In this document: positions 1-64,000 of the stretch, in pieces
Position numbering within the stretch: position 1 is the first letter of the stretch
Layout of the letters: every line of letters starts with the position of its first letter
Source of the DNA: Halosolutus gelatinilyticus
GTDB taxonomy: Archaea; Halobacteriota; Halobacteria; Halobacteriales; Natrialbaceae
Length of the DNA: 64,000 bases
Direction: 5' to 3'
NCBI RefSeq assembly: GCF_023028105.1
Contig: NZ_CP095491.1
Span: 2,108,001-2,172,000 of the forward strand
Notes under the pieces: model-generated
Database searches by the model: none
Seen by the model: only the letters and a program-made list of their open reading frames with translations
What the model was told of the DNA's origin: nothing
Program-made: the position numbers and the translations under genes

Positions 1-99
1 TCGACGGACACCGTCCGCGAACACCCGAAGGGGCCGTCGCTGTGTCGATCGATGCACTACTGTAACGGCTGCTCGCAGCCGTTCGAAAAGTTCGAGTAG
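1..99 (+). CDS. PaaD-type zinc-ribbon protein, C-terminal end only
   Basis: This is an open frame that enters from the left edge and stops at TAG 97-99. It encodes 32 residues with a CxxC pair (CNGC) and the ending QPFEKFE. The pattern of a Cys before HYCNGC and then an aromatic, acidic tail matches the C-terminal zinc ribbon of PaaD/PaaJ, the accessory subunit of phenylacetyl-CoA epoxidase. The next gene is phenylacetate-CoA ligase, which supports the assignment. The epoxidase proper would lie to the left, outside the window. The call rests on a short fragment, so another zinc-ribbon protein is possible. Confidence 0.6.
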   Translation, partial: STDTVREHPKGPSLCRSMHYCNGCSQPFEKFE

Positions 100-255
100 C
101 GTCGAACCCCAGAGAAGCGGATAGGATCGATCAGCGTCGGGTTCGCCCGATCGCCGCCGAGTCCGTCGAGGTTCGCTCTTTCGATACCGATCCGCCTTCC
201 CGTTCTACCGCCCGCACGAACTGTTTTGGCACTCGATATCGTCAGGTGTGATCAT

Positions 256-1539
256 ATGGCAGAGACTATCGCGCATGCCTCTCGGGAGGAGCTACGAGAG
301 CTGCAGTCGACGCGGCTCCGCGACACCGTCGAACGGGCGTACGAGAACGTGTCGTTCTACCGCGATCGGCTGGGCGAGGCCGGCGTTTCGCCGGCCGATA
401 TCGAGACGATCGACGACGTTCAAATCCTGCCCTTCACGACGAAGGAGGACTTCCGCGACGAGTACCCAGACGGCTTGTTCGCCGTCCATCGTTCGGAGCT
501 CCGCCGCATCCACGCGTCGTCCGGGACGACGGGCAACCCCAAGATCGTCGGCTACACCGAGAGCGACCTCGACCTGTGGGACGAGGTGATGGCCCGATCG
601 ATGTCGGCGGCCGGGATCGACGCGACCGATACCGTCCAGAACGCCTACGGCTACGGCCTGTTCACCGGGGGGCTGGGCTTCCACGGCGGCGCCGAGGCCC
701 TCGGCGCGACGGTCGTCCCGACGGGCAGCGGCAACACGCAGCGACAGGTCGAACTCGCCCGCGACTTGGGCAGCGACGCGATCGCCTGCACCCCCTCCTA
801 CGCGCTATACTTCGCCGAAACCGCCGAGGAGATGGGCGTCGATCCGCGCGCCCTCTCGATCAGGGCGGTGCTGTACGGCGCCGAACCCTGTACCGAGCCG
901 ATGCGCGAGGAGATCGAGGAACGACTCGGGGCGATCGGCATCGAGAACTACGGCCTCTCGGAACTGATCGGGCCGGGCGTCGCCGCCGAGTGCCGCGAGG
1001 CCCAGGACGGGATGCACATCTGGGAGGACCACTTCTACCCCGAGGTGGTCGATCCCGCGACCGGCGAGCCCCTGCCCGAGGGCGAGGAGGGCGAGCTCGT
1101 CCTGACGTCGCTGACGAAAGAAGCCGTGCCCGTCCTACGGTACCGCACCGGAGATCTCACCACGCTCACGTCCGAAGAGTGTGAGTGCGGCCGGACGACG
1201 GTTCGGATGGACAGCGTCACCGGCCGCGCCGACGACCTGCTCATCGTCCGCGGCGTCAACCTCTACCCCAGCCAAATCGAGGCCGTCGTCCTCGAGTTCG
1301 ACGACGTCGCGCCCCAGTACCGCATCGATCTCCACCGCGAGGGGAACCTTGATCACTTCGAGTTGACCGTCGAACTCGTCGAGGGGTTCGACGGCGACGT
1401 CGACCGACTCCGCGAGGCGGTCCTCAAACGGGTACAGAACGCGCTGTCGTTCACGCCCGACGAGCTCGACCTGGTCGAGTACGGCACGATCGAACGGACG
1501 GAAGTCGGGAAGGTAAAACGCGTCTACGACCGTCGTTGA
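256..1539 (+). CDS. paaK: Phenylacetate-CoA ligase
   Basis: This 427-residue member of the ANL adenylating family should convert phenylacetate, ATP and CoA to phenylacetyl-CoA, the first step of aerobic phenylacetate breakdown. The P-loop-like SSGTTGNPK lies at about residues 88-96. A GYGLFTGGLGFHGG stretch and the PaaK-type C-terminal domain (RVNLYPSQIE, then EVGKVKRV) follow. The length is normal for PaaK. I chose ATG 256 over an in-frame TTG at 226 because homologues start close to the HASREELRELQ helix. It follows the PaaD-like gene by 157 bases and precedes an IclR regulator on the same strand, so a phenylacetate operon and its regulator are likely. Other aryl-CoA ligases of the same family cannot be excluded. 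Confidence 0.88.
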   Translation: MAETIAHASREELRELQSTRLRDTVERAYENVSFYRDRLGEAGVSPADIETIDDVQILPFTTKEDFRDEYPDGLFAVHRSELRRIHASSGTTGNPKIVGYTESDLDLWDEVMARSMSAAGIDATDTVQNAYGYGLFTGGLGFHGGAEALGATVVPTGSGNTQRQVELARDLGSDAIACTPSYALYFAETAEEMGVDPRALSIRAVLYGAEPCTEPMREEIEERLGAIGIENYGLSELIGPGVAAECREAQDGMHIWEDHFYPEVVDPATGEPLPEGEEGELVLTSLTKEAVPVLRYRTGDLTTLTSEECECGRTTVRMDSVTGRADDLLIVRGVNLYPSQIEAVVLEFDDVAPQYRIDLHREGNLDHFELTVELVEGFDGDVDRLREAVLKRVQNALSFTPDELDLVEYGTIERTEVGKVKRVYDRR

Positions 1540-1660
1540 CGCCGGGCCAACCGGTTCGCCGATCCCGAGCGGATGGAATCGGCGGCGGCGAACGGATACG
1601 ATAGAGGCGGCGCTTTCTGCCAGACCAAAACCTAAATCGTTCGTCACTCGATACCGAGAC

Positions 1661-2440
1661 ATGACTGACGGTTCGCGCTCGTATCGGCCGGTCGCCACGA
1701 CGGAGTCATCGCTTCGAATTCTCGAGCACCTCAAGCGCAGTCCCGGGCGAACGCTCGACGAGTTAACCGACGAGCTGGATCTCGCGCGCAGCACGATTCA
1801 CCGCCACCTGCGCACGCTCGAGGACAACGACCTGCTCGTCCGCGAAGACGGTCGGTTCTCCCTCGCCCTTCGGTTTCTCGACTTCGGGATCAGCGCGCGG
1901 AACCGAGTTCCCTTTTTCGAGGTCGGTCGAAGACAGGTCGATCGACTGGCCGCACAGACCGGCGAGAAGGTCTGGCTCGTCGCCAAGGAGGGCGATTTCA
2001 GCGTCCACCTCTACAAGGCCTCGGGCGACAGCCCGTTGCGGACGTCGGCGCGCGTCGGCCAGCGGCGGTACCTTCACCAACTCGCCGCCGGGAAGGCCAT
2101 CCTAGCGCATCTTGACGAGGCGGAGCTGCGGACGATCCTGGACCGGCAGGGGCTGGTGGAGATGACCGACCGGACGATCACCGACGAAGACGCGCTCCGC
2201 GACGAACTGAAAGCCGTTCGAGACCGGGGTTACGCGTTCAATATCAGCGAGTCGATCGAGGGGTTGAACGCGGTCGGTGCACCCATTCGAGACGAAGACG
2301 GGGCGCCCATCGGCGGGATCAGCATCTCCGGGCCGGCGAATCGCGTGAAAGGCGACTACCTCCGGAACGAACTCCCCGATAAGCTGCTCGCGGCGATCGA
2401 CGAGATCCACATCACCCTCAGGTACGGCTCGACCGGCTAA
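1661..2440 (+). CDS. IclR-family transcriptional regulator (first of seven)
   Basis: This 259-residue protein has the usual two parts. An N-terminal winged helix-turn-helix spans about residues 8-70, with recognition segment ARSTIHRHLRTLE. The C-terminal effector domain has the family stretches LHQLAAGKAILAHL and GAPIGGISISGPANR. A TATA-like AAACCTAAAT lies about 27 bases before ATG 1661, which suggests a leaderless transcript. The position after paaK suggests control of phenylacetate genes. It is closely similar to the IclR at 15164 (shared LHQxAAGKAILAHL and ISISGPANR/ISIAGPANR). The downstream gap holds palindromes of the same type as those flanking that second IclR. Confidence 0.9.
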   Translation: MTDGSRSYRPVATTESSLRILEHLKRSPGRTLDELTDELDLARSTIHRHLRTLEDNDLLVREDGRFSLALRFLDFGISARNRVPFFEVGRRQVDRLAAQTGEKVWLVAKEGDFSVHLYKASGDSPLRTSARVGQRRYLHQLAAGKAILAHLDEAELRTILDRQGLVEMTDRTITDEDALRDELKAVRDRGYAFNISESIEGLNAVGAPIRDEDGAPIGGISISGPANRVKGDYLRNELPDKLLAAIDEIHITLRYGSTG

Positions 2441-2535
2441 CCCGATTACAGGTTCCGTCGTCGGCGCCCGACCCCGTTTCGAGGTTCGAATCGCGCTTCG
2501 ATCGTCGCGGCGATCGCCACCGATTTTCCCGCCGC

Positions 2536-2558
2536 TTCGTCCGAATAGCTCGGACGAA
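2536..2558. promoter_or_regulatory. Inverted repeat, TYCGA class
   Basis: Perfect 9-bp arms TTCGTCCGA and their complement flank the spacer ATAGC. The site lies 96 bases after the IclR stop at 2440. It is the best copy of the TCCGA-N5-TCGGA class and a candidate IclR operator. Confidence 0.55.
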
Positions 2559-2584
2559 CGCGACCGCCGAACACCGGGACGGTA

Positions 2585-2604
2585 TTACAGTCGTATGTGT
2601 GTAT
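2585..2604. promoter_or_regulatory. TTACR-N10-TGTAA site a (one mismatch)
   Basis: TTACAGTCGTATGTGTGTAT matches the recurrent 20-bp motif with one change in the last base. Its centre is GTAT, as in other copies. It lies 145 bases past the end of the IclR gene. Confidence 0.5.
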
Positions 2605-2775
2605 ACACGGCGTCGGGGCGCTGATCGAATCGCGAACTATTCGGCGTTCGATACTGTGCGAAATAAAATGCTTCTCCCTCGATCACGAGTGATATCCCGC
2701 GAGCGGACGGTAATTTAGCAAGATTTCGAGGATCCATACGTGTCACAGACTAGGTGAACGGTCGCTACAGCGACG

Positions 2776-2792
2776 ATCCGAATTATTCGGAT
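2776..2792. promoter_or_regulatory. Inverted repeat, TYCGA class
   Basis: ATCCGA and TCGGAT arms flank the spacer ATTAT. It has the same spacing as the copy at 2536 and the TTCGA copies around 15164. Confidence 0.5.
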
Positions 2793-2918
2793 TCGCGGCA
2801 TTCGGCGGTTGACCGGGCCGTGAGAGGTGTTCTGACGGGTTCGTGCCCGTGAAACTCGGCTCGTGGATCGTGGCGTCGTCGCCCTTCCGGCGGTTTCGAC
2901 CCTCGCGTCCGCTCTCGT

Positions 2919-2935
2919 ATCCAAACTATTCGGAT
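2919..2935. promoter_or_regulatory. Inverted repeat, TYCGA class, one mismatch
   Basis: ATCCAA and TCGGAT arms flank the spacer ACTAT. The spacer is identical to that of the perfect copy at 16193. Confidence 0.4.
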
Positions 2936-3173
2936 CGCGATCGTCGATTCGGTGCCGACGGATCGAGATCGGGCGCTCGTCGACCCATAGAGCGCGTCGC
3001 CGTCCGATGGGGCTTCGCGCGATGCCGATAGTGTTCCAGGGCTGGCGATGCAGCGCGCGAGGGCCGGCGCGCCGGTCTCCGTCGATCGGTCCGTTCGCCG
3101 TTTGCTCGAGAGCGGTGTGTATTCGGTCACGAACTGGCGCGAACGACGACGAAAACCGACCGATAGTTCAGTT

Positions 3174-3190
3174 TCACCGGCGATCGGTGA
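3174..3190. promoter_or_regulatory. Inverted repeat TCACCG-N5-CGGTGA
   Basis: Perfect 6-bp arms flank a 5-bp spacer, six bases before a second inverted repeat at 3197. The two lie upstream of the TATA-like box at 3216, so they are candidate operators for the E1 genes. Confidence 0.45.
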
Positions 3191-3196
3191 CTTGTA

Positions 3197-3213
3197 GTGT
3201 GACTCACTCACAC
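3197..3213. promoter_or_regulatory. Inverted repeat GTGTGA-N5-TCACAC
   Basis: Perfect 6-bp arms flank the spacer CTCAC and end three bases before the TATA-like box. A bound dimer would cover the BRE position of this promoter. Confidence 0.5.
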
Positions 3214-3215
3214 AG

Positions 3216-3227
3216 AACTATTAAGTG
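3216..3227 (+). promoter_or_regulatory. TATA-like promoter, probably for the E1 operon
   Basis: GAACTATTAAGT is an A+T-rich archaeal TATA-like box. A start of transcription 25-27 bases downstream falls at about 3248-3251. E1 alpha at 3503 has no comparable box at -27, so this may be its promoter, with a leader of about 250 bases. Confidence 0.4.
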
Positions 3228-3250
3228 TATTCTCCGTAATTGTATGTGAT

Positions 3251-3412
3251 ATGGCAACCGCCAGTACGCAGGAGATTCGCGCCGCGACCGAGCTACCCCA
3301 GCGTCTCGACGCCACTATTCGCGCGAAACTCCACTTTACATTTACACTGGCGGGAATCGCGTCGACGCGAGGCGGAACACGCACCCGCGTCGGACGCGTA
3401 CTCTGGACCTAA
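3251..3412 (+). CDS. Possible 53-residue leaderless ORF ahead of the E1 genes
   Basis: ATG 3251 lies about 28 bases after the TATA-like box, where leaderless haloarchaeal genes start. The frame begins MATASTQEIRAATELPQRLD, which reads like a real N-terminus, then becomes Arg-rich and stops at 3412. It could be a leader ORF, or the 5' stump of a gene whose rest has been lost. I recognise no family. The promoter is the main support. Confidence 0.25.
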   Translation: MATASTQEIRAATELPQRLDATIRAKLHFTFTLAGIASTRGGTRTRVGRVLWT

Positions 3413-3502
3413 CTCGCGGGATTCGCTCCCACCGATCCCGGGGTTACCCAGACCGACCGTGGTACAGCGCTCCGAGCAGCCATCGGTCCACCAGCCACAA
3501 TA

Positions 3503-4651
3503 ATGAGTGCACAAGAGGAAGCAGATCACGGCGTTACCAGCGAACCAGCGCGAGTCGACGACGAACCGATCAGGATCTTGGACGAGGACGGAACCGTCCT
3601 GCCGGGCGCGGAGGTACCCGACCTCTCGGCGGACGAACTGCTGTCGATGTACGAGGACGTCGCGCTCGCGCGCCGATTCGATCAGCGCGCGATCAGCCTG
3701 CAGCGACAGGGGCGGATCGCGACCTACGCGCCGATGACGGGACAGGAGGGCGCGCAGGTCGCGACGAGTTACGCGCTCGAGAAACGGGACTGGCTGTTCC
3801 CGACCTACCGCGAACACGCGGCCAAGTACGTCCACGGAATGCGTCTCGAATCCCTGCTGAAGCCGCTTCGCGGTCACCGAGACGGCTACGCAATCCCCGA
3901 CGACGTCAACGTTCTGCCGGAGTACATCCCGATCGCGACGCAGTTGCCCCAGGCCGTGGGGATGGCCTGGGGCAACGAGCTTCAGGGCCGGACCGATCGG
4001 GCCGTGCTGTGTCACTTCGGCGACGGCGCGACCTCCGAAGGCGACTTCCACGAGGGGCTGAACTTCGCCGGCGTCTTCGACGTGCCCGCGGTGTTCGTCT
4101 GTAACAACAACCAGTGGGCCATCTCCGTTCCCCGAGACCGACAGACGGCGAGCGAAACGATCGCCCAGAAGGCCCAGGCCTACGGCATCGAGGGCGTTCG
4201 CGTCGACGGACTCGACCCGCTCGCCGTGTACGAGGTCACGCGGGAAGCCCTCAAGAAGGCGAAGAACCCGACCGACGACGAGCGGCGACCGACCCTCATC
4301 GAGGCGGTTCAGTACCGCTACGGCGCGCACACGACCGCGGACGATCCGTCCGTCTATCGCGAGGACGACGAGGCCGACGCGTGGCGCCGGAAGGACCCGC
4401 TCGATCGCCTGCGGAACTACCTGTATTCGGAGGGCATCCTCGACGAGGAGCGCGAGGCCGACATCGACGAGCGTATCGGGGCGCAGATCGACGACGCGAT
4501 CGAGGCCGCCGAAAACGCGGACGCCGATCCGGACAGCATCTTCGAGCACGTCTACGACGAACTGCCCGACCGGCTTCGCGAACAGCGGGACGAACTGAAC
4601 GCGCTCCGCGAAAAGTACGGTGACGACGCGTTCTCCGAGGTGTTAGAATGA
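3503..4651 (+). CDS. 2-oxoacid dehydrogenase E1 component, alpha subunit
   Basis: This 382-residue ThDP-dependent subunit of the PDH/BCKDH/acetoin dehydrogenase E1 type decarboxylates a 2-oxoacid. The ThDP/Mg motif GDGATSEGDFHEGLNFAG followed by NNNQWAIS lies at about residues 173-215. The phosphorylation-loop-like YRYGAHTTADDPSVYR is present but no regulatory role is implied. The stop overlaps the E1 beta start (ATGA at 4648-4651), so the two are translationally coupled. No E2 or E3 gene follows, so the pair must borrow those subunits or act on an unusual acceptor. The substrate cannot be read from the sequence; phenylacetate or aromatic context at the left edge is only suggestive. Confidence 0.88.
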   Translation: MSAQEEADHGVTSEPARVDDEPIRILDEDGTVLPGAEVPDLSADELLSMYEDVALARRFDQRAISLQRQGRIATYAPMTGQEGAQVATSYALEKRDWLFPTYREHAAKYVHGMRLESLLKPLRGHRDGYAIPDDVNVLPEYIPIATQLPQAVGMAWGNELQGRTDRAVLCHFGDGATSEGDFHEGLNFAGVFDVPAVFVCNNNQWAISVPRDRQTASETIAQKAQAYGIEGVRVDGLDPLAVYEVTREALKKAKNPTDDERRPTLIEAVQYRYGAHTTADDPSVYREDDEADAWRRKDPLDRLRNYLYSEGILDEEREADIDERIGAQIDDAIEAAENADADPDSIFEHVYDELPDRLREQRDELNALREKYGDDAFSEVLE

Positions 4652-5664
4652 GCTCGGCCACCGCACCCGCCGCCGAGACCGACGCGGATCGACTCACTCT
4701 CGTCGAAGCGGTTCGTGACGGGCTCTACGCGGAGATGTCGGCGGACGACCGCGTCGTCGTCCTGGGCGAAGACGTCGGCAAGAACGGGGGCGTCTTCCGC
4801 GCTACTGACGGGCTCTACGAGGAGTTCGGCGGCGATCGCGTCGTCGACACGCCGCTGGCGGAGTCGGGAATCGTCGGGACGGCGATCGGACTGGCGCTGT
4901 CCGGCATGCGGCCGGTCGCGGAGATACAGTTCATGGGATTCTCGTATCCCGCGTTCGATCAACTCGTCAGTCACGCCGCCCGGTTCCGGAGCCGAAGCCA
5001 CGGCGCGTACACGGTCCCGATGGTGGTCAGGATGCCGTACGGCGGTGGCATCCGGGCGCCGGAACACCACTCCGAGTCCACGGAAACGTTCTTCGCTCAC
5101 GAACCCGGGTTGAAGGTCGTCTCCCCGAGCACGCCGTTCGACGCGAAGGGGTTGCTCACCGCGGCGATCCGCGATCCCGATCCGGTCGTTTTTCTCGAGC
5201 CCAAACTCCTCTACCGCGCGGTCCGCGAAGACGTGCCGACGGGCTCCTACGAGGTCCCCCTGAGCGACGCCGCGATCCGGCGGGAGGGAAGCGACGTCAC
5301 CGTCTACACGTGGGGCGCGATGACCCGGCCGACCCTCATCGCCGCGGACAACGTCGCCGAGGAGTACGGCGTCGACGCCGAGGTCGTCGACCTGCGGACG
5401 CTGTCGCCGCTCGACGTCGAGACCATCGTCGACTCGTTCGAGAAGACCGGCCGGGCCGTGATCGTCCACGAAGCACCTAAGAGCGTCGGCCTCGGCGCCG
5501 AAGTGGCGGCGACCGTTCAGGAACACGCCCTCCTCTACCAGGAGGCGCCGATCAAGCGCGTGACCGGCTTCGACGCGCCGGTACCGCTGCACGCGCTCGA
5601 AGACTACTACCTGCCCCAGGCCGTCCGCATCCAGGACGGGATCCTCGAGACCGTCGACTTCTGA
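4648..5664 (+). CDS. 2-oxoacid dehydrogenase E1 component, beta subunit
   Basis: This 338-residue partner of the upstream E1 alpha has a full transketolase pyrimidine domain (VLGEDVGKNGGVFRATDGLY, then DTPLAESGIVG) and the C-terminal domain (EVVDLRTLSPLDVETI, VIVHEAPK). The ATG overlaps the E1 alpha stop by four bases. The protein contributes half the ThDP site in an alpha2beta2 heterotetramer. The length and domain order are normal. No E2/E3 genes are adjacent; the next gene is on the opposite strand. Confidence 0.9.
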   Translation: MSSATAPAAETDADRLTLVEAVRDGLYAEMSADDRVVVLGEDVGKNGGVFRATDGLYEEFGGDRVVDTPLAESGIVGTAIGLALSGMRPVAEIQFMGFSYPAFDQLVSHAARFRSRSHGAYTVPMVVRMPYGGGIRAPEHHSESTETFFAHEPGLKVVSPSTPFDAKGLLTAAIRDPDPVVFLEPKLLYRAVREDVPTGSYEVPLSDAAIRREGSDVTVYTWGAMTRPTLIAADNVAEEYGVDAEVVDLRTLSPLDVETIVDSFEKTGRAVIVHEAPKSVGLGAEVAATVQEHALLYQEAPIKRVTGFDAPVPLHALEDYYLPQAVRIQDGILETVDF

Positions 5665-5734
5665 GGCCGACGCGAGTTCGATCGTTCCTGGGTTCCCGCG
5701 GCGATCGACGTCTCGAAAAGCGAGTGCAAACGCG

Positions 5735-6742
5735 TCACCGAAGCTGCGGGGCGACCTCGTCGCCGAGCCGGTGGATGCAGTCGACTGTCGCCTCGGTTCC
5801 GACGCCCGGGTGGTAGGTGCGGAAGATGAAGTGGATATTGTCGCCGAGCGCCTCCCGGTAGGCGTCGAGTTCTTCGACGACCTGCTCGGGCGTGCCGAAG
5901 ATCGCCTGCCCTTTCAACTCCCGCTTGCGATCGGCGTCGAGTTCGTCGACCGACTCGCCGGAGAAGAGCTCCGCGTACCGGCGCTGGATGTAGAAGTAGC
6001 CGTCGCGCATCGTCTCCCAGGCCTCCTCGCGCGAGTCGCCGACCCAGCCGTGCTGGAGGACGTAGATCGTGAACGCTCCCGAAATTTCCTCCTCGTCCCG
6101 CACGCGACGGATGTCCTCGACGCGCTTTCGAACCCCCTCGATCGACAGCGACGACGGGGCGCACCAGGCGTCCGCGGTTCGGGCGGCCCGACGAACGGCG
6201 GGTTTGGCCGCGCCGCCGAGCATGATCGGCACGGTCTCGTCGACCGGGTTCGGCGTGATCGAGACGTCAGCCGGCACGTCGTGAAACGCCGAGTCGTAAT
6301 CCAGGTCGCAATCGCTCCACGCGCTCCGAAGGAACGACACCAGATCCGCGAGCCGATCGGCGCGCTCCTCGCGCGGCACGCCGAAGACGTCGAACTCCCG
6401 CGGATTCGAGCCGATCGCGAGGCCGAGCGTGAGCCGGCCGTCAGCCAGGAGGTCGACCGTCGCCGCGTCCTCGGCGAGCCGGATCGGATCGTACAGCGGT
6501 CCGAGCGCGACGCAACTCCCGATCTCGATCGCGTCGGTTTCGGCGGCCATCGCGCCGAGTGCCGGCATCGTCCCCGAGAGGTAGCCGTCCTCGGCGAAGT
6601 GGTGTTCCGACACCCACGCGCTGTCCAGCCCCGCGGCTTCGATCTCGCCCGACAGCCTCAGCATCTCCGAATACAAATCGCTCGGCTCGCGATCGTCGTC
6701 CGGCCGCTGCTGGGCCGTGAATAGCCCCGTCCCGAGTTTCAT
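5735..6742 (-). CDS. LLM-class (luciferase-like) flavin/F420-dependent oxidoreductase
   Basis: This roughly 335-residue TIM-barrel protein of the bacterial luciferase-like family starts MKLGTGLFTAQQRP. It contains DSAWVSEHHFAEDGYL, RLTLGLAIGSNPREFDVFG and VPIMLGGAAKPAVRRAA, all typical of this class, which uses FMN or, in archaea, often coenzyme F420. I chose ATG 6742; an in-frame ATG at 6757 adds five residues. The frame stays open further upstream but the composition is not protein-like. It is convergent with the E1 operon. The substrate is unknown. Confidence 0.8.
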   Translation of the reverse strand: MKLGTGLFTAQQRPDDDREPSDLYSEMLRLSGEIEAAGLDSAWVSEHHFAEDGYLSGTMPALGAMAAETDAIEIGSCVALGPLYDPIRLAEDAATVDLLADGRLTLGLAIGSNPREFDVFGVPREERADRLADLVSFLRSAWSDCDLDYDSAFHDVPADVSITPNPVDETVPIMLGGAAKPAVRRAARTADAWCAPSSLSIEGVRKRVEDIRRVRDEEEISGAFTIYVLQHGWVGDSREEAWETMRDGYFYIQRRYAELFSGESVDELDADRKRELKGQAIFGTPEQVVEELDAYREALGDNIHFIFRTYHPGVGTEATVDCIHRLGDEVAPQLR

Positions 6743-6960
6743 ATTCCCGTTATTCATGGTGAGCATCTTAACTGTTGGTGGACTCGCGATCGACGAGGAT
6801 CTGCTACTCACCGGTTGAGATAGCAATGAAGAACACCACGTCAGCCCCTTTCGTGGTGTTCGCATTCGAGTTGGTGTTGAGAATTCACAATTTGGCGGAT
6901 GTATGGACAATCGTTCGCCGATTGGTCCCGATCGAAACATCCGCTCACCGAATTACTCGA

Positions 6961-8229
6961 TCAGTGATCGATAACGGTGAGCTCCTCGACGGGCCACTGG
7001 CTCAGGATCTCAACGCCGTTCTCGCGGACGACGACCATCTCCTCGACGCGGACGCCCTGCCGATCGGCCGGTTCCTGGGTCTCGACGGCCATCGTCATCC
7101 CCTCTTCGATCTCGATCGGGTGGTCCGGCGAGAGGCCGCGCCAGATCAGCGGCACCTCGTAGAGCTGGAGGCCGAGGCCGTGGGCCCAGTGGTTGGTGGT
7201 CAGCTGCCAGTGTTCGTCGGCGTCGTAGAAGTCGGCGTGCTCGCCTTTCATGTCCGGAAAGCCCTGCGCGATCTCGTCGGTCGTCGCGCCGGGTTCGATC
7301 CGTTCGAGCACGTCGTAGAGGTTGTCGCGGGCGGTCTCGTACGCCTCCCGCTGGGCTTTCGTCGGTTCGCCCATACTAAAGGTGCGGTAGTAGCACGATC
7401 GGTAGCCCAGATAGCCGATGTTGTAGAAATCGGCGTAGACGAGGTCGCCGGGACGGATGGCGCGATCGGTCGTATTGGCCTGGTGTTTCGGCCACGTGTT
7501 GGGACCGGAGGTGAGGTAGCCGCCGCCGACGAACGCGCCGTGGCGCCACAGTTCGCTGACGGCTTCGCCCCAGACCTCGGTTTCGCGCATCCCGGGCTTC
7601 GCGGCGTCTTTGATCGCCTGGAAGCCCGCCTCGCAGATCGACGCGACCATTCGGAGACACTCGATCTCGTCGTCGGTCTTGACCTTCCGGGCGTCGAGCA
7701 TCGCCTCGGAGGCGGCCTCGGTGTCGACCTCGATCCCGCGGTCCTCGAACGCGCGGACGAGGCCGGCGTTCCCGACGTCGATGCCGAGCGTCTCGTCGGC
7801 GACGCCGTACTCATTCATCGCCTCGTGGACGGTTTCGGCCATCGTCGACAGGAGGAACCGGCGGGCCGACGGACTGCCGGAGGCCCGCGGGACGTTTCCG
7901 AGACCCGGGCAGGCGTATCGAATGTCGTGGAGCCACGGGCAGTTGAACCGCTGATTGCTCGCGTGATCGGCGGTATCCCAGTGGACGATATCGCCCGCCT
8001 CGGTCAGCAGCGTGTAGTGGTCGGCGCCGCTGCCGCCGGTCATCGCCAGTCCCGTCACGTAGCGGATGTTGGGGTCCGACACGAGCAGCATCGCGCCGAG
8101 GTCGGTTTCTTGCAGGCGGTCGAGCGCCCGCTCCTTGCGCTCCTCCCTGAGTCGCCGCGTGTCGATCCGTTCCTCCCAGTCGACGGCCTGCGTGCCGCGG
8201 GTTCCCTCCATGAAACGCCGTTCGTCCAT
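6961..8229 (-). CDS. M24-family (creatinase/Xaa-Pro-like) hydrolase
   Basis: This 422-residue protein has the two-domain pita-bread layout: an N-terminal creatinase-like domain (residues 1-170, with NIRYVTGLAMT) and a C-terminal catalytic domain. The catalytic domain keeps AHGLGLQLYEVP (the HG-G-E-P motif) and MTMAVETQ. In the segment where metallo-enzymes have two Asp residues, it reads VYADFYNIGYLGYRSCYYRTF, so the second Asp appears to be missing. That may make it a metal-free, creatinase-type hydrolase rather than a peptidase. I chose ATG 8229 over a GTG ten codons upstream. It shares orientation with the LLM oxidoreductase, 218 bases downstream. Confidence 0.75.
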   Translation of the reverse strand: MDERRFMEGTRGTQAVDWEERIDTRRLREERKERALDRLQETDLGAMLLVSDPNIRYVTGLAMTGGSGADHYTLLTEAGDIVHWDTADHASNQRFNCPWLHDIRYACPGLGNVPRASGSPSARRFLLSTMAETVHEAMNEYGVADETLGIDVGNAGLVRAFEDRGIEVDTEAASEAMLDARKVKTDDEIECLRMVASICEAGFQAIKDAAKPGMRETEVWGEAVSELWRHGAFVGGGYLTSGPNTWPKHQANTTDRAIRPGDLVYADFYNIGYLGYRSCYYRTFSMGEPTKAQREAYETARDNLYDVLERIEPGATTDEIAQGFPDMKGEHADFYDADEHWQLTTNHWAHGLGLQLYEVPLIWRGLSPDHPIEIEEGMTMAVETQEPADRQGVRVEEMVVVRENGVEILSQWPVEELTVIDH

Positions 8230-8304
8230 ACCCACGCGTACTCGGACGACGGTCTTCAATCCGGGTGGTTCGGATGCGATCTCGGTCCGCGCGACGACGG
8301 CGTC

Positions 8305-9138
8305 TCACTGTTCGAGGATCGCGGACACCCGTGCGGATTCGGCAGCCTCGATCGGCCGCGCGCGCGAGCGGTACCGCTCGGACACGGTTCTAGCCCACTC
8401 GATCGACTCGTCCGATTCGATGCACCCGAACCCGCATAGGTGGCCGCGATCCGTGTACGTCGTGATTCCGGCCGTCTCGTCCGGGTCGTCGGCGATCAAC
8501 AGACCGAAGGGAAACGAGTCGCCGACCACCGACACGGCGAAGTCGGGCGATCGAATCAGCGTTCGGCAGTCGGATTCGTGGTGGTCGGCGAGGCGATCGA
8601 GGGTCGTCGACTCGATCACGACGTCGGCCGACAGCCGCCCCGCTTCCAGGTCGTCCCGCAACGCCTCGATCGTTCGTGGATAGACGAGCGCGGCGAGTCC
8701 GGTCACTCGCTCGGCCCGCGCGACCCACTCGAGAAACGCGTTGAGCGGCGCCTCGGGGTTTCGATCCGTCGTGACGACGTCCACGTCGCGGATCACCGGC
8801 GGCGGCGGCCGTTCCTCGGGCGGAACCGCCTCGAGCAACGGCCCGGCGGCGTAAATTCGCTCGGAGAGCGCCGCCGTGTCGCGGTAGAGTTCGGCGTGGA
8901 GCCGTCCCTTGTTCGTGAGGCGATAGCCGTCCGAGACCCGCTCGACGAGGCGGTGGCGCTTCAACTCGCGGGTCTGGTTGTATACCGTCGACTTCGAGAC
9001 GCCGAGCTCCGACGCTAGCTCCCCTTTGTACGTCGCTCCGTCCCGAAGCGTCTCGAGCAGCGGCGCCGACTTCGCGAGACACCGGAGCAAGCAGTCGAAC
9101 GATGGCGGATCGCGTCGGCATGGGGTTCGGTTTGGCAT
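8305..9138 (-). CDS. Winged-helix regulator with FilR1-type domain
   Basis: This 277-residue protein has an N-terminal winged helix (about residues 25-80, ELASELGVSKSTVYNQTRELKRHRLVE) and a C-terminal region (about 110-265, with ADVVIESTTLDRLADHH and FPFGLLIADDP) of the FilR1/DUF1724 type. This type is common among haloarchaeal and methanogen regulators. The ATG at 9138 fits better than upstream starts because the winged helix begins soon after. It is divergent from the exported protein at 9363, with 224 bases between them, so it may control that gene. The ligand is unknown. Confidence 0.75.
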   Translation of the reverse strand: MPNRTPCRRDPPSFDCLLRCLAKSAPLLETLRDGATYKGELASELGVSKSTVYNQTRELKRHRLVERVSDGYRLTNKGRLHAELYRDTAALSERIYAAGPLLEAVPPEERPPPPVIRDVDVVTTDRNPEAPLNAFLEWVARAERVTGLAALVYPRTIEALRDDLEAGRLSADVVIESTTLDRLADHHESDCRTLIRSPDFAVSVVGDSFPFGLLIADDPDETAGITTYTDRGHLCGFGCIESDESIEWARTVSERYRSRARPIEAAESARVSAILEQ

Positions 9139-9362
9139 CGTTGATAGTACCTCCCGAGTAAGCGAAATTAAATGCCTGGTCGGAGCAAAATTCACCACGA
9201 TAGATAAAAATATTTCTCAAGATCCTGTGAGTGCGCTAGGCTATTCGGTGTTCCCCGGAGAATCGGTCAGGGGGGCATAGGGAAGTTAATCTCCCCTGCG
9301 GGGCGGTTATACGGGGACAGGAGGGAAAAATTATAATCATACAGAGATAGAATTTAGTTGTA

Positions 9363-10463
9363 ATGGGAGATGATACGGACGAGCGGATCGGGAACGAATC
9401 GGCGGAAACCAACAGGCGGCGGTTCTTGCGTGCCACCGGCGCGACCGCCGCAGCGGTCGGGCTGCCTGCGATCGCCGCGGCGTCGGTCGCCGCGCGCGAT
9501 GACTCGAACGACTCCGTAACGTTTCTCAAAGGGAGTTACGAGAGTCCCGTCGAGGCCGCCGCCATCGAGGAAACGCACAAGACGATCGAACGCGCCGCCG
9601 CCCGCCGGGACGGGCGGACGACGGTCGCCCGATCGGAACCGGCGGCGGAGGAGACCGGCGAACTCGTCGCATACGTTCGGGGGCGGCGAGCCGACGGGGT
9701 CGTCCGCGAGTATCACGGCGTGGCCCGATCGGCCGACTCCGTCGACGTCATCCACAAGCGGGCCGCTCAGCACGCGGCGGCGCTCGAGCGGGCGGGCGCG
9801 TTGCTACCCCAGGGCGGGATGAGCCAGGAGGTCTCGACGCAGGACATCGACGTCGAGAACATGGACAAGATCTACGAAAACCACTACGAGAGCGCCGAGG
9901 AGCCGTTCGGCGTCATCGGAACCTGGATCGACTGGTTCCACAGGCGGGACGACGACCGGGACGTCAACGCGGTCCGCCAGCGGGTCGCCATGGAACCCGG
10001 ATGGCAGCTGTGGGACTCAAGCTGGAGGAACAACGACGGGTTCGCCGAAACCGACTGGGCCGACAACGAGGTCGGCGGCGAGGAACTGCACGACTGGGAA
10101 CCGTTCGGCACGCAGGACGGCTCCGTCAGCAAGAACGTGAGCGTCTCGGCGTCGCTGTCGTCGGCACCGTCGCTGTCGGCGAGCGTCAGCTGGATTTACA
10201 GTCAGCCGGCGCTGATGGTGGAAGACCACACGAGCTTTCACGAGGACAGGAACCATTGGTTCTTCGACACGAACACCGACGCGACCGAGACGAGCACCAT
10301 CGGCATTCGTCCCGGAAGCATCTGTTACGCTAATCCGCCGAGCTGCGAGTACAAGAAAATCTGCAACGTTAAAACGATCGGGACCTTCTACGAAGATTCG
10401 ACGTTCCACGACCACCACGAAACGTTCGGGCACGGGAGGGGCCTCCTGCTCCGACACTGCTGA
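9363..10463 (+). CDS. Tat-exported protein of unknown function
   Basis: This 366-residue protein has a twin-Arg signal (NRRRFLRATGATAAAVGLPA at about residues 17-36) but no lipobox Cys, so it is probably secreted. The middle (about 150-235) is rich in Trp and acidic residues. A low-complexity Ser stretch (SVSASLSSAPSLSASVS) follows near residue 265. The C-terminus has four Cys (CYANPPSCEYKKIC and a terminal HC), unusual for a haloarchaeal protein and perhaps forming disulfides outside the cell. A TATA-like TTATAATC lies about 29 bases before the ATG. I do not recognise the family. It lies divergently beside a FilR1-type regulator. Confidence 0.75.
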   Translation: MGDDTDERIGNESAETNRRRFLRATGATAAAVGLPAIAAASVAARDDSNDSVTFLKGSYESPVEAAAIEETHKTIERAAARRDGRTTVARSEPAAEETGELVAYVRGRRADGVVREYHGVARSADSVDVIHKRAAQHAAALERAGALLPQGGMSQEVSTQDIDVENMDKIYENHYESAEEPFGVIGTWIDWFHRRDDDRDVNAVRQRVAMEPGWQLWDSSWRNNDGFAETDWADNEVGGEELHDWEPFGTQDGSVSKNVSVSASLSSAPSLSASVSWIYSQPALMVEDHTSFHEDRNHWFFDTNTDATETSTIGIRPGSICYANPPSCEYKKICNVKTIGTFYEDSTFHDHHETFGHGRGLLLRHC

Positions 10464-10542
10464 GCGCACCGCGACCGCCGACGTCGGCCGAGCGTGACCA
10501 CCTGATCGCTTCGTCGGGGAACGCGACCCGACGCCGGCGCCC

Positions 10543-11532
10543 TCAGACCGGCTCGAGACCGCGGTCCTCCCGCAGCACGTTGATGTACTTACGGAAGCCG
10601 GACTCGAGATCGTACTGGACCTCGTAGCCCAGCTCCTCCCGCGCTTTCGTCATGTCCAGGTTCTGCGTCCAGGGCAGTTCGCCGTCGTCGGAGACGTCGA
10701 TTTCGGCGTCGGGAACGATCGATTTGACCGTCTCGGCGGCCTCGCGGACCGTCGCGAGCACGCCGCGAACGTTGTAGACGCGCTGGGTGAGTTCTTCTTC
10801 GGGGGTGAACGCCGCCCGCCGGAACGCCTGCGCGATGTCCTCGACGTGCTGCCAGTCGATCGCCTGGTCGCCGTACTCGACGCTGTAGGACTCGCCGACT
10901 GCGGGCTTCTCGATGATGTTTGCGAGAAACGCCGAGCCGCCGGTTTCGCGGTAGGGGCCGTAGGCCACGGTCGGACGCAGGGCGACGTGATCGAGACCGT
11001 AGTCCTCGTGATAGACCCGCGCCTGGTGTTCGTTGTACTCCTTGGTCGCGCCGTAGAGGGTGTCGGGGTAGACGAGTTCCTCCTCGTCGACCCACTCCGC
11101 GTCGTAGTTATGCGGCGGCGCGTAGACGGCCGCAGAGGAGGCCCACGCGACGCGCTCGACCTGGTCGTCGAGGATCCGCGCGGCCTCGAAGACGTTGTTC
11201 GTCCCCATCACGTTCACCTCCGCCCCAGCGCGGGGGTTCTCCCGCGCGGTCGTCGTCAACAGCGCGGCGAGGTGGACGATGTGCGTCGCGCCCGTTTCCT
11301 TGACCGCTCGGATCACGTCGGTCGGTTCGGAGACGTCGCCCCGGCGCACCTCGACGTCCCCGTCGACGCCGAGCTTTTCGAGAATCTCGGTATCCGTCGA
11401 GAGGTCGTAGGCCACGACGTCGTGGCCGTGTTCGAGCAGGTCCTGCACCACGTAGGACCCGATGAAACCGGTTCCGCCGGTTACCAGTACGGTCGCGTTC
11501 GCGCCTTCCGTGTGAGTTTCCGCGTCGGTCAT
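10543..11532 (-). CDS. NAD-dependent epimerase/dehydratase (extended SDR)
   Basis: This 329-residue protein has the Rossmann motif GGTGFIGSYV near residue 20, the SDR signature YGATKEY for the catalytic Tyr and Lys near residue 160, and a C-terminal substrate domain. It is probably an epimerase or reductase acting on a nucleotide sugar or a related acyl/aldehyde substrate. It lies 73 bases downstream of the ThDP enzyme at 11606 on the same strand, so the two may form an operon. The substrate cannot be deduced. Confidence 0.85.
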   Translation of the reverse strand: MTDAETHTEGANATVLVTGGTGFIGSYVVQDLLEHGHDVVAYDLSTDTEILEKLGVDGDVEVRRGDVSEPTDVIRAVKETGATHIVHLAALLTTTARENPRAGAEVNVMGTNNVFEAARILDDQVERVAWASSAAVYAPPHNYDAEWVDEEELVYPDTLYGATKEYNEHQARVYHEDYGLDHVALRPTVAYGPYRETGGSAFLANIIEKPAVGESYSVEYGDQAIDWQHVEDIAQAFRRAAFTPEEELTQRVYNVRGVLATVREAAETVKSIVPDAEIDVSDDGELPWTQNLDMTKAREELGYEVQYDLESGFRKYINVLREDRGLEPV

Positions 11533-11605
11533 GTCTGTGTGGTAGTTCGATCGGTCACGTATAGGTTGGTGTTCGTTCGCACGGCGCTGCTCGCGATCGC
11601 TCGCA

Positions 11606-13300
11606 TCACTCGTGAAGCCCCCCGACCGACTCGTAGAACGAAGAGGCGAGCGTCTCGGCCATGTCCGCCTCGCGATCGATGCGCACGTCGATCACGTGGG
11701 GAACGTCGGCCGCCTTCCCCTCCCGGAGCGCTTCCGCCAGCTCGTCCGGAGCGGTCGCGCGCCGGCCGACGGCGCCGAACGCCTCTGCGGCCTTCACGAA
11801 GTCGGTGTCGTGGAACTCGACGCCCGCGATCTCGTGCTCGCCCTGCATCTGGCGGACCATTCCGAGGCTGGTGTCGTTGAGCACGACGAAGGTGGGTGCG
11901 ACGCCGTACTCGACGGCGGTCTCGACGCTGTTCATCGTCATCGAGAAGCCACCGTCGCCGGCGACCGCGATCGCGTCCTTCCCGGTCGCGAGCGCTGCCG
12001 AGACGGCCGCGGGGTTCGCCCACCCCATCCCGCCGACGCCGCCGCTCCCGAAGTAGGTGCGGACGGCCGGCGTCTGGAGGTAGTACAGCAGCCAGAACCG
12101 GTTGTTCCCCGAGTCGGCGGTGACGATCGTATCCTCGTCGACGACCCGCTGGATCTCCTTTGCGGCGCGCTGGGGCGCGATCGGCGCGGAGTCGTCCTCG
12201 CACTCGGGCGCCGTAAACCAGTCCCGGGCCTCGGCCGCTCGATCGATCGCCCACTCGTTCTCCCCGCTCCCCGCCGCCACGAGCGCGGCCAGACTCTCCG
12301 TTGCGTCGCCGATCAGTCCTACGTCGGCGGGGTAGACCCAGCCGGCGTTGCGGGTGTCGACGTCCGCGTGGAGTATCGTCTGCTCGTCGGGCCGGATGAA
12401 CTCGGGCGCCTGCCAGTTCGTGTCCATCGGATTCAGCCGACAGCCGACGACGAGCAGCGTATCGGCCTCGCTGACGACGCGGTTCGCCCCCTCGTGGCCG
12501 AACGAGCCGATCACGCCCGCGGCGCGCTCGTCGGTCTCGGGATAGGTCGACTTGCCGAGGTACGAGGTGACGACGGCGCAGTCGTAGGCGTCGGCGACCG
12601 CCGCGAGCTCGTCGTACGCCTGCGCCGCGTGAACGCCGTTGCCCGAGACGATGACCGGCCGATCGGCCGCTTCGAGGTGCTCGGCGGCCGCCGCGACGTC
12701 TTCGGCGGTCGGGGCCGCGTCCCACGTTCGCGTCTGTTCGGCCGCGTCCCACGCGGGTGGCGTCGGATCCTCGGGCACCTCGTCGGTGATCGCGTTCCCG
12801 TCGAGGATCACCGCCGTCGGACCGGGTCGTCCCGCAACGGCGTGTTTGAACGCGAGGTGGGTCGATCGCAGAGTCTCGATCGGCGTCCGGGGGAACCACC
12901 ACTCCTTCGCCACGCCGCCCAGGATGTCGGGGAGGCTGAATCCGCCGTAGTCGCCCCGGGCTTGCTGGTAGGGCGCGAGCGTCGAGTACTCGCCGCGCTC
13001 CGAGGCCTCCGTGAGCACGACCATCGGCGACGAGGACAGTGCGGCCTCCATCTGGCCGATCATCCCCAAACTTCCGATCCACGGACCCTGGCCGGCGAGC
13101 ACGCCGGGCGTCCCGGTGAGCCGGCCGTAGGTCTCCGCCATGACGCTTGCCTCGCGCTCGTCGCGCGGCCGGACGAGGTCGACGTCGGAGTTGGGGAGGT
13201 GTTCGAGCAGTTCGATGACCCGTCCGCCCGGATAGCCGAAGACGTACTCGACGTCGAGTTCCTCGAGGGTCTCGACGAGGGCTGCGGCCGTCGTCGTCAT
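11606..13300 (-). CDS. ThDP-dependent enzyme of the acetolactate synthase/benzoylformate decarboxylase family
   Basis: This 564-residue protein has three domains. The N-terminal pyrimidine domain carries YVFGYPGGRVIELLEHL, the central NAD/FAD-like domain carries PVIVSGNGVHAAQAYDEL, and the C-terminal pyrophosphate domain carries GDGGFSMTMNSVETAV followed by NDTSLGMV. The family includes acetolactate synthase, glyoxylate carboligase, oxalyl-CoA decarboxylase and benzoylformate decarboxylase. The lack of a small-subunit gene beside it argues against biosynthetic acetolactate synthase. It is divergent from the EthD gene at 13634. Confidence 0.82.
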   Translation of the reverse strand: MTTTAAALVETLEELDVEYVFGYPGGRVIELLEHLPNSDVDLVRPRDEREASVMAETYGRLTGTPGVLAGQGPWIGSLGMIGQMEAALSSSPMVVLTEASERGEYSTLAPYQQARGDYGGFSLPDILGGVAKEWWFPRTPIETLRSTHLAFKHAVAGRPGPTAVILDGNAITDEVPEDPTPPAWDAAEQTRTWDAAPTAEDVAAAAEHLEAADRPVIVSGNGVHAAQAYDELAAVADAYDCAVVTSYLGKSTYPETDERAAGVIGSFGHEGANRVVSEADTLLVVGCRLNPMDTNWQAPEFIRPDEQTILHADVDTRNAGWVYPADVGLIGDATESLAALVAAGSGENEWAIDRAAEARDWFTAPECEDDSAPIAPQRAAKEIQRVVDEDTIVTADSGNNRFWLLYYLQTPAVRTYFGSGGVGGMGWANPAAVSAALATGKDAIAVAGDGGFSMTMNSVETAVEYGVAPTFVVLNDTSLGMVRQMQGEHEIAGVEFHDTDFVKAAEAFGAVGRRATAPDELAEALREGKAADVPHVIDVRIDREADMAETLASSFYESVGGLHE

Positions 13301-13633
13301 GCCTCCGGGGTCCCGTGGACGGCTCCGTCACTCGTCGTCCGGCGATCGGGCCCGGAGTCGACGACCTCCGGTCGGAACCCGCGGCTCGCGCGCCTCTCGC
13401 GGCTTTCGCTGTCCTCGCCCCGCCGAACGGGACGCTCGACCACTCGTATCATGCACCTGTACTGTCGCCGTCCGGTGACTTCGTTCTATCGGTGCGGCGC
13501 GGTCCCGCGACGCGCGGGCATCGGTACCGAGCACCAACTACTGCGGTCGCCGGCGATCGACCTCGACGCTTCGATCGGGACGCTTGCTCGCGACCCTCAT
13601 AATTTATTGTACTGTGCGGAAAATCGGCCCGTG
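13301..13633. other. Divergent intergenic region with EthD promoter
   Basis: The region lies between the ThDP enzyme (minus) and the EthD gene (plus). A TATA-like CATAATTTATTG at about 13598-13609 is 25-36 bases before ATG 13634, which fits a leaderless transcript. I see nothing else. Confidence 0.5.
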
Positions 13634-14350
13634 ATGTACAAGCACGTCGCCCTACTGGTCAGACGCGAGGGAATGAGCCACGAGGAGTTCGTCGACTACT
13701 GGCAGACGAACCACACGCCGATCGCCCGCGAGATCGACGGCGTCGTCCGGTACCAGCAGGTGCTTCCGACCGATCCCGAAAACGCGGAGTTCGACGGGGT
13801 CGCCGAACTTTACTTCGAAGAGCTCGACGCGCTCTACGACGCGCTCGGCAGCGAGGGTTCGCGCGACTACGATCCCGGGACGGGCAGAGCCAAGGAGGCC
13901 CGCGAGGACGTCGACAACTTTCTCGCGATCGAGGAGCGGCCGCGGTTCATCGGCGAGGAGCTCGTCCAGAAAGACGAGGTCGACGGCGACACCGACGGCT
14001 TGTACAAGCACTCGGCCTTCCTCGTCCGCCGGGCGGGGATGAGCCACGAGGAGTTCGTCGACTACTGGCAGACGAACCACACGCCGATCGCCCGCGAGAT
14101 CGACGGCGTCGTGAAGTACAACACGGTGATCCCGACCGATCCCGAAAACGCGGAGTTCGACGGGGTCGCCGAACTTTACTTCGAAGAGCTCGACGCGCTC
14201 TACGACGCGCTCGGCAGCGAGGGCTCGCGCGACTACGATCCCGAGAAGGGCAAAGCCAAGGAGGCTCGCGAGGACGTCGACAACTTCCTCGCGATCGAGG
14301 AGCGGCCCCGCTTTATCGGCCGCGAGCGCCTCGTCAAAGCCGAGGAGTGA
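13634..14350 (+). CDS. EthD-family protein with internal tandem duplication
   Basis: This 238-residue protein consists of two copies of an EthD-like ferredoxin-fold domain. Each starts LYKH or MYKH and contains RxGMSHEEFVDYWQTNHTP and EIDGVVxY. EthD proteins act in degradation pathways, some as small accessory or ring-cleavage proteins. The true start is ATG 13634; the same frame is open far upstream only because it is antisense to the ThDP enzyme. The two halves are almost identical at DNA level, with a 366-base period, which indicates recent duplication. The HD protein start follows at once, so the two are co-transcribed. Confidence 0.85.
   Translation: MYKHVALLVRREGMSHEEFVDYWQTNHTPIAREIDGVVRYQQVLPTDPENAEFDGVAELYFEELDALYDALGSEGSRDYDPGTGRAKEAREDVDNFLAIEERPRFIGEELVQKDEVDGDTDGLYKHSAFLVRRAGMSHEEFVDYWQTNHTPIAREIDGVVKYNTVIPTDPENAEFDGVAELYFEELDALYDALGSEGSRDYDPEKGKAKEAREDVDNFLAIEERPRFIGRERLVKAEE
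13634..14350 (+). repeat. Intragenic tandem repeat, period 366 bases
   Basis: Unit 1 starts at 13634 and unit 2 at 14000. The segment beginning 13673 matches the segment beginning 14039 without change for about 70 bases. The stretch from GACCGATCCCGAAAAC onward matches for about 110 bases with a single T/C difference. The linker (about 13930-13999) is less conserved. Confidence 0.9.
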
Positions 14351-14355
14351 TCCCC

Positions 14356-14949
14356 ATGTCCGATCGCGATTTCGATCGCCAGGTTCGCGACGCGTTTCCG
14401 GAACTGGCGCGCATCGAGGACGAGGGCCTCCGCGACCGCGTCGTGGAGGCGTGGACGCTCGGCCTCGAACGCGGGGGCTGGCGGGATATCGAGGACATCC
14501 CGTACGCCTGGAACATCCACGAGGTGACGAACGTCGACCACGTCCGCGGCGTCGCGCGGATCGCGCTCGACGCCGCCGAGGAACAGCGATCGTTCCACGG
14601 CGCCGATCCCGACGTCGACACGATCGTCGCCGCCTGCCTCCTCCACGACGTCGGCAAGTGCTACGAGTACCCCGACCACGTCGACGACGAGTTGCTCGAC
14701 GACACAGACCCGCGGTACGTCAGCGAGGAGATTCCCCACTCCCTGTCCGGCTACGCGCTCGCCCACGAAGTCGGCTGCCCGCTCGCCGTCCAGCGGGCCA
14801 TTCCCCACTTCATCGGCGAGATTCCGACGCGAACGCTGGAAGCCGAACTCGTCAAGAGCGCCAACTCGGCGTCGTCGAACGCGATCACGCAGGCGACGAT
14901 GGGCATCACGCTCCAGGAGTGGGTCGAGGAGTACTCCCAGACCACGTGA
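14356..14949 (+). CDS. HD-domain phosphohydrolase-like protein
   Basis: This 197-residue protein has the HD metal site: H in VDHVRGVARIA, HD in LLHDVGKCYEYP, and a later His in IPHSLSGYALAHEVG and IPHFIGE. It starts at ATG 14356, five bases after the EthD stop; an overlapping GTG at 14347 is an alternative. HD proteins hydrolyse phosphate esters of nucleotides and related compounds. The pairing with EthD suggests a catabolic rather than signalling role, but the substrate is unknown. Confidence 0.8.
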   Translation: MSDRDFDRQVRDAFPELARIEDEGLRDRVVEAWTLGLERGGWRDIEDIPYAWNIHEVTNVDHVRGVARIALDAAEEQRSFHGADPDVDTIVAACLLHDVGKCYEYPDHVDDELLDDTDPRYVSEEIPHSLSGYALAHEVGCPLAVQRAIPHFIGEIPTRTLEAELVKSANSASSNAITQATMGITLQEWVEEYSQTT

Positions 14950-15080
14950 GCCGGTTCCGGCGATCGCGTCCCTCCCGGGATTCTCGCGAGCGCTCGCCCT
15001 GGTTCTCGATCGTCTTTTCGCGCGAATTCGTCGTCGATACAGATTCGCTAACCCACGATTCTTCCGATCGCGCCGCGATG

Positions 15081-15101
15081 TCGTTCGAGTAATTCGAACG
15101 A
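15081..15101. promoter_or_regulatory. Inverted repeat, TYCGA class, upstream of IclR
   Basis: Eight-bp arms TCGTTCGA and their complement flank the spacer GTAAT. The site ends 62 bases before ATG 15164 and about 30 bases upstream of its TATA-like GATTTTTAC. A half-site CGTTCGAATAGCG at 15112 lies between. It is a candidate autoregulatory operator. Confidence 0.6.
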
Positions 15102-15163
15102 ATACGCCGATCGTTCGAATAGCGGGAACAAGATTTTTACCGACGGGTTACGAACCGGGCGGT

Positions 15164-15931
15164 ATGACACAGGACTCGGCGCACAGGCCCGTCGAAACCG
15201 TCGACACGGCCTTCGACATCATCGAGTTGCTCAAGCGGGACGACGGGCTCGGCATCACGGCGATCGCCGACGAACTGGGGCTGGCGAAGAGCACGATCCA
15301 TCGCCACGTGAAGACGCTGGAGTCGCGGGGGCTGCTCGTTCGGGAGGACGACTCCTACCGGATCAGCACCTGGTTCCTCGACTACGGCGTCCACGTTCGC
15401 AACGAGCACACCCCGTTCTCGGTGATCAAGCCGAAAGTGGACGAGCTGGCCGCAGAGACGGACGAGAAGGTCTGGGCCGTGATCGAGGAGCACGGGATGG
15501 GCGTCCACATCTACGGGGCGCAGGGCCGCCACTCCGTCAAGACCCACGCCAGGATCGGCCAGCGGACGCCCCTCCACCAGTTCGCGGCGGGAAAGGCCAT
15601 CCTGGCCCACCTCCCCGACGACCGGATCGACGAGATTCTGGACGAGTACGGCCTTCCCGGACGAACCGATCAGACGATCACCGATCGAGACGACCTGCGC
15701 GACCAACTCGAGACGGTGCGCGACCGCGGATACGCGTTCAACCGAGAGGAATCGGTCGTCGGCGTGCACGCCGTCGGCGCGCCGGTCAGGGACCGGTCGG
15801 GAATCGCCGTGGGCGCGATCAGCATCGCCGGTCCGGCGAACCGGCTCCGAGGGGGGTTGTTGACCGAGGAACTCCCCGATCTGCTGCTCGGGGCGACCAA
15901 CGAGGTCGAGATCAACCTGGCCCACTCCTGA
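15164..15931 (+). CDS. IclR-family transcriptional regulator (second)
   Basis: This 255-residue protein has a winged helix (LAKSTIHRHVKTLESRGLLV, about residues 42-62) and an effector domain (LHQFAAGKAILAHL, ISIAGPANRL). It starts at ATG 15164 with GATTTTTAC about 28 bases before, so it is leaderless. It is similar along its length to the IclR at 1661, including the same TIHRH recognition helix. Palindromes with TTCGA arms flank it on both sides (15081, 15956, 16193), while the 1661 paralogue is followed by TCCGA arms. This suggests two sister regulators with slightly different operators. The nearest possible target is the amidohydrolase ending at 16256. Confidence 0.9.
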   Translation: MTQDSAHRPVETVDTAFDIIELLKRDDGLGITAIADELGLAKSTIHRHVKTLESRGLLVREDDSYRISTWFLDYGVHVRNEHTPFSVIKPKVDELAAETDEKVWAVIEEHGMGVHIYGAQGRHSVKTHARIGQRTPLHQFAAGKAILAHLPDDRIDEILDEYGLPGRTDQTITDRDDLRDQLETVRDRGYAFNREESVVGVHAVGAPVRDRSGIAVGAISIAGPANRLRGGLLTEELPDLLLGATNEVEINLAHS

Positions 15932-15955
15932 GTCGACGGCCCTCGCGGCGATTAT

Positions 15956-15974
15956 CGTTCGAGTAGTTCGAACG
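15956..15974. promoter_or_regulatory. Inverted repeat, TYCGA class
   Basis: CGTTCGA and its complement flank the spacer GTAGT, 25 bases after the IclR stop. Confidence 0.55.
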
Positions 15975-16146
15975 GCTCTGACGAAGGCGTCGCGACCGAC
16001 GCGTACGCTCGCCATCCCCTGGCGGTACGCGGATGCCGTCGGTGCATCTCCGCTCGGTCGCCTCCGGCCCCGTCGCGAATCGATCGGCGACCGAGCGGAC
16101 CCTCCGTACTCAATCGCCGGATACGACGGCCCTCGGGCCGATTTCG

Positions 16147-16166
16147 TTACACACGTACGAATGTAA
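16147..16166. promoter_or_regulatory. TTACR-N10-TGTAA site b
   Basis: TTACACACGTACGAATGTAA is an exact match to the motif, centred on GTAC. It lies 216 bases past the IclR stop and between the two TTCGA-type repeats. Confidence 0.6.
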
Positions 16167-16192
16167 TGGTTTGCTACTTGGGCGATCGCTCG

Positions 16193-16211
16193 CGTTCGAA
16201 CTATTCGAACG
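16193..16211. promoter_or_regulatory. Inverted repeat, TYCGA class (best symmetric copy)
   Basis: CGTTCGAA and its complement flank only CTA; written with the class spacing, this is CGTTCGA-ACTAT-TCGAACG. It lies 45 bases beyond the 3' end of the amidohydrolase. Confidence 0.6.
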
Positions 16212-16255
16212 TGGATCGGGTGCGGCGTCGACGGGATCGCCGATCGCCCCGCCGA

Positions 16256-17125
16256 CTACAGGGCGAGGAATTCTTCGGCGGTCTCCCAGAGGACCTTGCG
16301 CTGGGTCGCCTCGTCGAAGTCAAGCTCGGCGAACTGTTCGAGCCACGGTTTCGGCTCGAGCATCGGATAGTCGGTGCCGAACATAACCTTGTCCGACAGG
16401 AGTGTCTTCGCGTAGTGGAGCACCTGGTCGTCGATGTATCGGGGCATCCACCCCGAGAGGTCCATGTAGACGTTGCCCTTCTGCTGGCAGATCGCCAGCT
16501 GTTCTTTCTCCCACGGGTAGGCCGGGTGGGCGATGAGAATCCGGAGGTCGGGGTGTTCGGCGGCCACGTCGTCGATCAGCATCGGGTTCCCGTACTTGAT
16601 CTTCAGTCCGCGACCGCCCGGCGAGCAGGCCCCGAGCGTGGAGTTGCCGCCGTGGAACACGACTGGCACGTCGAGGTCCTCAATCGTCGCCCACAGCGCC
16701 TCGTGTTCGGGGGCCGAGGGATCGAACCCCTGGGCGATCTGCTGGAACTTGAACCCCGACAGGTCGAGATCCTCGACGCAGCGGATCGCCTCCTCGACGC
16801 AGTCGTCCTTGAGCGGGTCGACGGAGCCGAAGCCGACGAAGAAATCGTCGTACTCGTCGCGAACCTCCGCGACGTAGTCGTTGGGTACCGGCGGATTCCC
16901 CGTGTTCGTCTCCGCGTCCCAGCCGAGCAGGACGGCCCGACCGACGCCGGCCTCGCGGTACTCGGCGATCATGTTCTCGTAGGTGTCGGTCTCCAGGTCG
17001 GCGCCGAACCGATCGGCTGCGTCTTTCATCATCTGCCCGCCGGCGTCGTGGAGGAACTCGCTGGTCGGCTGGTGCGCGTGCGTATCGATCGCCCGCGGCT
17101 CGTCGAGGACGTCAGGCAAACCCAT
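16256..17125 (-). CDS. Amidohydrolase-2 family metal-dependent hydrolase
   Basis: This 289-residue TIM-barrel protein of the ACMSD/amidohydrolase-2 superfamily has an N-terminal metal motif DTHAH (about residues 14-18), a mid-barrel VVFHGGNS, LIAHPAYPWEKEQLA and a late FGTDYPML carrying the catalytic Asp. Members decarboxylate or hydrolyse aromatic-ring fission products and related acids. It lies 71 bases downstream of a small ORF on the same strand and converges on the IclR at 15164, the natural candidate regulator. The substrate is unknown. Confidence 0.82.
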   Translation of the reverse strand: MGLPDVLDEPRAIDTHAHQPTSEFLHDAGGQMMKDAADRFGADLETDTYENMIAEYREAGVGRAVLLGWDAETNTGNPPVPNDYVAEVRDEYDDFFVGFGSVDPLKDDCVEEAIRCVEDLDLSGFKFQQIAQGFDPSAPEHEALWATIEDLDVPVVFHGGNSTLGACSPGGRGLKIKYGNPMLIDDVAAEHPDLRILIAHPAYPWEKEQLAICQQKGNVYMDLSGWMPRYIDDQVLHYAKTLLSDKVMFGTDYPMLEPKPWLEQFAELDFDEATQRKVLWETAEEFLAL

Positions 17126-17196
17126 ACCGTGTGCAAAGCCGCGTCGCTATATGTATCTTTTCTCGAAGATCGCACGGGGACGCCGGTCCCGCGGCG

Positions 17197-17427
17197 TCAC
17201 TCGGTCGATTCCGCCCGCTGGTCGAGCAGTCGCTCGATCTCCGCCTCGTCGAGCACGTCGATCAGGGCGGCGTCCTTGCGCTGGTAGCGTTCCCACTGGT
17301 CGTCGGTCAGCAGTTCCCGAAGCTCGTCGTCCGTCACGGCCGCTTCCAGCGTATCGTTCAGGTCGTCGGGATCGTATCCGGACACCGGCATGATCCCCGC
17401 TACGACGCTCACGTCCTTATACGTCAC
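17197..17427 (-). CDS. Small hypothetical ORF or 5'-truncated gene
   Basis: From GTG 17427 this encodes 76 residues, ending in an acidic helical segment (DDELRELLTDDQWERYQRKDAALIDVLDEAEIERLL, given here only as its key pattern). An ATG at 17391 would give 64 residues. Codon choice stays coding-like upstream to about 17495 (a DWDLWVGIDDR segment) without a start codon, before an A+T-rich tract begins. The gene may therefore have lost its 5' end. It precedes the amidohydrolase by 71 bases on the same strand. I do not recognise the family. Confidence 0.4.
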   Translation of the reverse strand: MTYKDVSVVAGIMPVSGYDPDDLNDTLEAAVTDDELRELLTDDQWERYQRKDAALIDVLDEAEIERLLDQRAESTE

Positions 17428-17883
17428 AGGGGCCTCGATTCGTTCGGACCGGGGTCCGAGCGTTCGATCGTCGATCCCGACCCACAGATCCCAATCATAG
17501 ATTATGTATTTATATAAAATATGTTTTTCATATATCTGTTTCCTGTTTTTCGGTTCTGATCGCGAGGAGTTCCAGGTAAACCGGGTTTTGATCCGATATA
17601 AGCCGGTTTTTCTCACCACTACGAACCGGACTGTAGTCGCTAGCCGTTCCTCGAATTCCAGTCCGAATATCCTTCGAATCGTTCGTGTAGAGGGTCGAAT
17701 GGCCGGTACTCAGGATCGATCGATCGACCGAATCGAGATCGGTCGGTTTCGAGAGAGGATTCGACTCATTAACTATTTTTGTAATTTCGGTGCGAGCCAG
17801 CGCGATCGCCGGAACGGATTTCGGACGGTCGTGGCCAAGCGGGTCGAACCCAGTCGGCGGAGAACGATCGGTTCGGCGCGGGG
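17428..17883. other. Intergenic region with A+T-rich tract
   Basis: At about 17497-17540 the sequence is far more A+T-rich than its surroundings (TATTTATATAAAATATG and flanks). This could supply a minus-strand TATA box for the amidohydrolase unit or mark an insertion/deletion boundary. The rest, to the end of the enoyl-CoA hydratase gene, holds no gene I can support. Confidence 0.45.
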
Positions 17884-18690
17884 TCACTCGCCGGTAAACT
17901 CCGGCTCGCGACCCTCGAGGAACGCGTCGATCCCTTCGTCCTTGTCCGCGGTCGCGAACAGCTGGACGAACAGTTCGGACTCGTACTGCAGCCCCTCCTC
18001 GAGCCCCATCCGCGAGCCCGCTTTGACCGCCTTCTTGGCGAACTCGAGCGCGATCGGGCTCTTCTCGGCCATCGAAGCCGCGAGGTCGTAGACGCCGTCG
18101 TCGAGGTCGTCTTCGTCGTAGACCTCGTCGACGAGGCCGATCTCTTTGGCTTCCGCGGCGTCGACGAGTTCGCCCGAGAGGATGAGCCGCATCGCCTGCC
18201 CCTCGCCGACGAGGCGGGCGAGCCGCTGCGTGCCGCCGCCGCCGGGGATGAGTCCGAGGTTGATCTCGGGCTGGCCGAGTTTCGCGCCCGCCGCGGCGAT
18301 GCGGACGTCGCAGGCCTGCGCGAGTTCGCAGCCGCCCCCGAGCGCGTGGCCGTTGATGCGGGCGATGACCGGAATCGTCGCGTCGTCGACGGTCTCGTAG
18401 ACCCGCGGGCGCTCGCTCGCCCGTCGCTGCTCGACGAGTCCGCGGTCCCTGAACTCGGTCACGTCCGCTCCGGCGACGAACGCGCCCGACCCCTCGCCGC
18501 CGGTGAGCACGAGCACCCGTACGTCGTCGTCCGCGTCCGCGGCCGCGACGGCGTCCTTGAGCTCCGTCCGGACCTGTCCGTTCAGCGCGTTCCGGGCGTC
18601 GGGCCGCTCGATCGCGATCGTCGCGACCCGCTCGACACGTTCGCCGACGTCGACGGAGAGCAGGTCGTACTCGTCTCGAAGCTCACTCAT
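17884..18690 (-). CDS. Enoyl-CoA hydratase/isomerase (crotonase family)
   Basis: This 268-residue crotonase-fold protein has the oxyanion-hole segments GAFVAGADVTEF (about 60-72) and ALGGGCELAQACDVRIA (about 105-121), and GLIPGGGGTQRLARLVG with the family's catalytic region. It should hydrate 2-enoyl-CoA to 3-hydroxyacyl-CoA. The start ATG 18690 overlaps the stop of the upstream dehydrogenase by eight bases, so the two are translationally coupled and catalyse consecutive beta-oxidation steps. A GTG three codons upstream is less likely. Confidence 0.88.
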   Translation of the reverse strand: MSELRDEYDLLSVDVGERVERVATIAIERPDARNALNGQVRTELKDAVAAADADDDVRVLVLTGGEGSGAFVAGADVTEFRDRGLVEQRRASERPRVYETVDDATIPVIARINGHALGGGCELAQACDVRIAAAGAKLGQPEINLGLIPGGGGTQRLARLVGEGQAMRLILSGELVDAAEAKEIGLVDEVYDEDDLDDGVYDLAASMAEKSPIALEFAKKAVKAGSRMGLEEGLQYESELFVQLFATADKDEGIDAFLEGREPEFTGE

Positions 18691-19573
18691 CGACACCACC
18701 CCAATCGCCGCTCATCGCGACGCGATCGCCACCTTCCCAGACGTAGAACCCCTCGCCGGTCTTCTTGCCGAGCTTGCCCGCCCGGACCTTCCGGCGCAGC
18801 GCCTGCGGCGGCTTGAACCGCTCCCCTAACTCCTCGCGGAGGTGCTCGGCGATGTGCAGGCGGACGTCCAGCCCGACGTGATCGCCGAGTTCGATCGGTC
18901 CCATCGGGTAGCCGTAGCCGAGCGTCATCGCCTCGTCGATGGCGGCCGGGCTGGCGACGCCCTCCTCGACCATCCGGATCGCCTCCAGCCCGAGCGCGAG
19001 CCCGAGTCGCGAGGTGGCGAACCCGGCGCTGTCGCGGACGACGACGTCCTCCTTGCCGACGTCGCGGACGTAGTCCACGGCGAACGCCTCCGTTCGATCG
19101 TCGGTCTGCTCGGCGATCACGATCTCGACGAGGTCCATCAGGTGCGGCGGGTTGAAGAAGTGGAGTCCGACGGCGCGCTCGGGCCGATCGAGCGCGCTGG
19201 CCATCTCCGTCACGGACAGCGAGGAGGTGTTCGAGGCGATCACCGTCTCCTCGCCAGCCGCGTCCTCGACGTCCGAGAAGACGTCCTTCTTCAGATCCAT
19301 CTCCTCCGGGACCGCCTCGATCACGAGGTCGGCATCGGCAACGGCCGCCTCCAGGTCGGTCGTGCCCTCGATCCGGTCGAGCGTCGCCGCCATCTCGGCT
19401 TCGGTCACCTTGTCGCGTTCGACGCCACCCCGCAGGTTCTCGCGGATTCCCGCGATCCCGTCGTCGACGAGATCGTCCTCGATGTCCCGCAGGACGACGT
19501 CGTGGCCCGCCATCGCGGACACCTGGGCGATTCCGTGTCCCATGCTCCCGGCTCCGAGCACTGCGATTCGCAT
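18683..19573 (-). CDS. 3-hydroxyacyl-CoA dehydrogenase
   Basis: This 296-residue enzyme has the NAD-binding motif GAGSMGHGIAQ at residue 7, the catalytic region VGLHFFNPPHLMDLVEI with its conserved His, and a C-terminal dimerisation domain (LGYGYPMGPIELGDHVGLD). It is the size of 3-hydroxybutyryl-CoA dehydrogenases. It oxidises 3-hydroxyacyl-CoA to 3-oxoacyl-CoA. ATG 19573 is preferred to upstream starts because the Rossmann strand begins at once. It heads the two-gene unit with the enoyl-CoA hydratase and is divergent from the thiolase at 19723. Confidence 0.9.
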   Translation of the reverse strand: MRIAVLGAGSMGHGIAQVSAMAGHDVVLRDIEDDLVDDGIAGIRENLRGGVERDKVTEAEMAATLDRIEGTTDLEAAVADADLVIEAVPEEMDLKKDVFSDVEDAAGEETVIASNTSSLSVTEMASALDRPERAVGLHFFNPPHLMDLVEIVIAEQTDDRTEAFAVDYVRDVGKEDVVVRDSAGFATSRLGLALGLEAIRMVEEGVASPAAIDEAMTLGYGYPMGPIELGDHVGLDVRLHIAEHLREELGERFKPPQALRRKVRAGKLGKKTGEGFYVWEGGDRVAMSGDWGGVDE

Positions 19574-19722
19574 GATCGTACACACTTCGGTCGCGATCAA
19601 AAACGTTCCCTTTCGGGGCCCGTTCGCGCGGTCCCGACGGTCGCGTTCGGGCGACGCGACCGCTCCGGATCGGAGCCGTCGAACGGAGTTACTTTACGCT
19701 CCGGGCGAGAACGACACTCGCA

Positions 19723-20859
19723 ATGAGCGATCGGCAGCCGGTCATCGTCTCGGCGGTCAGGACCCCACAGGGGAAACGCGGCGGCGTCTTCGCCGAACTC
19801 GGTAGCGACGCGCTCTCGGTTCCGCTCGTCGACGAGCTGCTCGATCGAACCGGGCTCTCCGGCGACGACGTCGACGACGTTCGCTGGGGGTGTGCGAAGC
19901 AGGTGAACGAACAGAGCAACAACATCGCGCGCGTGATCGCGCTCTGTTCGGGGCTCGGCGAGGGCGTCCCGGGAACGACGATCGATCGGCTCTGTGCGTC
20001 CTCGGCGGAGGCGATCGCGAGCGCGAGCGACGCGATCCGGGCGGGCCAGCGCGAGGCGATCGTCGCGGGCGGCGTGGAGAACATGTCCCGCAACGAGCGC
20101 CGGAAGGGGATCGGCTCCTACGACGGGATCGCGGAGCGATACGACGCGGCCGGCCTCGCGATGGGTCAGACGGCCGAGAACGTGGCCGAGCAGTTCGAGA
20201 TCTCGCGGAAACGCCAGGACGAGTACGGCGCGCGAAGCCAGCAGCGCGCCTGCCGGGCGACGGACGCGGGCAGGTTCGAGGCGGAGATCGTCCCGATCCA
20301 GACCGCGGACGGGCTCGTCGAGGCGGACGAGGGGCTCCGCCCCGGCACGACGGCGGAGACGATCGCGGAGCTCCCGCCGGCGTTCCGCGAGGACGGGACC
20401 GTCACCGCCGCGAACGCCTCCCAGATCTCCGACGGCGCGGCTGGCGTTCTGCTCACGAGCAGGGCGTTCGCCGAGGAGCGCGGCCTCGAGGTCCTCGCCG
20501 CGATCGAGGACCACGACGTCGCCGGCGTCGATCCGACCGTGATGGGGATCGGTCCGGTGCCCGCGGTTCGGCGCATCTGGAGGCGCAACGGCCGCGACGT
20601 CGACGACTACGACCTCGTGGAACTCAACGAGGCCTTCGCCAGCCAGACGCTGTACTGCAAGGACGAACTCGGCGTCGCCGACGATCGGCTCAACGTCAAC
20701 GGCGGCGCGATCGCGCTCGGCCACCCGCTGGGCGCCTCCGGCGCCCGCCTGCCCGTGACCCTGATCCACGAACTGCGACGTCGGGGCGGCGGACTCGGCC
20801 TCGCGACGATGTGCGTGGGCTACGGTCAGGGCATCGCGATCGAGTTCCGCGTCCCGTAG
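19723..20859 (+). CDS. Thiolase (acetyl-CoA C-acyltransferase)
   Basis: This 378-residue thiolase has the nucleophilic Cys in [17 protein letters not shown] (about residue 90), the [10 protein letters not shown] segment, [19 protein letters not shown] with the active His, and CVGYGQG with the second Cys. It cleaves 3-oxoacyl-CoA with CoA, completing the pathway of the divergent dehydrogenase/hydratase pair. A TTACTTTACG box lies about 30 bases before ATG 19723, so the 149-base gap probably drives both directions. Confidence 0.9.
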
Positions 20860-21110
20860 CGTCGACGGTGCGACGACGGCGCTACCGTCGGCCGAGACGG
20901 TGCGCGAGCGAACGCCGAGAAACGGTGGTAGGTGGTTTCGCGACCGGTGGTCGCGGCGGTCCCGATACTGTGAATTTCGGTCGGGCGACCGACTCGCCTC
21001 GGGCAAGCTCCCCTTTGTCCCGCCGTTACTTAAGGATTTCCGTCATTTCGGCTCGAAAGCCGAACGCTACCGACCGCGACACGGTTTCCAGCGGCGCTCG
21101 GTTCCGGACC

Positions 21111-22250
21111 CTACAGAAGCTGGTCGGCGATGATGTTCTTCTGAATCTCGCTCGTCCCCTCGTAGATCTTCGTGATGCGGGCGTCGCGGTAGTACCGTTC
21201 GGCCGGGTAGTCCGTGACGTACCCGGACCCCCCGTGGACCTGGATCCCCTCGTCCGCGACCTCGACGGAAACCTCGCTGGCGAACAGCTTCGCCATGCTC
21301 GAGAACTGCGCGGCGACGTCCTGGTTCTCCCGCTCGACCTGCGTCGCGGCGCGGTAGGTCAGCGATCGGGCGGCCTCGACTTTGGTCGCCATCTCGGCGA
21401 GTTTGTGCTCGATCGCTTGGAACTCCGTAATCTTCTGGCCGAACTGCTCGCGCTCGGTGGCGTACTCGATCGCAGCGTCGAGTGCACCCTGGGCGGCGCC
21501 GACGGCCTGTGCGGCGACGCTGGTGCGACCGGAGGCGAAGAACTCCATCAGCTGGTAGAAGCCCCTGTCGAGTTCGCCGATGACGTTCTCCTCGGGGATG
21601 TGGACGTCGTCGATGACGACCTCCGCGAGGTCGGAGGCGCGGATGCCAAGTTTGTTGTCGATCTTTTCGCGGTTGACGCCGTCGGCGTCCATCGGGACGA
21701 GAAAGGCGGTGATGCCGCGGTGACCCTCGCCGGGACTGGTCTTGGCCATCAGAACGCCGATGTCGGCGACGGTGCCGTTGGTGATCCACATCTTGGCGCC
21801 GTTGAGCACGTACTCGTCGCCGTCTTTCTCCGCCGTGGTCTCGATGCCGGCGACGTTCGAGCCGTGTGCGGGCTCGGAGATCATCGAGCAAGATGCCGTC
21901 TCCCCGCCCGCGATCCTGGGCAGCCACTCCTCTTTCATCCACTCGTCGCCGAACTCGACGATCATGTTCGTCCCGAAGCCGGCGCTGCCGACCGCGGAGC
22001 CGATCCCGGGATCGGCGCGCCACAGTTCCTCGGTGACGATCGTCGAGGAGAGTTTGTCCATTCCGGCCCCGCCGTACTCCAGCGGAATGGTCGGCGCAAC
22101 AAAGTCGTACTCGGCCGCCTTCTTGCGGATCTCCTCGGGATACGTGCCCTCGCGATCGTACTCCTCGGCGACCGGTTTCATCTCGTTCTCGCCGAACTCG
22201 CGGACGGCGTCGCGGATCGCCCGGTGTTCGTCTGACAGACTGAAAGCCAT
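21111..22250 (-). CDS. Acyl-CoA dehydrogenase
   Basis: This 379-residue FAD enzyme has the normal three-domain order: an alpha domain, then CSMISEPAHGSNVAG and KMWITNGTVADI, then the C-terminal four-helix bundle. The catalytic Glu lies in YEGTSEIQKN near residue 368. It should make the 2-enoyl-CoA used by the enoyl-CoA hydratase at 17884. It converges on the thiolase. Chain-length preference cannot be read from the sequence. Confidence 0.9.
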   Translation of the reverse strand: MAFSLSDEHRAIRDAVREFGENEMKPVAEEYDREGTYPEEIRKKAAEYDFVAPTIPLEYGGAGMDKLSSTIVTEELWRADPGIGSAVGSAGFGTNMIVEFGDEWMKEEWLPRIAGGETASCSMISEPAHGSNVAGIETTAEKDGDEYVLNGAKMWITNGTVADIGVLMAKTSPGEGHRGITAFLVPMDADGVNREKIDNKLGIRASDLAEVVIDDVHIPEENVIGELDRGFYQLMEFFASGRTSVAAQAVGAAQGALDAAIEYATEREQFGQKITEFQAIEHKLAEMATKVEAARSLTYRAATQVERENQDVAAQFSSMAKLFASEVSVEVADEGIQVHGGSGYVTDYPAERYYRDARITKIYEGTSEIQKNIIADQLL

Positions 22251-22445
22251 AGCGGACCATGGGAACCGCGAGACAAAATAGCTTCGGTTTCTCTAACCAC
22301 TGATAACTATATATCCAATTAGACCAACGATGCTGTGGAAAATAGCTATAAAGTTAAAATTTGTAAGCTACGCTATTCGTCTCGAGGCGATCGACGGCCG
22401 ACTCGATCGGGTCGGCCGTCGGAGTCAGCGCCACCTCCGCGTCGT

Positions 22446-24152
22446 CTACGCCCGTTCGTCGCGGATCTTGAACTTCTGGACCTTGCCGGTCGCGGTCCGG
22501 GGAAGCTCGTCGACGAACTCGACCTCGCGGGGGTGTTTGTACGCCGCCAGGTTCGCCAGGCAGTACTCCCTGATCGCGTCCGGCGTCGCGTCCGCGTCGA
22601 GCGTCGGGACGACGTACGCCTTGACCGTCTCGCCGCGGCGCTCGTCCGGGACGCCGACGACGGCGGCGTCGGCGACGGCCTCGTGCTCGAAGAGGAGTTC
22701 CTCGACTTCCCGCGGGTAGACGTTGTAGCCGCCCGTGACGATCATGTGCTTCTCGCGATCGACGACGTAGAAGAAGTCGTCCTCGTCCCAGTAGCAGACG
22801 TCGCCGGTGTGGAACCAGCGTCTACCACCCTCCTCGGTGAAGGCCTCCTCGTTCGCGTCGGGCAGGCCGTAGTAGCCCTTCATCACGTTCGGCCCCGACA
22901 CGACGAGTTCGCCCGTGATCTCGTGGAGGTCGGCCGCTTCGGCGGTTTCACCGTCTTCTCGCGGGCTTCGCCCGCTCGAACGGTTCGCGGAACTTCGTTC
23001 CGCGCTACCTTCGCCTCGTTGCGTCAGAGACGCAACGCTCTCCTCGTCGATCGGTCCGTCCCCGACGCGCGGCACCGTCTCGAAATTCTCGTCCACCACC
23101 TTCGCGTCGACGCCGTCGAGCGGCCGGCCGATGCTCCCCTTGCGACGGGCATCCGGCGTGTTCGCGTGGGTGACGGGGCTCGTCTCGGTCAGGCCGTACC
23201 CTTCGTTGAGCTGGACGCCGTACAGCCCCTCGAACCGCTTGAGGACCTCGATCGGGAGGCTCGCACCGCCGGAGTTGACGAACCGCAGCGAGTCGAACGC
23301 GTACCCGTCGGCGTCGGGCCGGTTGATCATGTCGTTGAACATCGCCGGGACGCCGAACATGATCGTGATCCCCTCGTCCTCCAGGAGGTCCATCACGGCG
23401 GCGGCGTCCCACTCGGGGACCGGATAGTAGGTCCCGCCGCTGTACATCGCGCCGTTCATCACGACCGACATGCCGTAGATGTGAAACAGCGGCAGGGTGC
23501 CGATCAGCCGATCGGACGCTCGGAAGCCGCCCGGCGGCACGGCGGCGTTCGCTCGCGTCGTCCACGCGAGGTTGCGGTGCGTGAGGAGCACCCCTTTGGG
23601 CGTGCCGGTCGTGCCGCTGGTGTAGGGCTGGACCGCGACGTCGTCGTCCGCTCGATCGACGATCGGCAGCGCGTCGTCCGCGAGGAACGCCTCGAACGGG
23701 ATCGCGCCGGCGACGTCGGCGTCCTCGTCGCGAGATGAGGACTCCCTCTCCGGTGACCGTCGCTCGCCGACGCTGATCACCCGCTCGACGTCGGTGTCGT
23801 CGAGCACCGCGGCGACCTGCGAGACGTTGTCCGCGAGGGAGACGACCGCCTTCGCGCCGCTGTCGCCGAGCAGGTGGCCGATCTCGCGGGCCTTGTACTG
23901 CGGGTTCATCGGCACGACGATCGCACCCGCCCGCAGCGTCCCGTAGAAGGCCGTCACGAACTGGGGCAGGTTCGGCAGGTAGATGCCGACTCGATCGCCC
24001 TCGCCGATCCCCGCCTCCTCGAGCGCCCGGGCGAACCGGCCCGCTCGCTCCCAGAACTGTGCGTAGCTCACTTCCGCGCCGTCCGAGGCGATCGCTGCGG
24101 AATCCGGGTTCGCCTCGACGGTCTCGGCGACGTCGGTCACGAGGTTCGTCAT
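22446..24152 (-). CDS. Long/medium-chain acyl-CoA synthetase, AMP-forming, with inserted hairpin element
   Basis: This 568-residue ANL ligase has YTSGTTGTPKGVLLTHRN at about 180-197, GYGLTETSPVTH near 315 and the C-terminal GYNVYPREVEELL and TATGKVQKFKIR. It activates a fatty or aryl acid for the neighbouring beta-oxidation enzymes. A low-complexity Ser/Arg/Glu segment at about residues 371-410 (SLTQRGEGSAERSSANRSS) interrupts the region between the adenylate-binding core and GELVVSGPNVMKGYYG. It corresponds to three perfect hairpins in the DNA. A second, shorter palindromic insertion lies near residue 140. The gene is otherwise intact. Confidence 0.85.
   Translation of the reverse strand: MTNLVTDVAETVEANPDSAAIASDGAEVSYAQFWERAGRFARALEEAGIGEGDRVGIYLPNLPQFVTAFYGTLRAGAIVVPMNPQYKAREIGHLLGDSGAKAVVSLADNVSQVAAVLDDTDVERVISVGERRSPERESSSRDEDADVAGAIPFEAFLADDALPIVDRADDDVAVQPYTSGTTGTPKGVLLTHRNLAWTTRANAAVPPGGFRASDRLIGTLPLFHIYGMSVVMNGAMYSGGTYYPVPEWDAAAVMDLLEDEGITIMFGVPAMFNDMINRPDADGYAFDSLRFVNSGGASLPIEVLKRFEGLYGVQLNEGYGLTETSPVTHANTPDARRKGSIGRPLDGVDAKVVDENFETVPRVGDGPIDEESVASLTQRGEGSAERSSANRSSGRSPREDGETAEAADLHEITGELVVSGPNVMKGYYGLPDANEEAFTEEGGRRWFHTGDVCYWDEDDFFYVVDREKHMIVTGGYNVYPREVEELLFEHEAVADAAVVGVPDERRGETVKAYVVPTLDADATPDAIREYCLANLAAYKHPREVEFVDELPRTATGKVQKFKIRDERA
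22961..23037. repeat. Three perfect hairpins inserted in-frame in the acyl-CoA synthetase gene
   Basis: Hairpin 1 is 22961-22975 (GCGGGC, loop TTC). Hairpin 2 is 22986-23004 (CGCGGAAC, loop TTC). Hairpin 3 is 23017-23037 (CGTTGCGTC, loop AGA). All arms are perfect and all loops are three bases. The encoded peptide is Ser/Arg-rich and unlike the family consensus. Confidence 0.85.
23721..23742. repeat. Second short palindrome in the acyl-CoA synthetase gene
   Basis: GTCCTCGTC and GATGAGGAC pair with one mismatch around the loop GCGA. The encoded residues (ESSSRDEDAD region) fall between conserved blocks and look inserted. Confidence 0.6.
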
Positions 24153-24270
24153 GTCTCGTGTGACCGTCGTGCGAAGACCACAAAAGGATTGTTACTCGCG
24201 AATCGCGTCGCACGACGACCGACGAGCCGGTTTCGCCACCGATCGGCGCGGCGGTCGAAACCGCCCGGTA

Positions 24271-26577
24271 TCAGTCGACGGTCGACGGCTCGACGCCGGA
24301 CTCGGCGTCGACGGGCCGGTCGTAGCCGACGACGAACCTGGCGTGGAGCAAGACGGCGACGATCGCGACGGCGGCGAATACCTGCACTCCGACGTGGACG
24401 CTCGAGCCGAACATGGCACACAGCGCGGCGAGGACGTAGAGCCCGCGAACGGGGTACGAGAGGGGCCTCGCTCCGTCGAAGCCGACGGTGGCGACGATGA
24501 GCCCGACGGTTCCCGCGAGGACGAGCGGGAAGGCGACCAGCGTCTCCGCCGACCAGTAGATGAGGCTGTTGTTCGCCACGAACGCGTACGGAATGATGAA
24601 CCCGGGCGCCCCGAGCCGGAGCGACTGCACGCACGATCGCATGAAGCTCGCACCCGCGATCCGCGACCCGATCGCGACGGAGATCGCGACCGGCGGCGTG
24701 ATCGCCGACAGCATCGCGAAGTAGAACACGAACATGTGGGCCGTGATGTCCGGCGTCCCCAGTTCGGTGACCGGGCGCGCGACGAGGGTCGCGACGAGGA
24801 TGTACGCCGCGGGCGTCGGCATCCCGAGGCCGAACAGGATGCTGGTGGCCATCGCGAGCAACAGAACGAGCAGGAGTCCGCCGCCGATCCCGAGGACGGT
24901 CACGTCGCTCATCCCGATGACGGCGGTCGCGACCCGGGCGGTCAGCCCGGTCCCTTCGAGCAGTTTGACGATCACGCCCATCGCCGCGAGCACGCCGACG
25001 AGGGGCGCCATCTCGACGCCGCCCCGTTCGAGCCCTCGAATCGTTTGTTTGCACGTCGCGACTACGTCCGGGTGAACGTCGGTCGCCGGCGAGGCCTCGT
25101 CGAGAAGGTTCGCCCGGCCCCTGCGGTCGTCGCCAGCGTCTGAACCGGCGTTCGCGGTCGTCCCACCGGCGATTGCGTCCCAGACCTTCACGCCGGCGGC
25201 GTTCCAGACCGTTACGACGACAGCGTTCCAGATCTTTACGCCGACCGTATTCCAGAGGAACACCAGAACGACGTTCCGAACGAACATCGTCGCGACGATC
25301 GCGACGATCGTGTACAGCCCGGCGGTGAAGGGCGTGTACTGCAGGTAGACGAGCGTAACCAGCAGGACGCCCATCGGGACCGCGAAGTGGGCGCCGCCGA
25401 GTAAGAGTCGCCAGTCGAACGGCGAGAGGTCCCGCGAGGTCCAGCCGAACTTGAGGACCGTGAAGTGGACGGCCAGGCAGACGCCGAAGTAGAACAGCGC
25501 CGCCGGGATCACGCCCGCCTTGACGATCGTCACGTACGGCACGCCGATGATGTCGGCCATCAGGAACGCCGCGACACCCATCACGGGCGGCAGCATTTGG
25601 CCGCCCGCGGAGGCGACCGCCTCGATCGACGCCGCGACGTCGTCGCGGACGCCCTGATCCTTGATCATCGGGATGGTGAAGCTTCCGGTCGTCGCCGTGT
25701 TGGCCGCCGCGCTGCCGGTGATCGATCCCATGATCATGCTCGAGATGACGGCGATCTGGACGACGCCGGTCCGCAGACTCGCCCCGAGTTCTTGACCGAC
25801 CTCGCGGACGAAGTCCATCAGACCGTAGGCCTTGGCGATCCCCGCGAACATGATGAAGATCGCGACCCACGTCGACCCGATCCCCATGAGCGTGCTGTCG
25901 TAGACGCCGCTGATCCCGATCGCACCGTTTTCTGCGATCTGTTCCCAGCTCATCCCCGTGTGGCGAAATACGCCGAACAATCGGGTGCCGACCGCCGAGT
26001 GGGCGTACAGGATCGCCAGCGCGGCGACCACGGCGATCACGGTTCCGAACGCCCGGCGGGTCGCGTCGATCGCCAGCCCGATCAGGACCGCACCGACCAG
26101 GTGATCCGTCGTCGTGTAGCCGACGATGAACGCATCGTCTTCGAGACGGCCGAAGTTCGCGTAGACGTATGCGGTCGCCGCGATCGCGGCGACGGCGAGC
26201 GCGACGGCGACGACGGGATCGAGCCGGTCGAACGTCCGGCGCGCTCGATCGAGCGCGCCGGACGCGTCCGCCGATCGCTCCCGCGCGGCCGAGCCGGCGG
26301 CTGCGAACTCGTCGTCCACACCCGCGTACCGGCTTCGAGCGTACTCGAGGTAGTACAGCGCCACGCCCATCCCGAAGAAGGTGATCACGTACAACTCGTC
26401 TCGCTTCACCCACCTCGGCTCCGTAACGATCGGCTCGAGGAACGACGGCCAGCCGAAGACGAGGGAGACGGCGTAGGTGAGGGTAAAGAGCGTCAGGGAG
26501 ATCCCCAGCGCGGAGACGAGCCTCTCGAGGGCGGCGACGGGTCGGCTTCGGTCCGAACGTCGACGTGCTACTGACAT
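24271..26577 (-). CDS. TRAP transporter permease, fused DctQ-DctM type (4TM/12TM)
   Basis: This 768-residue membrane protein has a short small-permease-like N-terminal part (helices such as LVSALGISLTLFTLTYAVSL) joined to a large DctM-like permease (SSMIMGSITGSAAANTATTG, GVAAFLMADIIGVPYV, FYFAMLSAITPPVAIS). A cytoplasmic-looking variable stretch (ARERSADASGALDRARR, about residue 90-110) contains a long perfect DNA palindrome. The fused form usually pairs with TAXI-type binding proteins, and that gene (26584) lies six bases upstream. The transporter imports an organic acid with a Na+ or H+ gradient, presumably the acid activated by the synthetase at 22446. Confidence 0.88.
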   Translation of the reverse strand: MSVARRRSDRSRPVAALERLVSALGISLTLFTLTYAVSLVFGWPSFLEPIVTEPRWVKRDELYVITFFGMGVALYYLEYARSRYAGVDDEFAAAGSAARERSADASGALDRARRTFDRLDPVVAVALAVAAIAATAYVYANFGRLEDDAFIVGYTTTDHLVGAVLIGLAIDATRRAFGTVIAVVAALAILYAHSAVGTRLFGVFRHTGMSWEQIAENGAIGISGVYDSTLMGIGSTWVAIFIMFAGIAKAYGLMDFVREVGQELGASLRTGVVQIAVISSMIMGSITGSAAANTATTGSFTIPMIKDQGVRDDVAASIEAVASAGGQMLPPVMGVAAFLMADIIGVPYVTIVKAGVIPAALFYFGVCLAVHFTVLKFGWTSRDLSPFDWRLLLGGAHFAVPMGVLLVTLVYLQYTPFTAGLYTIVAIVATMFVRNVVLVFLWNTVGVKIWNAVVVTVWNAAGVKVWDAIAGGTTANAGSDAGDDRRGRANLLDEASPATDVHPDVVATCKQTIRGLERGGVEMAPLVGVLAAMGVIVKLLEGTGLTARVATAVIGMSDVTVLGIGGGLLLVLLLAMATSILFGLGMPTPAAYILVATLVARPVTELGTPDITAHMFVFYFAMLSAITPPVAISVAIGSRIAGASFMRSCVQSLRLGAPGFIIPYAFVANNSLIYWSAETLVAFPLVLAGTVGLIVATVGFDGARPLSYPVRGLYVLAALCAMFGSSVHVGVQVFAAVAIVAVLLHARFVVGYDRPVDAESGVEPSTVD
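26233..26264. repeat. 32-bp perfect palindrome inside the TRAP permease gene
   Basis: The two 16-bp halves are exactly complementary with no loop; the half starts CGTCCGGCGCGCTCGA. It encodes part of the non-conserved segment ASGALDRARRTFDRL. Confidence 0.8.
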
Positions 26578-26583
26578 CGGTTT

Positions 26584-27654
26584 CTACTCGTCGGCGCGAT
26601 CGAAGTCGTCGCTCCAGACGCCGATCTCCTCGTAGAAGTCGGCTGCGGCGGGGTGGAACGGCACGTTCTCGTACACGTTCTGCACCCAGAACGCGTCGTC
26701 CTCGAAGGTTCCCAGGATGCCGTGGTACTCGGACAGCGACGATCGCTGTTCGTACATCGCCTCGAGGAACGTGTATACGGTATCGTACTCGAGGTCGCCG
26801 CGACAGATGAAGTTGTACGAGAACGTCGGCGCGGGAACCTCTCCGGGCGTGGTCGCGTTTTCTATCTGGCCGACGTCGGTCGGCTGCGACAACAGCCGCT
26901 CGTCGTCCTCCCAGGCCTGCGCGGTCGAGTCGTCGACGTCGAGGACGCGCAGGTCGACGGAGCTGGCGATCTCCTGGAGCCAGCTCGGGGTGATCGCGAA
27001 GTTCATGAGGGTCCCGACGCCGACGTCCAGCTGATTCTCGTTCATCGCGTTCCCCTGTTCGCCGTAACCCGTACTCACGCGCTCGTAGCCGTCGGTCGCG
27101 TATCCGAGCGCCCGTTCGAGGGCGGGCGCCGTCCCGGAACCGCTCGGCGTCGGGGACACCGTGGTGCCGTCGCCGATGTCCGAGAGCGTCTCGAGGTCGG
27201 CGTCGTCGGTGATGAAGAACCACGGCAGGTCGTAGAAGTGGAACACCTGCGTCATCTCGAAGTCGAGCTGATCGAACGGCTCGACCCCCTCGCGAACCTC
27301 GTACGCGGACCAGTTCTGGATGTAGACCATCTCGGCGTCCCCGCCGTTGAGCGCGCCGAGATTCGCTTCCGTCCCCTGGCTCGTCTGCGCCTCGACGAAG
27401 AGCTCGTCGGTCCCGTCGTTCACCGCGCTCGCGAGCCCCTGATTCGCCGCGTACGCCGTCGTGCTCGCCGTCGACGTCCGCATGCGAACGGTCGTCTCGC
27501 CGCTTCCGCCGTCTCCGCTCCCGTCGTCGCTCCCTTCGCCGTTGCTGTCCCCGCCGAGACAGCCGGCCAGTGCGCTCGCGGTCCCGACGCCGGTCGCCGC
27601 GAGGATCGATCGTCGACTTCGGCACCCGTGACTGTCACCACTCGGATTTGCCAT
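26584..27654 (-). CDS. TRAP transporter solute-binding lipoprotein, TAXI family
   Basis: This 356-residue protein has a Tat lipoprotein signal: RSRR, then ILAATGVGTASALAGC, with the Cys followed by an acidic Gly/Ser linker. The mature part begins TVRMRTSTASTTAYAANQGLA, typical of TAXI binding proteins. It captures the substrate outside the cell for the fused permease downstream. ATG 27654 is placed just before the signal; the longer upstream frame is not protein-like. The usual TAXI substrates are dicarboxylates and other organic acids. Confidence 0.85.
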   Translation of the reverse strand: MANPSGDSHGCRSRRSILAATGVGTASALAGCLGGDSNGEGSDDGSGDGGSGETTVRMRTSTASTTAYAANQGLASAVNDGTDELFVEAQTSQGTEANLGALNGGDAEMVYIQNWSAYEVREGVEPFDQLDFEMTQVFHFYDLPWFFITDDADLETLSDIGDGTTVSPTPSGSGTAPALERALGYATDGYERVSTGYGEQGNAMNENQLDVGVGTLMNFAITPSWLQEIASSVDLRVLDVDDSTAQAWEDDERLLSQPTDVGQIENATTPGEVPAPTFSYNFICRGDLEYDTVYTFLEAMYEQRSSLSEYHGILGTFEDDAFWVQNVYENVPFHPAAADFYEEIGVWSDDFDRADE

Positions 27655-27923
27655 AGCTTCACACAGGTGAATGAACCACAATAACGTTAACGCTTTTTCG
27701 GGGCAGTATGCGATGGGTTGACACGATACGGGCTCAGGAGAACCGAGGCGCTCCGCCCCGCGGCCGGCCGGCTCCCGCACGCCCGGGTGCGATCGTGCGA
27801 CGCAACACGTCCTGCGAGCCAACGCGTTCGACCTCGCGGATCGCCTCGTCCCGTTCGGATCGTGACCTGTCCGCGCGCCGAGAGACCGCAATCTCTATAG
27901 CGCCATTTCCGTACTATTCTGGT

Positions 27924-29141
27924 ATGCTGGATTTCGTTCGACTCGAAGCCGATCTCGACCAGGAAGAGCGGATGATCCGGGACACGGCCCGGGAGTTCGT
28001 CGACGAACACGTCAAACCGGATATCGGCGACCACTTCGAGGCGGGGACGTTCCCGACCGACCTCATCCCGAAGATGGGCGAACTGGGATTTTACGCGCCC
28101 AACCTCGAGGGGTACGGCTCGCCGAACGTCTCGGAAACCGCCTACGGCCTCCTGATGCAGGAACTCGAGGCGGGCGACTCCGGGCTGCGATCGATGGCCT
28201 CCGTCCAGGGCGCGCTCGTCATGTACCCGATCCGCGCCTACGGCAGCGAGGCCCAAAAGGAGGAGTGGCTCCCCAAACTCGGCGAGGGCGAGGCCGTCGG
28301 CTGTTTCGGACTCACCGAACCCGAGCACGGCTCGAACCCGTCGGCGATGGAGACCCGGGCCGAACGGGACTCCGCCGAGGAAACCTCGGCTGATCCCCGA
28401 GAACCGACGAACGCTTCTCGGGACGGCGACGGCTACGTGCTCAACGGCTCGAAGACCTGGATCACGAACTCGCCGATCGCCGACGTCGCCGTCGTCTGGG
28501 CGCGCGATCGCTCGGCCGAGAACGCTCCCGTCCGCGGCTTCCTGGTCGAGACCGACCGCGACGGCGTCTCGACGAACAAGATCACCGAGAAGCTCTCGCT
28601 GCGGGCCTCGATCACGGGCGAGATCGGGCTGAACGACGTCCGCGTCCCCGAGGAGAACGTCCTCCCGGGCGTCTCGGGCATGAAGGGACCGCTGTCCTGC
28701 CTGACCCAGGCCCGCTACGGCATCGCGTGGGGCGCCGTCGGCGCCGCCCGCGACGCCTTCGAGGAGGCCCGCCAGTACGCGAAAGATCGGGAACAGTTCG
28801 GCGGCCCGATCGCGCGGTTCCAGCTCCAGCAGGACAAACTCGCCGAGATGGCGACCCAGATCACCCTCGCCCAGTTGCTCGCCTACCGTCTCGCAGCGCT
28901 CAAGGAGCGCGGCGACATGCGCCCCCAACACGTCTCGATGGCGAAACGTAACAACGTCCGGATGGCCCGCGAGCAGTCCCGCGTCGCGCGGGAGATCCTC
29001 GGCGGCAACGGCATCACGACCGATTACTCGCCGATGCGCCACCTGGCGAACATGGAGACGGTCTACACCTACGAGGGCACTCACGACATCCACACGCTGG
29101 TCCTCGGCGAAGAGCTGACCGGCATCCCCGCTTACGAGTGA
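27924..29141 (+). CDS. Glutaryl-CoA dehydrogenase-like acyl-CoA dehydrogenase
   Basis: This 405-residue FAD enzyme resembles glutaryl-CoA dehydrogenase more than straight-chain enzymes. It has RSMASVQGALVMYPI, CFGLTEPEHGSNPSAM and TYEGTHDIHTLVLGEELTG, the last holding the catalytic Glu in the GCDH context. GCDH oxidises and decarboxylates glutaryl-CoA to crotonyl-CoA, which would feed the hydratase at 17884. A CTCTATAGC box lies about 29 bases before ATG 27924. Residues about 150-166 (EETSADPREPTNASR) are an insertion that coincides with two DNA hairpins. Another possibility is a related aryl-succinyl-type dehydrogenase. Confidence 0.82.
   Translation: MLDFVRLEADLDQEERMIRDTAREFVDEHVKPDIGDHFEAGTFPTDLIPKMGELGFYAPNLEGYGSPNVSETAYGLLMQELEAGDSGLRSMASVQGALVMYPIRAYGSEAQKEEWLPKLGEGEAVGCFGLTEPEHGSNPSAMETRAERDSAEETSADPREPTNASRDGDGYVLNGSKTWITNSPIADVAVVWARDRSAENAPVRGFLVETDRDGVSTNKITEKLSLRASITGEIGLNDVRVPEENVLPGVSGMKGPLSCLTQARYGIAWGAVGAARDAFEEARQYAKDREQFGGPIARFQLQQDKLAEMATQITLAQLLAYRLAALKERGDMRPQHVSMAKRNNVRMAREQSRVAREILGGNGITTDYSPMRHLANMETVYTYEGTHDIHTLVLGEELTGIPAYE
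28374..28422. repeat. Two hairpins inserted in the glutaryl-CoA dehydrogenase-like gene
   Basis: Hairpin 1 is 28374-28390 (GCCGAGG, loop AAA). Hairpin 2 is 28396-28422 (CCCGAGAA with complement TTCTCGGG, loop 11 bases). Both fall in the segment absent from family consensus. Confidence 0.7.
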
Positions 29142-29395
29142 GGCGGCGTCCCGGCGGTCCGGATGACTCCGCTTCCCGCCGATCGACTCGCTAGCCGATC
29201 CTCGGCGGTCGATCCGCTCGCGTCAGGGTCGCGATCGCGGGAGAAACGACGTTCGTTTTGCTGCGTCGACCCGATCGACCGTATAGCGGAACGCCCGCCC
29301 GCCGATTCCCCGGATCGCCCGGTAGTATCCCGCATAATAACGCGGTCGTTTTACTATCCGGAACATTCATTGGACGAGGCGGGCAATGCAGTCCC

Positions 29396-30157
29396 ATGAC
29401 CACGGAGCGCGGTTCGGACGAAACCGGGGTGACGACGACCCGGAAGACGTTCGCGATACTGGAGACGCTCAAGGAGGAGGAGGGGCTCTCGATCGCGGAG
29501 ATCACGCGCCGGACGTCCCTGACCAAGAGTACCGTCTACCGGCACCTGGCGACGCTGACCGACATGGGGTACGTCATCGAGCGCGACGGCGAGTACTACG
29601 TCGGCCTCAGGCTGCTCGAGATCGGCGAGACGACGCGAAACCGGAACGCGGGATACACGGCCGCGATGCGGAAGGTGTTCGAACTCGGGCAAGAAACCGA
29701 CGAACGATCGCTCTTCCTCATCGAAGAGGAGTACGACGGCGTCTATCTTCACCGGTACGGGAACCTCTCGGACACCATGATCGGGAAGCGGCGCCCGCTG
29801 CACTCCTTGGCCTCCGGGAAGGTGATCCTCGCGGAGTGGGACGACGCGGAGGTCGATCGCTACATCGAGGTGAAGGGGCTCGAGAGGCACACGCAAAACA
29901 CCATCACCGACCGGGACGCGCTCTTCGAGGAACTCGAACGGGTCCGCGAACAGGGGTACGCCGTCAACGACGAGGAGTACATGGAGGGACTCTTCGGGGT
30001 GGCCGTTCCGGTCCACACGCCGGACGACGAACTCCTCGGTGCGCTCGGCCTGTTCGGGCCGACGAGCCGGTTCAGAGACGAGTACGTACACGACGCCCTC
30101 GTCGACCGACTCCGGGACAAAGCCGGCGAGATCAAAGTGACGCTCGCGTACGGGTGA
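29396..30157 (+). CDS. IclR-family transcriptional regulator (third)
   Basis: This 253-residue protein has a winged helix (ITRRTSLTKSTVYRHLATLTDMGYV, about residues 35-60) and an effector domain (LHSLASGKVILAEW and LGALGLFGPTSRF). ATG 29396 is chosen because the HTH begins about 12 residues later. The frame upstream reads poorly. It follows the GCDH-like gene by 254 bases on the same strand, so it may regulate that gene or the TRAP/acyl-CoA block. A TTACA-type palindrome lies 136 bases after its stop. Confidence 0.88.
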   Translation: MTTERGSDETGVTTTRKTFAILETLKEEEGLSIAEITRRTSLTKSTVYRHLATLTDMGYVIERDGEYYVGLRLLEIGETTRNRNAGYTAAMRKVFELGQETDERSLFLIEEEYDGVYLHRYGNLSDTMIGKRRPLHSLASGKVILAEWDDAEVDRYIEVKGLERHTQNTITDRDALFEELERVREQGYAVNDEEYMEGLFGVAVPVHTPDDELLGALGLFGPTSRFRDEYVHDALVDRLRDKAGEIKVTLAYG

Positions 30158-30292
30158 GCGGCGAATCCGCATCGCGAAACGCCTTCGTCCAGTTCCGCAT
30201 CGAACGACCGCGATCGGCGCATTCGGGCGGCCGATCGTCCGGCGAATTTCGCTCCGTGAAACGGAACGGCGACCGCCGCTCGTCCCATCCAT

Positions 30293-30312
30293 TTACACAT
30301 GTACACGTGTAA
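30293..30312. promoter_or_regulatory. TTACR-N10-TGTAA site c
   Basis: TTACACATGTACACGTGTAA is an exact motif match, with arms extendable to TTACAC/GTGTAA and centre GTAC. It lies 136 bases past the IclR stop. Confidence 0.6.
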
Positions 30313-31072
30313 TAAATCGGTTCGCTAACCGAGCACCGGTGTCCGGTTTCCGGCCCGATCGGCATCCGGCAACCGGTCCACTGACGCGGTACGCTCGGTC
30401 GCCGAACACTCCCCCGGTCTCCGCGATCGCGCGATCCGTATGCCGGTCGCCGAGGGCGCTCCGCCTCCGGAGAGACGGCGATCGAGCGGTCACCCGGCTT
30501 GCCGGCACCGACGCCGGCGAGCGACCCGGCTCCGAACGCCCCTGATATTCCACAACACCGTCGCGAAATGGTCGATAACGTGGCATGATTCGTTGTGTTC
30601 GTCGCACGCTACCGGAACGAGCGTAAAGTGACTTTCCGGGCACTCACGGAATGTCCGTACAGACGATAGCACCCGATCGGAATAGTAGCATAGCGGATCG
30701 TCACGGATATTTCTAATAATTGATATTATCGGGATTCCGATCGGGATCGGCGAGCTCGGCACCGTCGTCGATACGTCCCGTCTTCCGGGGGATGTGACGC
30801 CGAACCGAGTTTCCGGGGTAGGGCCTTCTCATAGTCGATCGACGCCCGGAGGACTGCGTCTTCGAACAGGGTGCCCGATCGGGGACGCAACCTCGCTCTC
30901 CGGAATCGATTTGACGGACCTCGTCCGAAGAGGGTGACTCCAATATGTAACGAAAGTAAGGGCTGTACTGATAACGGAGATAAATACACTCAAATCGTCG
31001 TTCGGACGGCGGATCGGACATCGAAACTCGACGGACGTTCGCGATCCGGAGGGTCAAGGATCGATCTCCTCC

Positions 31073-31089
31073 GTTCACGATGTGTGAAC
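31073..31089. promoter_or_regulatory. GTTCAC-N5-GTGAAC site 1
   Basis: Perfect 6-bp arms flank the spacer GATGT. The site lies 171 bases beyond the 3' end of the sugar ABC operon. The spacer is identical to that of the site upstream of the fourth IclR (37407). Confidence 0.55.
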
Positions 31090-31259
31090 AACACCCCAGC
31101 GATCCGAGGCGTGCTGGGTGGCCGGTCGATCGACTCCGATCACGGAGTCGCGACACTCAGTGGAATCTGATCGAACCGAGACGGAAACCTGCGGGAACGG
31201 CGATCCATCGAAACCGCGGCCTGCCGAAACGGCGGCTAGCGATTGGCGCGCCGCGGGGG

Positions 31260-32138
31260 TCAAAACCCCTTCCCGCCGGTGTTCGACATGCCCTCGACGA
31301 GCCACTGCCGCACGAGGGCGAACAGAACGACCACCGGCACCGCCGTCACGACGGCGGCCGCGGTGACCGCTCCCCAGTCGACCTGTTGCGCCGTCTGGAA
31401 GAGTTGCAGCCCAAGTGGCAGGGTTCTGGTATCCGTCGATTGGGAGAGGATCGACACGAACAGGTAGTCGTTCCACGAGCCGACGAAGGCGTAGAAGCCG
31501 GCCACGGCGATACCCGGCAGCGACAGCGGAACGAGGATCCGGTACATGATCTGCAGGTGGCCGCAGCCGTCCATCTTCGCGGCCTCGTCCAGCGCTTCGG
31601 GTATCGCGTCGAAGTACCCCTTCAGCAGCCAGACGACGAACGGCAAGACGCCGACGGCGTGAGCGAAGACGAGCCCCATCCTGGTGTCGACCAGGTTCAT
31701 CCGGAACATGACGGTGAAAAACGGGATTAACACCAGCACCAGCGGCAGCATCTGGCTCGAGATGAGCCCCAGCACGACGTAATCCCGCCCCGGATAGTCG
31801 AATCGACTCACCGAGTACGCGGCCGGAATCCCGACGCCGAGCGTCAGCAGCGTCGTGGCGATCGCGATCAGCGTCGAGTTGAGGAAGTACGAGCGGAACG
31901 TCCCGTTTCCTAGCACGCGCGCGTAGTTCTCGGCCGTCAGGTGGGCCAGCGGCAGCAGGTCGAGTTCCCTGGCGCGCAGCATCTCGTCGGTGACGATCGA
32001 CGACCTGACGAGCCAGAATATCGGGATCAGCAGGAATCCGTAGTACAGCACCAACGTCGCGTAGACGAACGCCGCGCGGCGGACGGTCATCCCATCGTCG
32101 AGGCGCGCTTCGAATCCGGTGACGAGTGTGCGTACCAT
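31260..32138 (-). CDS. Sugar ABC transporter permease (MalG-like)
   Basis: This 292-residue inner permease of the carbohydrate uptake type 1 family has about six membrane spans. The EAA loop (EALDEAAKMDGCGHLQIMYR, near residue 190) contacts the ATPase. The start ATG overlaps the stop of the partner permease (ATGA at 32135-32138 on the minus strand), so the two are translationally coupled. It is the last gene of the operon 37120 to 31260. Confidence 0.9.
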   Translation of the reverse strand: MVRTLVTGFEARLDDGMTVRRAAFVYATLVLYYGFLLIPIFWLVRSSIVTDEMLRARELDLLPLAHLTAENYARVLGNGTFRSYFLNSTLIAIATTLLTLGVGIPAAYSVSRFDYPGRDYVVLGLISSQMLPLVLVLIPFFTVMFRMNLVDTRMGLVFAHAVGVLPFVVWLLKGYFDAIPEALDEAAKMDGCGHLQIMYRILVPLSLPGIAVAGFYAFVGSWNDYLFVSILSQSTDTRTLPLGLQLFQTAQQVDWGAVTAAAVVTAVPVVVLFALVRQWLVEGMSNTGGKGF

Positions 32139-33049
32139 CAGTCGAAGTCCTCCAGTTTCACGTAGACGACGGTGAACGTCATCATGATGATCAGCATGAC
32201 CACGCCGATGCTGGCCGCGTAGCCGAGCGCGTACTGTTGGAACGCCTGCTTGTACACGTACGTCGGCAGCACTTCGGTCGTGCGCAGCGGCCCGCCGCCG
32301 GTCGAGAGCCAGACGAAGTCGAAGTTGTTGAACGTGTACAGCACGTGTAACACGATCATGATCATCGCCACGTACGAGATGTTCGGCAGGGTGATGTACC
32401 GGAACTGCTGGACCGCCGACGCGCCGTCCATCTTCGCCGCCTCATAGAGTTCGTTCGGGATCGACTGCATCGCGGCGAACAGCGCGATCGCGAAGAACGG
32501 GGCGTTCTTCCAGACGTGCATCAGGACGATCAGCGGCATAGCCCACGTCCTGTTCGAGAACCAGTAGTCCGTCGGGAGGCCGAGCTCCGCGAGGATCAGA
32601 TTCACGAGGCCGTATCCCGGCTGGACGAGCCAGTTGAAGACGATGACGATCACGATGACCGGCAGAACCCAGGTGACCATCGTGATGCTCCGGAAGACGG
32701 CGATCCCCGGTACCTGCTGCTTGAGCAGCAGCGCTAACCCGAGCCCGAGCAGGAACTGCAGGGCGACCGAGACGCCGGTCAACACCGCGGAGTTCCAGAG
32801 CGCGGTCCAGAATACCCCGTCCCGGACCAGTGCCCGATAGTTCGCCAGCAAGACGAACTCCCGAATCTCCGGCCGCAGGAACGATCGCGCCTGAAAGCTC
32901 GTCAGGATCCCGTCGAGGATCGGGTACAGGATGATGACGCCCATCAGCAACGCGGCGGGAAGCAACAGTCCCCAGCCGAGCCACGTCTCCGTCGAGAGGG
33001 AGACGAACTGTTTCCGGTACGCCGAGAGTCGATCCGTACTCGTAGCCAT
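32138..33049 (-). CDS. Sugar ABC transporter permease (MalF-like)
   Basis: This 303-residue permease has the EAA-loop sequence ELYEAAKMDGASAVQQFRYI near residue 210 and the usual six spans (LLLPAALLMGVIILYPILDG at the start). ATG 33049 is preferred over one three codons upstream. It forms a heterodimer with the permease encoded next. Confidence 0.9.
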   Translation of the reverse strand: MATSTDRLSAYRKQFVSLSTETWLGWGLLLPAALLMGVIILYPILDGILTSFQARSFLRPEIREFVLLANYRALVRDGVFWTALWNSAVLTGVSVALQFLLGLGLALLLKQQVPGIAVFRSITMVTWVLPVIVIVIVFNWLVQPGYGLVNLILAELGLPTDYWFSNRTWAMPLIVLMHVWKNAPFFAIALFAAMQSIPNELYEAAKMDGASAVQQFRYITLPNISYVAMIMIVLHVLYTFNNFDFVWLSTGGGPLRTTEVLPTYVYKQAFQQYALGYAASIGVVMLIIMMTFTVVYVKLEDFD

Positions 33050-33109
33050 GACGATCACCCGGTCGATTCCGCGTTCGTGTGCGCTGTGGCGGTGTCGCGT
33101 CTCATCTGT

Positions 33110-34414
33110 TCACTCCGCTTCGGGGTCGAGGTTGACGTCGGCCTCCCGGAGCACCGCCTCCAGGTCGGCGGCGGCCTCCGCGGGCGTCTGTTCGTCGAAG
33201 ATGACGTTCTCGATCGCGTCGTAGATCGCCTCTCGGACCTCTCCCCAGGCGATCTGCGCCGGTGCGACGCCGTTCTCGAACGCCTCGGTGAAGGCCGTGA
33301 AGTCCTCGTTGTCGATCGACGACTCGACGTCCTCGTGGACGGGAGTCGCGGTCGCGCCCGAGTCGATTTCGGACAGTCGCTCGAGCGCCTCCGGACTCGA
33401 GAAGGCCGATGCAACCGCCATCCCGCTGTCGAGATCGTTGGAGTGGGCGTTGAGCATGAGGGGTTTGACCTCCATGTACGTCGCGTCGGACGCGTCCGCG
33501 TGTTTCGGCAGCAGCGAGATCGCCGTGTTCTCGTCGAGCATCTCCTCCTGTTGGTCCGTGTCGCGGAAGCCGTCGATCCACGGCCCGCAGTGGATCATCG
33601 CGTGTTCGCCTTCGGTGAAGCCGACGTCGTTCGTCTCCCAGCCGGCGCTCTGGTAGGAGTCGCCGGCCGCCGGCGAGTCGCCGTGGAACAGCCTGTAGTA
33701 GATGTCTCCGAGAACGGCTTCGAAGGCGCCGGCGTCGGCCTGGAGGGCCCAGCCGTCGCCGTCCCAGTCGTACAGGGGGCCGTCGGTGTGCTGATAGACG
33801 TGCGAGAGGAATTCCTGGGTGACGCGAACTTCGCCCCGCTCGGTCGTCAGGTGGAAGCCGTTCATGTCGTCGTGATCCTCGTTGATCGTCCCGGCGAGTT
33901 CCATGAACTCGCCGATCTCCGACGGCGGCCCCTCTTCATAGCCGTACTCCGCGAGGATGTCCTTGTTGTAGACGAGCGCGCGGCCGTTCCCGGTGTAGGG
34001 GAGGGCCCAGAGTTCGTCCTGGAACCGGAATGCGTCGAGTGCGCTGTCGAGAAACCCGTCGAAGTGCGGCACTTTGTCGGTCCGATCGGTCAGCGGTTCG
34101 ACGATCTCGGCCGCCACGTAGTCGCCGGGGTGTTCGATCACGCCCTCGATCACGTCCGGCGTTCCCTGACGGCCGCCGGTCAGCACGTTCTGTCGCAGGT
34201 CGCTGTAGGCGTAGCCGGTAATCTCCAGCTCGCGGTCGGTTTCGGACTCGACCGTCTCCGCGAGCCACTCGTTCAGGTCCCGATAATTCTCGCCGTCCCC
34301 TTCGACCCACCAGAACGTCAACTGGTCGTCGCTGCCGCCGAGGCAGCCGGCGATCGAGGCCGCCGCCGCTGCACCGCTGGCTTTCAGAAGGTCCCGCTTG
34401 CTAATCTCTCTCAT
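33110..34414 (-). CDS. Sugar ABC transporter solute-binding lipoprotein
   Basis: This 434-residue family-1 solute-binding protein begins MREISKRDLLKASGAAAAAS followed by the lipobox IAGC. The twin motif here is KR rather than RR, a weak Tat signal common in haloarchaeal lipoproteins. The body has the family-1 fold (WALPYTGNGRALVYNKDIL, a hinge segment). It binds the oligosaccharide outside the cell for the two permeases downstream. Confidence 0.88.
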   Translation of the reverse strand: MREISKRDLLKASGAAAAASIAGCLGGSDDQLTFWWVEGDGENYRDLNEWLAETVESETDRELEITGYAYSDLRQNVLTGGRQGTPDVIEGVIEHPGDYVAAEIVEPLTDRTDKVPHFDGFLDSALDAFRFQDELWALPYTGNGRALVYNKDILAEYGYEEGPPSEIGEFMELAGTINEDHDDMNGFHLTTERGEVRVTQEFLSHVYQHTDGPLYDWDGDGWALQADAGAFEAVLGDIYYRLFHGDSPAAGDSYQSAGWETNDVGFTEGEHAMIHCGPWIDGFRDTDQQEEMLDENTAISLLPKHADASDATYMEVKPLMLNAHSNDLDSGMAVASAFSSPEALERLSEIDSGATATPVHEDVESSIDNEDFTAFTEAFENGVAPAQIAWGEVREAIYDAIENVIFDEQTPAEAAADLEAVLREADVNLDPEAE

Positions 34415-34552
34415 CGCTATACTCGCTACATCCGGAACGACCATGATAAAGGTTTCTATCCCCTTGTTCGGTGCGATCGACGCCGACGCTGTGGCTCGGC
34501 GGGCCGGACCGCCGACGCGGAGCCGCCGGACGATCGGGCGTCGACCGGGAAC

Positions 34553-35860
34553 TCAGCGAAGCGCCGGGATGTACGCCTCGTTGGCGGCGATGAGTTCTTC
34601 GGTCATCTCGTGGATCGTATCGAGATCGAGTTCGGCCGCCGTCAGCGGATCGAGTTTCACCGCCCGGTGGACCGCTTCGCGATCGCCCTCGAGCGCCCCC
34701 TCGACCGCGAGGCGCTGGACGTTCACGTTCGTCCGGTTGAGCGCGGCCAGCTGGGGCGGAAGCTTCCCGATCGAGCACGGACGGATTCCGGTGCCGTCGA
34801 CCAGACACGGGACCTCGACGCAGGCGTCGGTCTCCAGGTTCCGGATGTGGCCGGCGTCGTTTCGGACGTTCAGGTTGAGCCGGCGCGGCGTGCCCGTCTC
34901 GATCGAGTGGATCAGCCGGGAGGCGTACTCCTCGGAGCGCTCGATCGAGACGTCGTCGGGATCGACGTCGGCGAGCGCGTCGTCCCGCTCTTCCGATCGC
35001 TCCTTCCACCCCTCGAGGTACGTCGCGGTCGGCATCCGCTCGGCGAAGTTCGCGCCGCTCAGCTCCTCGATCAGCACCGGATCCGTGCGGAAGTACGGGT
35101 GGTACTCCGAGTTGTGGTGGCTCGACTCGGTGACGAAGGCGCCGAAGTGCTCCAGGAGTTCGAACCGAACGGTGTCCTTCCGGTAGGTCTCGTCGTCCCG
35201 CATCGCGTCCCTGAGCAGCGGATAGACGTCCTGTTCGCGCCACTCGCACTCGAGGAACCAGGCCATGTGGTTGATCCCGGCGACCCAGTAGTCAAGTTCC
35301 GATCGGGGGACGTCGACGTACTCGGCGATCGCCTCCGCGGTGTGGGGAACGCTGTGACAGAGGCCGACGATATCGACGTCCGTAGCCTCGTCGACGGCCC
35401 AGCAGACGATCGCCATCGGGTTCGTGTAGTTCAACAACAGCGCGTCGGGACACACCTCCTCCATGTCCCGCGCGAGCTCCAGCATCGTCGGGACCGTCCG
35501 GAGCCCCCGGAAGATGCCGCCCGGCCCCAGCGTGTCCCCGATCGCCTGTTCGACGCCGTAGCGCTCCGGGATGCGGATCTCGTTCTCGAACGGCTCCGTC
35601 CCGCCGACGTTGATCATGTTGAGCACGTAGTCGGCGCCGTCGAGAGCCTCCCGACGGTCCGTCGTGGGCTCGATCGTCGCGTCGACCCGCCCGTTCTCGA
35701 CCATCGCCTCGGCTACCTCCGTCGTCCGGGCGAGTCGGCGCTCGTCGATGTCCATCAGCGCGATCGTACTGTCCGCGAGAGCTTCGAACGAGAGGATGTC
35801 CCCGACGAGATTCTTCGCGAAGACCATACTTCCTGCTCCGATGAACGCAATCTTCGGCAT
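34553..35860 (-). CDS. GH4-family alpha-galactosidase/alpha-glucosidase
   Basis: This 435-residue NAD- and metal-dependent glycosidase of family GH4 has an N-terminal Rossmann motif IAFIGAGSMVFAKNLVGD, NYTNPMAIVCWAV, the metal-site LCHSVPHTAEAI, and GINHMAWFLECEW. Among GH4 members the CHSVP form and overall pattern are nearest MelA-like alpha-galactosidases. The enzyme acts in the cytoplasm by an oxidation-elimination mechanism. Its place inside an ABC transporter operon shows that the transporter imports an oligosaccharide which it then cleaves. Confidence 0.87.
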   Translation of the reverse strand: MPKIAFIGAGSMVFAKNLVGDILSFEALADSTIALMDIDERRLARTTEVAEAMVENGRVDATIEPTTDRREALDGADYVLNMINVGGTEPFENEIRIPERYGVEQAIGDTLGPGGIFRGLRTVPTMLELARDMEEVCPDALLLNYTNPMAIVCWAVDEATDVDIVGLCHSVPHTAEAIAEYVDVPRSELDYWVAGINHMAWFLECEWREQDVYPLLRDAMRDDETYRKDTVRFELLEHFGAFVTESSHHNSEYHPYFRTDPVLIEELSGANFAERMPTATYLEGWKERSEERDDALADVDPDDVSIERSEEYASRLIHSIETGTPRRLNLNVRNDAGHIRNLETDACVEVPCLVDGTGIRPCSIGKLPPQLAALNRTNVNVQRLAVEGALEGDREAVHRAVKLDPLTAAELDLDTIHEMTEELIAANEAYIPALR

Positions 35861-35986
35861 ACAACTGACTATGCCCGATCTCGGTTATAAAATTACCGGG
35901 GTGCGGGAGGGAAACTAACAGCGGAGATCTCTCTGGCGGGCCGATCGCGTTCGGAGCGATTCGTCGGCCGATCGAACCGGACCCGG

Positions 35987-37120
35987 CTACGCTGGCACGT
36001 CCACCGAGTGTTCGCCGGCGTCGAGGCTCGCGTTCTTGACGGCGTCGCCGGTGTCGCCGTCGAAGAGGTGGACGTCCTTCTCGGGGAACGCGACGTGGAT
36101 CTCCCGACCGGGGCCCCAGTTCGGCGTGCCGTTGACGGCCGCGGTGTAGGATTCGCCACCGATGTCGACGTGGACGTGGGCGACGTCGCCCAGCGGTTCC
36201 ACGACGTTGACGGTCGCGTCGATCGCCCCGGGCGTCCCGTCCCCCACGATCTCGATGTCTTCGGGTCGGATCCCGAGTACGTACTCGGTTCCGTCCGTTC
36301 CCAGCGCCTCGGCCGTCTCCGCCGAGGGCTCGTAGGTGAATTCGTCGTGAACGAGCGTTCCGTTCCGGATGGTCACGTCCAGAAAGTTCATGCTCGGCGA
36401 GCCGATGAATCCGGCGACGAACTCGTTGGCGGGCGTGTGATAACACTCCAGGGGCGTCCCGATCTGCTGGAGTTCGCCGTCGTTCAGGATCGCGATCCGA
36501 TCGCCCATCGTCATCGCCTCCGTCTGATCGTGCGTGACGTAGATCGTCGTCACGCCGAAGTCGTTCTGGAGGTTCTGCAGTTCCGTGCGCATCTGGTCCC
36601 GGAGCTTCGCGTCCAGGTTCGAGAGCGGTTCGTCCATGAGGAAGACCTCCGGATCGCGGACGATCGCCCGGCCGAGCGCGACCCGCTGTTGCTGGCCGCC
36701 GGAGAGCTCGCCCGGCTTCTGGTCGAGATTTCGCTCGATCCCCGTCATCTCGGCGACGTTCTCGACGCGCTCGGCGATCTCGTCGTCGGGGAGCTCGGTC
36801 GTCATCTTCAGCCCGAAGCTCATGTTCTCGCGGGCGGTCATGTGCGGGTACAGCGCGTAGCTCTGGAACACCATCGCCATGTCCCGGTCTTTCGGTTTCG
36901 CGCGAGTGACGTCCTCGTCGTCGAGGCGGATCTCCCCGCCTGTCGGCGATTCAAGCCCGGCGATACACCGAAGCGTCGTCGACTTGCCGCACCCCGACGG
37001 CCCGACGAGCACGAGAAACTCGCCGTCCTCGATCGTGAAATCGAGGTCATCGACGGCGACGAGGGCGTCCCCGCCGGCGTCGAATACCTTTCTGAGGTCT
37101 CGAACTTCTATGCGACCCAT
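35987..37120 (-). CDS. Sugar ABC transporter ATP-binding protein (MalK/UgpC type)
   Basis: This 377-residue ATPase has Walker A GPSGCGKSTT (about 38-47), Q-loop VFQSYALYPH, signature LSGGQQQR, Walker B EVFLMDEPLSNLD, the H-loop in YVTHDQTEAM and a C-terminal TOBE-type regulatory domain. It is the first gene of the operon. ATG 37120 is supported by a minus-strand TATA-like box at about 37145-37152, which makes the transcript leaderless. A GTGAAC half-site (37121-37126) touches the start codon. Confidence 0.92.
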   Translation of the reverse strand: MGRIEVRDLRKVFDAGGDALVAVDDLDFTIEDGEFLVLVGPSGCGKSTTLRCIAGLESPTGGEIRLDDEDVTRAKPKDRDMAMVFQSYALYPHMTARENMSFGLKMTTELPDDEIAERVENVAEMTGIERNLDQKPGELSGGQQQRVALGRAIVRDPEVFLMDEPLSNLDAKLRDQMRTELQNLQNDFGVTTIYVTHDQTEAMTMGDRIAILNDGELQQIGTPLECYHTPANEFVAGFIGSPSMNFLDVTIRNGTLVHDEFTYEPSAETAEALGTDGTEYVLGIRPEDIEIVGDGTPGAIDATVNVVEPLGDVAHVHVDIGGESYTAAVNGTPNWGPGREIHVAFPEKDVHLFDGDTGDAVKNASLDAGEHSVDVPA

Positions 37121-37254
37121 GTGAACAGGCGTCGAGTCCGTCCGTATTAAGCGTTTGGTACCTCCGTTCGCTCCCGCGATCGACCCGCCGGGGTCCGCGT
37201 TTCCCTTGCTTCCGTCGCGTCGATCCGCGACGCCTGCAGCCGCCCCGCCGCGCC

Positions 37255-37271
37255 GTTCACGTGTCGTGAAC
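37255..37271. promoter_or_regulatory. GTTCAC-N5-GTGAAC site 2
   Basis: Perfect arms flank the spacer GTGTC, about 105 bases upstream of the sugar operon TATA box, in the divergent control region. Confidence 0.6.
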
Positions 37272-37406
37272 AGCATCGGCACGGCCGTCCCGCGTGGTCT
37301 CACCGCGCGTCCGACGCTCTGCGGGACGGATGGGTGAGTTGCGCTCACACGGGCGCGAGCGCCCGCTCCGTTTCCGCTCGCCGCTGTCGCCCGTCGTCCG
37401 CCCGGA

Positions 37407-37423
37407 GTTCACGATGTATGAAC
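37407..37423. promoter_or_regulatory. GTTCAC-N5-GTGAAC site 3 (one mismatch)
   Basis: GTTCAC-GATGT-ATGAAC abuts the TATA-like AATTATTT of the IclR gene and ends 34 bases before its ATG. This position suggests autorepression. Confidence 0.6.
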
Positions 37424-37456
37424 AATTATTTGTGTACAGCCGACGTTTCCGGTCGT

Positions 37457-38245
37457 ATGACGACCACGGACATTTCCGCGGCGGACGACGGCGGGCCCAC
37501 CGCGAAAACGACGGTCACGAGCTTTCGGCTCATCGAGGCACTGAAGGACCGCGACGGGGCGGGTGTGACCGAACTCGCCGACGACCTCGACCTCGCGAAG
37601 GGGACGGTCCACAAGCACCTCAATACGCTCCGACGGCTCGATTACGTCGTCAAAGACGGCCGCTCGTACCGATTGAGCGTGAGTTTCCTGGGCCTCGGAA
37701 CGAGCGCCCGGGCCCGACTCCCGATCTACGAGGTCGCGGAACGGCCGCTGGAGGACCTCGCGGCGGCGACCGGAGAGGTCGCGAGTCTCATGGTCCCGGA
37801 ACACGGGTACGGTATCTACATCGGCCGGGAGAGCACCGGCGAGCAGTCGGACGTCGACGCGAAGGAGGGGGATCGCCTCCCGCTGCACGCGACCGCGGGC
37901 GGGAAGGCCATCCTCTCGTACACGCCGCCAGCGGACCGGGAGGCCATCGTCGAGTACCGCGGGCTCCCGAAACTAACCGAGAACACCATCACCGACCGCG
38001 ACGCGCTCGAAGACGAACTCCAGCTCACGCGCGATCGCCGGATGGCCTACGACCGGGGCGAGCACCGGGAGGACCGCCACTGCATCGCCTGTCCCATCAC
38101 GGACCGAGATGAACGGGCGATCGCCGCGGTCACCGTCTCCGGCCCGGCCACCAGGATGAAAGAGAAGGACGCGAGCACCGACTTTGCGAGCATCGTCGGG
38201 AGCACGATCAACTCGATCCAGAACGCGCTCAACGACGGCTACTGA
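37457..38245 (+). CDS. IclR-family transcriptional regulator (fourth)
   Basis: This 262-residue protein has a winged helix (LAKGTVHKHLNTLRRLDYVV, about residues 46-65) and an effector domain (LHATAGGKAILSY, VTVSGPATRM). ATG 37457 is about 30 bases past CAATTATTT, so it is leaderless. Upstream in-frame starts would overlap the operator. It is divergent from the sugar ABC/GH4 operon and 140 bases upstream of the sulfatase. GTTCAC-type palindromes lie before all three, so it probably governs them as one regulon. Confidence 0.9.
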   Translation: MTTTDISAADDGGPTAKTTVTSFRLIEALKDRDGAGVTELADDLDLAKGTVHKHLNTLRRLDYVVKDGRSYRLSVSFLGLGTSARARLPIYEVAERPLEDLAAATGEVASLMVPEHGYGIYIGRESTGEQSDVDAKEGDRLPLHATAGGKAILSYTPPADREAIVEYRGLPKLTENTITDRDALEDELQLTRDRRMAYDRGEHREDRHCIACPITDRDERAIAAVTVSGPATRMKEKDASTDFASIVGSTINSIQNALNDGY

Positions 38246-38256
38246 GCGCATCTCGT

Positions 38257-38276
38257 TTACGATCGTACCTCTGTAA
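38257..38276. promoter_or_regulatory. TTACR-N10-TGTAA site d
   Basis: TTACGATCGTACCTCTGTAA is an exact match. Its symmetry extends outward to 7-bp arms (CGTTTAC/GTAAACG, 38254-38279). It lies 12 bases past the IclR stop and 110 bases before the sulfatase start, making it the only copy near a plausible downstream promoter. Confidence 0.6.
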
Positions 38277-38305
38277 ACGTATTTGTGCGCCGGAGCGCGG
38301 CCAGG

Positions 38306-38326
38306 TCGTTCACGCATCGTGAACGA
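38306..38326. promoter_or_regulatory. GTTCAC-N5-GTGAAC site 4
   Basis: Eight-bp perfect arms TCGTTCAC and complement flank GCATC. It ends 24 bases before the sulfatase TATA box ACATATAAGT (38351-38360), itself 26-35 bases before ATG 38386. Confidence 0.65.
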
Positions 38327-38385
38327 TCGGCGGCGGCCGGTCTTGAACGCACATATAAGTCGATCGAGGTACTGTCGAATGATAA

Positions 38386-39726
38386 ATGGACGATCACGAA
38401 CGCCCCAACGTCGTCGCGGTGCTGACCGATCAGCAGCGGTGGGACACGGTCGGCGCGTACGGGTGTCCGCTCGATCTCACTCCGACGATCGATCGACTCG
38501 CGGTGCGAGGCGTCGCCCTGAAACAGGCGATAACGCCGCAACCGCTGTGCGGGCCGTTCCGTGCGACGTTCCAGAGCGGGAAGTACCCGACCGAGGTCGA
38601 CTCCTGGCGCAACGCGATGCCGGTCCCGACCGACGAACTGCGCCTCTCCCGGCGATTTAAGGACGCCGGCTACGACGCCGGGTTCGTGGGAAACTGGCAC
38701 GCCGCCGGAACGTTCGACAAGCCCGTCCCCCCGGAGCGCCGCGGCGGCTACGAGGACTTCTGGATCGCGGCGGACGTCCCGGAGTTCACGTCCTACCCCG
38801 AGGAGGGCACCCTGTTCGACGCGGACGGCGATCCGGTTGAGTTCGACCAGTATCGCGCGGACGCGTTCACCGAGTACGCGCGCGAAGCCGTCGAGACGCT
38901 GTCGGAACCGTTCTTCCTCGTGATCTCGTACGTCGAACCGCACAATCAAAACGACATGTGGACGTTCGTCGCGCCGGACGGATACGCGGAGCGGCACGAA
39001 AAAACGCCGTACGTCCCGGGGGATCTGCAGAACCGACCCGGCGATTGGTACGGGGAACTGCCGGATTACTACGGAATGGTCGAGCGGATCGACGAGTGTG
39101 TCGACGATCTGCTCGGCGCGCTGTCGGAGCGCGGCGTCCGCGATCGGACGGTCGTCGCGTACGCGTCCGATCACGGGTGTCACTTCCGGACGCGGCCGGG
39201 CGAGTACAAACGGTCCCCCCACGAATCCGCCGTCCGGGTTCCCGCGATCCTCTCGGGGCCGGGTTTCGACGGCGGGACCGACGTCGAGCGCGCGACGAGC
39301 CTCGTTGACCTCCCGCCGACTCTCCTCGACGCGGCGGGGATCGACGCCCCGGACGAGATGCACGGCGAGAGCCTCCTGCCGGTCGTTCGACGGGACGTTC
39401 CCGACGAGGACGGCGAGGCGTTCGTCCAGATCAGCGAGTCGCAGGTCGGACGGGCGCTCCGAACCGATCGCTGGAAGTACGCCGTCGCGGCGCCGTCGCC
39501 GACCGGCTGGCGCGGGGGCAGCGCCGAGAAGTCGAGCGAGGTCTACGTCGAACGCTACCTCTACGACCTCGAGCGCGATCCGCACGAACGGGTTAACCTC
39601 GTCGGTCGACCGGACTTTCGAACCGTCGCGGACGACCTCCGCGATCGGTTGCTGGCGCACGTCGAGCGGATCGAGGGCGAGTCCCCCGACGTCAAGCCGT
39701 ACGAGAACGGATACAGCGCGTTTTGA
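38386..39726 (+). CDS. Sulfatase (formylglycine-type, alkaline phosphatase superfamily)
   Basis: This 446-residue type I sulfatase starts with the metal-binding NVVAVLTDQQRWDTVGAYG. Its CGPFR at residues 55-59 matches the CxPxR motif whose Cys is converted to formylglycine by a separate enzyme. YASDHGCHF carries later metal ligands. No signal peptide is visible, so it acts in the cytoplasm, desulfating imported sugars. It carries its own leaderless promoter with a GTTCAC-type operator upstream and follows the fourth IclR. It probably works with the GH4 glycosidase on sulfated oligosaccharides. Confidence 0.9.
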   Translation: MDDHERPNVVAVLTDQQRWDTVGAYGCPLDLTPTIDRLAVRGVALKQAITPQPLCGPFRATFQSGKYPTEVDSWRNAMPVPTDELRLSRRFKDAGYDAGFVGNWHAAGTFDKPVPPERRGGYEDFWIAADVPEFTSYPEEGTLFDADGDPVEFDQYRADAFTEYAREAVETLSEPFFLVISYVEPHNQNDMWTFVAPDGYAERHEKTPYVPGDLQNRPGDWYGELPDYYGMVERIDECVDDLLGALSERGVRDRTVVAYASDHGCHFRTRPGEYKRSPHESAVRVPAILSGPGFDGGTDVERATSLVDLPPTLLDAAGIDAPDEMHGESLLPVVRRDVPDEDGEAFVQISESQVGRALRTDRWKYAVAAPSPTGWRGGSAEKSSEVYVERYLYDLERDPHERVNLVGRPDFRTVADDLRDRLLAHVERIEGESPDVKPYENGYSAF

Positions 39727-39797
39727 CGCTCTCAAACGCTCCCCGCCGATCCGACTTGCGCTCCGCTCTCGCACCAGTCGCCGTACGACGAATCCTA

Positions 39798-39817
39798 TTA
39801 CACCAGCACTGGTGTAA
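39798..39817. promoter_or_regulatory. TTACR-N10-TGTAA site e
   Basis: TTACACCAGCACTGGTGTAA is the most symmetric copy: nine-bp perfect arms around CA. It lies between the 3' ends of the sulfatase and the frameshifted IclR, where no gene start is expected. Confidence 0.6.
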
Positions 39818-39976
39818 ATGGCCGCGTTCGTCCCGTCGAGGGACGAGCCGTCTCTCGAGATCGCTTCGCGTGCTCGTTTCGACGCCCCGCCGAACGCGGA
39901 TCGATCCGATTCCCACGAGCGTCGCGATCGCACTGGAACGATTCCCGGCCGTTTACGAGTCGCAAACACTGGCCGA

Positions 39977-40767
39977 TCAGGAGAACTTCGTGTTGATCTC
40001 GATGACGTTCGCGGATCGCATCGCCCGCTCGGGGGAGGTACTCGCGCTTGCCGATCGCCGGTCATACGACTCGACGGCCCGGAGATGCTCACCGCTCCGA
40101 GAACCTCGTGTTTGCCGGCTTTCACGGGCGCGGCGACGCACCGAAGCCCCTCGATCTTCTCCTCGTCGTCGAACGCGTACCCGCGTTCGCGGATCGCCTC
40201 CAGCTCCTCGAAGAGGGGTTCGCGAGCGGTGATCGTCTTGTCCGTGTACGCGGGAAGTCCGTGTTCGTCGATGATCTCCTCGACCCGCTCTCGGGGGTAG
40301 TGAGCGAGGATCGCCTTGCCCAGCGAGATGCAGTGGCGGTACTCGCGCTTGCCGATCGACGAGGCCGTCTGCACCGCGCGGTCGACGCCTTTCTTGTACA
40401 GGTAGACCGCGCGGCCGTGTTCTTCGGTCACAAACTGCACGAGCTCGTCGCACTCCGCGGCCAGGTCGTCCAGTTCGCTGGTGCCGATGTCGTGGATTCC
40501 GAGGCGGTCCTTGACGCCCTCGCCGAGCTCCAGGTACCGAAGCCCGAGCGTGTACTGGTCGCCGTCTTTGACGACGTACTCGGTTTCGATGAGCGTGGCG
40601 AGGTGGCAGTGGATGGTTCCTTTCGACCAGTCGAGTTCGGTCGCGATCTCGGTGAGCCGGGCGCCGTTGTTCTCGTGAAGGAAGTCGATGATATCGAGCG
40701 TGGTCGCCACGGCCTGAATCGTTCGGGGGATTCCGTTCCGGCCATACTTTCCGATGCGCCCCGCCAC
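39977..40767 (-). pseudogene. IclR-family regulator with C-terminal frameshift (fifth)
   Basis: The reading frame runs from a GTG near 40767 (TTG 40788 is possible). It gives a normal IclR winged helix (LDWSKGTIHCHLATLIETEYV) and effector domain up to AVSISGPSSRMTGDR. It then shifts; the proper ending PERAMRSANVIEINTKFS is in another frame and stops at 39977. The shift lies between about 40031 and 40055, beside a run of five G (40031-40035). Without it the frame reads on for more than 500 meaningless codons. It may be a real mutation or a sequencing error in the homopolymer. It converges on the sulfatase. Confidence 0.75.
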
Positions 40768-40866
40768 AAAATTGTTTGCATCTCTCAAGCGATGCGCGGG
40801 TTTGCGAGCTTCAAACGATCCCGGCGATCGGTCCCCGGATATTCGAGTCTCGCCGCCGACCGGACG

Positions 40867-41091
40867 TCAGTTGTCGTAGTTCGAGTCCTGCCAGTCGATG
40901 AGGTCATCCCACATACCGTCGCGCTGTTTGGCTAATTCGACGTTGCTCTCGTCGACGACCGCAACCCCGGTGGTGAAGTCCTTCATCGGGATTCCACGCT
41001 CCATGTACATCCACGCCAGTTGCGTCGGGAAGTAGCCCTGGCTGTATCCGTCCTGACCGGTCGAGAAGTCGAGGTAACCGCGCTCGATCGC
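40867..41091 (-). pseudogene. C-terminal remnant of a sugar ABC substrate-binding protein
   Basis: On the minus strand, codons from 41091 down to TGA 40867-40869 read AIERGYLDFSTGQDGYSQGY and then FPTQLAWMYMERGIPMKDF, ending DWQDSNYDN. This is the C-terminal end of a periplasmic-binding-protein-like (RbsB type) sugar receptor. There is no start codon and the frame hits an in-frame TAA directly upstream. That TAA is the edge of TTACR site f, so the break coincides with the motif. The rest of the gene and its transporter partners are missing from the window. Confidence 0.7.
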
Positions 41092-41111
41092 TTACGGGCG
41101 TGTGGTTGTAA
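41092..41111. promoter_or_regulatory. TTACR-N10-TGTAA site f, at a gene break
   Basis: TTACGGGCGTGTGGTTGTAA is an exact motif match that abuts the truncated binding-protein gene. It ends in GGTTGTAA, as do sites g and h, and has the same orientation as g. Confidence 0.55.
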
Positions 41112-41210
41112 TCGCCTCCGAAGGACGATCGGTTATCCGGTCCACTCGTTTACGACGATCAAACGGCGGTGCAGGATCGATCGTCCTGTAACACCGAGAC
41201 CGCAGCGGTC

Positions 41211-41969
41211 CTAGAACCCGCCTTCGTCGAGGACTACCGGGATCCCCCGCTTGGCGACGTCGGCGGCGAACGCCGCGGAGTCCGATTCGAGGTCGCCGAA
41301 AGTGTTGTAGTGGATCGGGAGGACGGCCTCCGCGTCGAGCGCCTCGGCGAGGTCGGCGGCGTCGTGACGATCCATCGTGAAGTTCGTCGCGATCGACGGG
41401 AGGAACACGGAGACGTCGAAGTCGTAGTGGTCGTCGATCACGTCGGAGTCGCCGGGCCAGAAGCAGGGGACGCCGTCGATCGTCACGACGAACCCGCACC
41501 CGAGTCCCTCGGGATGGAGCGGCTCTCCGTCGGTGGCGTTCTTCCCGTCCGGGTGGTTGAACGCCCGCGTCACCTCGATCTCGACGCCGTCGATCGCCAG
41601 CTCGTCGCCGTACGCGACGCGGCGGACGTCGTACGGAAGGGATTCCGGGTCGCGGACGTCGCGCCCGCTGTTCTCGCGGACGCCCTCGGCCGAGACGCCC
41701 TCGTAGACGACGATCGTCGCGTCCTCCCCGGCGACGCGTTCGATCCCGTCATCGTCGTAGTGGTGATCGTGCGTTACGACGACGATATCGCCGTCCTGCG
41801 CGTCGTAAGGCCCGCCGGACGGGTGCTCCCGATCGCCGTACTCGCGCTCCCACTCGCCGGTGAGGACGCCGTACCGACCGGGATCGGTGTAGACGATCGC
41901 GTCGTCGCCCGCGAGTCGCGCCGTTGCGTAGCCGAGCCACCGGACGGAGAGTCCGTCGAGTCGTACCAT
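41211..41969 (-). CDS. Metallo-beta-lactamase-fold hydrolase (UlaG-like)
   Basis: This 252-residue protein has an MBL-type fold: WLGYATARLAGDDAIVYTDP at the start, VVVTHDHHYDDDG as the metal motif, a mid-protein GCGFVVTIDGVPCFWPGDSD and LPIHYNTFG near the end. The metal motif differs from the common HxHxDH by an extra His and an Asp at the last position. UlaG-like members hydrolyse lactones or phosphorylated lactones, which would fit sugar catabolism, but the substrate is unproven. ATG 41969 is used. TTACR sites f and g flank it in direct orientation. Confidence 0.78.
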   Translation of the reverse strand: MVRLDGLSVRWLGYATARLAGDDAIVYTDPGRYGVLTGEWEREYGDREHPSGGPYDAQDGDIVVVTHDHHYDDDGIERVAGEDATIVVYEGVSAEGVRENSGRDVRDPESLPYDVRRVAYGDELAIDGVEIEVTRAFNHPDGKNATDGEPLHPEGLGCGFVVTIDGVPCFWPGDSDVIDDHYDFDVSVFLPSIATNFTMDRHDAADLAEALDAEAVLPIHYNTFGDLESDSAAFAADVAKRGIPVVLDEGGF

Positions 41970-42332
41970 ATCTTGCCTCTCACGTCGCGGGGTAAAAGAA
42001 GCTTCCCTTCGTGAGAACGGACGCGTCGCGACTTCGATCGCCGAACCCCTGTCGCGGCTTCCGGCGGGCGCTTGTACGTTCTCTTCGAGCGGTGCCACAC
42101 CGCGACCAGGTACGGCACGGCCACGCGCTCGACGAACGTGGCAACGTCGGCCGCTCCCTCGGCACGTTCACCGCCCTCCGAGCGGGTAGAACGCCCGCCG
42201 AGCGAGTAGAATCGAAGGCCGAGTGATTTTCGGTCGTTCGTGTCGATCGACGGATCGCGGGTCCGTTGGTACGAGCGTCGCTGACGATACGCAACCCAGG
42301 TAATAACGACTGAGATAACGCGAGCCGAGTAG

Positions 42333-42352
42333 TTACGCTCATACGGTTGTAA
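42333..42352. promoter_or_regulatory. TTACR-N10-TGTAA site g
   Basis: TTACGCTCATACGGTTGTAA is an exact match, centred on ATAC. It lies 364 bases upstream of the MBL gene start and in the same orientation as site f on the other side of that gene. Confidence 0.55.
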
Positions 42353-42658
42353 AAAGTCTCGAACGGGACACATTACGATCGGGCAGCGTATCCTGCTCTG
42401 TTCCGCGCCGGGGATAGAACTCCGAGAAATGGGGCGTGTTCGGGGCACAGACGATCGCATCAGTTAGTGACGGTGATCCGTACGCGCCGCGTTATCCGTC
42501 ATCGCCGGAAACAGGTCGAGACGGGCTGCACGCCGGGATCAGCCGTGCGATCGGATACGCGGCGGAAATCCTGGCGCCGCTCGGTTTGCGTAGTGGATCG
42601 AGCCACCGCGCGAACGGCTTGATCGCGCACGGCCGATTCGCCGTCCGGAGGCCTCCTG

Positions 42659-42677
42659 TCGCCCGTTGAACGGGCGA
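42659..42677. repeat. Perfect palindrome with 9-bp arms
   Basis: TCGCCCGTT and its complement AACGGGCGA flank a single G. There is no adjacent gene or T-run, so its role (operator, hairpin or remnant) is open. Confidence 0.5.
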
Positions 42678-43114
42678 ATCGATCGTCGCGATCGAATCCG
42701 ACAATGCCGGATACGGCGTTCCGATTCCTGCCGATGTAGTTACTACCTGCGACGGATCAGTAATACAAAAGCGCGATGGCGTTCGGATATTGGTCTGCCG
42801 ACGATTTTCACGAGCGATATCGTGGAGAACGAGCGTCGAAGTCGCGGAGTCTGCAGAGCTCACCCCGAGGCGACGGGGAGTAGTTCTTCCGGCATCACCG
42901 GAAATCAGTTTTACCGCCGGACGACGGCGGTTTCGCGATCGTTCCGGTCACCGACAGCGTCCCCTTCTCGTGTTCGTCGCGGTACGCCGCTCGCTGTCCG
43001 TCCTCGATCCGAAGGTAAAACGCGATTCGCTTCATACGGACCCCGGTTCGGCGAGGCCGGGATTAGTTCTTTTGTCGGGAAGGTTTACTACGATGACCAC
43101 ACAACTGTCTTCGT

Positions 43115-43984
43115 ATGCTCGATACTCATACCCACGCGTGGGGCGCGGCAAGCGAAGAGCACCCCTGGGTCAACGGACCGATACTGGACCTCGTCGACGG
43201 CTTCGACGTCCACGCGGTCTACACGGCCGATCGACTGCTGGCGGACATGGATCGGAACGGCATCGACGAGGCGGTCGTCGTCGGCTACCCGATCTGCGAC
43301 TGGACGGACAACTGGTACACGCTGCGAGCCGCCGAGGAGTCCGACCGACTGTACGGGATCGTGATGCTCGACCCGTTCGCCGACGACGCGGCCGATCAGC
43401 TTCGTCGCTGCATGGACGTTGACGGAATCCTCGGCTTCCGACTCGGAGCGGCCTGTCCGTCCGATCGAATGTGGGAAACGTTCGATCCGAGCGTCACCTG
43501 GCTCCGTGAGGCCGTCGAAGAGACGGAGTTCTGGGAAACGGCCGTCGAGATGGACGCCGTCGTCCAGATTCTCTGCGACCACAGCCAGCTGGATCAGGTC
43601 CTCGAACTCGTTGAACGGTATCCCGAACTCACGTACCTGTTCGATCACTTCGCCCACGCGGGTCCGGGGACGCCGACGGACGAGGGGACGTTCGCACAGT
43701 TCGCCGAGCTAGCGGAGTACGACACCGTCGCAGTGAAGGTCTCGGAGATCCCCCACATGTCCGAGACGACGTTCCCCTACGAGGACATGCACGACCACGT
43801 CAGGTGGTTCCTCGAAACGTTCGGGCGCGAACGCGTCATCTGGGGCTCGGACTACCCGAACGTCAGCGACGTCGCGAGCTACGCCGAGGCCTATAACTGG
43901 CTCCGTCAGGTCGAATCGCTGTCGGACAACGATCGCGCCTGGCTGACGGAAAAGTCGTTCCGGCGCCACGTCGGCTTGGACTAA
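43115..43984 (+). CDS. Amidohydrolase-2 family hydrolase, possible sugar lactonase
   Basis: This 289-residue TIM-barrel protein has DTHTHAWG at residue 3, LDPFADDAADQLRRCMDVDGILGFRLG, FDHFAHAGPG and RVIWGSDYPNVSD with the late catalytic Asp. The family (COG3618/COG2159 region) includes L-rhamnono- and L-fucono-lactonases. With a rhamnonate dehydratase-like enzyme 14 kb away, lactonase activity is attractive but inferred. It is leaderless and 142 bases upstream of the GntP permease. Confidence 0.78.
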   Translation: MLDTHTHAWGAASEEHPWVNGPILDLVDGFDVHAVYTADRLLADMDRNGIDEAVVVGYPICDWTDNWYTLRAAEESDRLYGIVMLDPFADDAADQLRRCMDVDGILGFRLGAACPSDRMWETFDPSVTWLREAVEETEFWETAVEMDAVVQILCDHSQLDQVLELVERYPELTYLFDHFAHAGPGTPTDEGTFAQFAELAEYDTVAVKVSEIPHMSETTFPYEDMHDHVRWFLETFGRERVIWGSDYPNVSDVASYAEAYNWLRQVESLSDNDRAWLTEKSFRRHVGLD

Positions 43985-44090
43985 CGAAGCCCGTTCGAGC
44001 CGGCTATCTGCCGTGTTCTCCGGCTATCGGAGCCACATCGTCGAGTAGTCGGACTCCACGATCGGCTGAGACCGCCACCGACATATGCAA

Positions 44091-44107
44091 ACGTTTATTA
44101 TAAACGT
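44091..44107. promoter_or_regulatory. Palindromic operator overlapping the GntP TATA box
   Basis: ACGTTTAT and its complement ATAAACGT flank a single T. The centre TTTATTATAAA is also the TATA box, about 27 bases before ATG 44127. A bound dimer would block TBP. Confidence 0.6.
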
Positions 44108-44126
44108 GCTTGACTTTCGTTCTGTC

Positions 44127-45452
44127 ATGGTCGGAGCAACCGTGCTAGCCGCGAATATCGGCATAGCCGTCGGAATAGTGCTACTGCTAATCATCGCGCT
44201 CGATATTAACCCCGCCGTCTCGTTGATAGTGGGCGCGTTGTACATGGGTATCGGATCTGGACTGGGACTCAACGAGACGGTCGCGAGTATCGGCGAGGGA
44301 TTCGGCGATCTCATGCAGGGGATCGGCATTCCGATTATCTTCGGAATCATGATCGGAATGTTGCTGGCGCGGTGCGGTGGTGCCACGCAAATTGCGACCA
44401 CGCTTACCGACGCGGTGCCAGTGCGGTACGTCCCATACGCGCTCGGGTTGGCCGGTGCGATCGTCGCAGTTCCGGTGTTCTTCGACGTTGCGTTCTTGGT
44501 ATTGATACCGATGGTGATCGCCCTCTGGCAGGAGACGGACCTCTCCTATCCGGTCGTCATCGGTTCGCTCGTCATCGGAGCGGCCGGAGCGCATACGTTC
44601 GTTCCGCCGACGCCGAATCCGCTCGCCGCCCCGGAACTGCTCGAATTCGGACTCGGTGAGATGATGGTCGCCGGACTCTTGGTCGGGTTCCCCGCGGTCA
44701 CGCTCTCGATAGCCATCTACATCCGCATCGTGGACCGACTCTGGGACAGTGCGGACGATCTCGCAGAAATCCCGTTCGAAGAGGCCGACGAGGAGCGGAC
44801 CGATCGTCCTTCGTTCGCCGCGTCGTTGCTTCCGATCGCGACGCCGATCTTCCTCATCCTCTTGCAAACCACGACGGAGGCCGTTACCGGCGAACCGAAC
44901 GTCTACCTCGATTTCCTCGGGAGTCGCATCATCGCGCTGCTCGCCGGCCTGGTGATCGCCATCGGTGTATACGCACGAACTGTCGGCCGGGACGACCTCT
45001 CGGACGCGTTCTCCGACGCGACTCGACCCGCCGGGCTCGTGCTGACGATCACCGGCGCTGGCGGTGCCTTCGGGTACGTCATTCAGGAGACCGAAGCGGC
45101 GGATGCGCTCGTGGACCTCATCGGTGTCAGCGGTGACGGTGTCGTCATCGTACTGCTGGCCTTCGTGATCGGGCTTATCATGCGCGTCTCGCAGGGCTCG
45201 GGGACAGTAGCGGGGATAACAGCGATGACGATCATGGGCGGCGTCGAGACGACTGTGGCTGGGTCTGCGATCGCGATGGCGTCGCTATCGGGCGGAATGA
45301 GTATCGGCCATATCAACGACAGCGGGTTCTGGGTCGTGACCGAACTATCGGGCCTCGAAGTGACCGGCGGACTGAAGACCTACACGCTGAGCGAGGCGAT
45401 TCTCTCCGTGTTCGGCCTCGTCGGAGCGATCGGAATCGCCATCATCATGTAG
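44127..45452 (+). CDS. GntP-family permease
   Basis: This 441-residue membrane protein of the gluconate:H+ symporter family has about 12-14 spans. GAAGAHTFVPPTPNPLAAPELL and GLIMRVSQGSGTVAGITAM are family hallmarks. ATG 44127 is chosen over 44085 because the TATA/palindrome lies 27 bases upstream of it and inside the longer frame. The family carries sugar acids such as gluconate. Its place before the lactate oxidation genes could also point to lactate or another hydroxy acid. It converges on LutAB. Confidence 0.87.
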   Translation: MVGATVLAANIGIAVGIVLLLIIALDINPAVSLIVGALYMGIGSGLGLNETVASIGEGFGDLMQGIGIPIIFGIMIGMLLARCGGATQIATTLTDAVPVRYVPYALGLAGAIVAVPVFFDVAFLVLIPMVIALWQETDLSYPVVIGSLVIGAAGAHTFVPPTPNPLAAPELLEFGLGEMMVAGLLVGFPAVTLSIAIYIRIVDRLWDSADDLAEIPFEEADEERTDRPSFAASLLPIATPIFLILLQTTTEAVTGEPNVYLDFLGSRIIALLAGLVIAIGVYARTVGRDDLSDAFSDATRPAGLVLTITGAGGAFGYVIQETEAADALVDLIGVSGDGVVIVLLAFVIGLIMRVSQGSGTVAGITAMTIMGGVETTVAGSAIAMASLSGGMSIGHINDSGFWVVTELSGLEVTGGLKTYTLSEAILSVFGLVGAIGIAIIM

Positions 45453-45537
45453 CTTCCTCCAGCGGCTGTCCGCAATCCGGACGAAGAGGCGATATCACTG
45501 CAAGACTGCGGGACAGAGCGGAACGTAAGCGGTGCCC

Positions 45538-47718
45538 TCACGTGATCAGCAGTTCGACCGGATGGCGAGGCTGGCGCTCCAGGAGCGCGTCGATCTGCTC
45601 CAGGCAGGAGGTCCCGCTCGCGACGACCGGCTGTTCGCGAACGCCGTCGGTCTGGAACTGCTCGCGGAGGCGATCGCCCACGTCCATGCTCAGTTCGTAG
45701 TACTCGGACTTGTAGCCGAAGCTCCCCGCCATCCCGCAACACTCGACGTCGGACGTAGCCACGTCGTAACCGCACTCCTCGAGGACGGCGACGGTGTACG
45801 GTTCCAGGCCGAGCGTTCGCTGTTGACAGTGGCTGTGGTAGGCGACCGCGCCGTCCTCGGTCGCGGCGAGCGCCGACGCGTCGGCGCCGTTCTCGAGGAG
45901 CCCGTACACGTACTCCAGTATCTCGTAGCTGTTCTCGGCGAGTTCGGCGAACGCCGCCCCGTCCAGGAGCTTCTCGTACTCGCGTTGGAACATCGCGTAG
46001 TCGCTCGGCTCGATCACGACGATATCGCGGCCGTCCTCGATGTGGGGAGCGAGCGCCTCGGTGACTCGCCCGGCGTGGTCCGTCGCCGTCGCGACCATTC
46101 CCTGGGAGAGCGGCGCCCGGCCGCTGGACGGCACCGGCGGGACGACGACGTCGACGCCGAGTGCCTCGAGCACCCTGACGGCGGCCTTCCCGCGGTCGAC
46201 CTGCACGTGGTTCGTGTAGAGGTCCGGGTAGAGGACGGCCCGCCGCTCGGGATCGGCGACCGTCGACTCGCGATCGGCGAACCAGTCGACGAGCGTCTCG
46301 CGCTCGAAGGCCGGCAGGTCGCGGCGGGGATCGATCTCGAGGAACCGCGCCATGAACTGTCGGGAGACGGTCGTGTCGGCCAGCCAGTTCGACACCGGTG
46401 CCGTCGCGCTGCCGAGCTTCGCCACCGTTTCGAAGTTGCCGAAGAAGCGCTTCTGAAGCGGCGCGCCCTCGTCCTCCTCGTCGGGGCTCAGTCCGTCGAC
46501 GAGCCAGTCGGCGGGCGCATCCTTCTCGCGGTTGATGCGGTCCCGGACGACCGTGTTGATCCAGGGAATGTCGATCCCCACTGGACAGGCGTTCACGCAG
46601 CGCGTACAGCCCGTACAGAGGTCGTTGAATTCTGCGGCGACGTCCAGCCCCTCGATCCCCGCTTCCCAACCGGTCGCGATACCGCCGGAGTAGGTCTCGC
46701 CGCCGAAGGCGTGGCCGCCGACGCTCTGGAAGTTCGCACACGAGTTCGAACAGGCCGAACATCGAATGCAGTACAGCGTCTCCCGAAGGTGGTCGTCCTC
46801 CCGCATCTCCGTGCGGCCGTTGTCGACGAGTACCAGGTGGAACTCGCGATCGCTCTCGAACTCGGAGATGGGAGTCGTGTCGTCCTCGAAGTCGACGACC
46901 GGCGTTTCCACCGGCGGCGTCAACAGCGAGACGTACGAGGTGATGTCCTGACCCGTCCCCGATCGGCCGATGAGTTCGACGAACGATTGGAGGTCCGCGA
47001 CGGTCGGGACGACTTTCTCGACGCCCGCGACGGTGATCTGGGTGTCCGTCGCGGCCACGGACTTGCGGGCGTTGCCCTCGCTGGTGACCAACGCCATCGT
47101 TCCCGTCTCGGCCGCGATGAAGTTCGCGCCGGTCAGTCCGACCTCCGCGTCGACGATCCGCTCGCCGAGCGTCTCGCGGGCGAAGCGGGTCAACTCTTCG
47201 GCGGTCTCCAGCGGCTCGTCGGGATCGAAACGCTCGTTGAACAGCGCCGCGATCGCGTCGCGGGACTTGTGAATGGCCGGCGCGACGATGTGCGACGGCG
47301 CCTCGTCGGCGACCTGCAACACCCACTCGCCGAGGTCGGTCTCGACGACGTCGACGCCGGCTCCCTCGAGCGCCGCGTTGACCTCGAGTTCCTCGCTGGT
47401 CATCGATTTGCTCTTGACGACCCGGTTTGCGTTCCGATCGGCGACGACCGATCGAACGTAGTCGTTGGCGTCGGCGGCGTCGTCGGCGAGGTACACCGTC
47501 CCGCCGTTTTCCTCGACGGCCGTCGTCAACTGCTCGAGCAGCTCCGGGAGCCGTTCGATGGCGTCTTCCTTGATCGCTCGCGCCTCGCGTTTCAATTCCT
47601 CGTAGTCCTCGAGGTCGGCGACCGACGCGTATCGTCCGTCGTTGAACGCCTGCGTATTAGTCGCGACGGCTGCGCCTTCGGTCCGAATCAGTTCCCGGAG
47701 TTCGTCCGCCGTCGCCAT
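45538..47718 (-). CDS. L-lactate oxidation iron-sulfur protein, LutB-LutA fusion
   Basis: This 726-residue protein has an N-terminal LUD domain (residues about 60-300, SKSMTSEELEVNAALE and GLTGANFIAAETGTMALV). It then has two 4Fe-4S motifs (CIRCSACSNSC near 316 and CTGCTRCVNACPVG near 368) and a C-terminal cysteine-rich CCG-type region (YHSHCQQRT, ECCGMAGSFGYKSEYY, GTSCLEQI). This joins in one chain what Bacillus makes as LutB and LutA. It passes electrons from L-lactate or a similar 2-hydroxy acid to the respiratory chain. It follows LutC by two bases. Confidence 0.85.
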   Translation of the reverse strand: MATADELRELIRTEGAAVATNTQAFNDGRYASVADLEDYEELKREARAIKEDAIERLPELLEQLTTAVEENGGTVYLADDAADANDYVRSVVADRNANRVVKSKSMTSEELEVNAALEGAGVDVVETDLGEWVLQVADEAPSHIVAPAIHKSRDAIAALFNERFDPDEPLETAEELTRFARETLGERIVDAEVGLTGANFIAAETGTMALVTSEGNARKSVAATDTQITVAGVEKVVPTVADLQSFVELIGRSGTGQDITSYVSLLTPPVETPVVDFEDDTTPISEFESDREFHLVLVDNGRTEMREDDHLRETLYCIRCSACSNSCANFQSVGGHAFGGETYSGGIATGWEAGIEGLDVAAEFNDLCTGCTRCVNACPVGIDIPWINTVVRDRINREKDAPADWLVDGLSPDEEDEGAPLQKRFFGNFETVAKLGSATAPVSNWLADTTVSRQFMARFLEIDPRRDLPAFERETLVDWFADRESTVADPERRAVLYPDLYTNHVQVDRGKAAVRVLEALGVDVVVPPVPSSGRAPLSQGMVATATDHAGRVTEALAPHIEDGRDIVVIEPSDYAMFQREYEKLLDGAAFAELAENSYEILEYVYGLLENGADASALAATEDGAVAYHSHCQQRTLGLEPYTVAVLEECGYDVATSDVECCGMAGSFGYKSEYYELSMDVGDRLREQFQTDGVREQPVVASGTSCLEQIDALLERQPRHPVELLIT

Positions 47719-47720
47719 CG

Positions 47721-48242
47721 TTACGCGCCCTCCTCCAGCACGAGCACGCGGACGTCTCGCGGCCCGTGCGCGCCTCTGACGAGGGCGCCCATATCCGCGG
47801 TCGCACTCGGACCGGTCGCGATTATCGCGCTCCCGCGGGTCCGTCCGATTTCGTCGTCGAGCGCGTCGACGGCGGTTTTCATCTCGGAGACGATGTCGGA
47901 TTCGCGGACGACCGCCACGTGACGATCGACGAACAGGCTCACCAGTTCGCTGCCCCGGTCAGTCATTCGGAGCACCAGCGAGCCGTACTCGCCGATGCCC
48001 AGTCGGGCTCCCGTCACGCCGGTCGTCGCCTCGCGCAGCGATGCGGGCGTCGGATCGATCTCGACGGTCGTCTGGGCAAGTGAGAGGGACGGATCGTCGA
48101 ACGTATCGGAGAGCGAGACGCCGACCGCGGGTTGTGCGACGAGCTCGTCGATCCGTTCGTCCAGCGACGACGCGTCCGTGCGGGTCACCGGAATACCCAG
48201 GTCGTCGAGCGACGACGCGAAGGTTGAAATCGTGGCTGCCAT
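47721..48242 (-). CDS. lutC: LutC/LUD-domain protein
   Basis: This 173-residue LUD-domain protein (GARLGIGEYGSLVLRMTDRGSELVSLFVDRHVAVV) has the usual LutC length. It is the first gene of the lactate oxidation pair and ends two bases before LutAB starts. It starts at ATG 48242, with the divergent sugar ABC operon beginning 206 bases away. LutC is the small partner needed for lactate utilisation complexes, with no Fe-S motif of its own. Confidence 0.85.
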   Translation of the reverse strand: MAATISTFASSLDDLGIPVTRTDASSLDERIDELVAQPAVGVSLSDTFDDPSLSLAQTTVEIDPTPASLREATTGVTGARLGIGEYGSLVLRMTDRGSELVSLFVDRHVAVVRESDIVSEMKTAVDALDDEIGRTRGSAIIATGPSATADMGALVRGAHGPRDVRVLVLEEGA

Positions 48243-48363
48243 CGGTACGCAAACGCTGGTTCTCCACCGTCATTTAGCTTTGGTTAGTACGGGCCGCGGT
48301 CGCGACGATGCGGATCGGATTCTCGATTTTCGATTCCCTTCGGCTACTCGTACTGCGATTCAG

Positions 48364-48384
48364 TTCGCACATCCATAGTGTGAA
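48364..48384. promoter_or_regulatory. Inverted repeat TTCRCAC-N7-GTGYGAA
   Basis: The arms TTCGCAC and GTGTGAA pair with one mismatch around ATCCATA. The site lies between divergent LutC and the ABC binding protein, 64 bases before ATG 48448 and just upstream of its TATA-like TTTATCATATAG (48410-48421). Confidence 0.45.
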
Positions 48385-48447
48385 ATCATCGTGTGTGATA
48401 CCGGCACATTTATCATATAGGACACTACATGCTTGTAACAGCGCACC

Positions 48448-49845
48448 ATGACAGACAACAGTACGGCCTCCGGGCTGAACAGGCGCAACTATCTCGCCGG
48501 ACTCGGCATGGCGATGGCCGCTGGTCTCGCCGGCTGTACAGGGGGTGGCAACGGGTCGAACGGTCTCGACTTCTGGCTATTCGGCGGCACGCCGGCCGAG
48601 CGGGAGTACATCAGCAGCCACTACAGCAACTACGACGGGGGTATCAACTACCAGCACCAGGAGTGGGGGCAGAAGTACCAGATCATCGCCTCGGCTGCGG
48701 CGAACGACAACCTCCCGGACGTCATGGCCGGTCAGGCCATCGAGATTCCCGACTACGTCGGGGCCGATGCCATCGAACCGCTGGACGGCGACGGGTTCGA
48801 AGATCGGCTCACCGAGATCAACGAAATCTTCGTCGACGCCAACATCGACGCGCTTCGCTACTCCGACCTCGGCGACTACGACGGCGAGCGGCAGTACGCG
48901 CTTCCCGGCGGGTACGCCGATATGGGGCCGTTTGTCGACATTCGAACGGACTACATGGAGCAAACCAGCTTCGACGAGCCCCCGCGAACGTGGTCGGAAC
49001 TCGTCCAATTGGCCGAGGAGATGCAGGAACTCGACGAGATCGATGCGGCCGTGACGACCTCCGGAAACGATCAGGGCCTGACGGCGGGATACTTTATCGG
49101 CTTCGTGTACGCAAACGGCGGTCGATACTACGATCCCGACTCGCTCGAGGCGACCATCGACGAGCAGGGGTTCGTCGACGCCGTCAAACTCTACGAGGAA
49201 CTCGCGAGCAACGACTTGTTCCCGGGTTCTATCGCCGAGAACGACCACATCAAAGCGGGTCGGCGGCTGATCAATGGCAGTTCGGGGATCTTCATTACGT
49301 ACTCGCACGCGAACGCAGTCATGGAGACGATCGACGCCCCGGACGAGTGGTACGACGGGGAAGGCCACACCGTTACGCGCGCGCCGCTGCCCGAGGAGCC
49401 GTCCGGGAGCTTCGAGCCGCGCGATCTCCTGATCCAGAACGCGCAGGCGTTCATGCTGGCACGCGGGACCGACGGCGACGACGAGTATAAATCCGCGCTC
49501 GAGTACCTCGAGTGGTGGAACAGCGAGGACCAGCTCGCGCCGTGGACCGGCTCCCCCGACACCGACGTCGGCATTCGCGGTCGGGTGCCGACGCTCCAGA
49601 GCGCGTTCGACGATCCGCCGGAACTCATGGAGACGGAGTTCGGCGATCTGGTAACGCTGTACGAGGAGGACAACCTGTTCACCAACACCGCACGGTTCCC
49701 GTCGTTCCCCGGGCTCGCATCGGTGCAGAGTATCATCAACCGAAACGTGCTCCAGCCGGTGATGCTCGGCGAAGCGACCGCCGAAGAGGCCTGTAGCGAC
49801 GCAAACGAACAGGTCCAGGGGGTCATCGACGACGAACTCGCCTGA
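48448..49845 (+). CDS. Sugar ABC transporter solute-binding lipoprotein
   Basis: This 465-residue family-1 solute-binding protein has a Tat lipoprotein signal (NRRNYLAGLGMAMAAGLAGC) and then a Gly/Asn linker. The mature domain (GLDFWLFGGTPAEREYISSHY, later TYSHANAVMETIDAP) is of the oligosaccharide type. It is the first gene of a complete transporter (48448-53026). A TATA-like TTTATCATATAG lies about 27-38 bases before the ATG. The substrate is unknown; context suggests rhamnose or ulvan oligosaccharides. Confidence 0.9.
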   Translation: MTDNSTASGLNRRNYLAGLGMAMAAGLAGCTGGGNGSNGLDFWLFGGTPAEREYISSHYSNYDGGINYQHQEWGQKYQIIASAAANDNLPDVMAGQAIEIPDYVGADAIEPLDGDGFEDRLTEINEIFVDANIDALRYSDLGDYDGERQYALPGGYADMGPFVDIRTDYMEQTSFDEPPRTWSELVQLAEEMQELDEIDAAVTTSGNDQGLTAGYFIGFVYANGGRYYDPDSLEATIDEQGFVDAVKLYEELASNDLFPGSIAENDHIKAGRRLINGSSGIFITYSHANAVMETIDAPDEWYDGEGHTVTRAPLPEEPSGSFEPRDLLIQNAQAFMLARGTDGDDEYKSALEYLEWWNSEDQLAPWTGSPDTDVGIRGRVPTLQSAFDDPPELMETEFGDLVTLYEEDNLFTNTARFPSFPGLASVQSIINRNVLQPVMLGEATAEEACSDANEQVQGVIDDELA

Positions 49846-49907
49846 GCCGGGATGGTGGAACGAGTGACCAGTACGACGCTACACCGAATGACCACAGTGA
49901 CCCTCGC

Positions 49908-50834
49908 ATGAGTTACGCAGACCAGACCCGATCGGCGTACGGAAACATGATCAATCGCGTTCCGGAGTCGGTCAGGGTGTACCTTCCGATCGTCCCGGTG
50001 ATGGTGCTCGTCGGGGTGTTCATCCTCTACCCGATCACACAGGCGATTTACTCGAGCTTTTTCAGCAAGAGTCTCCTCTCACCGGACGATGCGGAGTTCG
50101 TCGGAGCGGCCAACTATCTGGAGATCTGGACGAACCCGGATATCCATCAGGTCCTCTGGAACACGTTCATCTGGGTGACTGTCGGCAGTATCGCCGCGAT
50201 CATCTTCGGGTTCGTTCTCGGGTGGCTCCTCTACGAGAAGCTGCCGTACACGAGCGTCGCCAGCGCCATCGTGTTGATCCCGTGGGTGCTCCCCCGGGTC
50301 GTCGGGGCGTCGATCTGGCAGTTCATGTTCGGCGGCGACCAAGGCATCATCAACGAACTCCTCGTCCAGCTCGGCATCATCGACGAATATCTCGTGATGC
50401 TCGGCTCGGGAGAACTCTCGCTGTGGCCGCCGATCGTCGGGATGATCTGGCGGCTCGCGCCGCTTTTTGCCCTGTTGACGCTCACGTCGTTGCAGGGAAT
50501 CGACGAGCACCTGTACGAGGCCGCACGGATGGACGGTGCAACGCCGTGGGAGCAGTTTCGGCACATCACGCTTCCGCTGATGAAGTACAACCTCGCCATC
50601 GGGTTCCTGCTGATGTTGATCTACAACATTCGGAACTTCTCGATGGTGTGGGTGATGACGGAAGGCGGCCCGGGCGTCTCCAGCAGTACGCTTCCGGTGA
50701 TGATCTACCGGACGGCGTTCGTCGACTTCAACGTCGGTCTCGCATCGGCGCTGTCGGTACTTCTGTTCGTCGTCCTGCTGGTGTTCTCGTACTACTACAT
50801 CAAGGTCTACGACAAACTCCAGGGTGAATTCTAA
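49908..50834 (+). CDS. Sugar ABC transporter permease (MalF-like)
   Basis: This 308-residue permease has six spans and the EAA loop DEHLYEAARMDGATPWEQF near residue 208. Its stop overlaps the start of the next permease (ATGA-type, TAATG at 50832-50836), so the two are coupled. It lies 62 bases after the binding protein gene. Confidence 0.9.
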   Translation: MSYADQTRSAYGNMINRVPESVRVYLPIVPVMVLVGVFILYPITQAIYSSFFSKSLLSPDDAEFVGAANYLEIWTNPDIHQVLWNTFIWVTVGSIAAIIFGFVLGWLLYEKLPYTSVASAIVLIPWVLPRVVGASIWQFMFGGDQGIINELLVQLGIIDEYLVMLGSGELSLWPPIVGMIWRLAPLFALLTLTSLQGIDEHLYEAARMDGATPWEQFRHITLPLMKYNLAIGFLLMLIYNIRNFSMVWVMTEGGPGVSSSTLPVMIYRTAFVDFNVGLASALSVLLFVVLLVFSYYYIKVYDKLQGEF

Positions 50835-51799
50835 TGGCAACGGACAACACCGATCCGACGGCAGAGTTCCGGAAAAACCAGTCGTGGCTCTTCGATACGA
50901 CCGCGGGGGCCTACCTCCGGAAGACGGTTGTCGGTCTGGTCTCGATCATCGCCTTCCTGTACATCCTCTTTCCGCTGTACTGGATGGCCGTCACGGCGTT
51001 CAAGACGACCAGAGAGATCCAGCAGACGCCGCCGACGCTGTTCCCCGAGTCCCCTTCGTTCGAGGGGTTCCGTCAGGTCATCGAATCGTCGCTGCAGACG
51101 GGCGGCTACGCCGGCGTCGTCGAGAGCATTTTCGGGATCACCGTCTCGTCCGCGATCAACCTCGACGTCTTGGGGATCGTCTTCAACAGCCTGAAAGTCT
51201 CGATCGGCGCGGGGCTGATCGCCGTCGTTCTGGGAACGATCGCGTCCTACGTCCTCTCTCGACGCGACTTCCGCGGGAAGAACGCGTTGATGAGCATCCT
51301 CCTGGCGTCGCTGATGTTCCCCGGGACCGCGATCATGGTCCCCGAGTGGGAACTGATCAATACCCTCAATCTCTATAACACCCACACCTCGCTGATCTTC
51401 ATCTACGGGGCGATGACGGCGCCGTTCGTCGTCTGGCTCATGAAGGGATTCTTCGACGAGTTCCCGGATTCGATCATCGAGGCCTCTCGCATCGACCAGT
51501 GTTCGTCCGTCGAGACGTTCTGGTACGTCATCGTCCCTATGGCGCGTAACTCCCTCATCGCGTCGTTCATCTTCGCCTTCCTGCTGGCGTGGAACGAACT
51601 GGTGTTCGCGCTGACGCTGCTAGATAACCAGAACTACACCGTTCCGCCGGGCCTGCTCACCTTCGTGCAGGGGTTCAACACGCAGTGGAACGTGGTCGCC
51701 GCGGCGTCGATCATCGTCTCTATCCCGGTATTGCTCGGACTGGCCTACATCCAGCGGTACTTCGTGCAGGGGCTGACCGGCGGCGCGATCAAAGGGTAA
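50834..51799 (+). CDS. Sugar ABC transporter permease (MalG-like)
   Basis: This 321-residue permease has an EAA loop (DSIIEASRIDQCSSVETFWY near residue 222) in which the usual AA is AS. An insertion of about 40 residues (IESSLQTGGYAGVVESIFG region) lies in the first periplasmic loop, compared with the permease at 31260. It pairs with the preceding permease. Confidence 0.88.
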   Translation: MATDNTDPTAEFRKNQSWLFDTTAGAYLRKTVVGLVSIIAFLYILFPLYWMAVTAFKTTREIQQTPPTLFPESPSFEGFRQVIESSLQTGGYAGVVESIFGITVSSAINLDVLGIVFNSLKVSIGAGLIAVVLGTIASYVLSRRDFRGKNALMSILLASLMFPGTAIMVPEWELINTLNLYNTHTSLIFIYGAMTAPFVVWLMKGFFDEFPDSIIEASRIDQCSSVETFWYVIVPMARNSLIASFIFAFLLAWNELVFALTLLDNQNYTVPPGLLTFVQGFNTQWNVVAAASIIVSIPVLLGLAYIQRYFVQGLTGGAIKG

Positions 51800-51859
51800 T
51801 CCGCCCGTTCTTCCGTTCAGACGCTACCTTTAATATCCGTTAGACGGTACCGATTTGCA

Positions 51860-53026
51860 ATGACACGCCTCGAGCTAGACGGTGTCACGAAAGTATTCGG
51901 CGATCCCGAGAAAGACGGCGTTGTCGCCGTCGACGACTTACACATCGAGGTTCCCGATGGAGACTTTCTCGTTTTACTGGGCCCCAGCGGCTGTGGAAAG
52001 ACGACCACGCTCCGCATGATCGGTGGTCTCGAGAATCCGACCGAAGGTGACGTCAAGTTCGACGGAATCGTCGTCAACGACGTCAAAGCGCGAAACCGGG
52101 ACGTCGCGATGGTGTTTCAGGACTTCGCGTTGTACCCGCACATGACGGTTCGGCAGAATCTCGGTTTCGGTCTCAAACGGGAGGACAACGGCATGAGCGA
52201 CGACGAAATCGAACAGCGGGTGACCGACGTCGCCGAAATGCTGGAGATCGATCAGTTGCTGAACAACAAACCCGGTCAACTCTCGGGGGGACAACAACAG
52301 CGCGTCGCACTCGGCCGGGCGATAATCCGCGAACCGCGCCTGTTCCTGTTCGACGAGCCGCTGGCCAACCTCGATGCACAGCTGCGAAAGACGATGCGAA
52401 CCGAGATCGACGAGCTCCAGTCGGAGGTGGGTATCACGTCCGCCTACGTGACGCACAACCAGGAGGAGGCGATGACCATCGCCGATCGGATCGCGATCCT
52501 CAACCACGGGGAACTGCAGCAACTCGGATCGCCGGACGCGGTGTTCAACGAACCGACGAACCTCTTCGTCGCGCAGTTCGTCGGCAGTCCGACTATGAAC
52601 GTCTTCACCGCGGCCGTCGACGAGCGCGAGGATGCCTACCGGATCGACATGGGCACCGCGACGTTCGATATCTCCAAGCGACTCGTCAACGCCGTCATTG
52701 AGACGGACGAGGTGCTCGTCGGATTCCGCCCGCAAGATCTCTACCGGAGTGGCAATCGGCGAATCGACGGACCGGAGTTCGACTCGGAGATCCGCGTCAT
52801 CGAACCGGTCGGCACCGAAGCGGTCGTTCACGGCGATTCGGACGCCGGCGACGTCACCGCGAAGATCGGCGGCTTCCACGAACTGTCGTCGGGCGACGGA
52901 CTCTCGCTGACGATCGCGCCCGAGCACATCTACCTGTTCGACGCGAACACCGAAGAACTCCTCAAGGGGCGACTCATCTCCGAGCGGGCCGACGACCAGA
53001 CGTCGGCCGACGGCGTCGAAGTCTGA
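51860..53026 (+). CDS. Sugar ABC transporter ATP-binding protein (MalK/UgpC type)
   Basis: This 388-residue ATPase has Walker A GPSGCGKTTT, Q-loop VFQDFALYPH, signature LSGGQQQR, Walker B LFLFDEPLANLD and the H-loop YVTHNQEEAM, in which the common Asp-Gln is Asn-Gln. It carries a TOBE-like C-terminal domain (VGFRPQDLYRSG). It completes the transporter begun at 48448. It has a TATA-like TACCTTTAATATC box (51826-51838) of its own, about 22-34 bases before the ATG. Confidence 0.92.
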   Translation: MTRLELDGVTKVFGDPEKDGVVAVDDLHIEVPDGDFLVLLGPSGCGKTTTLRMIGGLENPTEGDVKFDGIVVNDVKARNRDVAMVFQDFALYPHMTVRQNLGFGLKREDNGMSDDEIEQRVTDVAEMLEIDQLLNNKPGQLSGGQQQRVALGRAIIREPRLFLFDEPLANLDAQLRKTMRTEIDELQSEVGITSAYVTHNQEEAMTIADRIAILNHGELQQLGSPDAVFNEPTNLFVAQFVGSPTMNVFTAAVDEREDAYRIDMGTATFDISKRLVNAVIETDEVLVGFRPQDLYRSGNRRIDGPEFDSEIRVIEPVGTEAVVHGDSDAGDVTAKIGGFHELSSGDGLSLTIAPEHIYLFDANTEELLKGRLISERADDQTSADGVEV

Positions 53027-53147
53027 TTCGAGGTTCACCGGCTGATTGGGCGCCGATACGACCGAACGCAGAACCCCATCTGATCCGGAGAGCGCGAGCT
53101 AAAATATACATATGATGATTTTTGATCAAACAAGCACCGTTTACCCA

Positions 53148-53157
53148 AAATTATTAA
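53148..53157 (+). promoter_or_regulatory. TATA-like box of the zinc alcohol dehydrogenase gene
   Basis: AAATTATTAA, preceded by ACCCA as a possible BRE, is centred 26-27 bases before ATG 53180. This decides for 53180 over the in-frame ATG 53213 as a leaderless start. A TTTGATCAAA palindrome lies at 53121-53130. Confidence 0.5.
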
Positions 53158-53179
53158 GCCGAGTACCGACATGCTCTGA

Positions 53180-54244
53180 ATGAGTCACGGAGGCTCAGTT
53201 CCAATCGTAATTATGAAAGCAATTGTTCAGACGGGCCCCCGCTCCGTCGAGACACAGGAACGAGAGCGACCCGAACCGAAGTCGAACGAAGTGCTCGTCA
53301 AGGTCCGTACGGCCGGTCTGTGTGGGAGCGATGCCCACGCGTACAAGTACGACGGCGGCTACGAGTGGATTCCGATTCCCCGGATCATGGGACACGAGTA
53401 CGCCGGCGAGGTCGTCGCGATCGGCGACGACGTCGAGACGTTCTCCGAGGGCGACAAGATCGTCGAGGAGCCGATCCACGACTGTGGACACTGTTTCCAG
53501 TGCAAGAACGGCCAATCCAACGTCTGCCAGAACTTCTCGATCACCGGCATGCATCGCGACGGCGCCTACGCGGAGTACGTCACCGTCGAACCGCACCACC
53601 TCCACGCCGTCCCGGAGAACGTTCCGTTTCGACACGCCGCGATCACCGAACCGACGAGCATCGCCACCCGCGCCGTCCTCGACCAATCGGTAACGTCACC
53701 GGGCGACAACGTCCTCGTCGAGGGGCCGGGCCCGATCGGCGTTCTCGTCGCGGCCGTCGCGGACTCGCTGGGGGCGAACGTCGTCGTCTCCGGTCTCGAG
53801 CGAGACGCGCGCTATCGGCTCCCGTTGCTCGAGGAACTCGGCATCGACACGATCAACGTTCAGAGCGAAGACCTCGAGGCGCGCACCGAATCCGTCACCG
53901 GCGGGACCGGGTTCGACGTCGTGTTCGACTCGACCGGGCACCACACCGGCATCGGGACCGCCGTCGAGTACGTCCGCAAGGGCGGCCAGGTGGTCGTCGT
54001 CGGAATTCCGAACGACACCAGCGAGGTCACGCTCACGTCGGTCGTCCGCGGGGAGATCGAGCTCAACACCTCCTACGGGTCGACGTGGACCAACTTCGAG
54101 CAGGCGCTCCGGCTCATGGAGCGCGGCGAGATCGCCGTCGATCGGATCCTCGATACGTCGTTCAGTGCGAATGAGCCGGCGTCCGCGTTCGAGGCGTTTC
54201 TCGACTCCGAGACCTGTAAACCGGTGTTCCAGTTCGCGGAGTGA
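53180..54244 (+). CDS. Zinc-dependent alcohol/polyol dehydrogenase (MDR family)
   Basis: This 354-residue medium-chain dehydrogenase of the sorbitol/threonine dehydrogenase type has the catalytic zinc in AGLCGSDAH and MGHEYAGEV, and the four-Cys structural zinc in CGHCFQCKNGQSNVC. The Rossmann motif is VEGPGPIGVLVAAVADS. It starts at ATG 53180 by its promoter; homologues usually start at MKAIVQTG (53213). It could oxidise L-rhamnose, a deoxy-keto acid such as L-2-keto-3-deoxyrhamnonate, or a polyol. It follows the ABC transporter by 153 bases on the same strand. Confidence 0.87.
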   Translation: MSHGGSVPIVIMKAIVQTGPRSVETQERERPEPKSNEVLVKVRTAGLCGSDAHAYKYDGGYEWIPIPRIMGHEYAGEVVAIGDDVETFSEGDKIVEEPIHDCGHCFQCKNGQSNVCQNFSITGMHRDGAYAEYVTVEPHHLHAVPENVPFRHAAITEPTSIATRAVLDQSVTSPGDNVLVEGPGPIGVLVAAVADSLGANVVVSGLERDARYRLPLLEELGIDTINVQSEDLEARTESVTGGTGFDVVFDSTGHHTGIGTAVEYVRKGGQVVVVGIPNDTSEVTLTSVVRGEIELNTSYGSTWTNFEQALRLMERGEIAVDRILDTSFSANEPASAFEAFLDSETCKPVFQFAE

Positions 54245-54446
54245 ATCCGCCGAGGATTGGACCGATCGTCGCCGAGAGGTGTGGCGGATCTCGGACGGTG
54301 TCGATAGCGATCGCCCCGGCCGTACGTGACGATCGATTTGAGACTAATGTCTGTTTATGAGCCAATGCGTGTTCGCGCAATTCCGATACATCGGTGGGTG
54401 CTGTGAGTGGCAGCGGCGTAGGGCTATGTCCGGCGGTTGCTGCCGA

Positions 54447-54845
54447 TTAGACGTCGTTTCGAACGCCCAGTTCGACCGTCACGGCGGTGACGCGAGCGTT
54501 GGCCGCCTGCAGCGTCGCCGTGCCGCCGTTGAAGTCCGCGGAGATCAGTTGCCAGCCCGTCGTTCGGATCCCGGTGCCGGAGTCGATCGTCGCTGCGTCG
54601 GTGGGCTCGGTCCGCCGTTCCGACGGATCCGACAGCGCGAGGCGAACGGCGCCGGCGTTCGCATCGTCGATCGGACCGAGACGCGCTGTCACCCGTCCGT
54701 AGAGAGGCGTCGCGGCCGTCGCCCGTCGGATCGGAAGCGTCGTCGGCGTGTCGGTGAACTCGTCGGCGTCGCGCACGACCGGAGCCTCTTCCTGAAGGCC
54801 GGTCGTGTCCACCGTGACCGCGTGAGCGACGGGATTGTTCGTCAT
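54447..54845 (-). CDS. Small beta-sandwich-like protein coupled to the BNR-4 gene
   Basis: This 132-residue protein has an ATG that overlaps the stop of the upstream BNR-4 gene (ATGA, 54842-54845), so it is translationally coupled. Its middle, LPIRRATAATPLYGRVTARL, parallels LALTETTVPATPAYARATVAL in the last domain of the BNR-4 protein. Its end, TAVTVELGVRNDV, parallels the end of that protein. It looks like a separate copy of that C-terminal domain. No signal peptide is visible, so export would need the BNR-4 partner. Confidence 0.6.
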   Translation of the reverse strand: MTNNPVAHAVTVDTTGLQEEAPVVRDADEFTDTPTTLPIRRATAATPLYGRVTARLGPIDDANAGAVRLALSDPSERRTEPTDAATIDSGTGIRTTGWQLISADFNGGTATLQAANARVTAVTVELGVRNDV

Positions 54846-56704
54846 CGCGACTCGCCTCCATGCGGTGCGACCGCATCGTCGCCGCCCGTCGGATCGTGAT
54901 ACCCGATCTCGAGGACCGTTTCGGAGACGATGGCTCCCTCGTCGCCATCCGGCGTGGCGCGTAGCTGGACGGTGACGAATCCCGCGCGGAACGCCTGCGG
55001 GACTTTCGTCCAGTGGGTGGTCCCATCGCCGACGATCTCCACCGGGTCGCCGTACGTGGTGCCGTGCGCTCCCTGTATCTTCACCCTAGCCTCGACGGTG
55101 GCACCGCTCGACTCGTCCAGTGCGACGGTCGCCCGTGCGTACGCCGGCGTCGCCGGGACGGTCGTCTCCGTGAGCGCGAGCGCCGTGTTCGTCTCCTCGA
55201 ACGACGTGCTCGCGACCGAAATCGGCGGACCGACGGCCTCGGTGGACGCGTACACCGCCAGTTCGTCCGGCTCCTCCGAGAGGTCGATTGTCCGCTGCGA
55301 TCGGTTCAGGCGCTCGAGGTCGACGTCGGTGATCCCCACCAGCGAGTGGGCGCTCCACGGAACGTCGCCGACGTTCTGCTGGTGATCGACGTAGCTGAGA
55401 ACGCGGTCCGCTCGCCACCGTGCGGGGTCGATGTGAACGTCGCTCCAGGTCATGTTCCGCTTGTAGAGGACCGACGTCCGCCACTCGCCGTCGATCTTTT
55501 CGACGAGCAGCGGCCAGCTTCCGTGCTCGAAGTCTCGAGTGAGGATGTGAACGTCGCCGTCTTCGTCGACGACGATTCCCATCCGACCGATCGGCGACGC
55601 GACCACGCCGGGACCGCCGAGGTCGATGTCCGTCGTTCGGTTCGTCGCCGATTCGATCACCCACTCGCCGTCGTCGAGGTACGCGTGGAACACCTGAGTG
55701 TGGCCGTTCTCGTCGTCGCGGTAGTAGGTGACGTGTGGGGCGCCGGTTCGCGGATCGTAACTCGCCCAGCCCTGATTGATGAAGTTGCTGCCGGGTTCGA
55801 TCGGGTCGACGATCTCCGCCTCCCCGAACGTGATGGGGAGCGTGTACGGTGTCCCGTCGCTGCGCTCCCAGGTTTTGCCACCGTCGGCGCTTCGCGCGTA
55901 CGAGAGATCGACGTTGGTCTGGACGTTCCAGGTCTCACGCCAGTTGAAGAAGTAGTGGAGCATCCCGTCTTCGGACTGGACGAGGTTCCACATGTACGAG
56001 TTGTGTTCTCCCTCGCCGTCGATGAGCGGATGCTGGAGCGGCTCCCAAGCCTCTGTGTCTGGGTCCCAGCGGTTTAGCATCCAGTTGCCGGCGCCGGACA
56101 TTCCCTCGCGGTATCCCGCCAGTAGCGTCCCGTCGATTAGCCGCGTGAACTCGAGATAGGTGACGCTCGACTCGTTCTGTCCGGTCATTCCGACGCGCTC
56201 CTCACCGAACGATCGTACGTCCTCGGGATTCGTGCTCTGACGCCACCGTATCTCAGAGTCACGCGTGTTGTAATTGAGGAACACGTGTCCGTCGGGACCG
56301 ACCCCGATGCCCGGCGTCCAGTGGCCGTCTCGAACGTCGATCTCGACGTCGAGATCGGTTTGCACCCACTCGCCGTCCGGAAGGTCGCGGGCGGCGACCA
56401 CGAGGCTCCCCTCCTGGGTCCAGTAAGCGTAGTACTGGCGGTCGTTGTACGTCGTCAGCCGGGGCTGGAACGGCGGCGTATCGGTCTGCGCATTGCCCAG
56501 ACCGTTCTCGGCGAGGTCGTAGCGCTCGAGGGCGTCGGGGCGGCTGCGGTCACGACCACCGGCGGCATTCCGTCCCGCCGTGGCGTTTCCGAACAGGCTC
56601 GCCACGCCGAATACACTGCTCGTCGCGAGAACCATCCGCCGTCCGATCGAGCCCGATACCTCCGCGTTCGACTCATTATCGTGTCGGTTGGTGTCTATTG
56701 CCAT
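54842..56704 (-). CDS. Tat-exported BNR-4 repeat protein, candidate ulvan-type polysaccharide lyase
   Basis: This 620-residue protein has a twin-Arg signal (IGRRMVLATSSVFGVASLFG, about residues 20-39). It is followed by a beta-propeller of the BNR-4 type: YYAYWTQEGSLVVAARDL, GHWTPGIGVGPDGHVFLNYN, SADGGKTWERSDG and NFINQGWASYDPRTG. The C-terminal 120 residues form a separate beta-sandwich-like domain. This propeller family includes ulvan lyases of PL24/PL25; conserved EHNSYMWN, WSDVHID and several Arg and Tyr residues could serve as catalytic residues. ATG 56704 is chosen because it begins the signal peptide. It is divergent from the rhamnonate dehydratase-like gene. Sialidase-like hydrolase activity is an alternative. 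Confidence 0.72.
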   Translation of the reverse strand: MAIDTNRHDNESNAEVSGSIGRRMVLATSSVFGVASLFGNATAGRNAAGGRDRSRPDALERYDLAENGLGNAQTDTPPFQPRLTTYNDRQYYAYWTQEGSLVVAARDLPDGEWVQTDLDVEIDVRDGHWTPGIGVGPDGHVFLNYNTRDSEIRWRQSTNPEDVRSFGEERVGMTGQNESSVTYLEFTRLIDGTLLAGYREGMSGAGNWMLNRWDPDTEAWEPLQHPLIDGEGEHNSYMWNLVQSEDGMLHYFFNWRETWNVQTNVDLSYARSADGGKTWERSDGTPYTLPITFGEAEIVDPIEPGSNFINQGWASYDPRTGAPHVTYYRDDENGHTQVFHAYLDDGEWVIESATNRTTDIDLGGPGVVASPIGRMGIVVDEDGDVHILTRDFEHGSWPLLVEKIDGEWRTSVLYKRNMTWSDVHIDPARWRADRVLSYVDHQQNVGDVPWSAHSLVGITDVDLERLNRSQRTIDLSEEPDELAVYASTEAVGPPISVASTSFEETNTALALTETTVPATPAYARATVALDESSGATVEARVKIQGAHGTTYGDPVEIVGDGTTHWTKVPQAFRAGFVTVQLRATPDGDEGAIVSETVLEIGYHDPTGGDDAVAPHGGESR

Positions 56705-57022
56705 TGTTGATTCGATGGAACAGGCGCCGTTCGAGAGCAGAGTTACGGAGCGCCGCGCGCCGCTGTCGAAACGCCGTCTCGACGGTTCGACGAGCGTACG
56801 CAGCGCATCCCGCAGACTACTAGACCTGTATCCAGACCGAACTTTCAATAAGGAACGTAATAACTCTTAGGCCGACAGTCGATCGATATTGATACACCGT
56901 CTCCAGCACTTATTCCGCCGGTGGTATCGACCGCGACGCGATTCGCCCGCGGCGACGCTTCGATCAGTGAAAAAGATTTTATCGTTGCCGAGAGGAGTCA
57001 GCGTGTACACGGACGAAATACG
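56705..57022. other. Divergent intergenic region, BNR-4 protein and dehydratase
   Basis: Plus-strand A+T-rich AAAAAGATTTTATC (56970-56983) can serve the dehydratase with a short leader. The A+T-rich stretch near 56845-56868 may serve the BNR-4 gene. I see no strong palindrome and no further gene. Confidence 0.4.
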
Positions 57023-58234
57023 ATGGAGATCACAAACATATCTGCGACGAAAGTGAGTACCGAATCCTGGGGCGAGTTCGTCGAGTTCCCGCTCGTCACC
57101 GTCATGAGCAAGTACGACGAGTACAACAACGCAGACGGCGACAACCCGCAGGCCCGGCGGAAGTGGATGGGACCGGTCGGCGACGTCGTCGTTGAGGTCG
57201 AGACCGACGCGGGGATCACCGGCGTCGGCCACGGCAACTGGGCGACCGGCGCGATCGCTACGATCGTCGACGAGACGCTGTCGAAACTCGTCGTCGGCGA
57301 GGATCCCCGCGAGCGCGAGAAGCTCTGGGACATGATGTACCGCGCGACGATCCCGTTCGGCCGGAAAGGCGCCGCGATCGAGGCGATCAGCGCCGTCGAC
57401 CTGGCGCTGTGGGACATCGCGGGCAAGGAGGCCGACAAACCGGTCTACGAACTGCTCGGCGGGCCCGTAGACGACGAGATCCCCTGTTACGCGAGCAACC
57501 TCCACCCGGTCGATCACGACACGCTAGCCGAGGAAGCCATCGACTACGCCGAGAAGGGCTTCGACGCGATGAAACTCCGCTTCCGGTACGGGCCGGAGGC
57601 CGGCCGCAAGGGGATGGAAGAAAACGAGAGGATCGTCCGGACGGTCCGCGACGCGGTCGGCGACGAACTCGAAATCGCCGGCGACGCCTACATGGGCTGG
57701 AGCGTCAAGTACGCCAAGAGGATGGTCGAGCGTCTGGAGCCCTACGATATGGCGTGGGTCGAGGAGCCGGTCATCCCCGACGACATCGACGGCTACGCAG
57801 AAGTCCGCGAGGCGGCGCCGATGCCGATCTCCGGCGGCGAACACGAGTTCACCCGCTGGGGCCACAAGGAACTGCTCGAACGGGAGGCCGTCGACATCCT
57901 GCAGCCTGACGTCCACCGCTGTGGCGGCCTGACCGAACTCCTGAAGATCGACGCGATGGCCAGCGCCCACGACGTTCCGGTGATCCCGCACACTGGAACG
58001 AACCCGCACCTACACTTCATCGCGGCGTCGACGAACTCGCCGATGGCCGAGTACTTCCCGATCCCCGAGTGGTACAGGGAGCGCCAGGCCGAGCAGGACA
58101 AGGACTCGACGTACGCGGACGCCATCTACCAGAACCCGCCGAACGCCGAGAACGGCACACTCCAGCTGCCCGAGGGCGTGGGCCTGAGTGCCGAACTCAA
58201 CCAGGATGCCCTGGATCATTTCGCCGTCGAATAA
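57023..58234 (+). CDS. L-rhamnonate dehydratase-like enolase-superfamily enzyme
   Basis: This 403-residue enolase-superfamily protein has an N-terminal capping domain with TVMSKYDEYNNADG, like the MSKY segment of E. coli rhamnonate dehydratase. A (beta/alpha)7beta barrel follows, with AGDAYMGWSV and WVEEPVIPDD (metal ligands), SGGEHEFTRWG, ILQPDVHRCGGLTELLKI and the late His in VIPHTGTNPHLHF. The C-terminal GVGLSAELNQD also matches. It should dehydrate L-rhamnonate (or a close acid sugar such as L-mannonate) to the 2-keto-3-deoxy acid. The next gene starts two bases after its stop. Confidence 0.83.
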   Translation: MEITNISATKVSTESWGEFVEFPLVTVMSKYDEYNNADGDNPQARRKWMGPVGDVVVEVETDAGITGVGHGNWATGAIATIVDETLSKLVVGEDPREREKLWDMMYRATIPFGRKGAAIEAISAVDLALWDIAGKEADKPVYELLGGPVDDEIPCYASNLHPVDHDTLAEEAIDYAEKGFDAMKLRFRYGPEAGRKGMEENERIVRTVRDAVGDELEIAGDAYMGWSVKYAKRMVERLEPYDMAWVEEPVIPDDIDGYAEVREAAPMPISGGEHEFTRWGHKELLEREAVDILQPDVHRCGGLTELLKIDAMASAHDVPVIPHTGTNPHLHFIAASTNSPMAEYFPIPEWYRERQAEQDKDSTYADAIYQNPPNAENGTLQLPEGVGLSAELNQDALDHFAVE

Positions 58235-58236
58235 CC

Positions 58237-59268
58237 ATGCCGGAGATTAGCTTCGAGTATAACATCCCCGTCTTCGCGGGTGCTCCCGATCCGGGCGACG
58301 ACGAGCCGGTGCACCGGGATACGCCCGCGTACGAGGCGCTGGACTGGGAGACGACCCGAGCGGGGATCGAGAAGGCCGAGGAACTCGGCTTCGACGCCGT
58401 CTGGGCTCCCGATCACCTCATGCTCGGTCGCGACTACGCCGAGTACGAGTGTTGGACGCTGTTGTCGGCGATCGCCGGCTTCACGGACGATATCAACGTC
58501 GGTTCGCTCGTCCTCTGTAACGACTATCGCAACCCCGCACTCGTCGCGAAGATGGCGGCGACGCTGGACGTGATCTCGGAGGGCCGGCTCGAGCTCGGAC
58601 TCGGTGCGGGGTGGCACGAACCCGAGTACGACGCCTACGGCTGGGAGTACCGCGACGGGTTCGAGCGGCTGATGCGCCTGGACGAGTCGATCCGACTGAT
58701 GAAGCGGATGTGGGACGCCGACAGCGACGGTGCGAGCTTCGACGGCGACCACTATCAGATCGAAGACGCGTACTGCGCGCCCCAGCCGGTGCAGGATCCC
58801 CACCCGCCCATCCTCGTCGGCGGTCAGGGAGAGGAGGTGACGCTCAAGCTGGTCGCAAACCACGCGGACGTGTGGAACACGGACGTCTTCAACGGCGACG
58901 TCGAGACGCTGACCCACAAGATCGGCGTCATCGAGGAGCACTGCGAAACCGTCGGTCGGGATCCCGACGAGATCGAGTACTCCTGGGATGGCCACGTCAT
59001 CTGCACGCGCGACGAGGAGCAGTTCGATCGACTGGTCGACCTGATGACGCCCATCCAGTTCGAGGAGGAGTACCAGGATCAGGCGCCGATCGAAACCGAG
59101 GCGGACGCTCGCGAGTACTTCATCATGGGGACGCCCGAGGAGTGTGCCGAGGCGATCGAACGGCGGATCGACGCCGGCGTCACGAAGTTCCAGTGCTGGT
59201 TCGTCGACTTCCCGGATACGAGCGGCATGGAGCTGTTCGCCGACGAGGTTATCCCGGAGTTCTCGTAG
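58237..59268 (+). CDS. LLM-class (luciferase-like) F420/FMN oxidoreductase
   Basis: This 343-residue luciferase-like TIM barrel has FDAVWAPDHLMLG, GRLELGLGAGWHEPEYDAYGW and PHPPILVGGQGEEVTLKL. Its ATG lies two bases past the dehydratase stop, so it is almost certainly translated with it and serves the same pathway. An oxidation step of the sugar acid pathway (sugar, or 2-keto-3-deoxy acid) is possible. No such role is established for this family, so this is inference from coupling. Confidence 0.8.
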   Translation: MPEISFEYNIPVFAGAPDPGDDEPVHRDTPAYEALDWETTRAGIEKAEELGFDAVWAPDHLMLGRDYAEYECWTLLSAIAGFTDDINVGSLVLCNDYRNPALVAKMAATLDVISEGRLELGLGAGWHEPEYDAYGWEYRDGFERLMRLDESIRLMKRMWDADSDGASFDGDHYQIEDAYCAPQPVQDPHPPILVGGQGEEVTLKLVANHADVWNTDVFNGDVETLTHKIGVIEEHCETVGRDPDEIEYSWDGHVICTRDEEQFDRLVDLMTPIQFEEEYQDQAPIETEADAREYFIMGTPEECAEAIERRIDAGVTKFQCWFVDFPDTSGMELFADEVIPEFS

Positions 59269-59631
59269 CGGTTCGCGGCCCGGGCTTCGCTCGGTCTCCC
59301 GCTCGGCAAAATAGTAGTGAAATCATTCAACTAGGGGCGAAAAGTGTCGGCCATATCATGAGTCGATATTTATCCGTGTTTGTGAACGGTTCGCCTGCTC
59401 CGGTGTCAACGCCGGATACCGATGCGTTCGTTTTCGGCCGGTTCGGAGAGCGACGTGTCGGACAGCACGACGAACCCATACGTAACACCGACGGCGATAC
59501 GACGGCAGACGAATCGAACGCGATCGAAGAACGATCGGACGGATTACTCGATTGGCGACGAACACCGCTACCAATGGATCGCATCCGGCACTACCGGAAC
59601 GTTTTTCTCGCGGCGTGCGGACGTGTCTCAC
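59269..59631. other. Intergenic region before the sixth IclR
   Basis: I see no supported gene. A TTTTTCTCG box about 59603-59611 sits 20-30 bases before ATG 59632 and fits a leaderless IclR transcript. There is no good palindrome of the three recurrent classes here. Confidence 0.4.
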
Positions 59632-60390
59632 ATGTCGAGTACGGTTCCGGTCAAGGCGACGAAAATTTCCTTAGAGATCGTCGAGGTGCTCCGCCAACTC
59701 GACGGGGCGGGCGTTTCCGAAGTCTCGGACAGGGTCGGCAGACCGACGAGTACCGTCCACGACCACCTCCGAACGCTCGAGCAGGAGGAGTATCTCGTCA
59801 AGGAGGGCGATAAGTACTACATCAGCACGCGATTTCTCCAGCTCGGCGACCAGGCCCGGTCTCGGAAGAAGGTCTTCGAGATCGCGCGCCCGGAGGTTAA
59901 CAACCTAGCCGAACGGACCGGCGAACACGCAAACCTCATGATCGAAGAGCACGGGCTCGGCGTATTTCTGTACAAGGCTCGCGGCCCCGACGCCGTCCAA
60001 CTCGACACCCACGCCGGGATGCGCGTTCCGCTCCAGACGACGGCGCTCGGCAAGACGATCATGGCCTTTCGATCGCGGGCGGAAGTCGAGGCAATCCTCG
60101 ATCGACACGGCCTTCCGGCGGTAACGGAGAAGACGATCTCGGACCGGAAGGAACTGTTCGACGCTCTCGATCAGGTTCGCGGGCGCGGATACGCGTACGA
60201 CGACGAAGAACGGGTGAAGGGGATGCGATGCGTCGCAGCGCCGATCACCGACGACGACGGCCGCGCGATCGCGGCCGTGAGCGTCTCCGGCCCGAAGAGT
60301 CGAATGCAGGACGATCGCTTTACTAACGGGATTCCGGAGCGTATCCTGCGGTGTGCGAACGTCATCGAGGTGAATCTCACCTACTCCTGA
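59632..60390 (+). CDS. IclR-family transcriptional regulator (sixth)
   Basis: This 252-residue protein has a winged helix (VGRPTSTVHDHLRTLEQEEYLV, about residues 33-54) and an effector domain (LQTTALGKTIMAFRS, VSVSGPKSRM, ending NVIEVNLTYS). ATG 59632 is leaderless. It sits between the dehydratase/LLM pair and the FAH-family hydrolase and is the natural regulator of this acid-sugar pathway, in the manner of RhcR of Haloferax volcanii. The decayed IclR at 61446 is its closest relative in the window. Confidence 0.9.
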   Translation: MSSTVPVKATKISLEIVEVLRQLDGAGVSEVSDRVGRPTSTVHDHLRTLEQEEYLVKEGDKYYISTRFLQLGDQARSRKKVFEIARPEVNNLAERTGEHANLMIEEHGLGVFLYKARGPDAVQLDTHAGMRVPLQTTALGKTIMAFRSRAEVEAILDRHGLPAVTEKTISDRKELFDALDQVRGRGYAYDDEERVKGMRCVAAPITDDDGRAIAAVSVSGPKSRMQDDRFTNGIPERILRCANVIEVNLTYS

Positions 60391-60441
60391 CCGTTCCGTC
60401 AAACAGAATAGTTAGGTAGGTGGAACCGATAGTCGGTACCG

Positions 60442-61290
60442 ATGCAATTCGTTCGATATACCACCGGCGGGAGTCCCCAGTGGGGAGTCCGCCGCGACGA
60501 CGAGATCGTTCCGTTAGCCGGTCTTCGAGAGGAACTATCGTACCGGCAGCTGACCGATGCCGGATTCCTGCGGGTCGTCGAAGACGCCGTCGACGCCGCG
60601 GCGGATCGGGCACGCCCCGTCGCCGAGGCGAAACTGCTCGCCCCCGTCCCTCGGCCGGGGAAGATCGTTTGCGTCGGCCTCAACTATCACGATCACGCCG
60701 AGGAACAGGACGAAGACGTGCCCGAGCGTCCGCTCCTGTTCGGGAAAGCCGGCACGGCGGTCACGAATCCCGGCGATCCCATCGTCCACCCGCCGGAACT
60801 GGAGGAGGTCGACTACGAGGTCGAACTCGGCGTCGTCATCGGCCGAACGGCCAAAGACGTGTCAGCGGCGAACGCGCGCGATTACGTTGCCGGATACACG
60901 GCGATCAACGACGTCAGCGGTCGCGACGCCCAGTTCGAGGACGAACAGTTCTTCCGCGGCAAGAGCTACGACACCTTCGCGCCGATGGGACCGACGCTCG
61001 TTCCCGACGATCGGCTCGCCCCCTCGCAACTCGACGTCGCCTGCCGCGTCAACGGCGAAACGAAACAGTCCTCGAACACGGCGGAGTTCATCTTCGGCGC
61101 CGAGGAACTCGTCGAGTACATCAGCGGGATCACGACCCTGCGTCCGGGCGACGTCATTTCGACCGGCACGCCCGGCGGCGTCGGTATCTTCCGCGAGCCG
61201 CCGGAACTGCTCGAGCCCGGCGATACGGTCGAGGTCGAAATCGAGGGGATCGGCGTGCTATCCAACCAGATCGTAGCGAAACGGGAGTAA
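60442..61290 (+). CDS. FAH-family hydrolase, possible 2,4-diketo-3-deoxy-L-rhamnonate hydrolase
   Basis: This 282-residue fumarylacetoacetase-family protein has KIVCVGLNYHDHAEEQ, the metal site EEVDYEVELGVVIGRTAKDV (Glu, Glu) with Asp in AINDVSGRDAQ, and STGTPGGVGIF. The family cleaves C-C bonds of diketo acids and includes the last enzyme of the L-rhamnose diketo-hydrolase pathway, which yields pyruvate and L-lactate. The gene lies 51 bases after the sixth IclR and close to the rhamnonate dehydratase-like gene. Acylpyruvate hydrolase and 2-hydroxyhepta-2,4-diene-dioate isomerase are alternatives. Confidence 0.82.
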   Translation: MQFVRYTTGGSPQWGVRRDDEIVPLAGLREELSYRQLTDAGFLRVVEDAVDAAADRARPVAEAKLLAPVPRPGKIVCVGLNYHDHAEEQDEDVPERPLLFGKAGTAVTNPGDPIVHPPELEEVDYEVELGVVIGRTAKDVSAANARDYVAGYTAINDVSGRDAQFEDEQFFRGKSYDTFAPMGPTLVPDDRLAPSQLDVACRVNGETKQSSNTAEFIFGAEELVEYISGITTLRPGDVISTGTPGGVGIFREPPELLEPGDTVEVEIEGIGVLSNQIVAKRE

Positions 61291-61291
61291 C

Positions 61292-61315
61292 GGTACTTCG
61301 GCGAACCGTAGTACC
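61292..61315. terminator. Possible hairpin after the FAH gene
   Basis: GGTACT and AGTACC arms with a 12-base inner part start one base after the stop codon. There is no T-run, so termination is uncertain; it could be an mRNA 3' end structure. Confidence 0.3.
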
Positions 61316-61445
61316 TCGAACTCGATGACACCACTGACCCGATCGCGGCCGGCGATCGTCGGTGGACTAGTCCGGTAACACCGGATAACGATTACGTAAG
61401 TGCCGCAAATACCGCGTGGCAACGGTAAGCGATCACCGCTAGCCG

Positions 61446-62176
61446 GTGCAGGCTGTGGCGACTACGTCCCAAATCATCGAAACCCAGCGCAACCTCGGAG
61501 GGGCGGGCGTCGCCGAGCTCGCGACGGAACTCGAGATGCCGGAGCACACGGCCCACGACCACTTGCGAACCCTGACCGAGGCCGAATATCTAACTGGCGA
61601 GAACGGGACCTACACGCCGGGGCTCGATTTCTCGAACTGGGTGGATTCGCACGGAGCCGAATGAAGTTGTACGGGCCGCGACCCCGGAAATCAGGAAACT
61701 CGCCGAGGAAATCGGCGAACACGCAAACTTCGAAGAACACGGAAATGGGGGGTTTCCTCAACACGTTCGAGGGGCCGGACGCGGTCACTCTCGACACACC
61801 TCAGAAAGCGGGTTCACCCGTACACTACGGCGACGGGCAAATCGATCCTCTCGTGCCTTCCGGACGCAGCGGTCGACGGGATCATCGATCGGGACGGCCT
61901 CCCGTCGGTGACCGAGAAGACGATCGCGGATCGAGACGGCCTCAAAGGCGAACTTTCGGAGATCCGTGATCGAGGGTACGCGATCGACGACGAAGAACGC
62001 GTTTCAAGAATGGGTGCGTCGCGGCGCTGATCCGTAATAACGCGGGAGAACCGCTCGGTGCTATCAGCGGTTCCGGTCCCACGAACCGGTTTACCGACGG
62101 CGTCCTCGGGAGAGAACCCTCTAAGACCGCGCTCAGCGCCGCGAACGTCATCGAAATGAATCTGACATACTCGTAG
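61446..62176 (+). pseudogene. Decayed IclR-family regulator (seventh)
   Basis: Starting at GTG 61446 the sequence reads a winged helix (MQAVATTSQIIETQRNLGG, then AEHTAHDHLRTLTEAEYL with small differences). The frame is broken several times. Later pieces are recognisable in other frames: FEGPDAVTLDT near 61770, IADRDGLKGELSEIRDRGYAIDDEERV near 61925-62005, and SGPTNRFTDG to NVIEMNLTYS ending at TAG 62174-62176. The order and spacing match the sixth IclR at 59632, so it is a degenerated duplicate. Confidence 0.8.
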
Positions 62177-62555
62177 GAGTCCGGCACAACCGGACACTCG
62201 CCTTCGGCCGTCTCTGGCTACTCTCTTCCGTTCGACGATAAGTATCGTTCACCGATCGGTTCTGTTACACGCGTATGGTTGTAACACGTTCCGCGATACA
62301 TGGTCTGCTCGAGCCGCTAAATCCGGCGCTGCCGGACGCGCTACCGATCGGATAGGGATGTCGCACGGTTGCTGCCGGTCTGCGTCTGACGCCGTGTCGA
62401 ACTACTGATGTATGATCTACCGATCGCCCGAGAGCCGACGATTCTCGCCGTGGTTCACCGAAGTCGGTGTCTAGCGTTCTCTCGTCTGGTACGGTATTCG
62501 TCTCCGCTACCGACGGGCGGTAAAACGGTCTTTCGACGAAACGGCCGCGTCGCGA
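62177..62555. other. Convergent intergenic region with site h
   Basis: The region lies between the IclR pseudogene and the 3' end of the SMC-related gene. It contains TTACR site h (62265). I see no gene. Confidence 0.5.
62265..62284. promoter_or_regulatory. TTACR-N10-TGTAA site h
   Basis: TTACACGCGTATGGTTGTAA is an exact match with the symmetry extending to TGTTACA/TGTAACA (62263-62286). It lies 89 bases past the end of the IclR pseudogene. Confidence 0.6.
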
Positions 62556-64000
62556 TCAGATCTCCGAAACCACGTCGTGGCTCCCCGCGAGCGCCTGCGC
62601 GTCCTCCTCGAGCAGCGCCACGACGAGGTAGGGCGCGTACTCCTCGAAGTACTCGACGAGTGTGGCGATCCGTTCGGAGTCGATCGCCTCCAGCGAGTCC
62701 AGAAGCATGAACGGAACCGTCTCGTAGACGTCGTGGACGAGGTAGCCCGCGAGGGCGAACACGAGGCCCGTTACCTCGCGTTCACTCTCGCTCAGGTGAT
62801 CGATCGAGTCCTCGTAGGCCGCTCCATCGGCGGTGCTGCGAACGATCTTGAGTTCGAAGGAGGACTTCGAGACGGTTCGGCGACCCTCGCGGACATCCCT
62901 GGTCGTCCGGTCGATCCAGATCCGCTCTAGGTTCTCGTAGCCGAGGATCTCGAGGAGGTTCTCCATGTGTTCGTTGAACGCGTCGACCGCGTCCGCCTCG
63001 ATCCGGTCGATGCGGGTCCGCAGCTCCGTCAGCTGCTCGGTGACGTCCTCGCGTCGCCGCTTGAGGGTTTCGCGCTCGTCGAGTTCGTCCTCGATCGAGT
63101 CGATCTGGGCCTCGATCTCCTCGCGTTCGCGCTCCTTGCGCTCCAGTTTGAACTCGAGCTGATTGACCTCCTTGTGCTGTTCGAGGACGTCGCCGTAGTC
63201 CTCGGTTTCGAGCTCGTTGATCGTTTCCTCGAGCTCGTCGATCTCGTCGGTCAGCGCCTCGCGATCCTCGATCAGCTCGTCGATCCGATCGCGCCGGCGT
63301 TCGATCTCGTCGTCGATCGAGTCGAGGCGGCGGTTCGCCTGCCGGTACGCCGTGCGGTTCTCCTCGATTTCGGACAGCGCCGTCCGCTTGTCGTCGAGTT
63401 CGTCGCTCAGCCCGGACCGCTCCTCGAGGCGCTCCTGTCGGGCCGTCTGCAACTGCTCGATCGTCGTTTCGATCTGCTCGCGCGCGACCGTCGAACCGCA
63501 GGTCCAGCACGTGATCGACTCCGATTCCGCGTCGGCGAGCAACTGATCGGTCACGGGGCCGTCGCCAGTCGCTCCCGCGTCGTCGAGGAACGTCGTCGAC
63601 TCCTCGAGGAGCTGTTCGTTGAACTGGATGGTGCTTTGCAGCTGCGAGATCTCCTCGTTGAGGTCCGCCTTCTCGGCTTGCAGGGTCTCGATCGCCGCCT
63701 CGAGTTTCCCGCGGTCGACATCGTCGCCCGAGGAGAGGGAGTCGAGTCGGTCCTCGACGTCGTCGCGTTCGCTCTCGAGGGCGTCGATGCTCTCGCGCTC
63801 GGTCTCGATGCGGTCCCGGACGCGTTCGAGTTCGGACCGGGTCTCGCGCAGTTCGGCGAGTTTGTCCTCGAGTTCGGACTGCTCCTCCCGGCGATCCTCG
63901 ACGTCGACGTTCGTCTCCTCCAGGTCGTCCTGGGCGGCTTCGAGTTCCGACCGGAGGTCCTCGATTTCGCCGCCGATCCGCGTTCGTTTCGCCTCCAGAT
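62556..64000 (-). CDS. Archaea-specific SMC-related protein, C-terminal part
   Basis: The frame stays open from 64000 to TGA 62556-62558, so the 5' end is outside the window. The visible 480 residues are coiled coil with a zinc-hook-like CWTCGS about 150 residues in. A second coiled coil follows, then the ATPase end domain with HLSESEREVTGLVFALAGYLV (signature-like) and VPFMLLDSLEAIDSERI (Walker B-like, with Ser where Glu is expected after Asp). This is the pattern of the haloarchaeal Rad50/SMC-like ASRP family, which binds DNA. The in-frame GTG at 63554 is internal, not the start. Confidence 0.8.
   Translation of the reverse strand, partial: LEAKRTRIGGEIEDLRSELEAAQDDLEETNVDVEDRREEQSELEDKLAELRETRSELERVRDRIETERESIDALESERDDVEDRLDSLSSGDDVDRGKLEAAIETLQAEKADLNEEISQLQSTIQFNEQLLEESTTFLDDAGATGDGPVTDQLLADAESESITCWTCGSTVAREQIETTIEQLQTARQERLEERSGLSDELDDKRTALSEIEENRTAYRQANRRLDSIDDEIERRRDRIDELIEDREALTDEIDELEETINELETEDYGDVLEQHKEVNQLEFKLERKEREREEIEAQIDSIEDELDERETLKRRREDVTEQLTELRTRIDRIEADAVDAFNEHMENLLEILGYENLERIWIDRTTRDVREGRRTVSKSSFELKIVRSTADGAAYEDSIDHLSESEREVTGLVFALAGYLVHDVYETVPFMLLDSLEAIDSERIATLVEYFEEYAPYLVVALLEEDAQALAGSHDVVSEI

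Follow-up and report, generated by a model that had tools for sequence, protein, structure and literature searches.

Introduction

The IclR-family activators XacR, RhcR, GacR and MscR of haloarchaea are named in PMC11519228. For bacterial IclR operators, two consensus sequences have been published, GKTYCRYW3-4RYGRAMC for group 1 and TGRAACAN1-2TGTTYCA for group 2 (PMC8222616). The locus of Halosolutus gelatinilyticus described here lies in a window, the whole analysed stretch of DNA, of 64,000 nucleotides. It resembles IclR-family operators in that palindromes of 17–20 bp lie close to IclR genes and sugar-catabolism operons. In length, its 17-bp GTT..AAC dyads match the group 1 sites of bacteria, whereas neither published consensus corresponds to its 20-bp palindrome TTACR-N10-YGTAA, hereafter TTACR (PMC8222616). 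A further difference from known IclR operators is the presence of one TTACR element beside dyads varying among IclR paralogs. A literature search found no description of a TTACR-type motif in haloarchaea.

The locus also shares a partial gene, a frameshifted regulator, a lost target and a putative operator losing its core with ordinary pseudogenes accompanied by orphaned sites. Unlike in these, one end of the presumed deletion meets the edge of an operator, although chance suffices as a mechanism.

Results

TTACR palindromes in the genome and in the family

The window contains seven copies of TTACR, with 0.07 expected, and the genome contains 56 copies of TTACR-N10-YGTAA, compared with three of the reversed control pattern. 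Alignment of 53 genome sites gave the consensus TTACR-NNN-RTAY-NNN-YGTAA, in which the central RTAY emerged without having been specified (T in 52 and A in 49 of the 53 sites). Only five of these sites depart from the RTAY core, and sites e and f of the locus are two of them. With the core fixed, 1,588 copies were found in 125 genomes of the family, while the control pattern was found 0 or 1 times per genome. The number of copies per genome correlates with the number of IclR_C genes, counted in each genome among the matches listed (the best 25), with a Spearman coefficient of 0.85, or 0.74 after removal of genome size; the genomes are related, and therefore the P-values are not independent.

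None of 35 TTACR sites on contig C2 (562 kb, 77% coding) lies inside a predicted gene, and 46% of the sites on this contig are located less than 1 kb from an IclR gene, as compared with 10% of random positions. Window sites d and e recur next to orthologous IclR genes in other genera. The element is thus palindromic, conserved, intergenic and close to regulator and target genes, all properties of a regulatory element. Judging from sequence, the TTACR palindromes are putative regulatory elements accompanying IclR genes, not cassette ends.

At least 35 of the 56 sites, together with 19 IclR-like genes, are located on contig C2, which is far denser in them than the main contig. TTACR sites occur shortly 3' of most IclR genes of the window (2585, 16147, 30293, 38257, 39798 and 62265), unlike on C2, where they are mostly 5' of the IclR gene.

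The density of TTACR per base is about equal in convergent and divergent gaps, which counts against simple promoter operators, as these would not predict such a density in convergent gaps. Some of the convergent-gap sites may be orphans or result from gene-calling errors. Convergent-gap sites were found in the window at 16147, 30293, 39798 and 62265 and on C2 at 89786, 152823, 361146, 387285 and 552707.

Truncated genes of the locus

The features of the locus are listed in Table 1.

Table 1. Genes, gene remnants and palindromic elements around sites e, f and g (positions in the window).
Feature	Position	Strand	Remarks
TTACR palindrome, site e	39798..39817	.	Broken core; between two convergent 3' ends; counterparts in relatives
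IclR2 dyad directly after the IclR2 stop codon	39951..39967	.	Conserved in orthologous loci
IclR2, IclR-family regulator	39977..40788	-	C-terminal frameshift, probable pseudogene; orthologs 70-80% aa
IclR2 dyad upstream of IclR2	40800..40816	.	GTTTGCGAGCTTCAAAC; weaker copy at 40774-40790
Truncated ABC sugar-binding-protein gene (pseudogene)	40867..41091	-	C-terminal 74 codons; 82% aa to intact 407-aa ortholog
TTACR palindrome, site f	41092..41111	.	TTACGGGCGTGTGGTTGTAA; broken core (GTGT for RTAY); probable orphaned operator element
IclR2-type dyad, putative remnant of the binding-protein promoter	41148..41164	.	GTTTACGACGATCAAAC; one change from GTTTG-N7-CAAAC
MBL-fold hydrolase gene (Lactamase_B_3), probable ordinary neighbour	41211..41969	-	
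TTACR palindrome, site g	42333..42352	.	TTACGCTCATACGGTTGTAA; probably of the mutarotase/amidohydrolase block; comparable site or near-site in G087 and G109
Remnant of a rhamnose-mutarotase-type gene	42967..43037	-	N-terminal ~23 codons; cut without TTACR; intact in G087 and G109

The minus-strand frame 41091-40867 encodes the C-terminal 74 amino acids of an ABC sugar-binding protein of about 400 amino acids. An intact ortholog of 406-407 amino acids (82% identity at the amino acid and 73% at the nucleotide level) is present in Natronococcus sp. A-GB1 (G128), a relative within the family Natrialbaceae; other full-length homologs of about 400 amino acids were found in the same genome (54%) and in G020 and G006 (57-58%). 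A Pfam search with the 74-amino-acid remnant alone gave no match.

The initial annotation had placed the loss of frame at position 41091, with an in-frame stop contributed by site f, and alignment to the intact ortholog confirmed this. The DNA alignment reaches 41091/41092 and ends there, which places the cut at the edge of f with a precision of about 1-3 bp. Across the break, the G128 protein reads ...NNATLGAIEQ, and the minus strand of the window reads ...CCGTAA followed, beyond the break, by GCGATCGAG. The codon preceding the remnant is TAA, built from the first three bases of site f; this stop is nothing more than the TAA that ends every TTACR palindrome. In the intact G128 ortholog, TTACR-like sites occur in the promoter only and are absent from the position of the break (a comparison between species). 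The observation that the gene is cut at a TTACR site is sharp and correct, and its cause is ordinary, namely gene decay.

The mutarotase remnant is a second truncated gene at the locus, not mentioned in the initial annotation. Between it and the MBL-fold gene, at 41970-42966, a search for gene relics against 125 family genomes gave short chance matches only; matches obtained with tblastx were rejected, as they rested on sum statistics and were not credible.

IclR2 and its dyads

A second palindrome, GTTTG-N7-CAAAC, was found around IclR2, with one copy upstream of the gene and one right after its stop codon. In most relatives, a further copy lies 55-65 bp from the TTACR that precedes the next gene. 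A search of 560 kb of C2 gave no exact match to GTTTG-N7-CAAAC. At most of the relatives' IclR2 loci, counterparts of site e precede the next gene, and the catabolic gene that follows the downstream site of IclR2 in most relatives is absent here. Comparison with orthologs predicts an ATG for IclR2 that is not in frame with the gene body. Since IclR2 is frameshifted and the next gene is lost, sites e and f are probably orphans whose cores are starting to decay.

A 21-base sequence occurs twice, without mismatch, in IclR2 (40037-40057 and 40338-40358): the frameshifted part at the C-terminal end duplicates a segment lying 300 bp upstream in this gene. Repeats in the IclR2 orthologs do not exceed 12 bases. 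The 21-base repeat resembles the trace that a templated repair error would leave.

The stop codon of the neighbouring sulfatase gene lies within the dyad TTTTGA..TCAAAC (39720-39738), and the G131 sulfatase gene also has this dyad at its end. A junction between the sulfatase block and the IclR2 block at the dyad 39721-39737 was considered and rejected: the sulfatase gene of this relative likewise ends in a TTTTGA..TCAAAC stretch, and the dyad accordingly belongs to the sulfatase end.

Sites f and g and the MBL-fold gene

Sites f and g lie where the initial annotation had located them, share the end GGTTGTAA and enclose the MBL-fold gene. The end GGTTGTAA also occurs in the window site 62265-62284 and in several more sites of the genome. 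The two sites had further been described as having the same orientation; their positions are correct, but the orientation carries little meaning, because both are near-palindromes. Beyond the intact mutarotase gene, a TTACR site is present in G087 and a near-site in G109, so site g most likely belongs to the mutarotase block and is unrelated to f.

Homologs of the MBL-fold gene (70-72% identity) were found in five relatives, and no TTACR sites were detected at the ends of these genes. A search for tyrosine recombinases (PF00589) gave none in the window, the nearest on the contig being more than 70 kb outside. Among 146 flanks of 73 sites, a coding remnant that is strong up to the edge of the site was found only at f.

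The promoter of the intact binding-protein gene

The promoter of the binding-protein gene in G128 contains three GTTTG-N7-CAAAC dyads (8759, 8884 and 9242) and two TTACR-like sites (9125 and 9175). In the window, the gap from f to the stop codon of the MBL-fold gene contains the dyad 41148-41164, 36 bp from f. Matches of equal quality number 11 in 560 kb, or about 0.02 per kb, which gives an expectation of about 0.002 in a gap of 100 bp. The order of dyad and TTACR is identical in the window and in G128, with a spacing of 36 bp and 47 bp, respectively, measured in G128 from the distal dyad. Motifs aside, DNA similarity between the gap and the G128 promoter was not above that of shuffled controls; the descent of f is thus read from motif order and spacing. 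In G128, a distance of 14 kb separates the binding-protein gene from IclR2, which has the opposite orientation; this implies at least one rearrangement besides a deletion.

Dyads at other IclR genes

Dyads of 17 bp were also found at other IclR genes of the window: GTTCGA-N5-TCGAAC at 15083, 15957 and 16194, GTTCAC-N5-GTGAAC at 37255 and 38308, and dyads of the TCCGA/TCGGA type at 2539 and 2776. A 17-bp dyad is present within 300 bp, mostly within 100 bp, of 26 of 53 TTACR sites of the genome, as compared with 18% of random intergenic positions. Apparently regulator-specific dyads near the common TTACR palindrome are found in the window at 2539-2792, 15083-16210, 37255-38324 and 39951-41164.

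Discussion

Site f is most likely the binding-protein gene's own operator, joined to about codon 333 by a deletion of about 1.5 kb, as the order and spacing of the motifs suggest. In the proposed sequence of events, IclR2 would have controlled the binding-protein gene through a promoter with GTTTR-N7-CAAAC dyads and TTACR palindromes, elements that presumably bind proteins, and f together with the dyad 41148 would represent the distal part of this promoter. A single deletion of about 1.5 kb, a size estimated from the intact G128 locus (7659 to 9174), would have taken out codons 1-332 together with the proximal promoter, fusing the dyad and f to the last 74 codons. The MBL-fold gene would be an ordinary neighbour, and g would belong to the adjacent mutarotase/amidohydrolase block. 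As an explanation of the whole locus, a decaying sugar-utilisation regulon with an internal deletion in the binding-protein gene appears likely to us. The initial annotation had offered, as a fallback, that the gene had decayed by chance next to its own operator; this fits the evidence, as the G128 promoter has both elements and the dyad survives near f. A break within 2 bp of the edge of a site is expected by chance in about 3% of cases, a rough and post hoc estimate for a random end in a 600-bp promoter with two sites, so that no special mechanism is needed.

The same arrangement could have arisen without an internal deletion, if the promoter of a different member of the IclR2 regulon, carrying TTACR and a dyad, had been fused by rearrangement to the 3' end of the binding-protein gene. 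The gene order, unlike that of G128, and the occurrence of the same pair of elements at several promoters of the IclR2 regulon speak for such a fusion, but it requires an extra partner, and order and spacing already match the gene's own promoter; we consider it unlikely. The meeting of the break and the site edge within 1-3 bp would be expected if TTACR sites, perhaps through a bound protein, were preferred points of breakage or of arrested repair, and the break at f were not a matter of chance. This is a single case, the other 145 site flanks lack a comparable coding remnant, and the neighbouring break in the mutarotase gene has no site, which makes a preferred breakpoint very improbable.

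The leading proposal of the initial annotation, that the MBL segment is a cassette whose insertion or excision took place at f and g, recognised by a site-specific recombinase, drew on the two sites flanking the MBL-fold gene and on the gene cut at f. It is hardly credible in view of the MBL homologs without flanking sites in five relatives, the family-wide occurrence of the motif as an intergenic, apparently regulatory element tied to IclR genes, and the distance to the nearest tyrosine recombinase. Sites f and g also differ at many variable positions, and in relatives a site or near-site occupies a position like that of g, where no MBL gene is located. The other gene beside the MBL segment is cut without TTACR, and no flank other than that of f abuts a clear gene fragment.

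Ordinary decay of the regulon takes the place of a tempting but wrong story of a mobile cassette. More interesting than the gene break itself is the shared TTACR beside IclR-specific dyads. The apparent presence at each IclR gene of its own 17-bp dyad near a common TTACR suggests a two-part operator code. In IclR-controlled promoters of Natrialbaceae, a regulator-specific 17-bp dyad might be combined with the common 20-bp TTACR, the latter being read by a putative global regulator or reflecting a property shared by IclR paralogs; we put this forward tentatively, at slightly less than an even chance. A shared factor other than IclR may bind the common element. The sites point to a testable regulatory grammar of haloarchaeal catabolic genes across the family, which could reveal a global regulator and make the regulon of each IclR paralog predictable from sequence.

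Follow-up and report, generated by a model that had tools for sequence, protein, structure and literature searches.

A free-standing homologue of the last domain of a BNR_4 propeller protein, encoded at an overlapping start codon in Halosolutus gelatinilyticus

The companion gene, its parent and their neighbours

The window analysed here is a stretch of 64,000 nucleotides from Halosolutus gelatinilyticus (contig NZ_CP095491.1, positions 2,108,001 to 2,172,000), and coordinates are those of the window unless another locus is named. Within it, the gene for a 620-residue propeller protein (the parent) ends on the start of a short open reading frame (the companion), and the features of the pair are the following:

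54447–54845, minus strand: the companion, 132 residues, a free-standing second jelly-roll domain (D2, as predicted) without a signal peptide
54842–56704, minus strand: the parent, 620 residues, a BNR_4 propeller protein of the GH145/PL42 neighbourhood, probably Tat-exported
54842–54845, minus strand: ATGA, in which the companion start (ATG) and the parent stop (TGA) overlap by 4 nt
54855–54859, minus strand: GGAGG, a Shine-Dalgarno-like motif 9 nt upstream of the companion ATG, in the final codons of the parent
54881–55261, minus strand: D1, the C-terminal accessory domain of the parent and homologue of the companion, residues 482–608
55643–56440, minus strand: the BNR_4 propeller core of the parent, residues 89–354
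56573–56704, minus strand: a putative Tat signal region of the parent, with RRMVL at residues 22–26 (a motif match only)

The initial annotation had placed the companion start over the parent stop, and the two codons indeed share four nucleotides, ATGA. It had also described the companion as lacking an export signal, and this held: the ATG at 54845 is the first ATG, GTG or TTG of the companion's open frame, so that no longer, signal-bearing form can be drawn within the window, and by eye the N-terminus, MTNNPVAHAVTVDTTGLQEE, contains neither RR nor a hydrophobic stretch.

The organization of this junction is conserved. At all five loci at which companion and parent are separate genes the companion starts inside the parent, with an overlap of 4 nt in the window, in Natrialba, in Halocatena salina and in the archaeon YIM A00010, and of 8 nt in genome G109, whose frame relation is unlike that of the other four; the ATG and a Shine-Dalgarno match of 5–7 nt are kept at each of the five. 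An overlap or very short stop-to-start distance, as is asked of termination–reinitiation, is therefore found at 5/5 split loci. For Haloferax volcanii, a study reports that reinitiation depends strongly on a short distance, that −4 is the commonest overlap (354 gene pairs) and −8 occurs in 62, that the −8 overlap reinitiates less well than shorter ones, and that the products of 45.2% of the pairs at −8 to +10 nt form heteromeric complexes, as against 5.6% for distant pairs (PMC10666635). The companion and parent loci share the −4 and −8 nt overlaps of the termination–reinitiation pairs described there (PMC10666635); unlike those pairs, the two products here are domain homologues of each other, only one of them has a Tat-like signal, and their coupling is predicted from the genes. 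The overlap and the conserved ATG and Shine-Dalgarno match speak for termination–reinitiation over conserved frameshifting and strongly suggest that companion and parent are synthesized in step, so that the translational coupling proposed earlier is supported at the level of sequence.

The genes around the pair (44085–61290), among them one for an IclR regulator, form a set that fits uptake and a diketo-hydrolase-type breakdown of L-rhamnose to pyruvate/lactate, a route known from Haloferax. They include:

48448–53026, plus strand: a sugar-type ABC transporter (solute-binding protein, permeases, ATPase)
56921–58234, plus strand: an enolase-superfamily dehydratase, best NCBIfam match L-rhamnonate dehydratase (263.6 bits, cut-off 393)
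60442–61290, plus strand: an FAA hydrolase, best NCBIfam match 2,4-didehydro-3-deoxy-L-rhamnonate hydrolase (208.4, cut-off 500)

A LUD protein near the pair finds L-lactate dehydrogenase LdhH as its best NCBIfam match (444.4, cut-off 800), and an alcohol dehydrogenase gene also lies beside the pair. With the three pathway-specific best matches all below their cut-offs, the neighbours are probable L-rhamnose catabolism genes that together would fit the diketo-hydrolase route.

Homology, distribution and duplication of the two domains

The resemblance of the 132-residue product to the final domain of the parent had first been noticed by eye. BLASTP of the single companion and parent pair (E 0.007, 26% identity) is too weak to decide the matter. 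In BLOSUM62 alignments of 15 companion and C-terminal domain pairs (three companions, five parents), Z scores ran from 3.1 to 14.3; of 1000 shuffles per pair, none scored as high for 13 of the 15 pairs, and the other two pairs were reached by 1 and by 11 shuffles. Comparison of the three companions with the five C-terminal domains by hhalign gave a probability of 97.1 and an E value of 5.6e-11 from profiles that were shallow (Neff 1.3 and 2.0). The similarity is thus above background in both the profile comparison and the shuffle tests, and the resemblance of ATPLYGRVTARL to ATPAYARATVAL is real, being part of an alignment that covers most of both domains. Consistent with this, a companion-only profile, searched against 125 family genomes, recovered the three companions, followed by D1 of four of the five parent-bearing genomes (G026, E 4.5e-6; G087, 2.0e-5; G000, 7.8e-5; G109, 0.0034), missing D1 of G066. 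Five further genomes matched at E 7.5e-4 to 0.009, four of them with a stop inside the match. We discarded as noise the match in G062, which ranks above the weakest true domain (D1 of G109) and falls in the N-terminal signal/linker part of a 312-residue lipoprotein-like ORF, and, from another comparison, a match in G052 (35% identity), which has two stops inside. Taken together, the sequence comparisons confirm that the companion is homologous to D1. Searches of Pfam, NCBIfam and the PDB sequences with the companion returned no family (PDB matches, at E 0.22 and above, were taken as chance), and the companion of H. salina, WP_247995248.1, is annotated 'hypothetical protein'.

At E up to 1e-60, parents occur in five of the 125 family genomes, namely the window's, G109, Natrialba asiatica (G087), Halovivax sp. 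KZCA124 (G066) and Natronoglomus mannanivorans (G026), the last three names being inferred. A combined D1 and D2 profile, for which the best 10 candidates per genome were scored across 391 genomes of the class, gave at least 11 matches in 6 genomes, all at close parents, and added two genomes from outside the window's family, G302 and G402, the latter being H. salina with the locus on plasmid NZ_CP096021.1. Within G402's family the count is 2 of 146 genomes (G402 and G436, Halobacteriales archaeon YIM A00010), and within G302's it is 1 of 10. A companion lies beside or is fused to the parent in six of these eight close parents: five have it as a separate gene (window, G109, G087, G402, G436) and G302 is the single fused case. 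In the parents of G026 and G066, D1 is present and no companion was found, which leaves companions in 3 of the 125 family genomes. The count of parents leaves out distant BNR_4 relatives of about 30% identity (G020, G025, a second protein of G026, and bacterial or other plasmid records). A plasmid search with the companion matched H. salina alone. A contig scan with one parent as query returned no locus, and one with the parent alignment returned five, including L043 of Halocatena marina, where positions 4001–4465 match parent residues 5–155 only and perhaps represent a fragment or another relative; a ninth close parent there is possible. The companions of H. salina (L020 1067–1465) and YIM A00010 (L040 5818–6216) carry two cysteines in the same stretch, ADCNGGTARLCVSN, and these are absent from the other companions.

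A search for fused and unfused arrangements, suggested in the initial annotation, thus found five split loci and the fused G302. In G302 a single ORF of 761 residues comprises an RR signal, the propeller, D1, a short linker and a full D2. The linker lacks ATGA and is unlike the five split junctions, so a lone sequencing indel fails to explain the fusion. In a tree of the domains the companions, together with the D2 of G302 (six rows), form one clade apart from D1 with support 100/99, and the D1 of G302 groups with the D1 rows (eight rows); in this tree the two D1-only rows, relative to the companions, are flagged for possible long-branch effects. Because the two domains of G302 fall on either side of this division, the duplication predates these lineages, and the free companion and the fused domain are the same thing. 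The fusion supports the companion domain being part of the enzyme. These data support the companion being an old duplicate of D1, in line with the duplication that the initial annotation had listed among its possibilities. A tree of the parents (G020 and G025 as outgroup, the second G026 relative left out) has G302 and the split genomes in an open fork and places neither fusion nor split as ancestral. The D1 of G302 ends in PHGE, resembling PHGG, the tail within which three of the split genes have their ribosome-binding motif; this likeness hints at a split ancestor and proves nothing. Nei–Gojobori dN/dS among the five companions is 0.22–0.31 in all 10 pairs, with silent sites near saturation in the six between-family comparisons, and shows purifying selection on the companion sequence.

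We predicted the structures of both domains. The D1 model was built from five D1 rows with companions excluded (pLDDT 83.0, pTM 0.78), and the companion model from eight rows (pLDDT 79.9, pTM 0.73), five of them D1, so that the companion fold is not independent. Strand order corresponds between the models and the two predicted folds agree, so that neither result by which the initial annotation would have been refuted, differing folds or similarity no higher than background, came about. By VIA-align, the lectin PLTL of Photorhabdus laumondii (9ib7) matches D2 with Z 11.1 (rmsd 2.6, 115 residues aligned) and D1 with Z 11.4 (rmsd 3.0, 115 aligned), and the N-terminal domain of BC2L-C (2wq4) gives Z 10.3 for D2 and 11.1 for D1; chlamydial pgp3, exosporium and C1q/TNF proteins follow, the C-domain of pgp3 just 1.0–1.4 Z units below the top match. 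Foldseek placed TNF, C1q and exosporium proteins first for the companion (best E 2.4e-4) and lectins first for D1 (best E 4.9e-4). D1 and D2 are accordingly predicted by the models to be jelly rolls of the TNF/C1q type, with TNF-like lectins closest. PLTL and BC2L-C, the best matches and similar in length, fit the two models over 112–118 residues with Z 10.1–11.4 and rmsd 2.5–3.4 Å. However, they share only 7–11% identity with D1 and D2 in the structural alignments, neither appeared in a phmmer search with a single companion at E up to 10, and D1 and D2, known here as single-chain models, form part of an enzyme or are made alongside one. The fold that the models share with lectins shows no function. 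PLTL is described as a TNF-like trimer with a sugar pocket between two adjacent protomers (PMC12914763).

The parent as a probable rhamnose-releasing enzyme

The parent matches BNR_4 (PF15892) with E 4e-64 and 217.1 bits (gathering cut-off 27.3). By profile its propeller is closest to the GH145 α-L-rhamnosidase BT3686 (5muk, E 1.1e-70, profile positions 50–444). The matches to solved GH145 chains, which have 431–432 residues and stop before D1, end at parent residues 441–443, with D1 lying beyond, and we know of no companion to BT3686. In contrast to BT3686, the parent of the window has Tyr86, just upstream of the propeller core, at the place of the catalytic His48; across the eight parents this place holds Tyr in five, His in two (H. 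salina and Halovivax) and Asp in one. The parent scores 247.6 bits against the NCBIfam model AlphRhmnaseBT3686, below its cut-off of 700.

Similarity to the PL42 enzyme FoRham1 is lower (7esk, profile E 2.5e-24), and the matched stretch again stops before D1. We compared twelve FoRham1 positions with the parent, of which Tyr26 and Arg331 failed to align. Eight of nine site positions (H85, Y150, R166, S170, Y202, R220, N275 and Q276) carry the same residue in the parent (H128, Y183, R199, S203, Y237, R256, N310 and Q311), and the assisting His105 is replaced by Arg148. The PL42 base-acid residues His85 and Tyr150 and the neutralizer Arg166, corresponding to H128, Y183 and R199, are invariant in a seven-parent alignment. 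According to the FoRham1 study, Tyr34 of that enzyme, equivalent here to Tyr86, stands at the GH145 His48 place, the site residues are largely kept in GH145 too, and both families cut L-Rha-α-1,4-GlcA (PMC8377490). The kept residues by themselves therefore fail to separate GH145 from PL42. We dropped assignment of the parent to GH145 since His48 is replaced by Tyr86, and to PL42 since His105 is replaced by Arg148. From its sequence, the parent is probably a secreted rhamnose-releasing enzyme.

Other glycosidase genes accompany some of the relatives. A GH78-type α-L-rhamnosidase (Pfam) directly follows the fused parent of G302 (L033 9509–11578), and a GH42-type gene follows the parent of G026. 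The plasmid locus of H. salina has a GH88 gene (L050 920–2128), a GH2 gene and an ABC transporter; GH88 would suit the unsaturated-glucuronate product of a lyase.

Export and assembly of the companion

An RR-x-hydrophobic motif occurs in the first 60 residues of all six parents that have D2, free or fused, and in neither of the two without it:

L004 1414–3237: parent of Natronoglomus (name inferred), RR motif and companion absent, possibly cytosolic
L010 1195–3102: parent of Halovivax (name inferred), RR motif and companion absent, possibly cytosolic

The start codons of these two are uncertain, and by eye the three forward frames of the 500 nt upstream contain no obvious Tat signal. The comparison sets six sequences against two, several of the eight closely related, by a simple motif match, and the association of signal and companion is weak. 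D1 persists without D2 in the homologues that show no signal, and so has no need of it there. On reading, the N-termini of the companions lack RR, as the pattern of a Tat hitch-hiker asks.

Those bacterial Tat heterodimers that are known to leave on one signal peptide are cofactor enzymes. Our literature search found no paper on Tat hitch-hiking in haloarchaea, and no title or abstract start that describes the pair of companion and parent. Tat substrates exported as heterodimers with one signal peptide have been described (PMC10924467). As in these heterodimers, one partner here, the parent, has RR and the other does not; unlike in them, the complex of companion and parent and its export are predictions.

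Two of the possibilities raised in the initial annotation, that the companion is a binding module or that it hitch-hikes out of the cell as a partner, fit the sequence evidence. We consider it reasonably probable that the companion arises by termination–reinitiation as a detached second accessory domain of a secreted enzyme that releases rhamnose, and that it is bound to the parent and probably exported with it by Tat. D1 and D2 would then be the two accessory jelly-roll domains of an enzyme that frees terminal L-rhamnose from glycans containing glucuronate, and in most lineages found D2 is encoded as a separate polypeptide. On reaching the parent stop in ATGA, a ribosome would immediately re-initiate at the ATG that overlaps it, with help from the ribosome-binding motif just before the end of the parent gene, so that D2 would be made next to newly synthesized D1. 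In the cytoplasm D2 may bind to D1 or to the remainder of the enzyme; the two would then leave through Tat by means of the signal on the parent, and outside the cell D2 may act as a binding or oligomerizing module. We infer the enzyme activity, the contact between D1 and D2, the co-export and the sugar binding from these comparisons.

Since the nearest folds are trimers with sugar pockets between protomers, the most specific form of this proposal is a mixed, TNF-like head of D1 and D2. That copies of both domains assemble co-translationally in the cytoplasm into such a head, with pockets between unlike protomers, and are exported by one signal is a tentative suggestion, and we regard it as possible and somewhat doubtful.

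Alternatively, the companion might remain in the cell and be absent from the mature enzyme, its dedicated role being to help D1 fold, or to proof-read it, ahead of Tat export. Its lack of a signal and the overlap, which suggests coupled synthesis, would suit such a role, as would the requirement of Tat for folded cargo. However, the enzyme of G302 contains this domain covalently, within its own chain, and would carry it along on export; we judge this explanation rather unlikely. We think it quite unlikely that the companion is an independent intracellular protein, binding for instance sugar or degradation products, which merely shares a transcript with the parent: the missing signal and the two cysteines of the Halocatena-type companions agree with this, but the companion adjoins or is fused with this parent in every genome in which it was found, and it was not found where the parent lacks the RR motif.

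If ribosomes shifted frame in a programmed way at the overlap, or read through the stop, the split genes would give D1 and D2 as one product that leaves the cell together, as the fusion in G302 might suggest. The overlap is 4 nt in four split loci but 8 nt in G109, whose differing frame relation means that no single shift is conserved and led us to drop programmed frameshifting; what is conserved instead is a start codon and a ribosome-binding motif, and the explanation is very improbable. That the companion is a chance or decaying duplicate without function, as its rarity (3 of 125 family genomes) could imply, is scarcely credible given dN/dS of 0.22–0.31 and the retention of companion and overlap in five genomes of four genera by genus labels.

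For the detached accessory domain that we favour, five natural split genes and one natural fusion offer a comparison for gene overlap serving complex assembly at the archaeal ribosome, and the same set offers one for archaeal Tat carrying partners without a signal. The analysis also brings to notice a domain without a Pfam or NCBIfam match and gives a likely function to a haloarchaeal rhamnose-scavenging locus. If the mixed head of D1 and D2 is true, the companion would be an archaeal carbohydrate-binding subunit that hitch-hikes, and the fused G302 its natural control.
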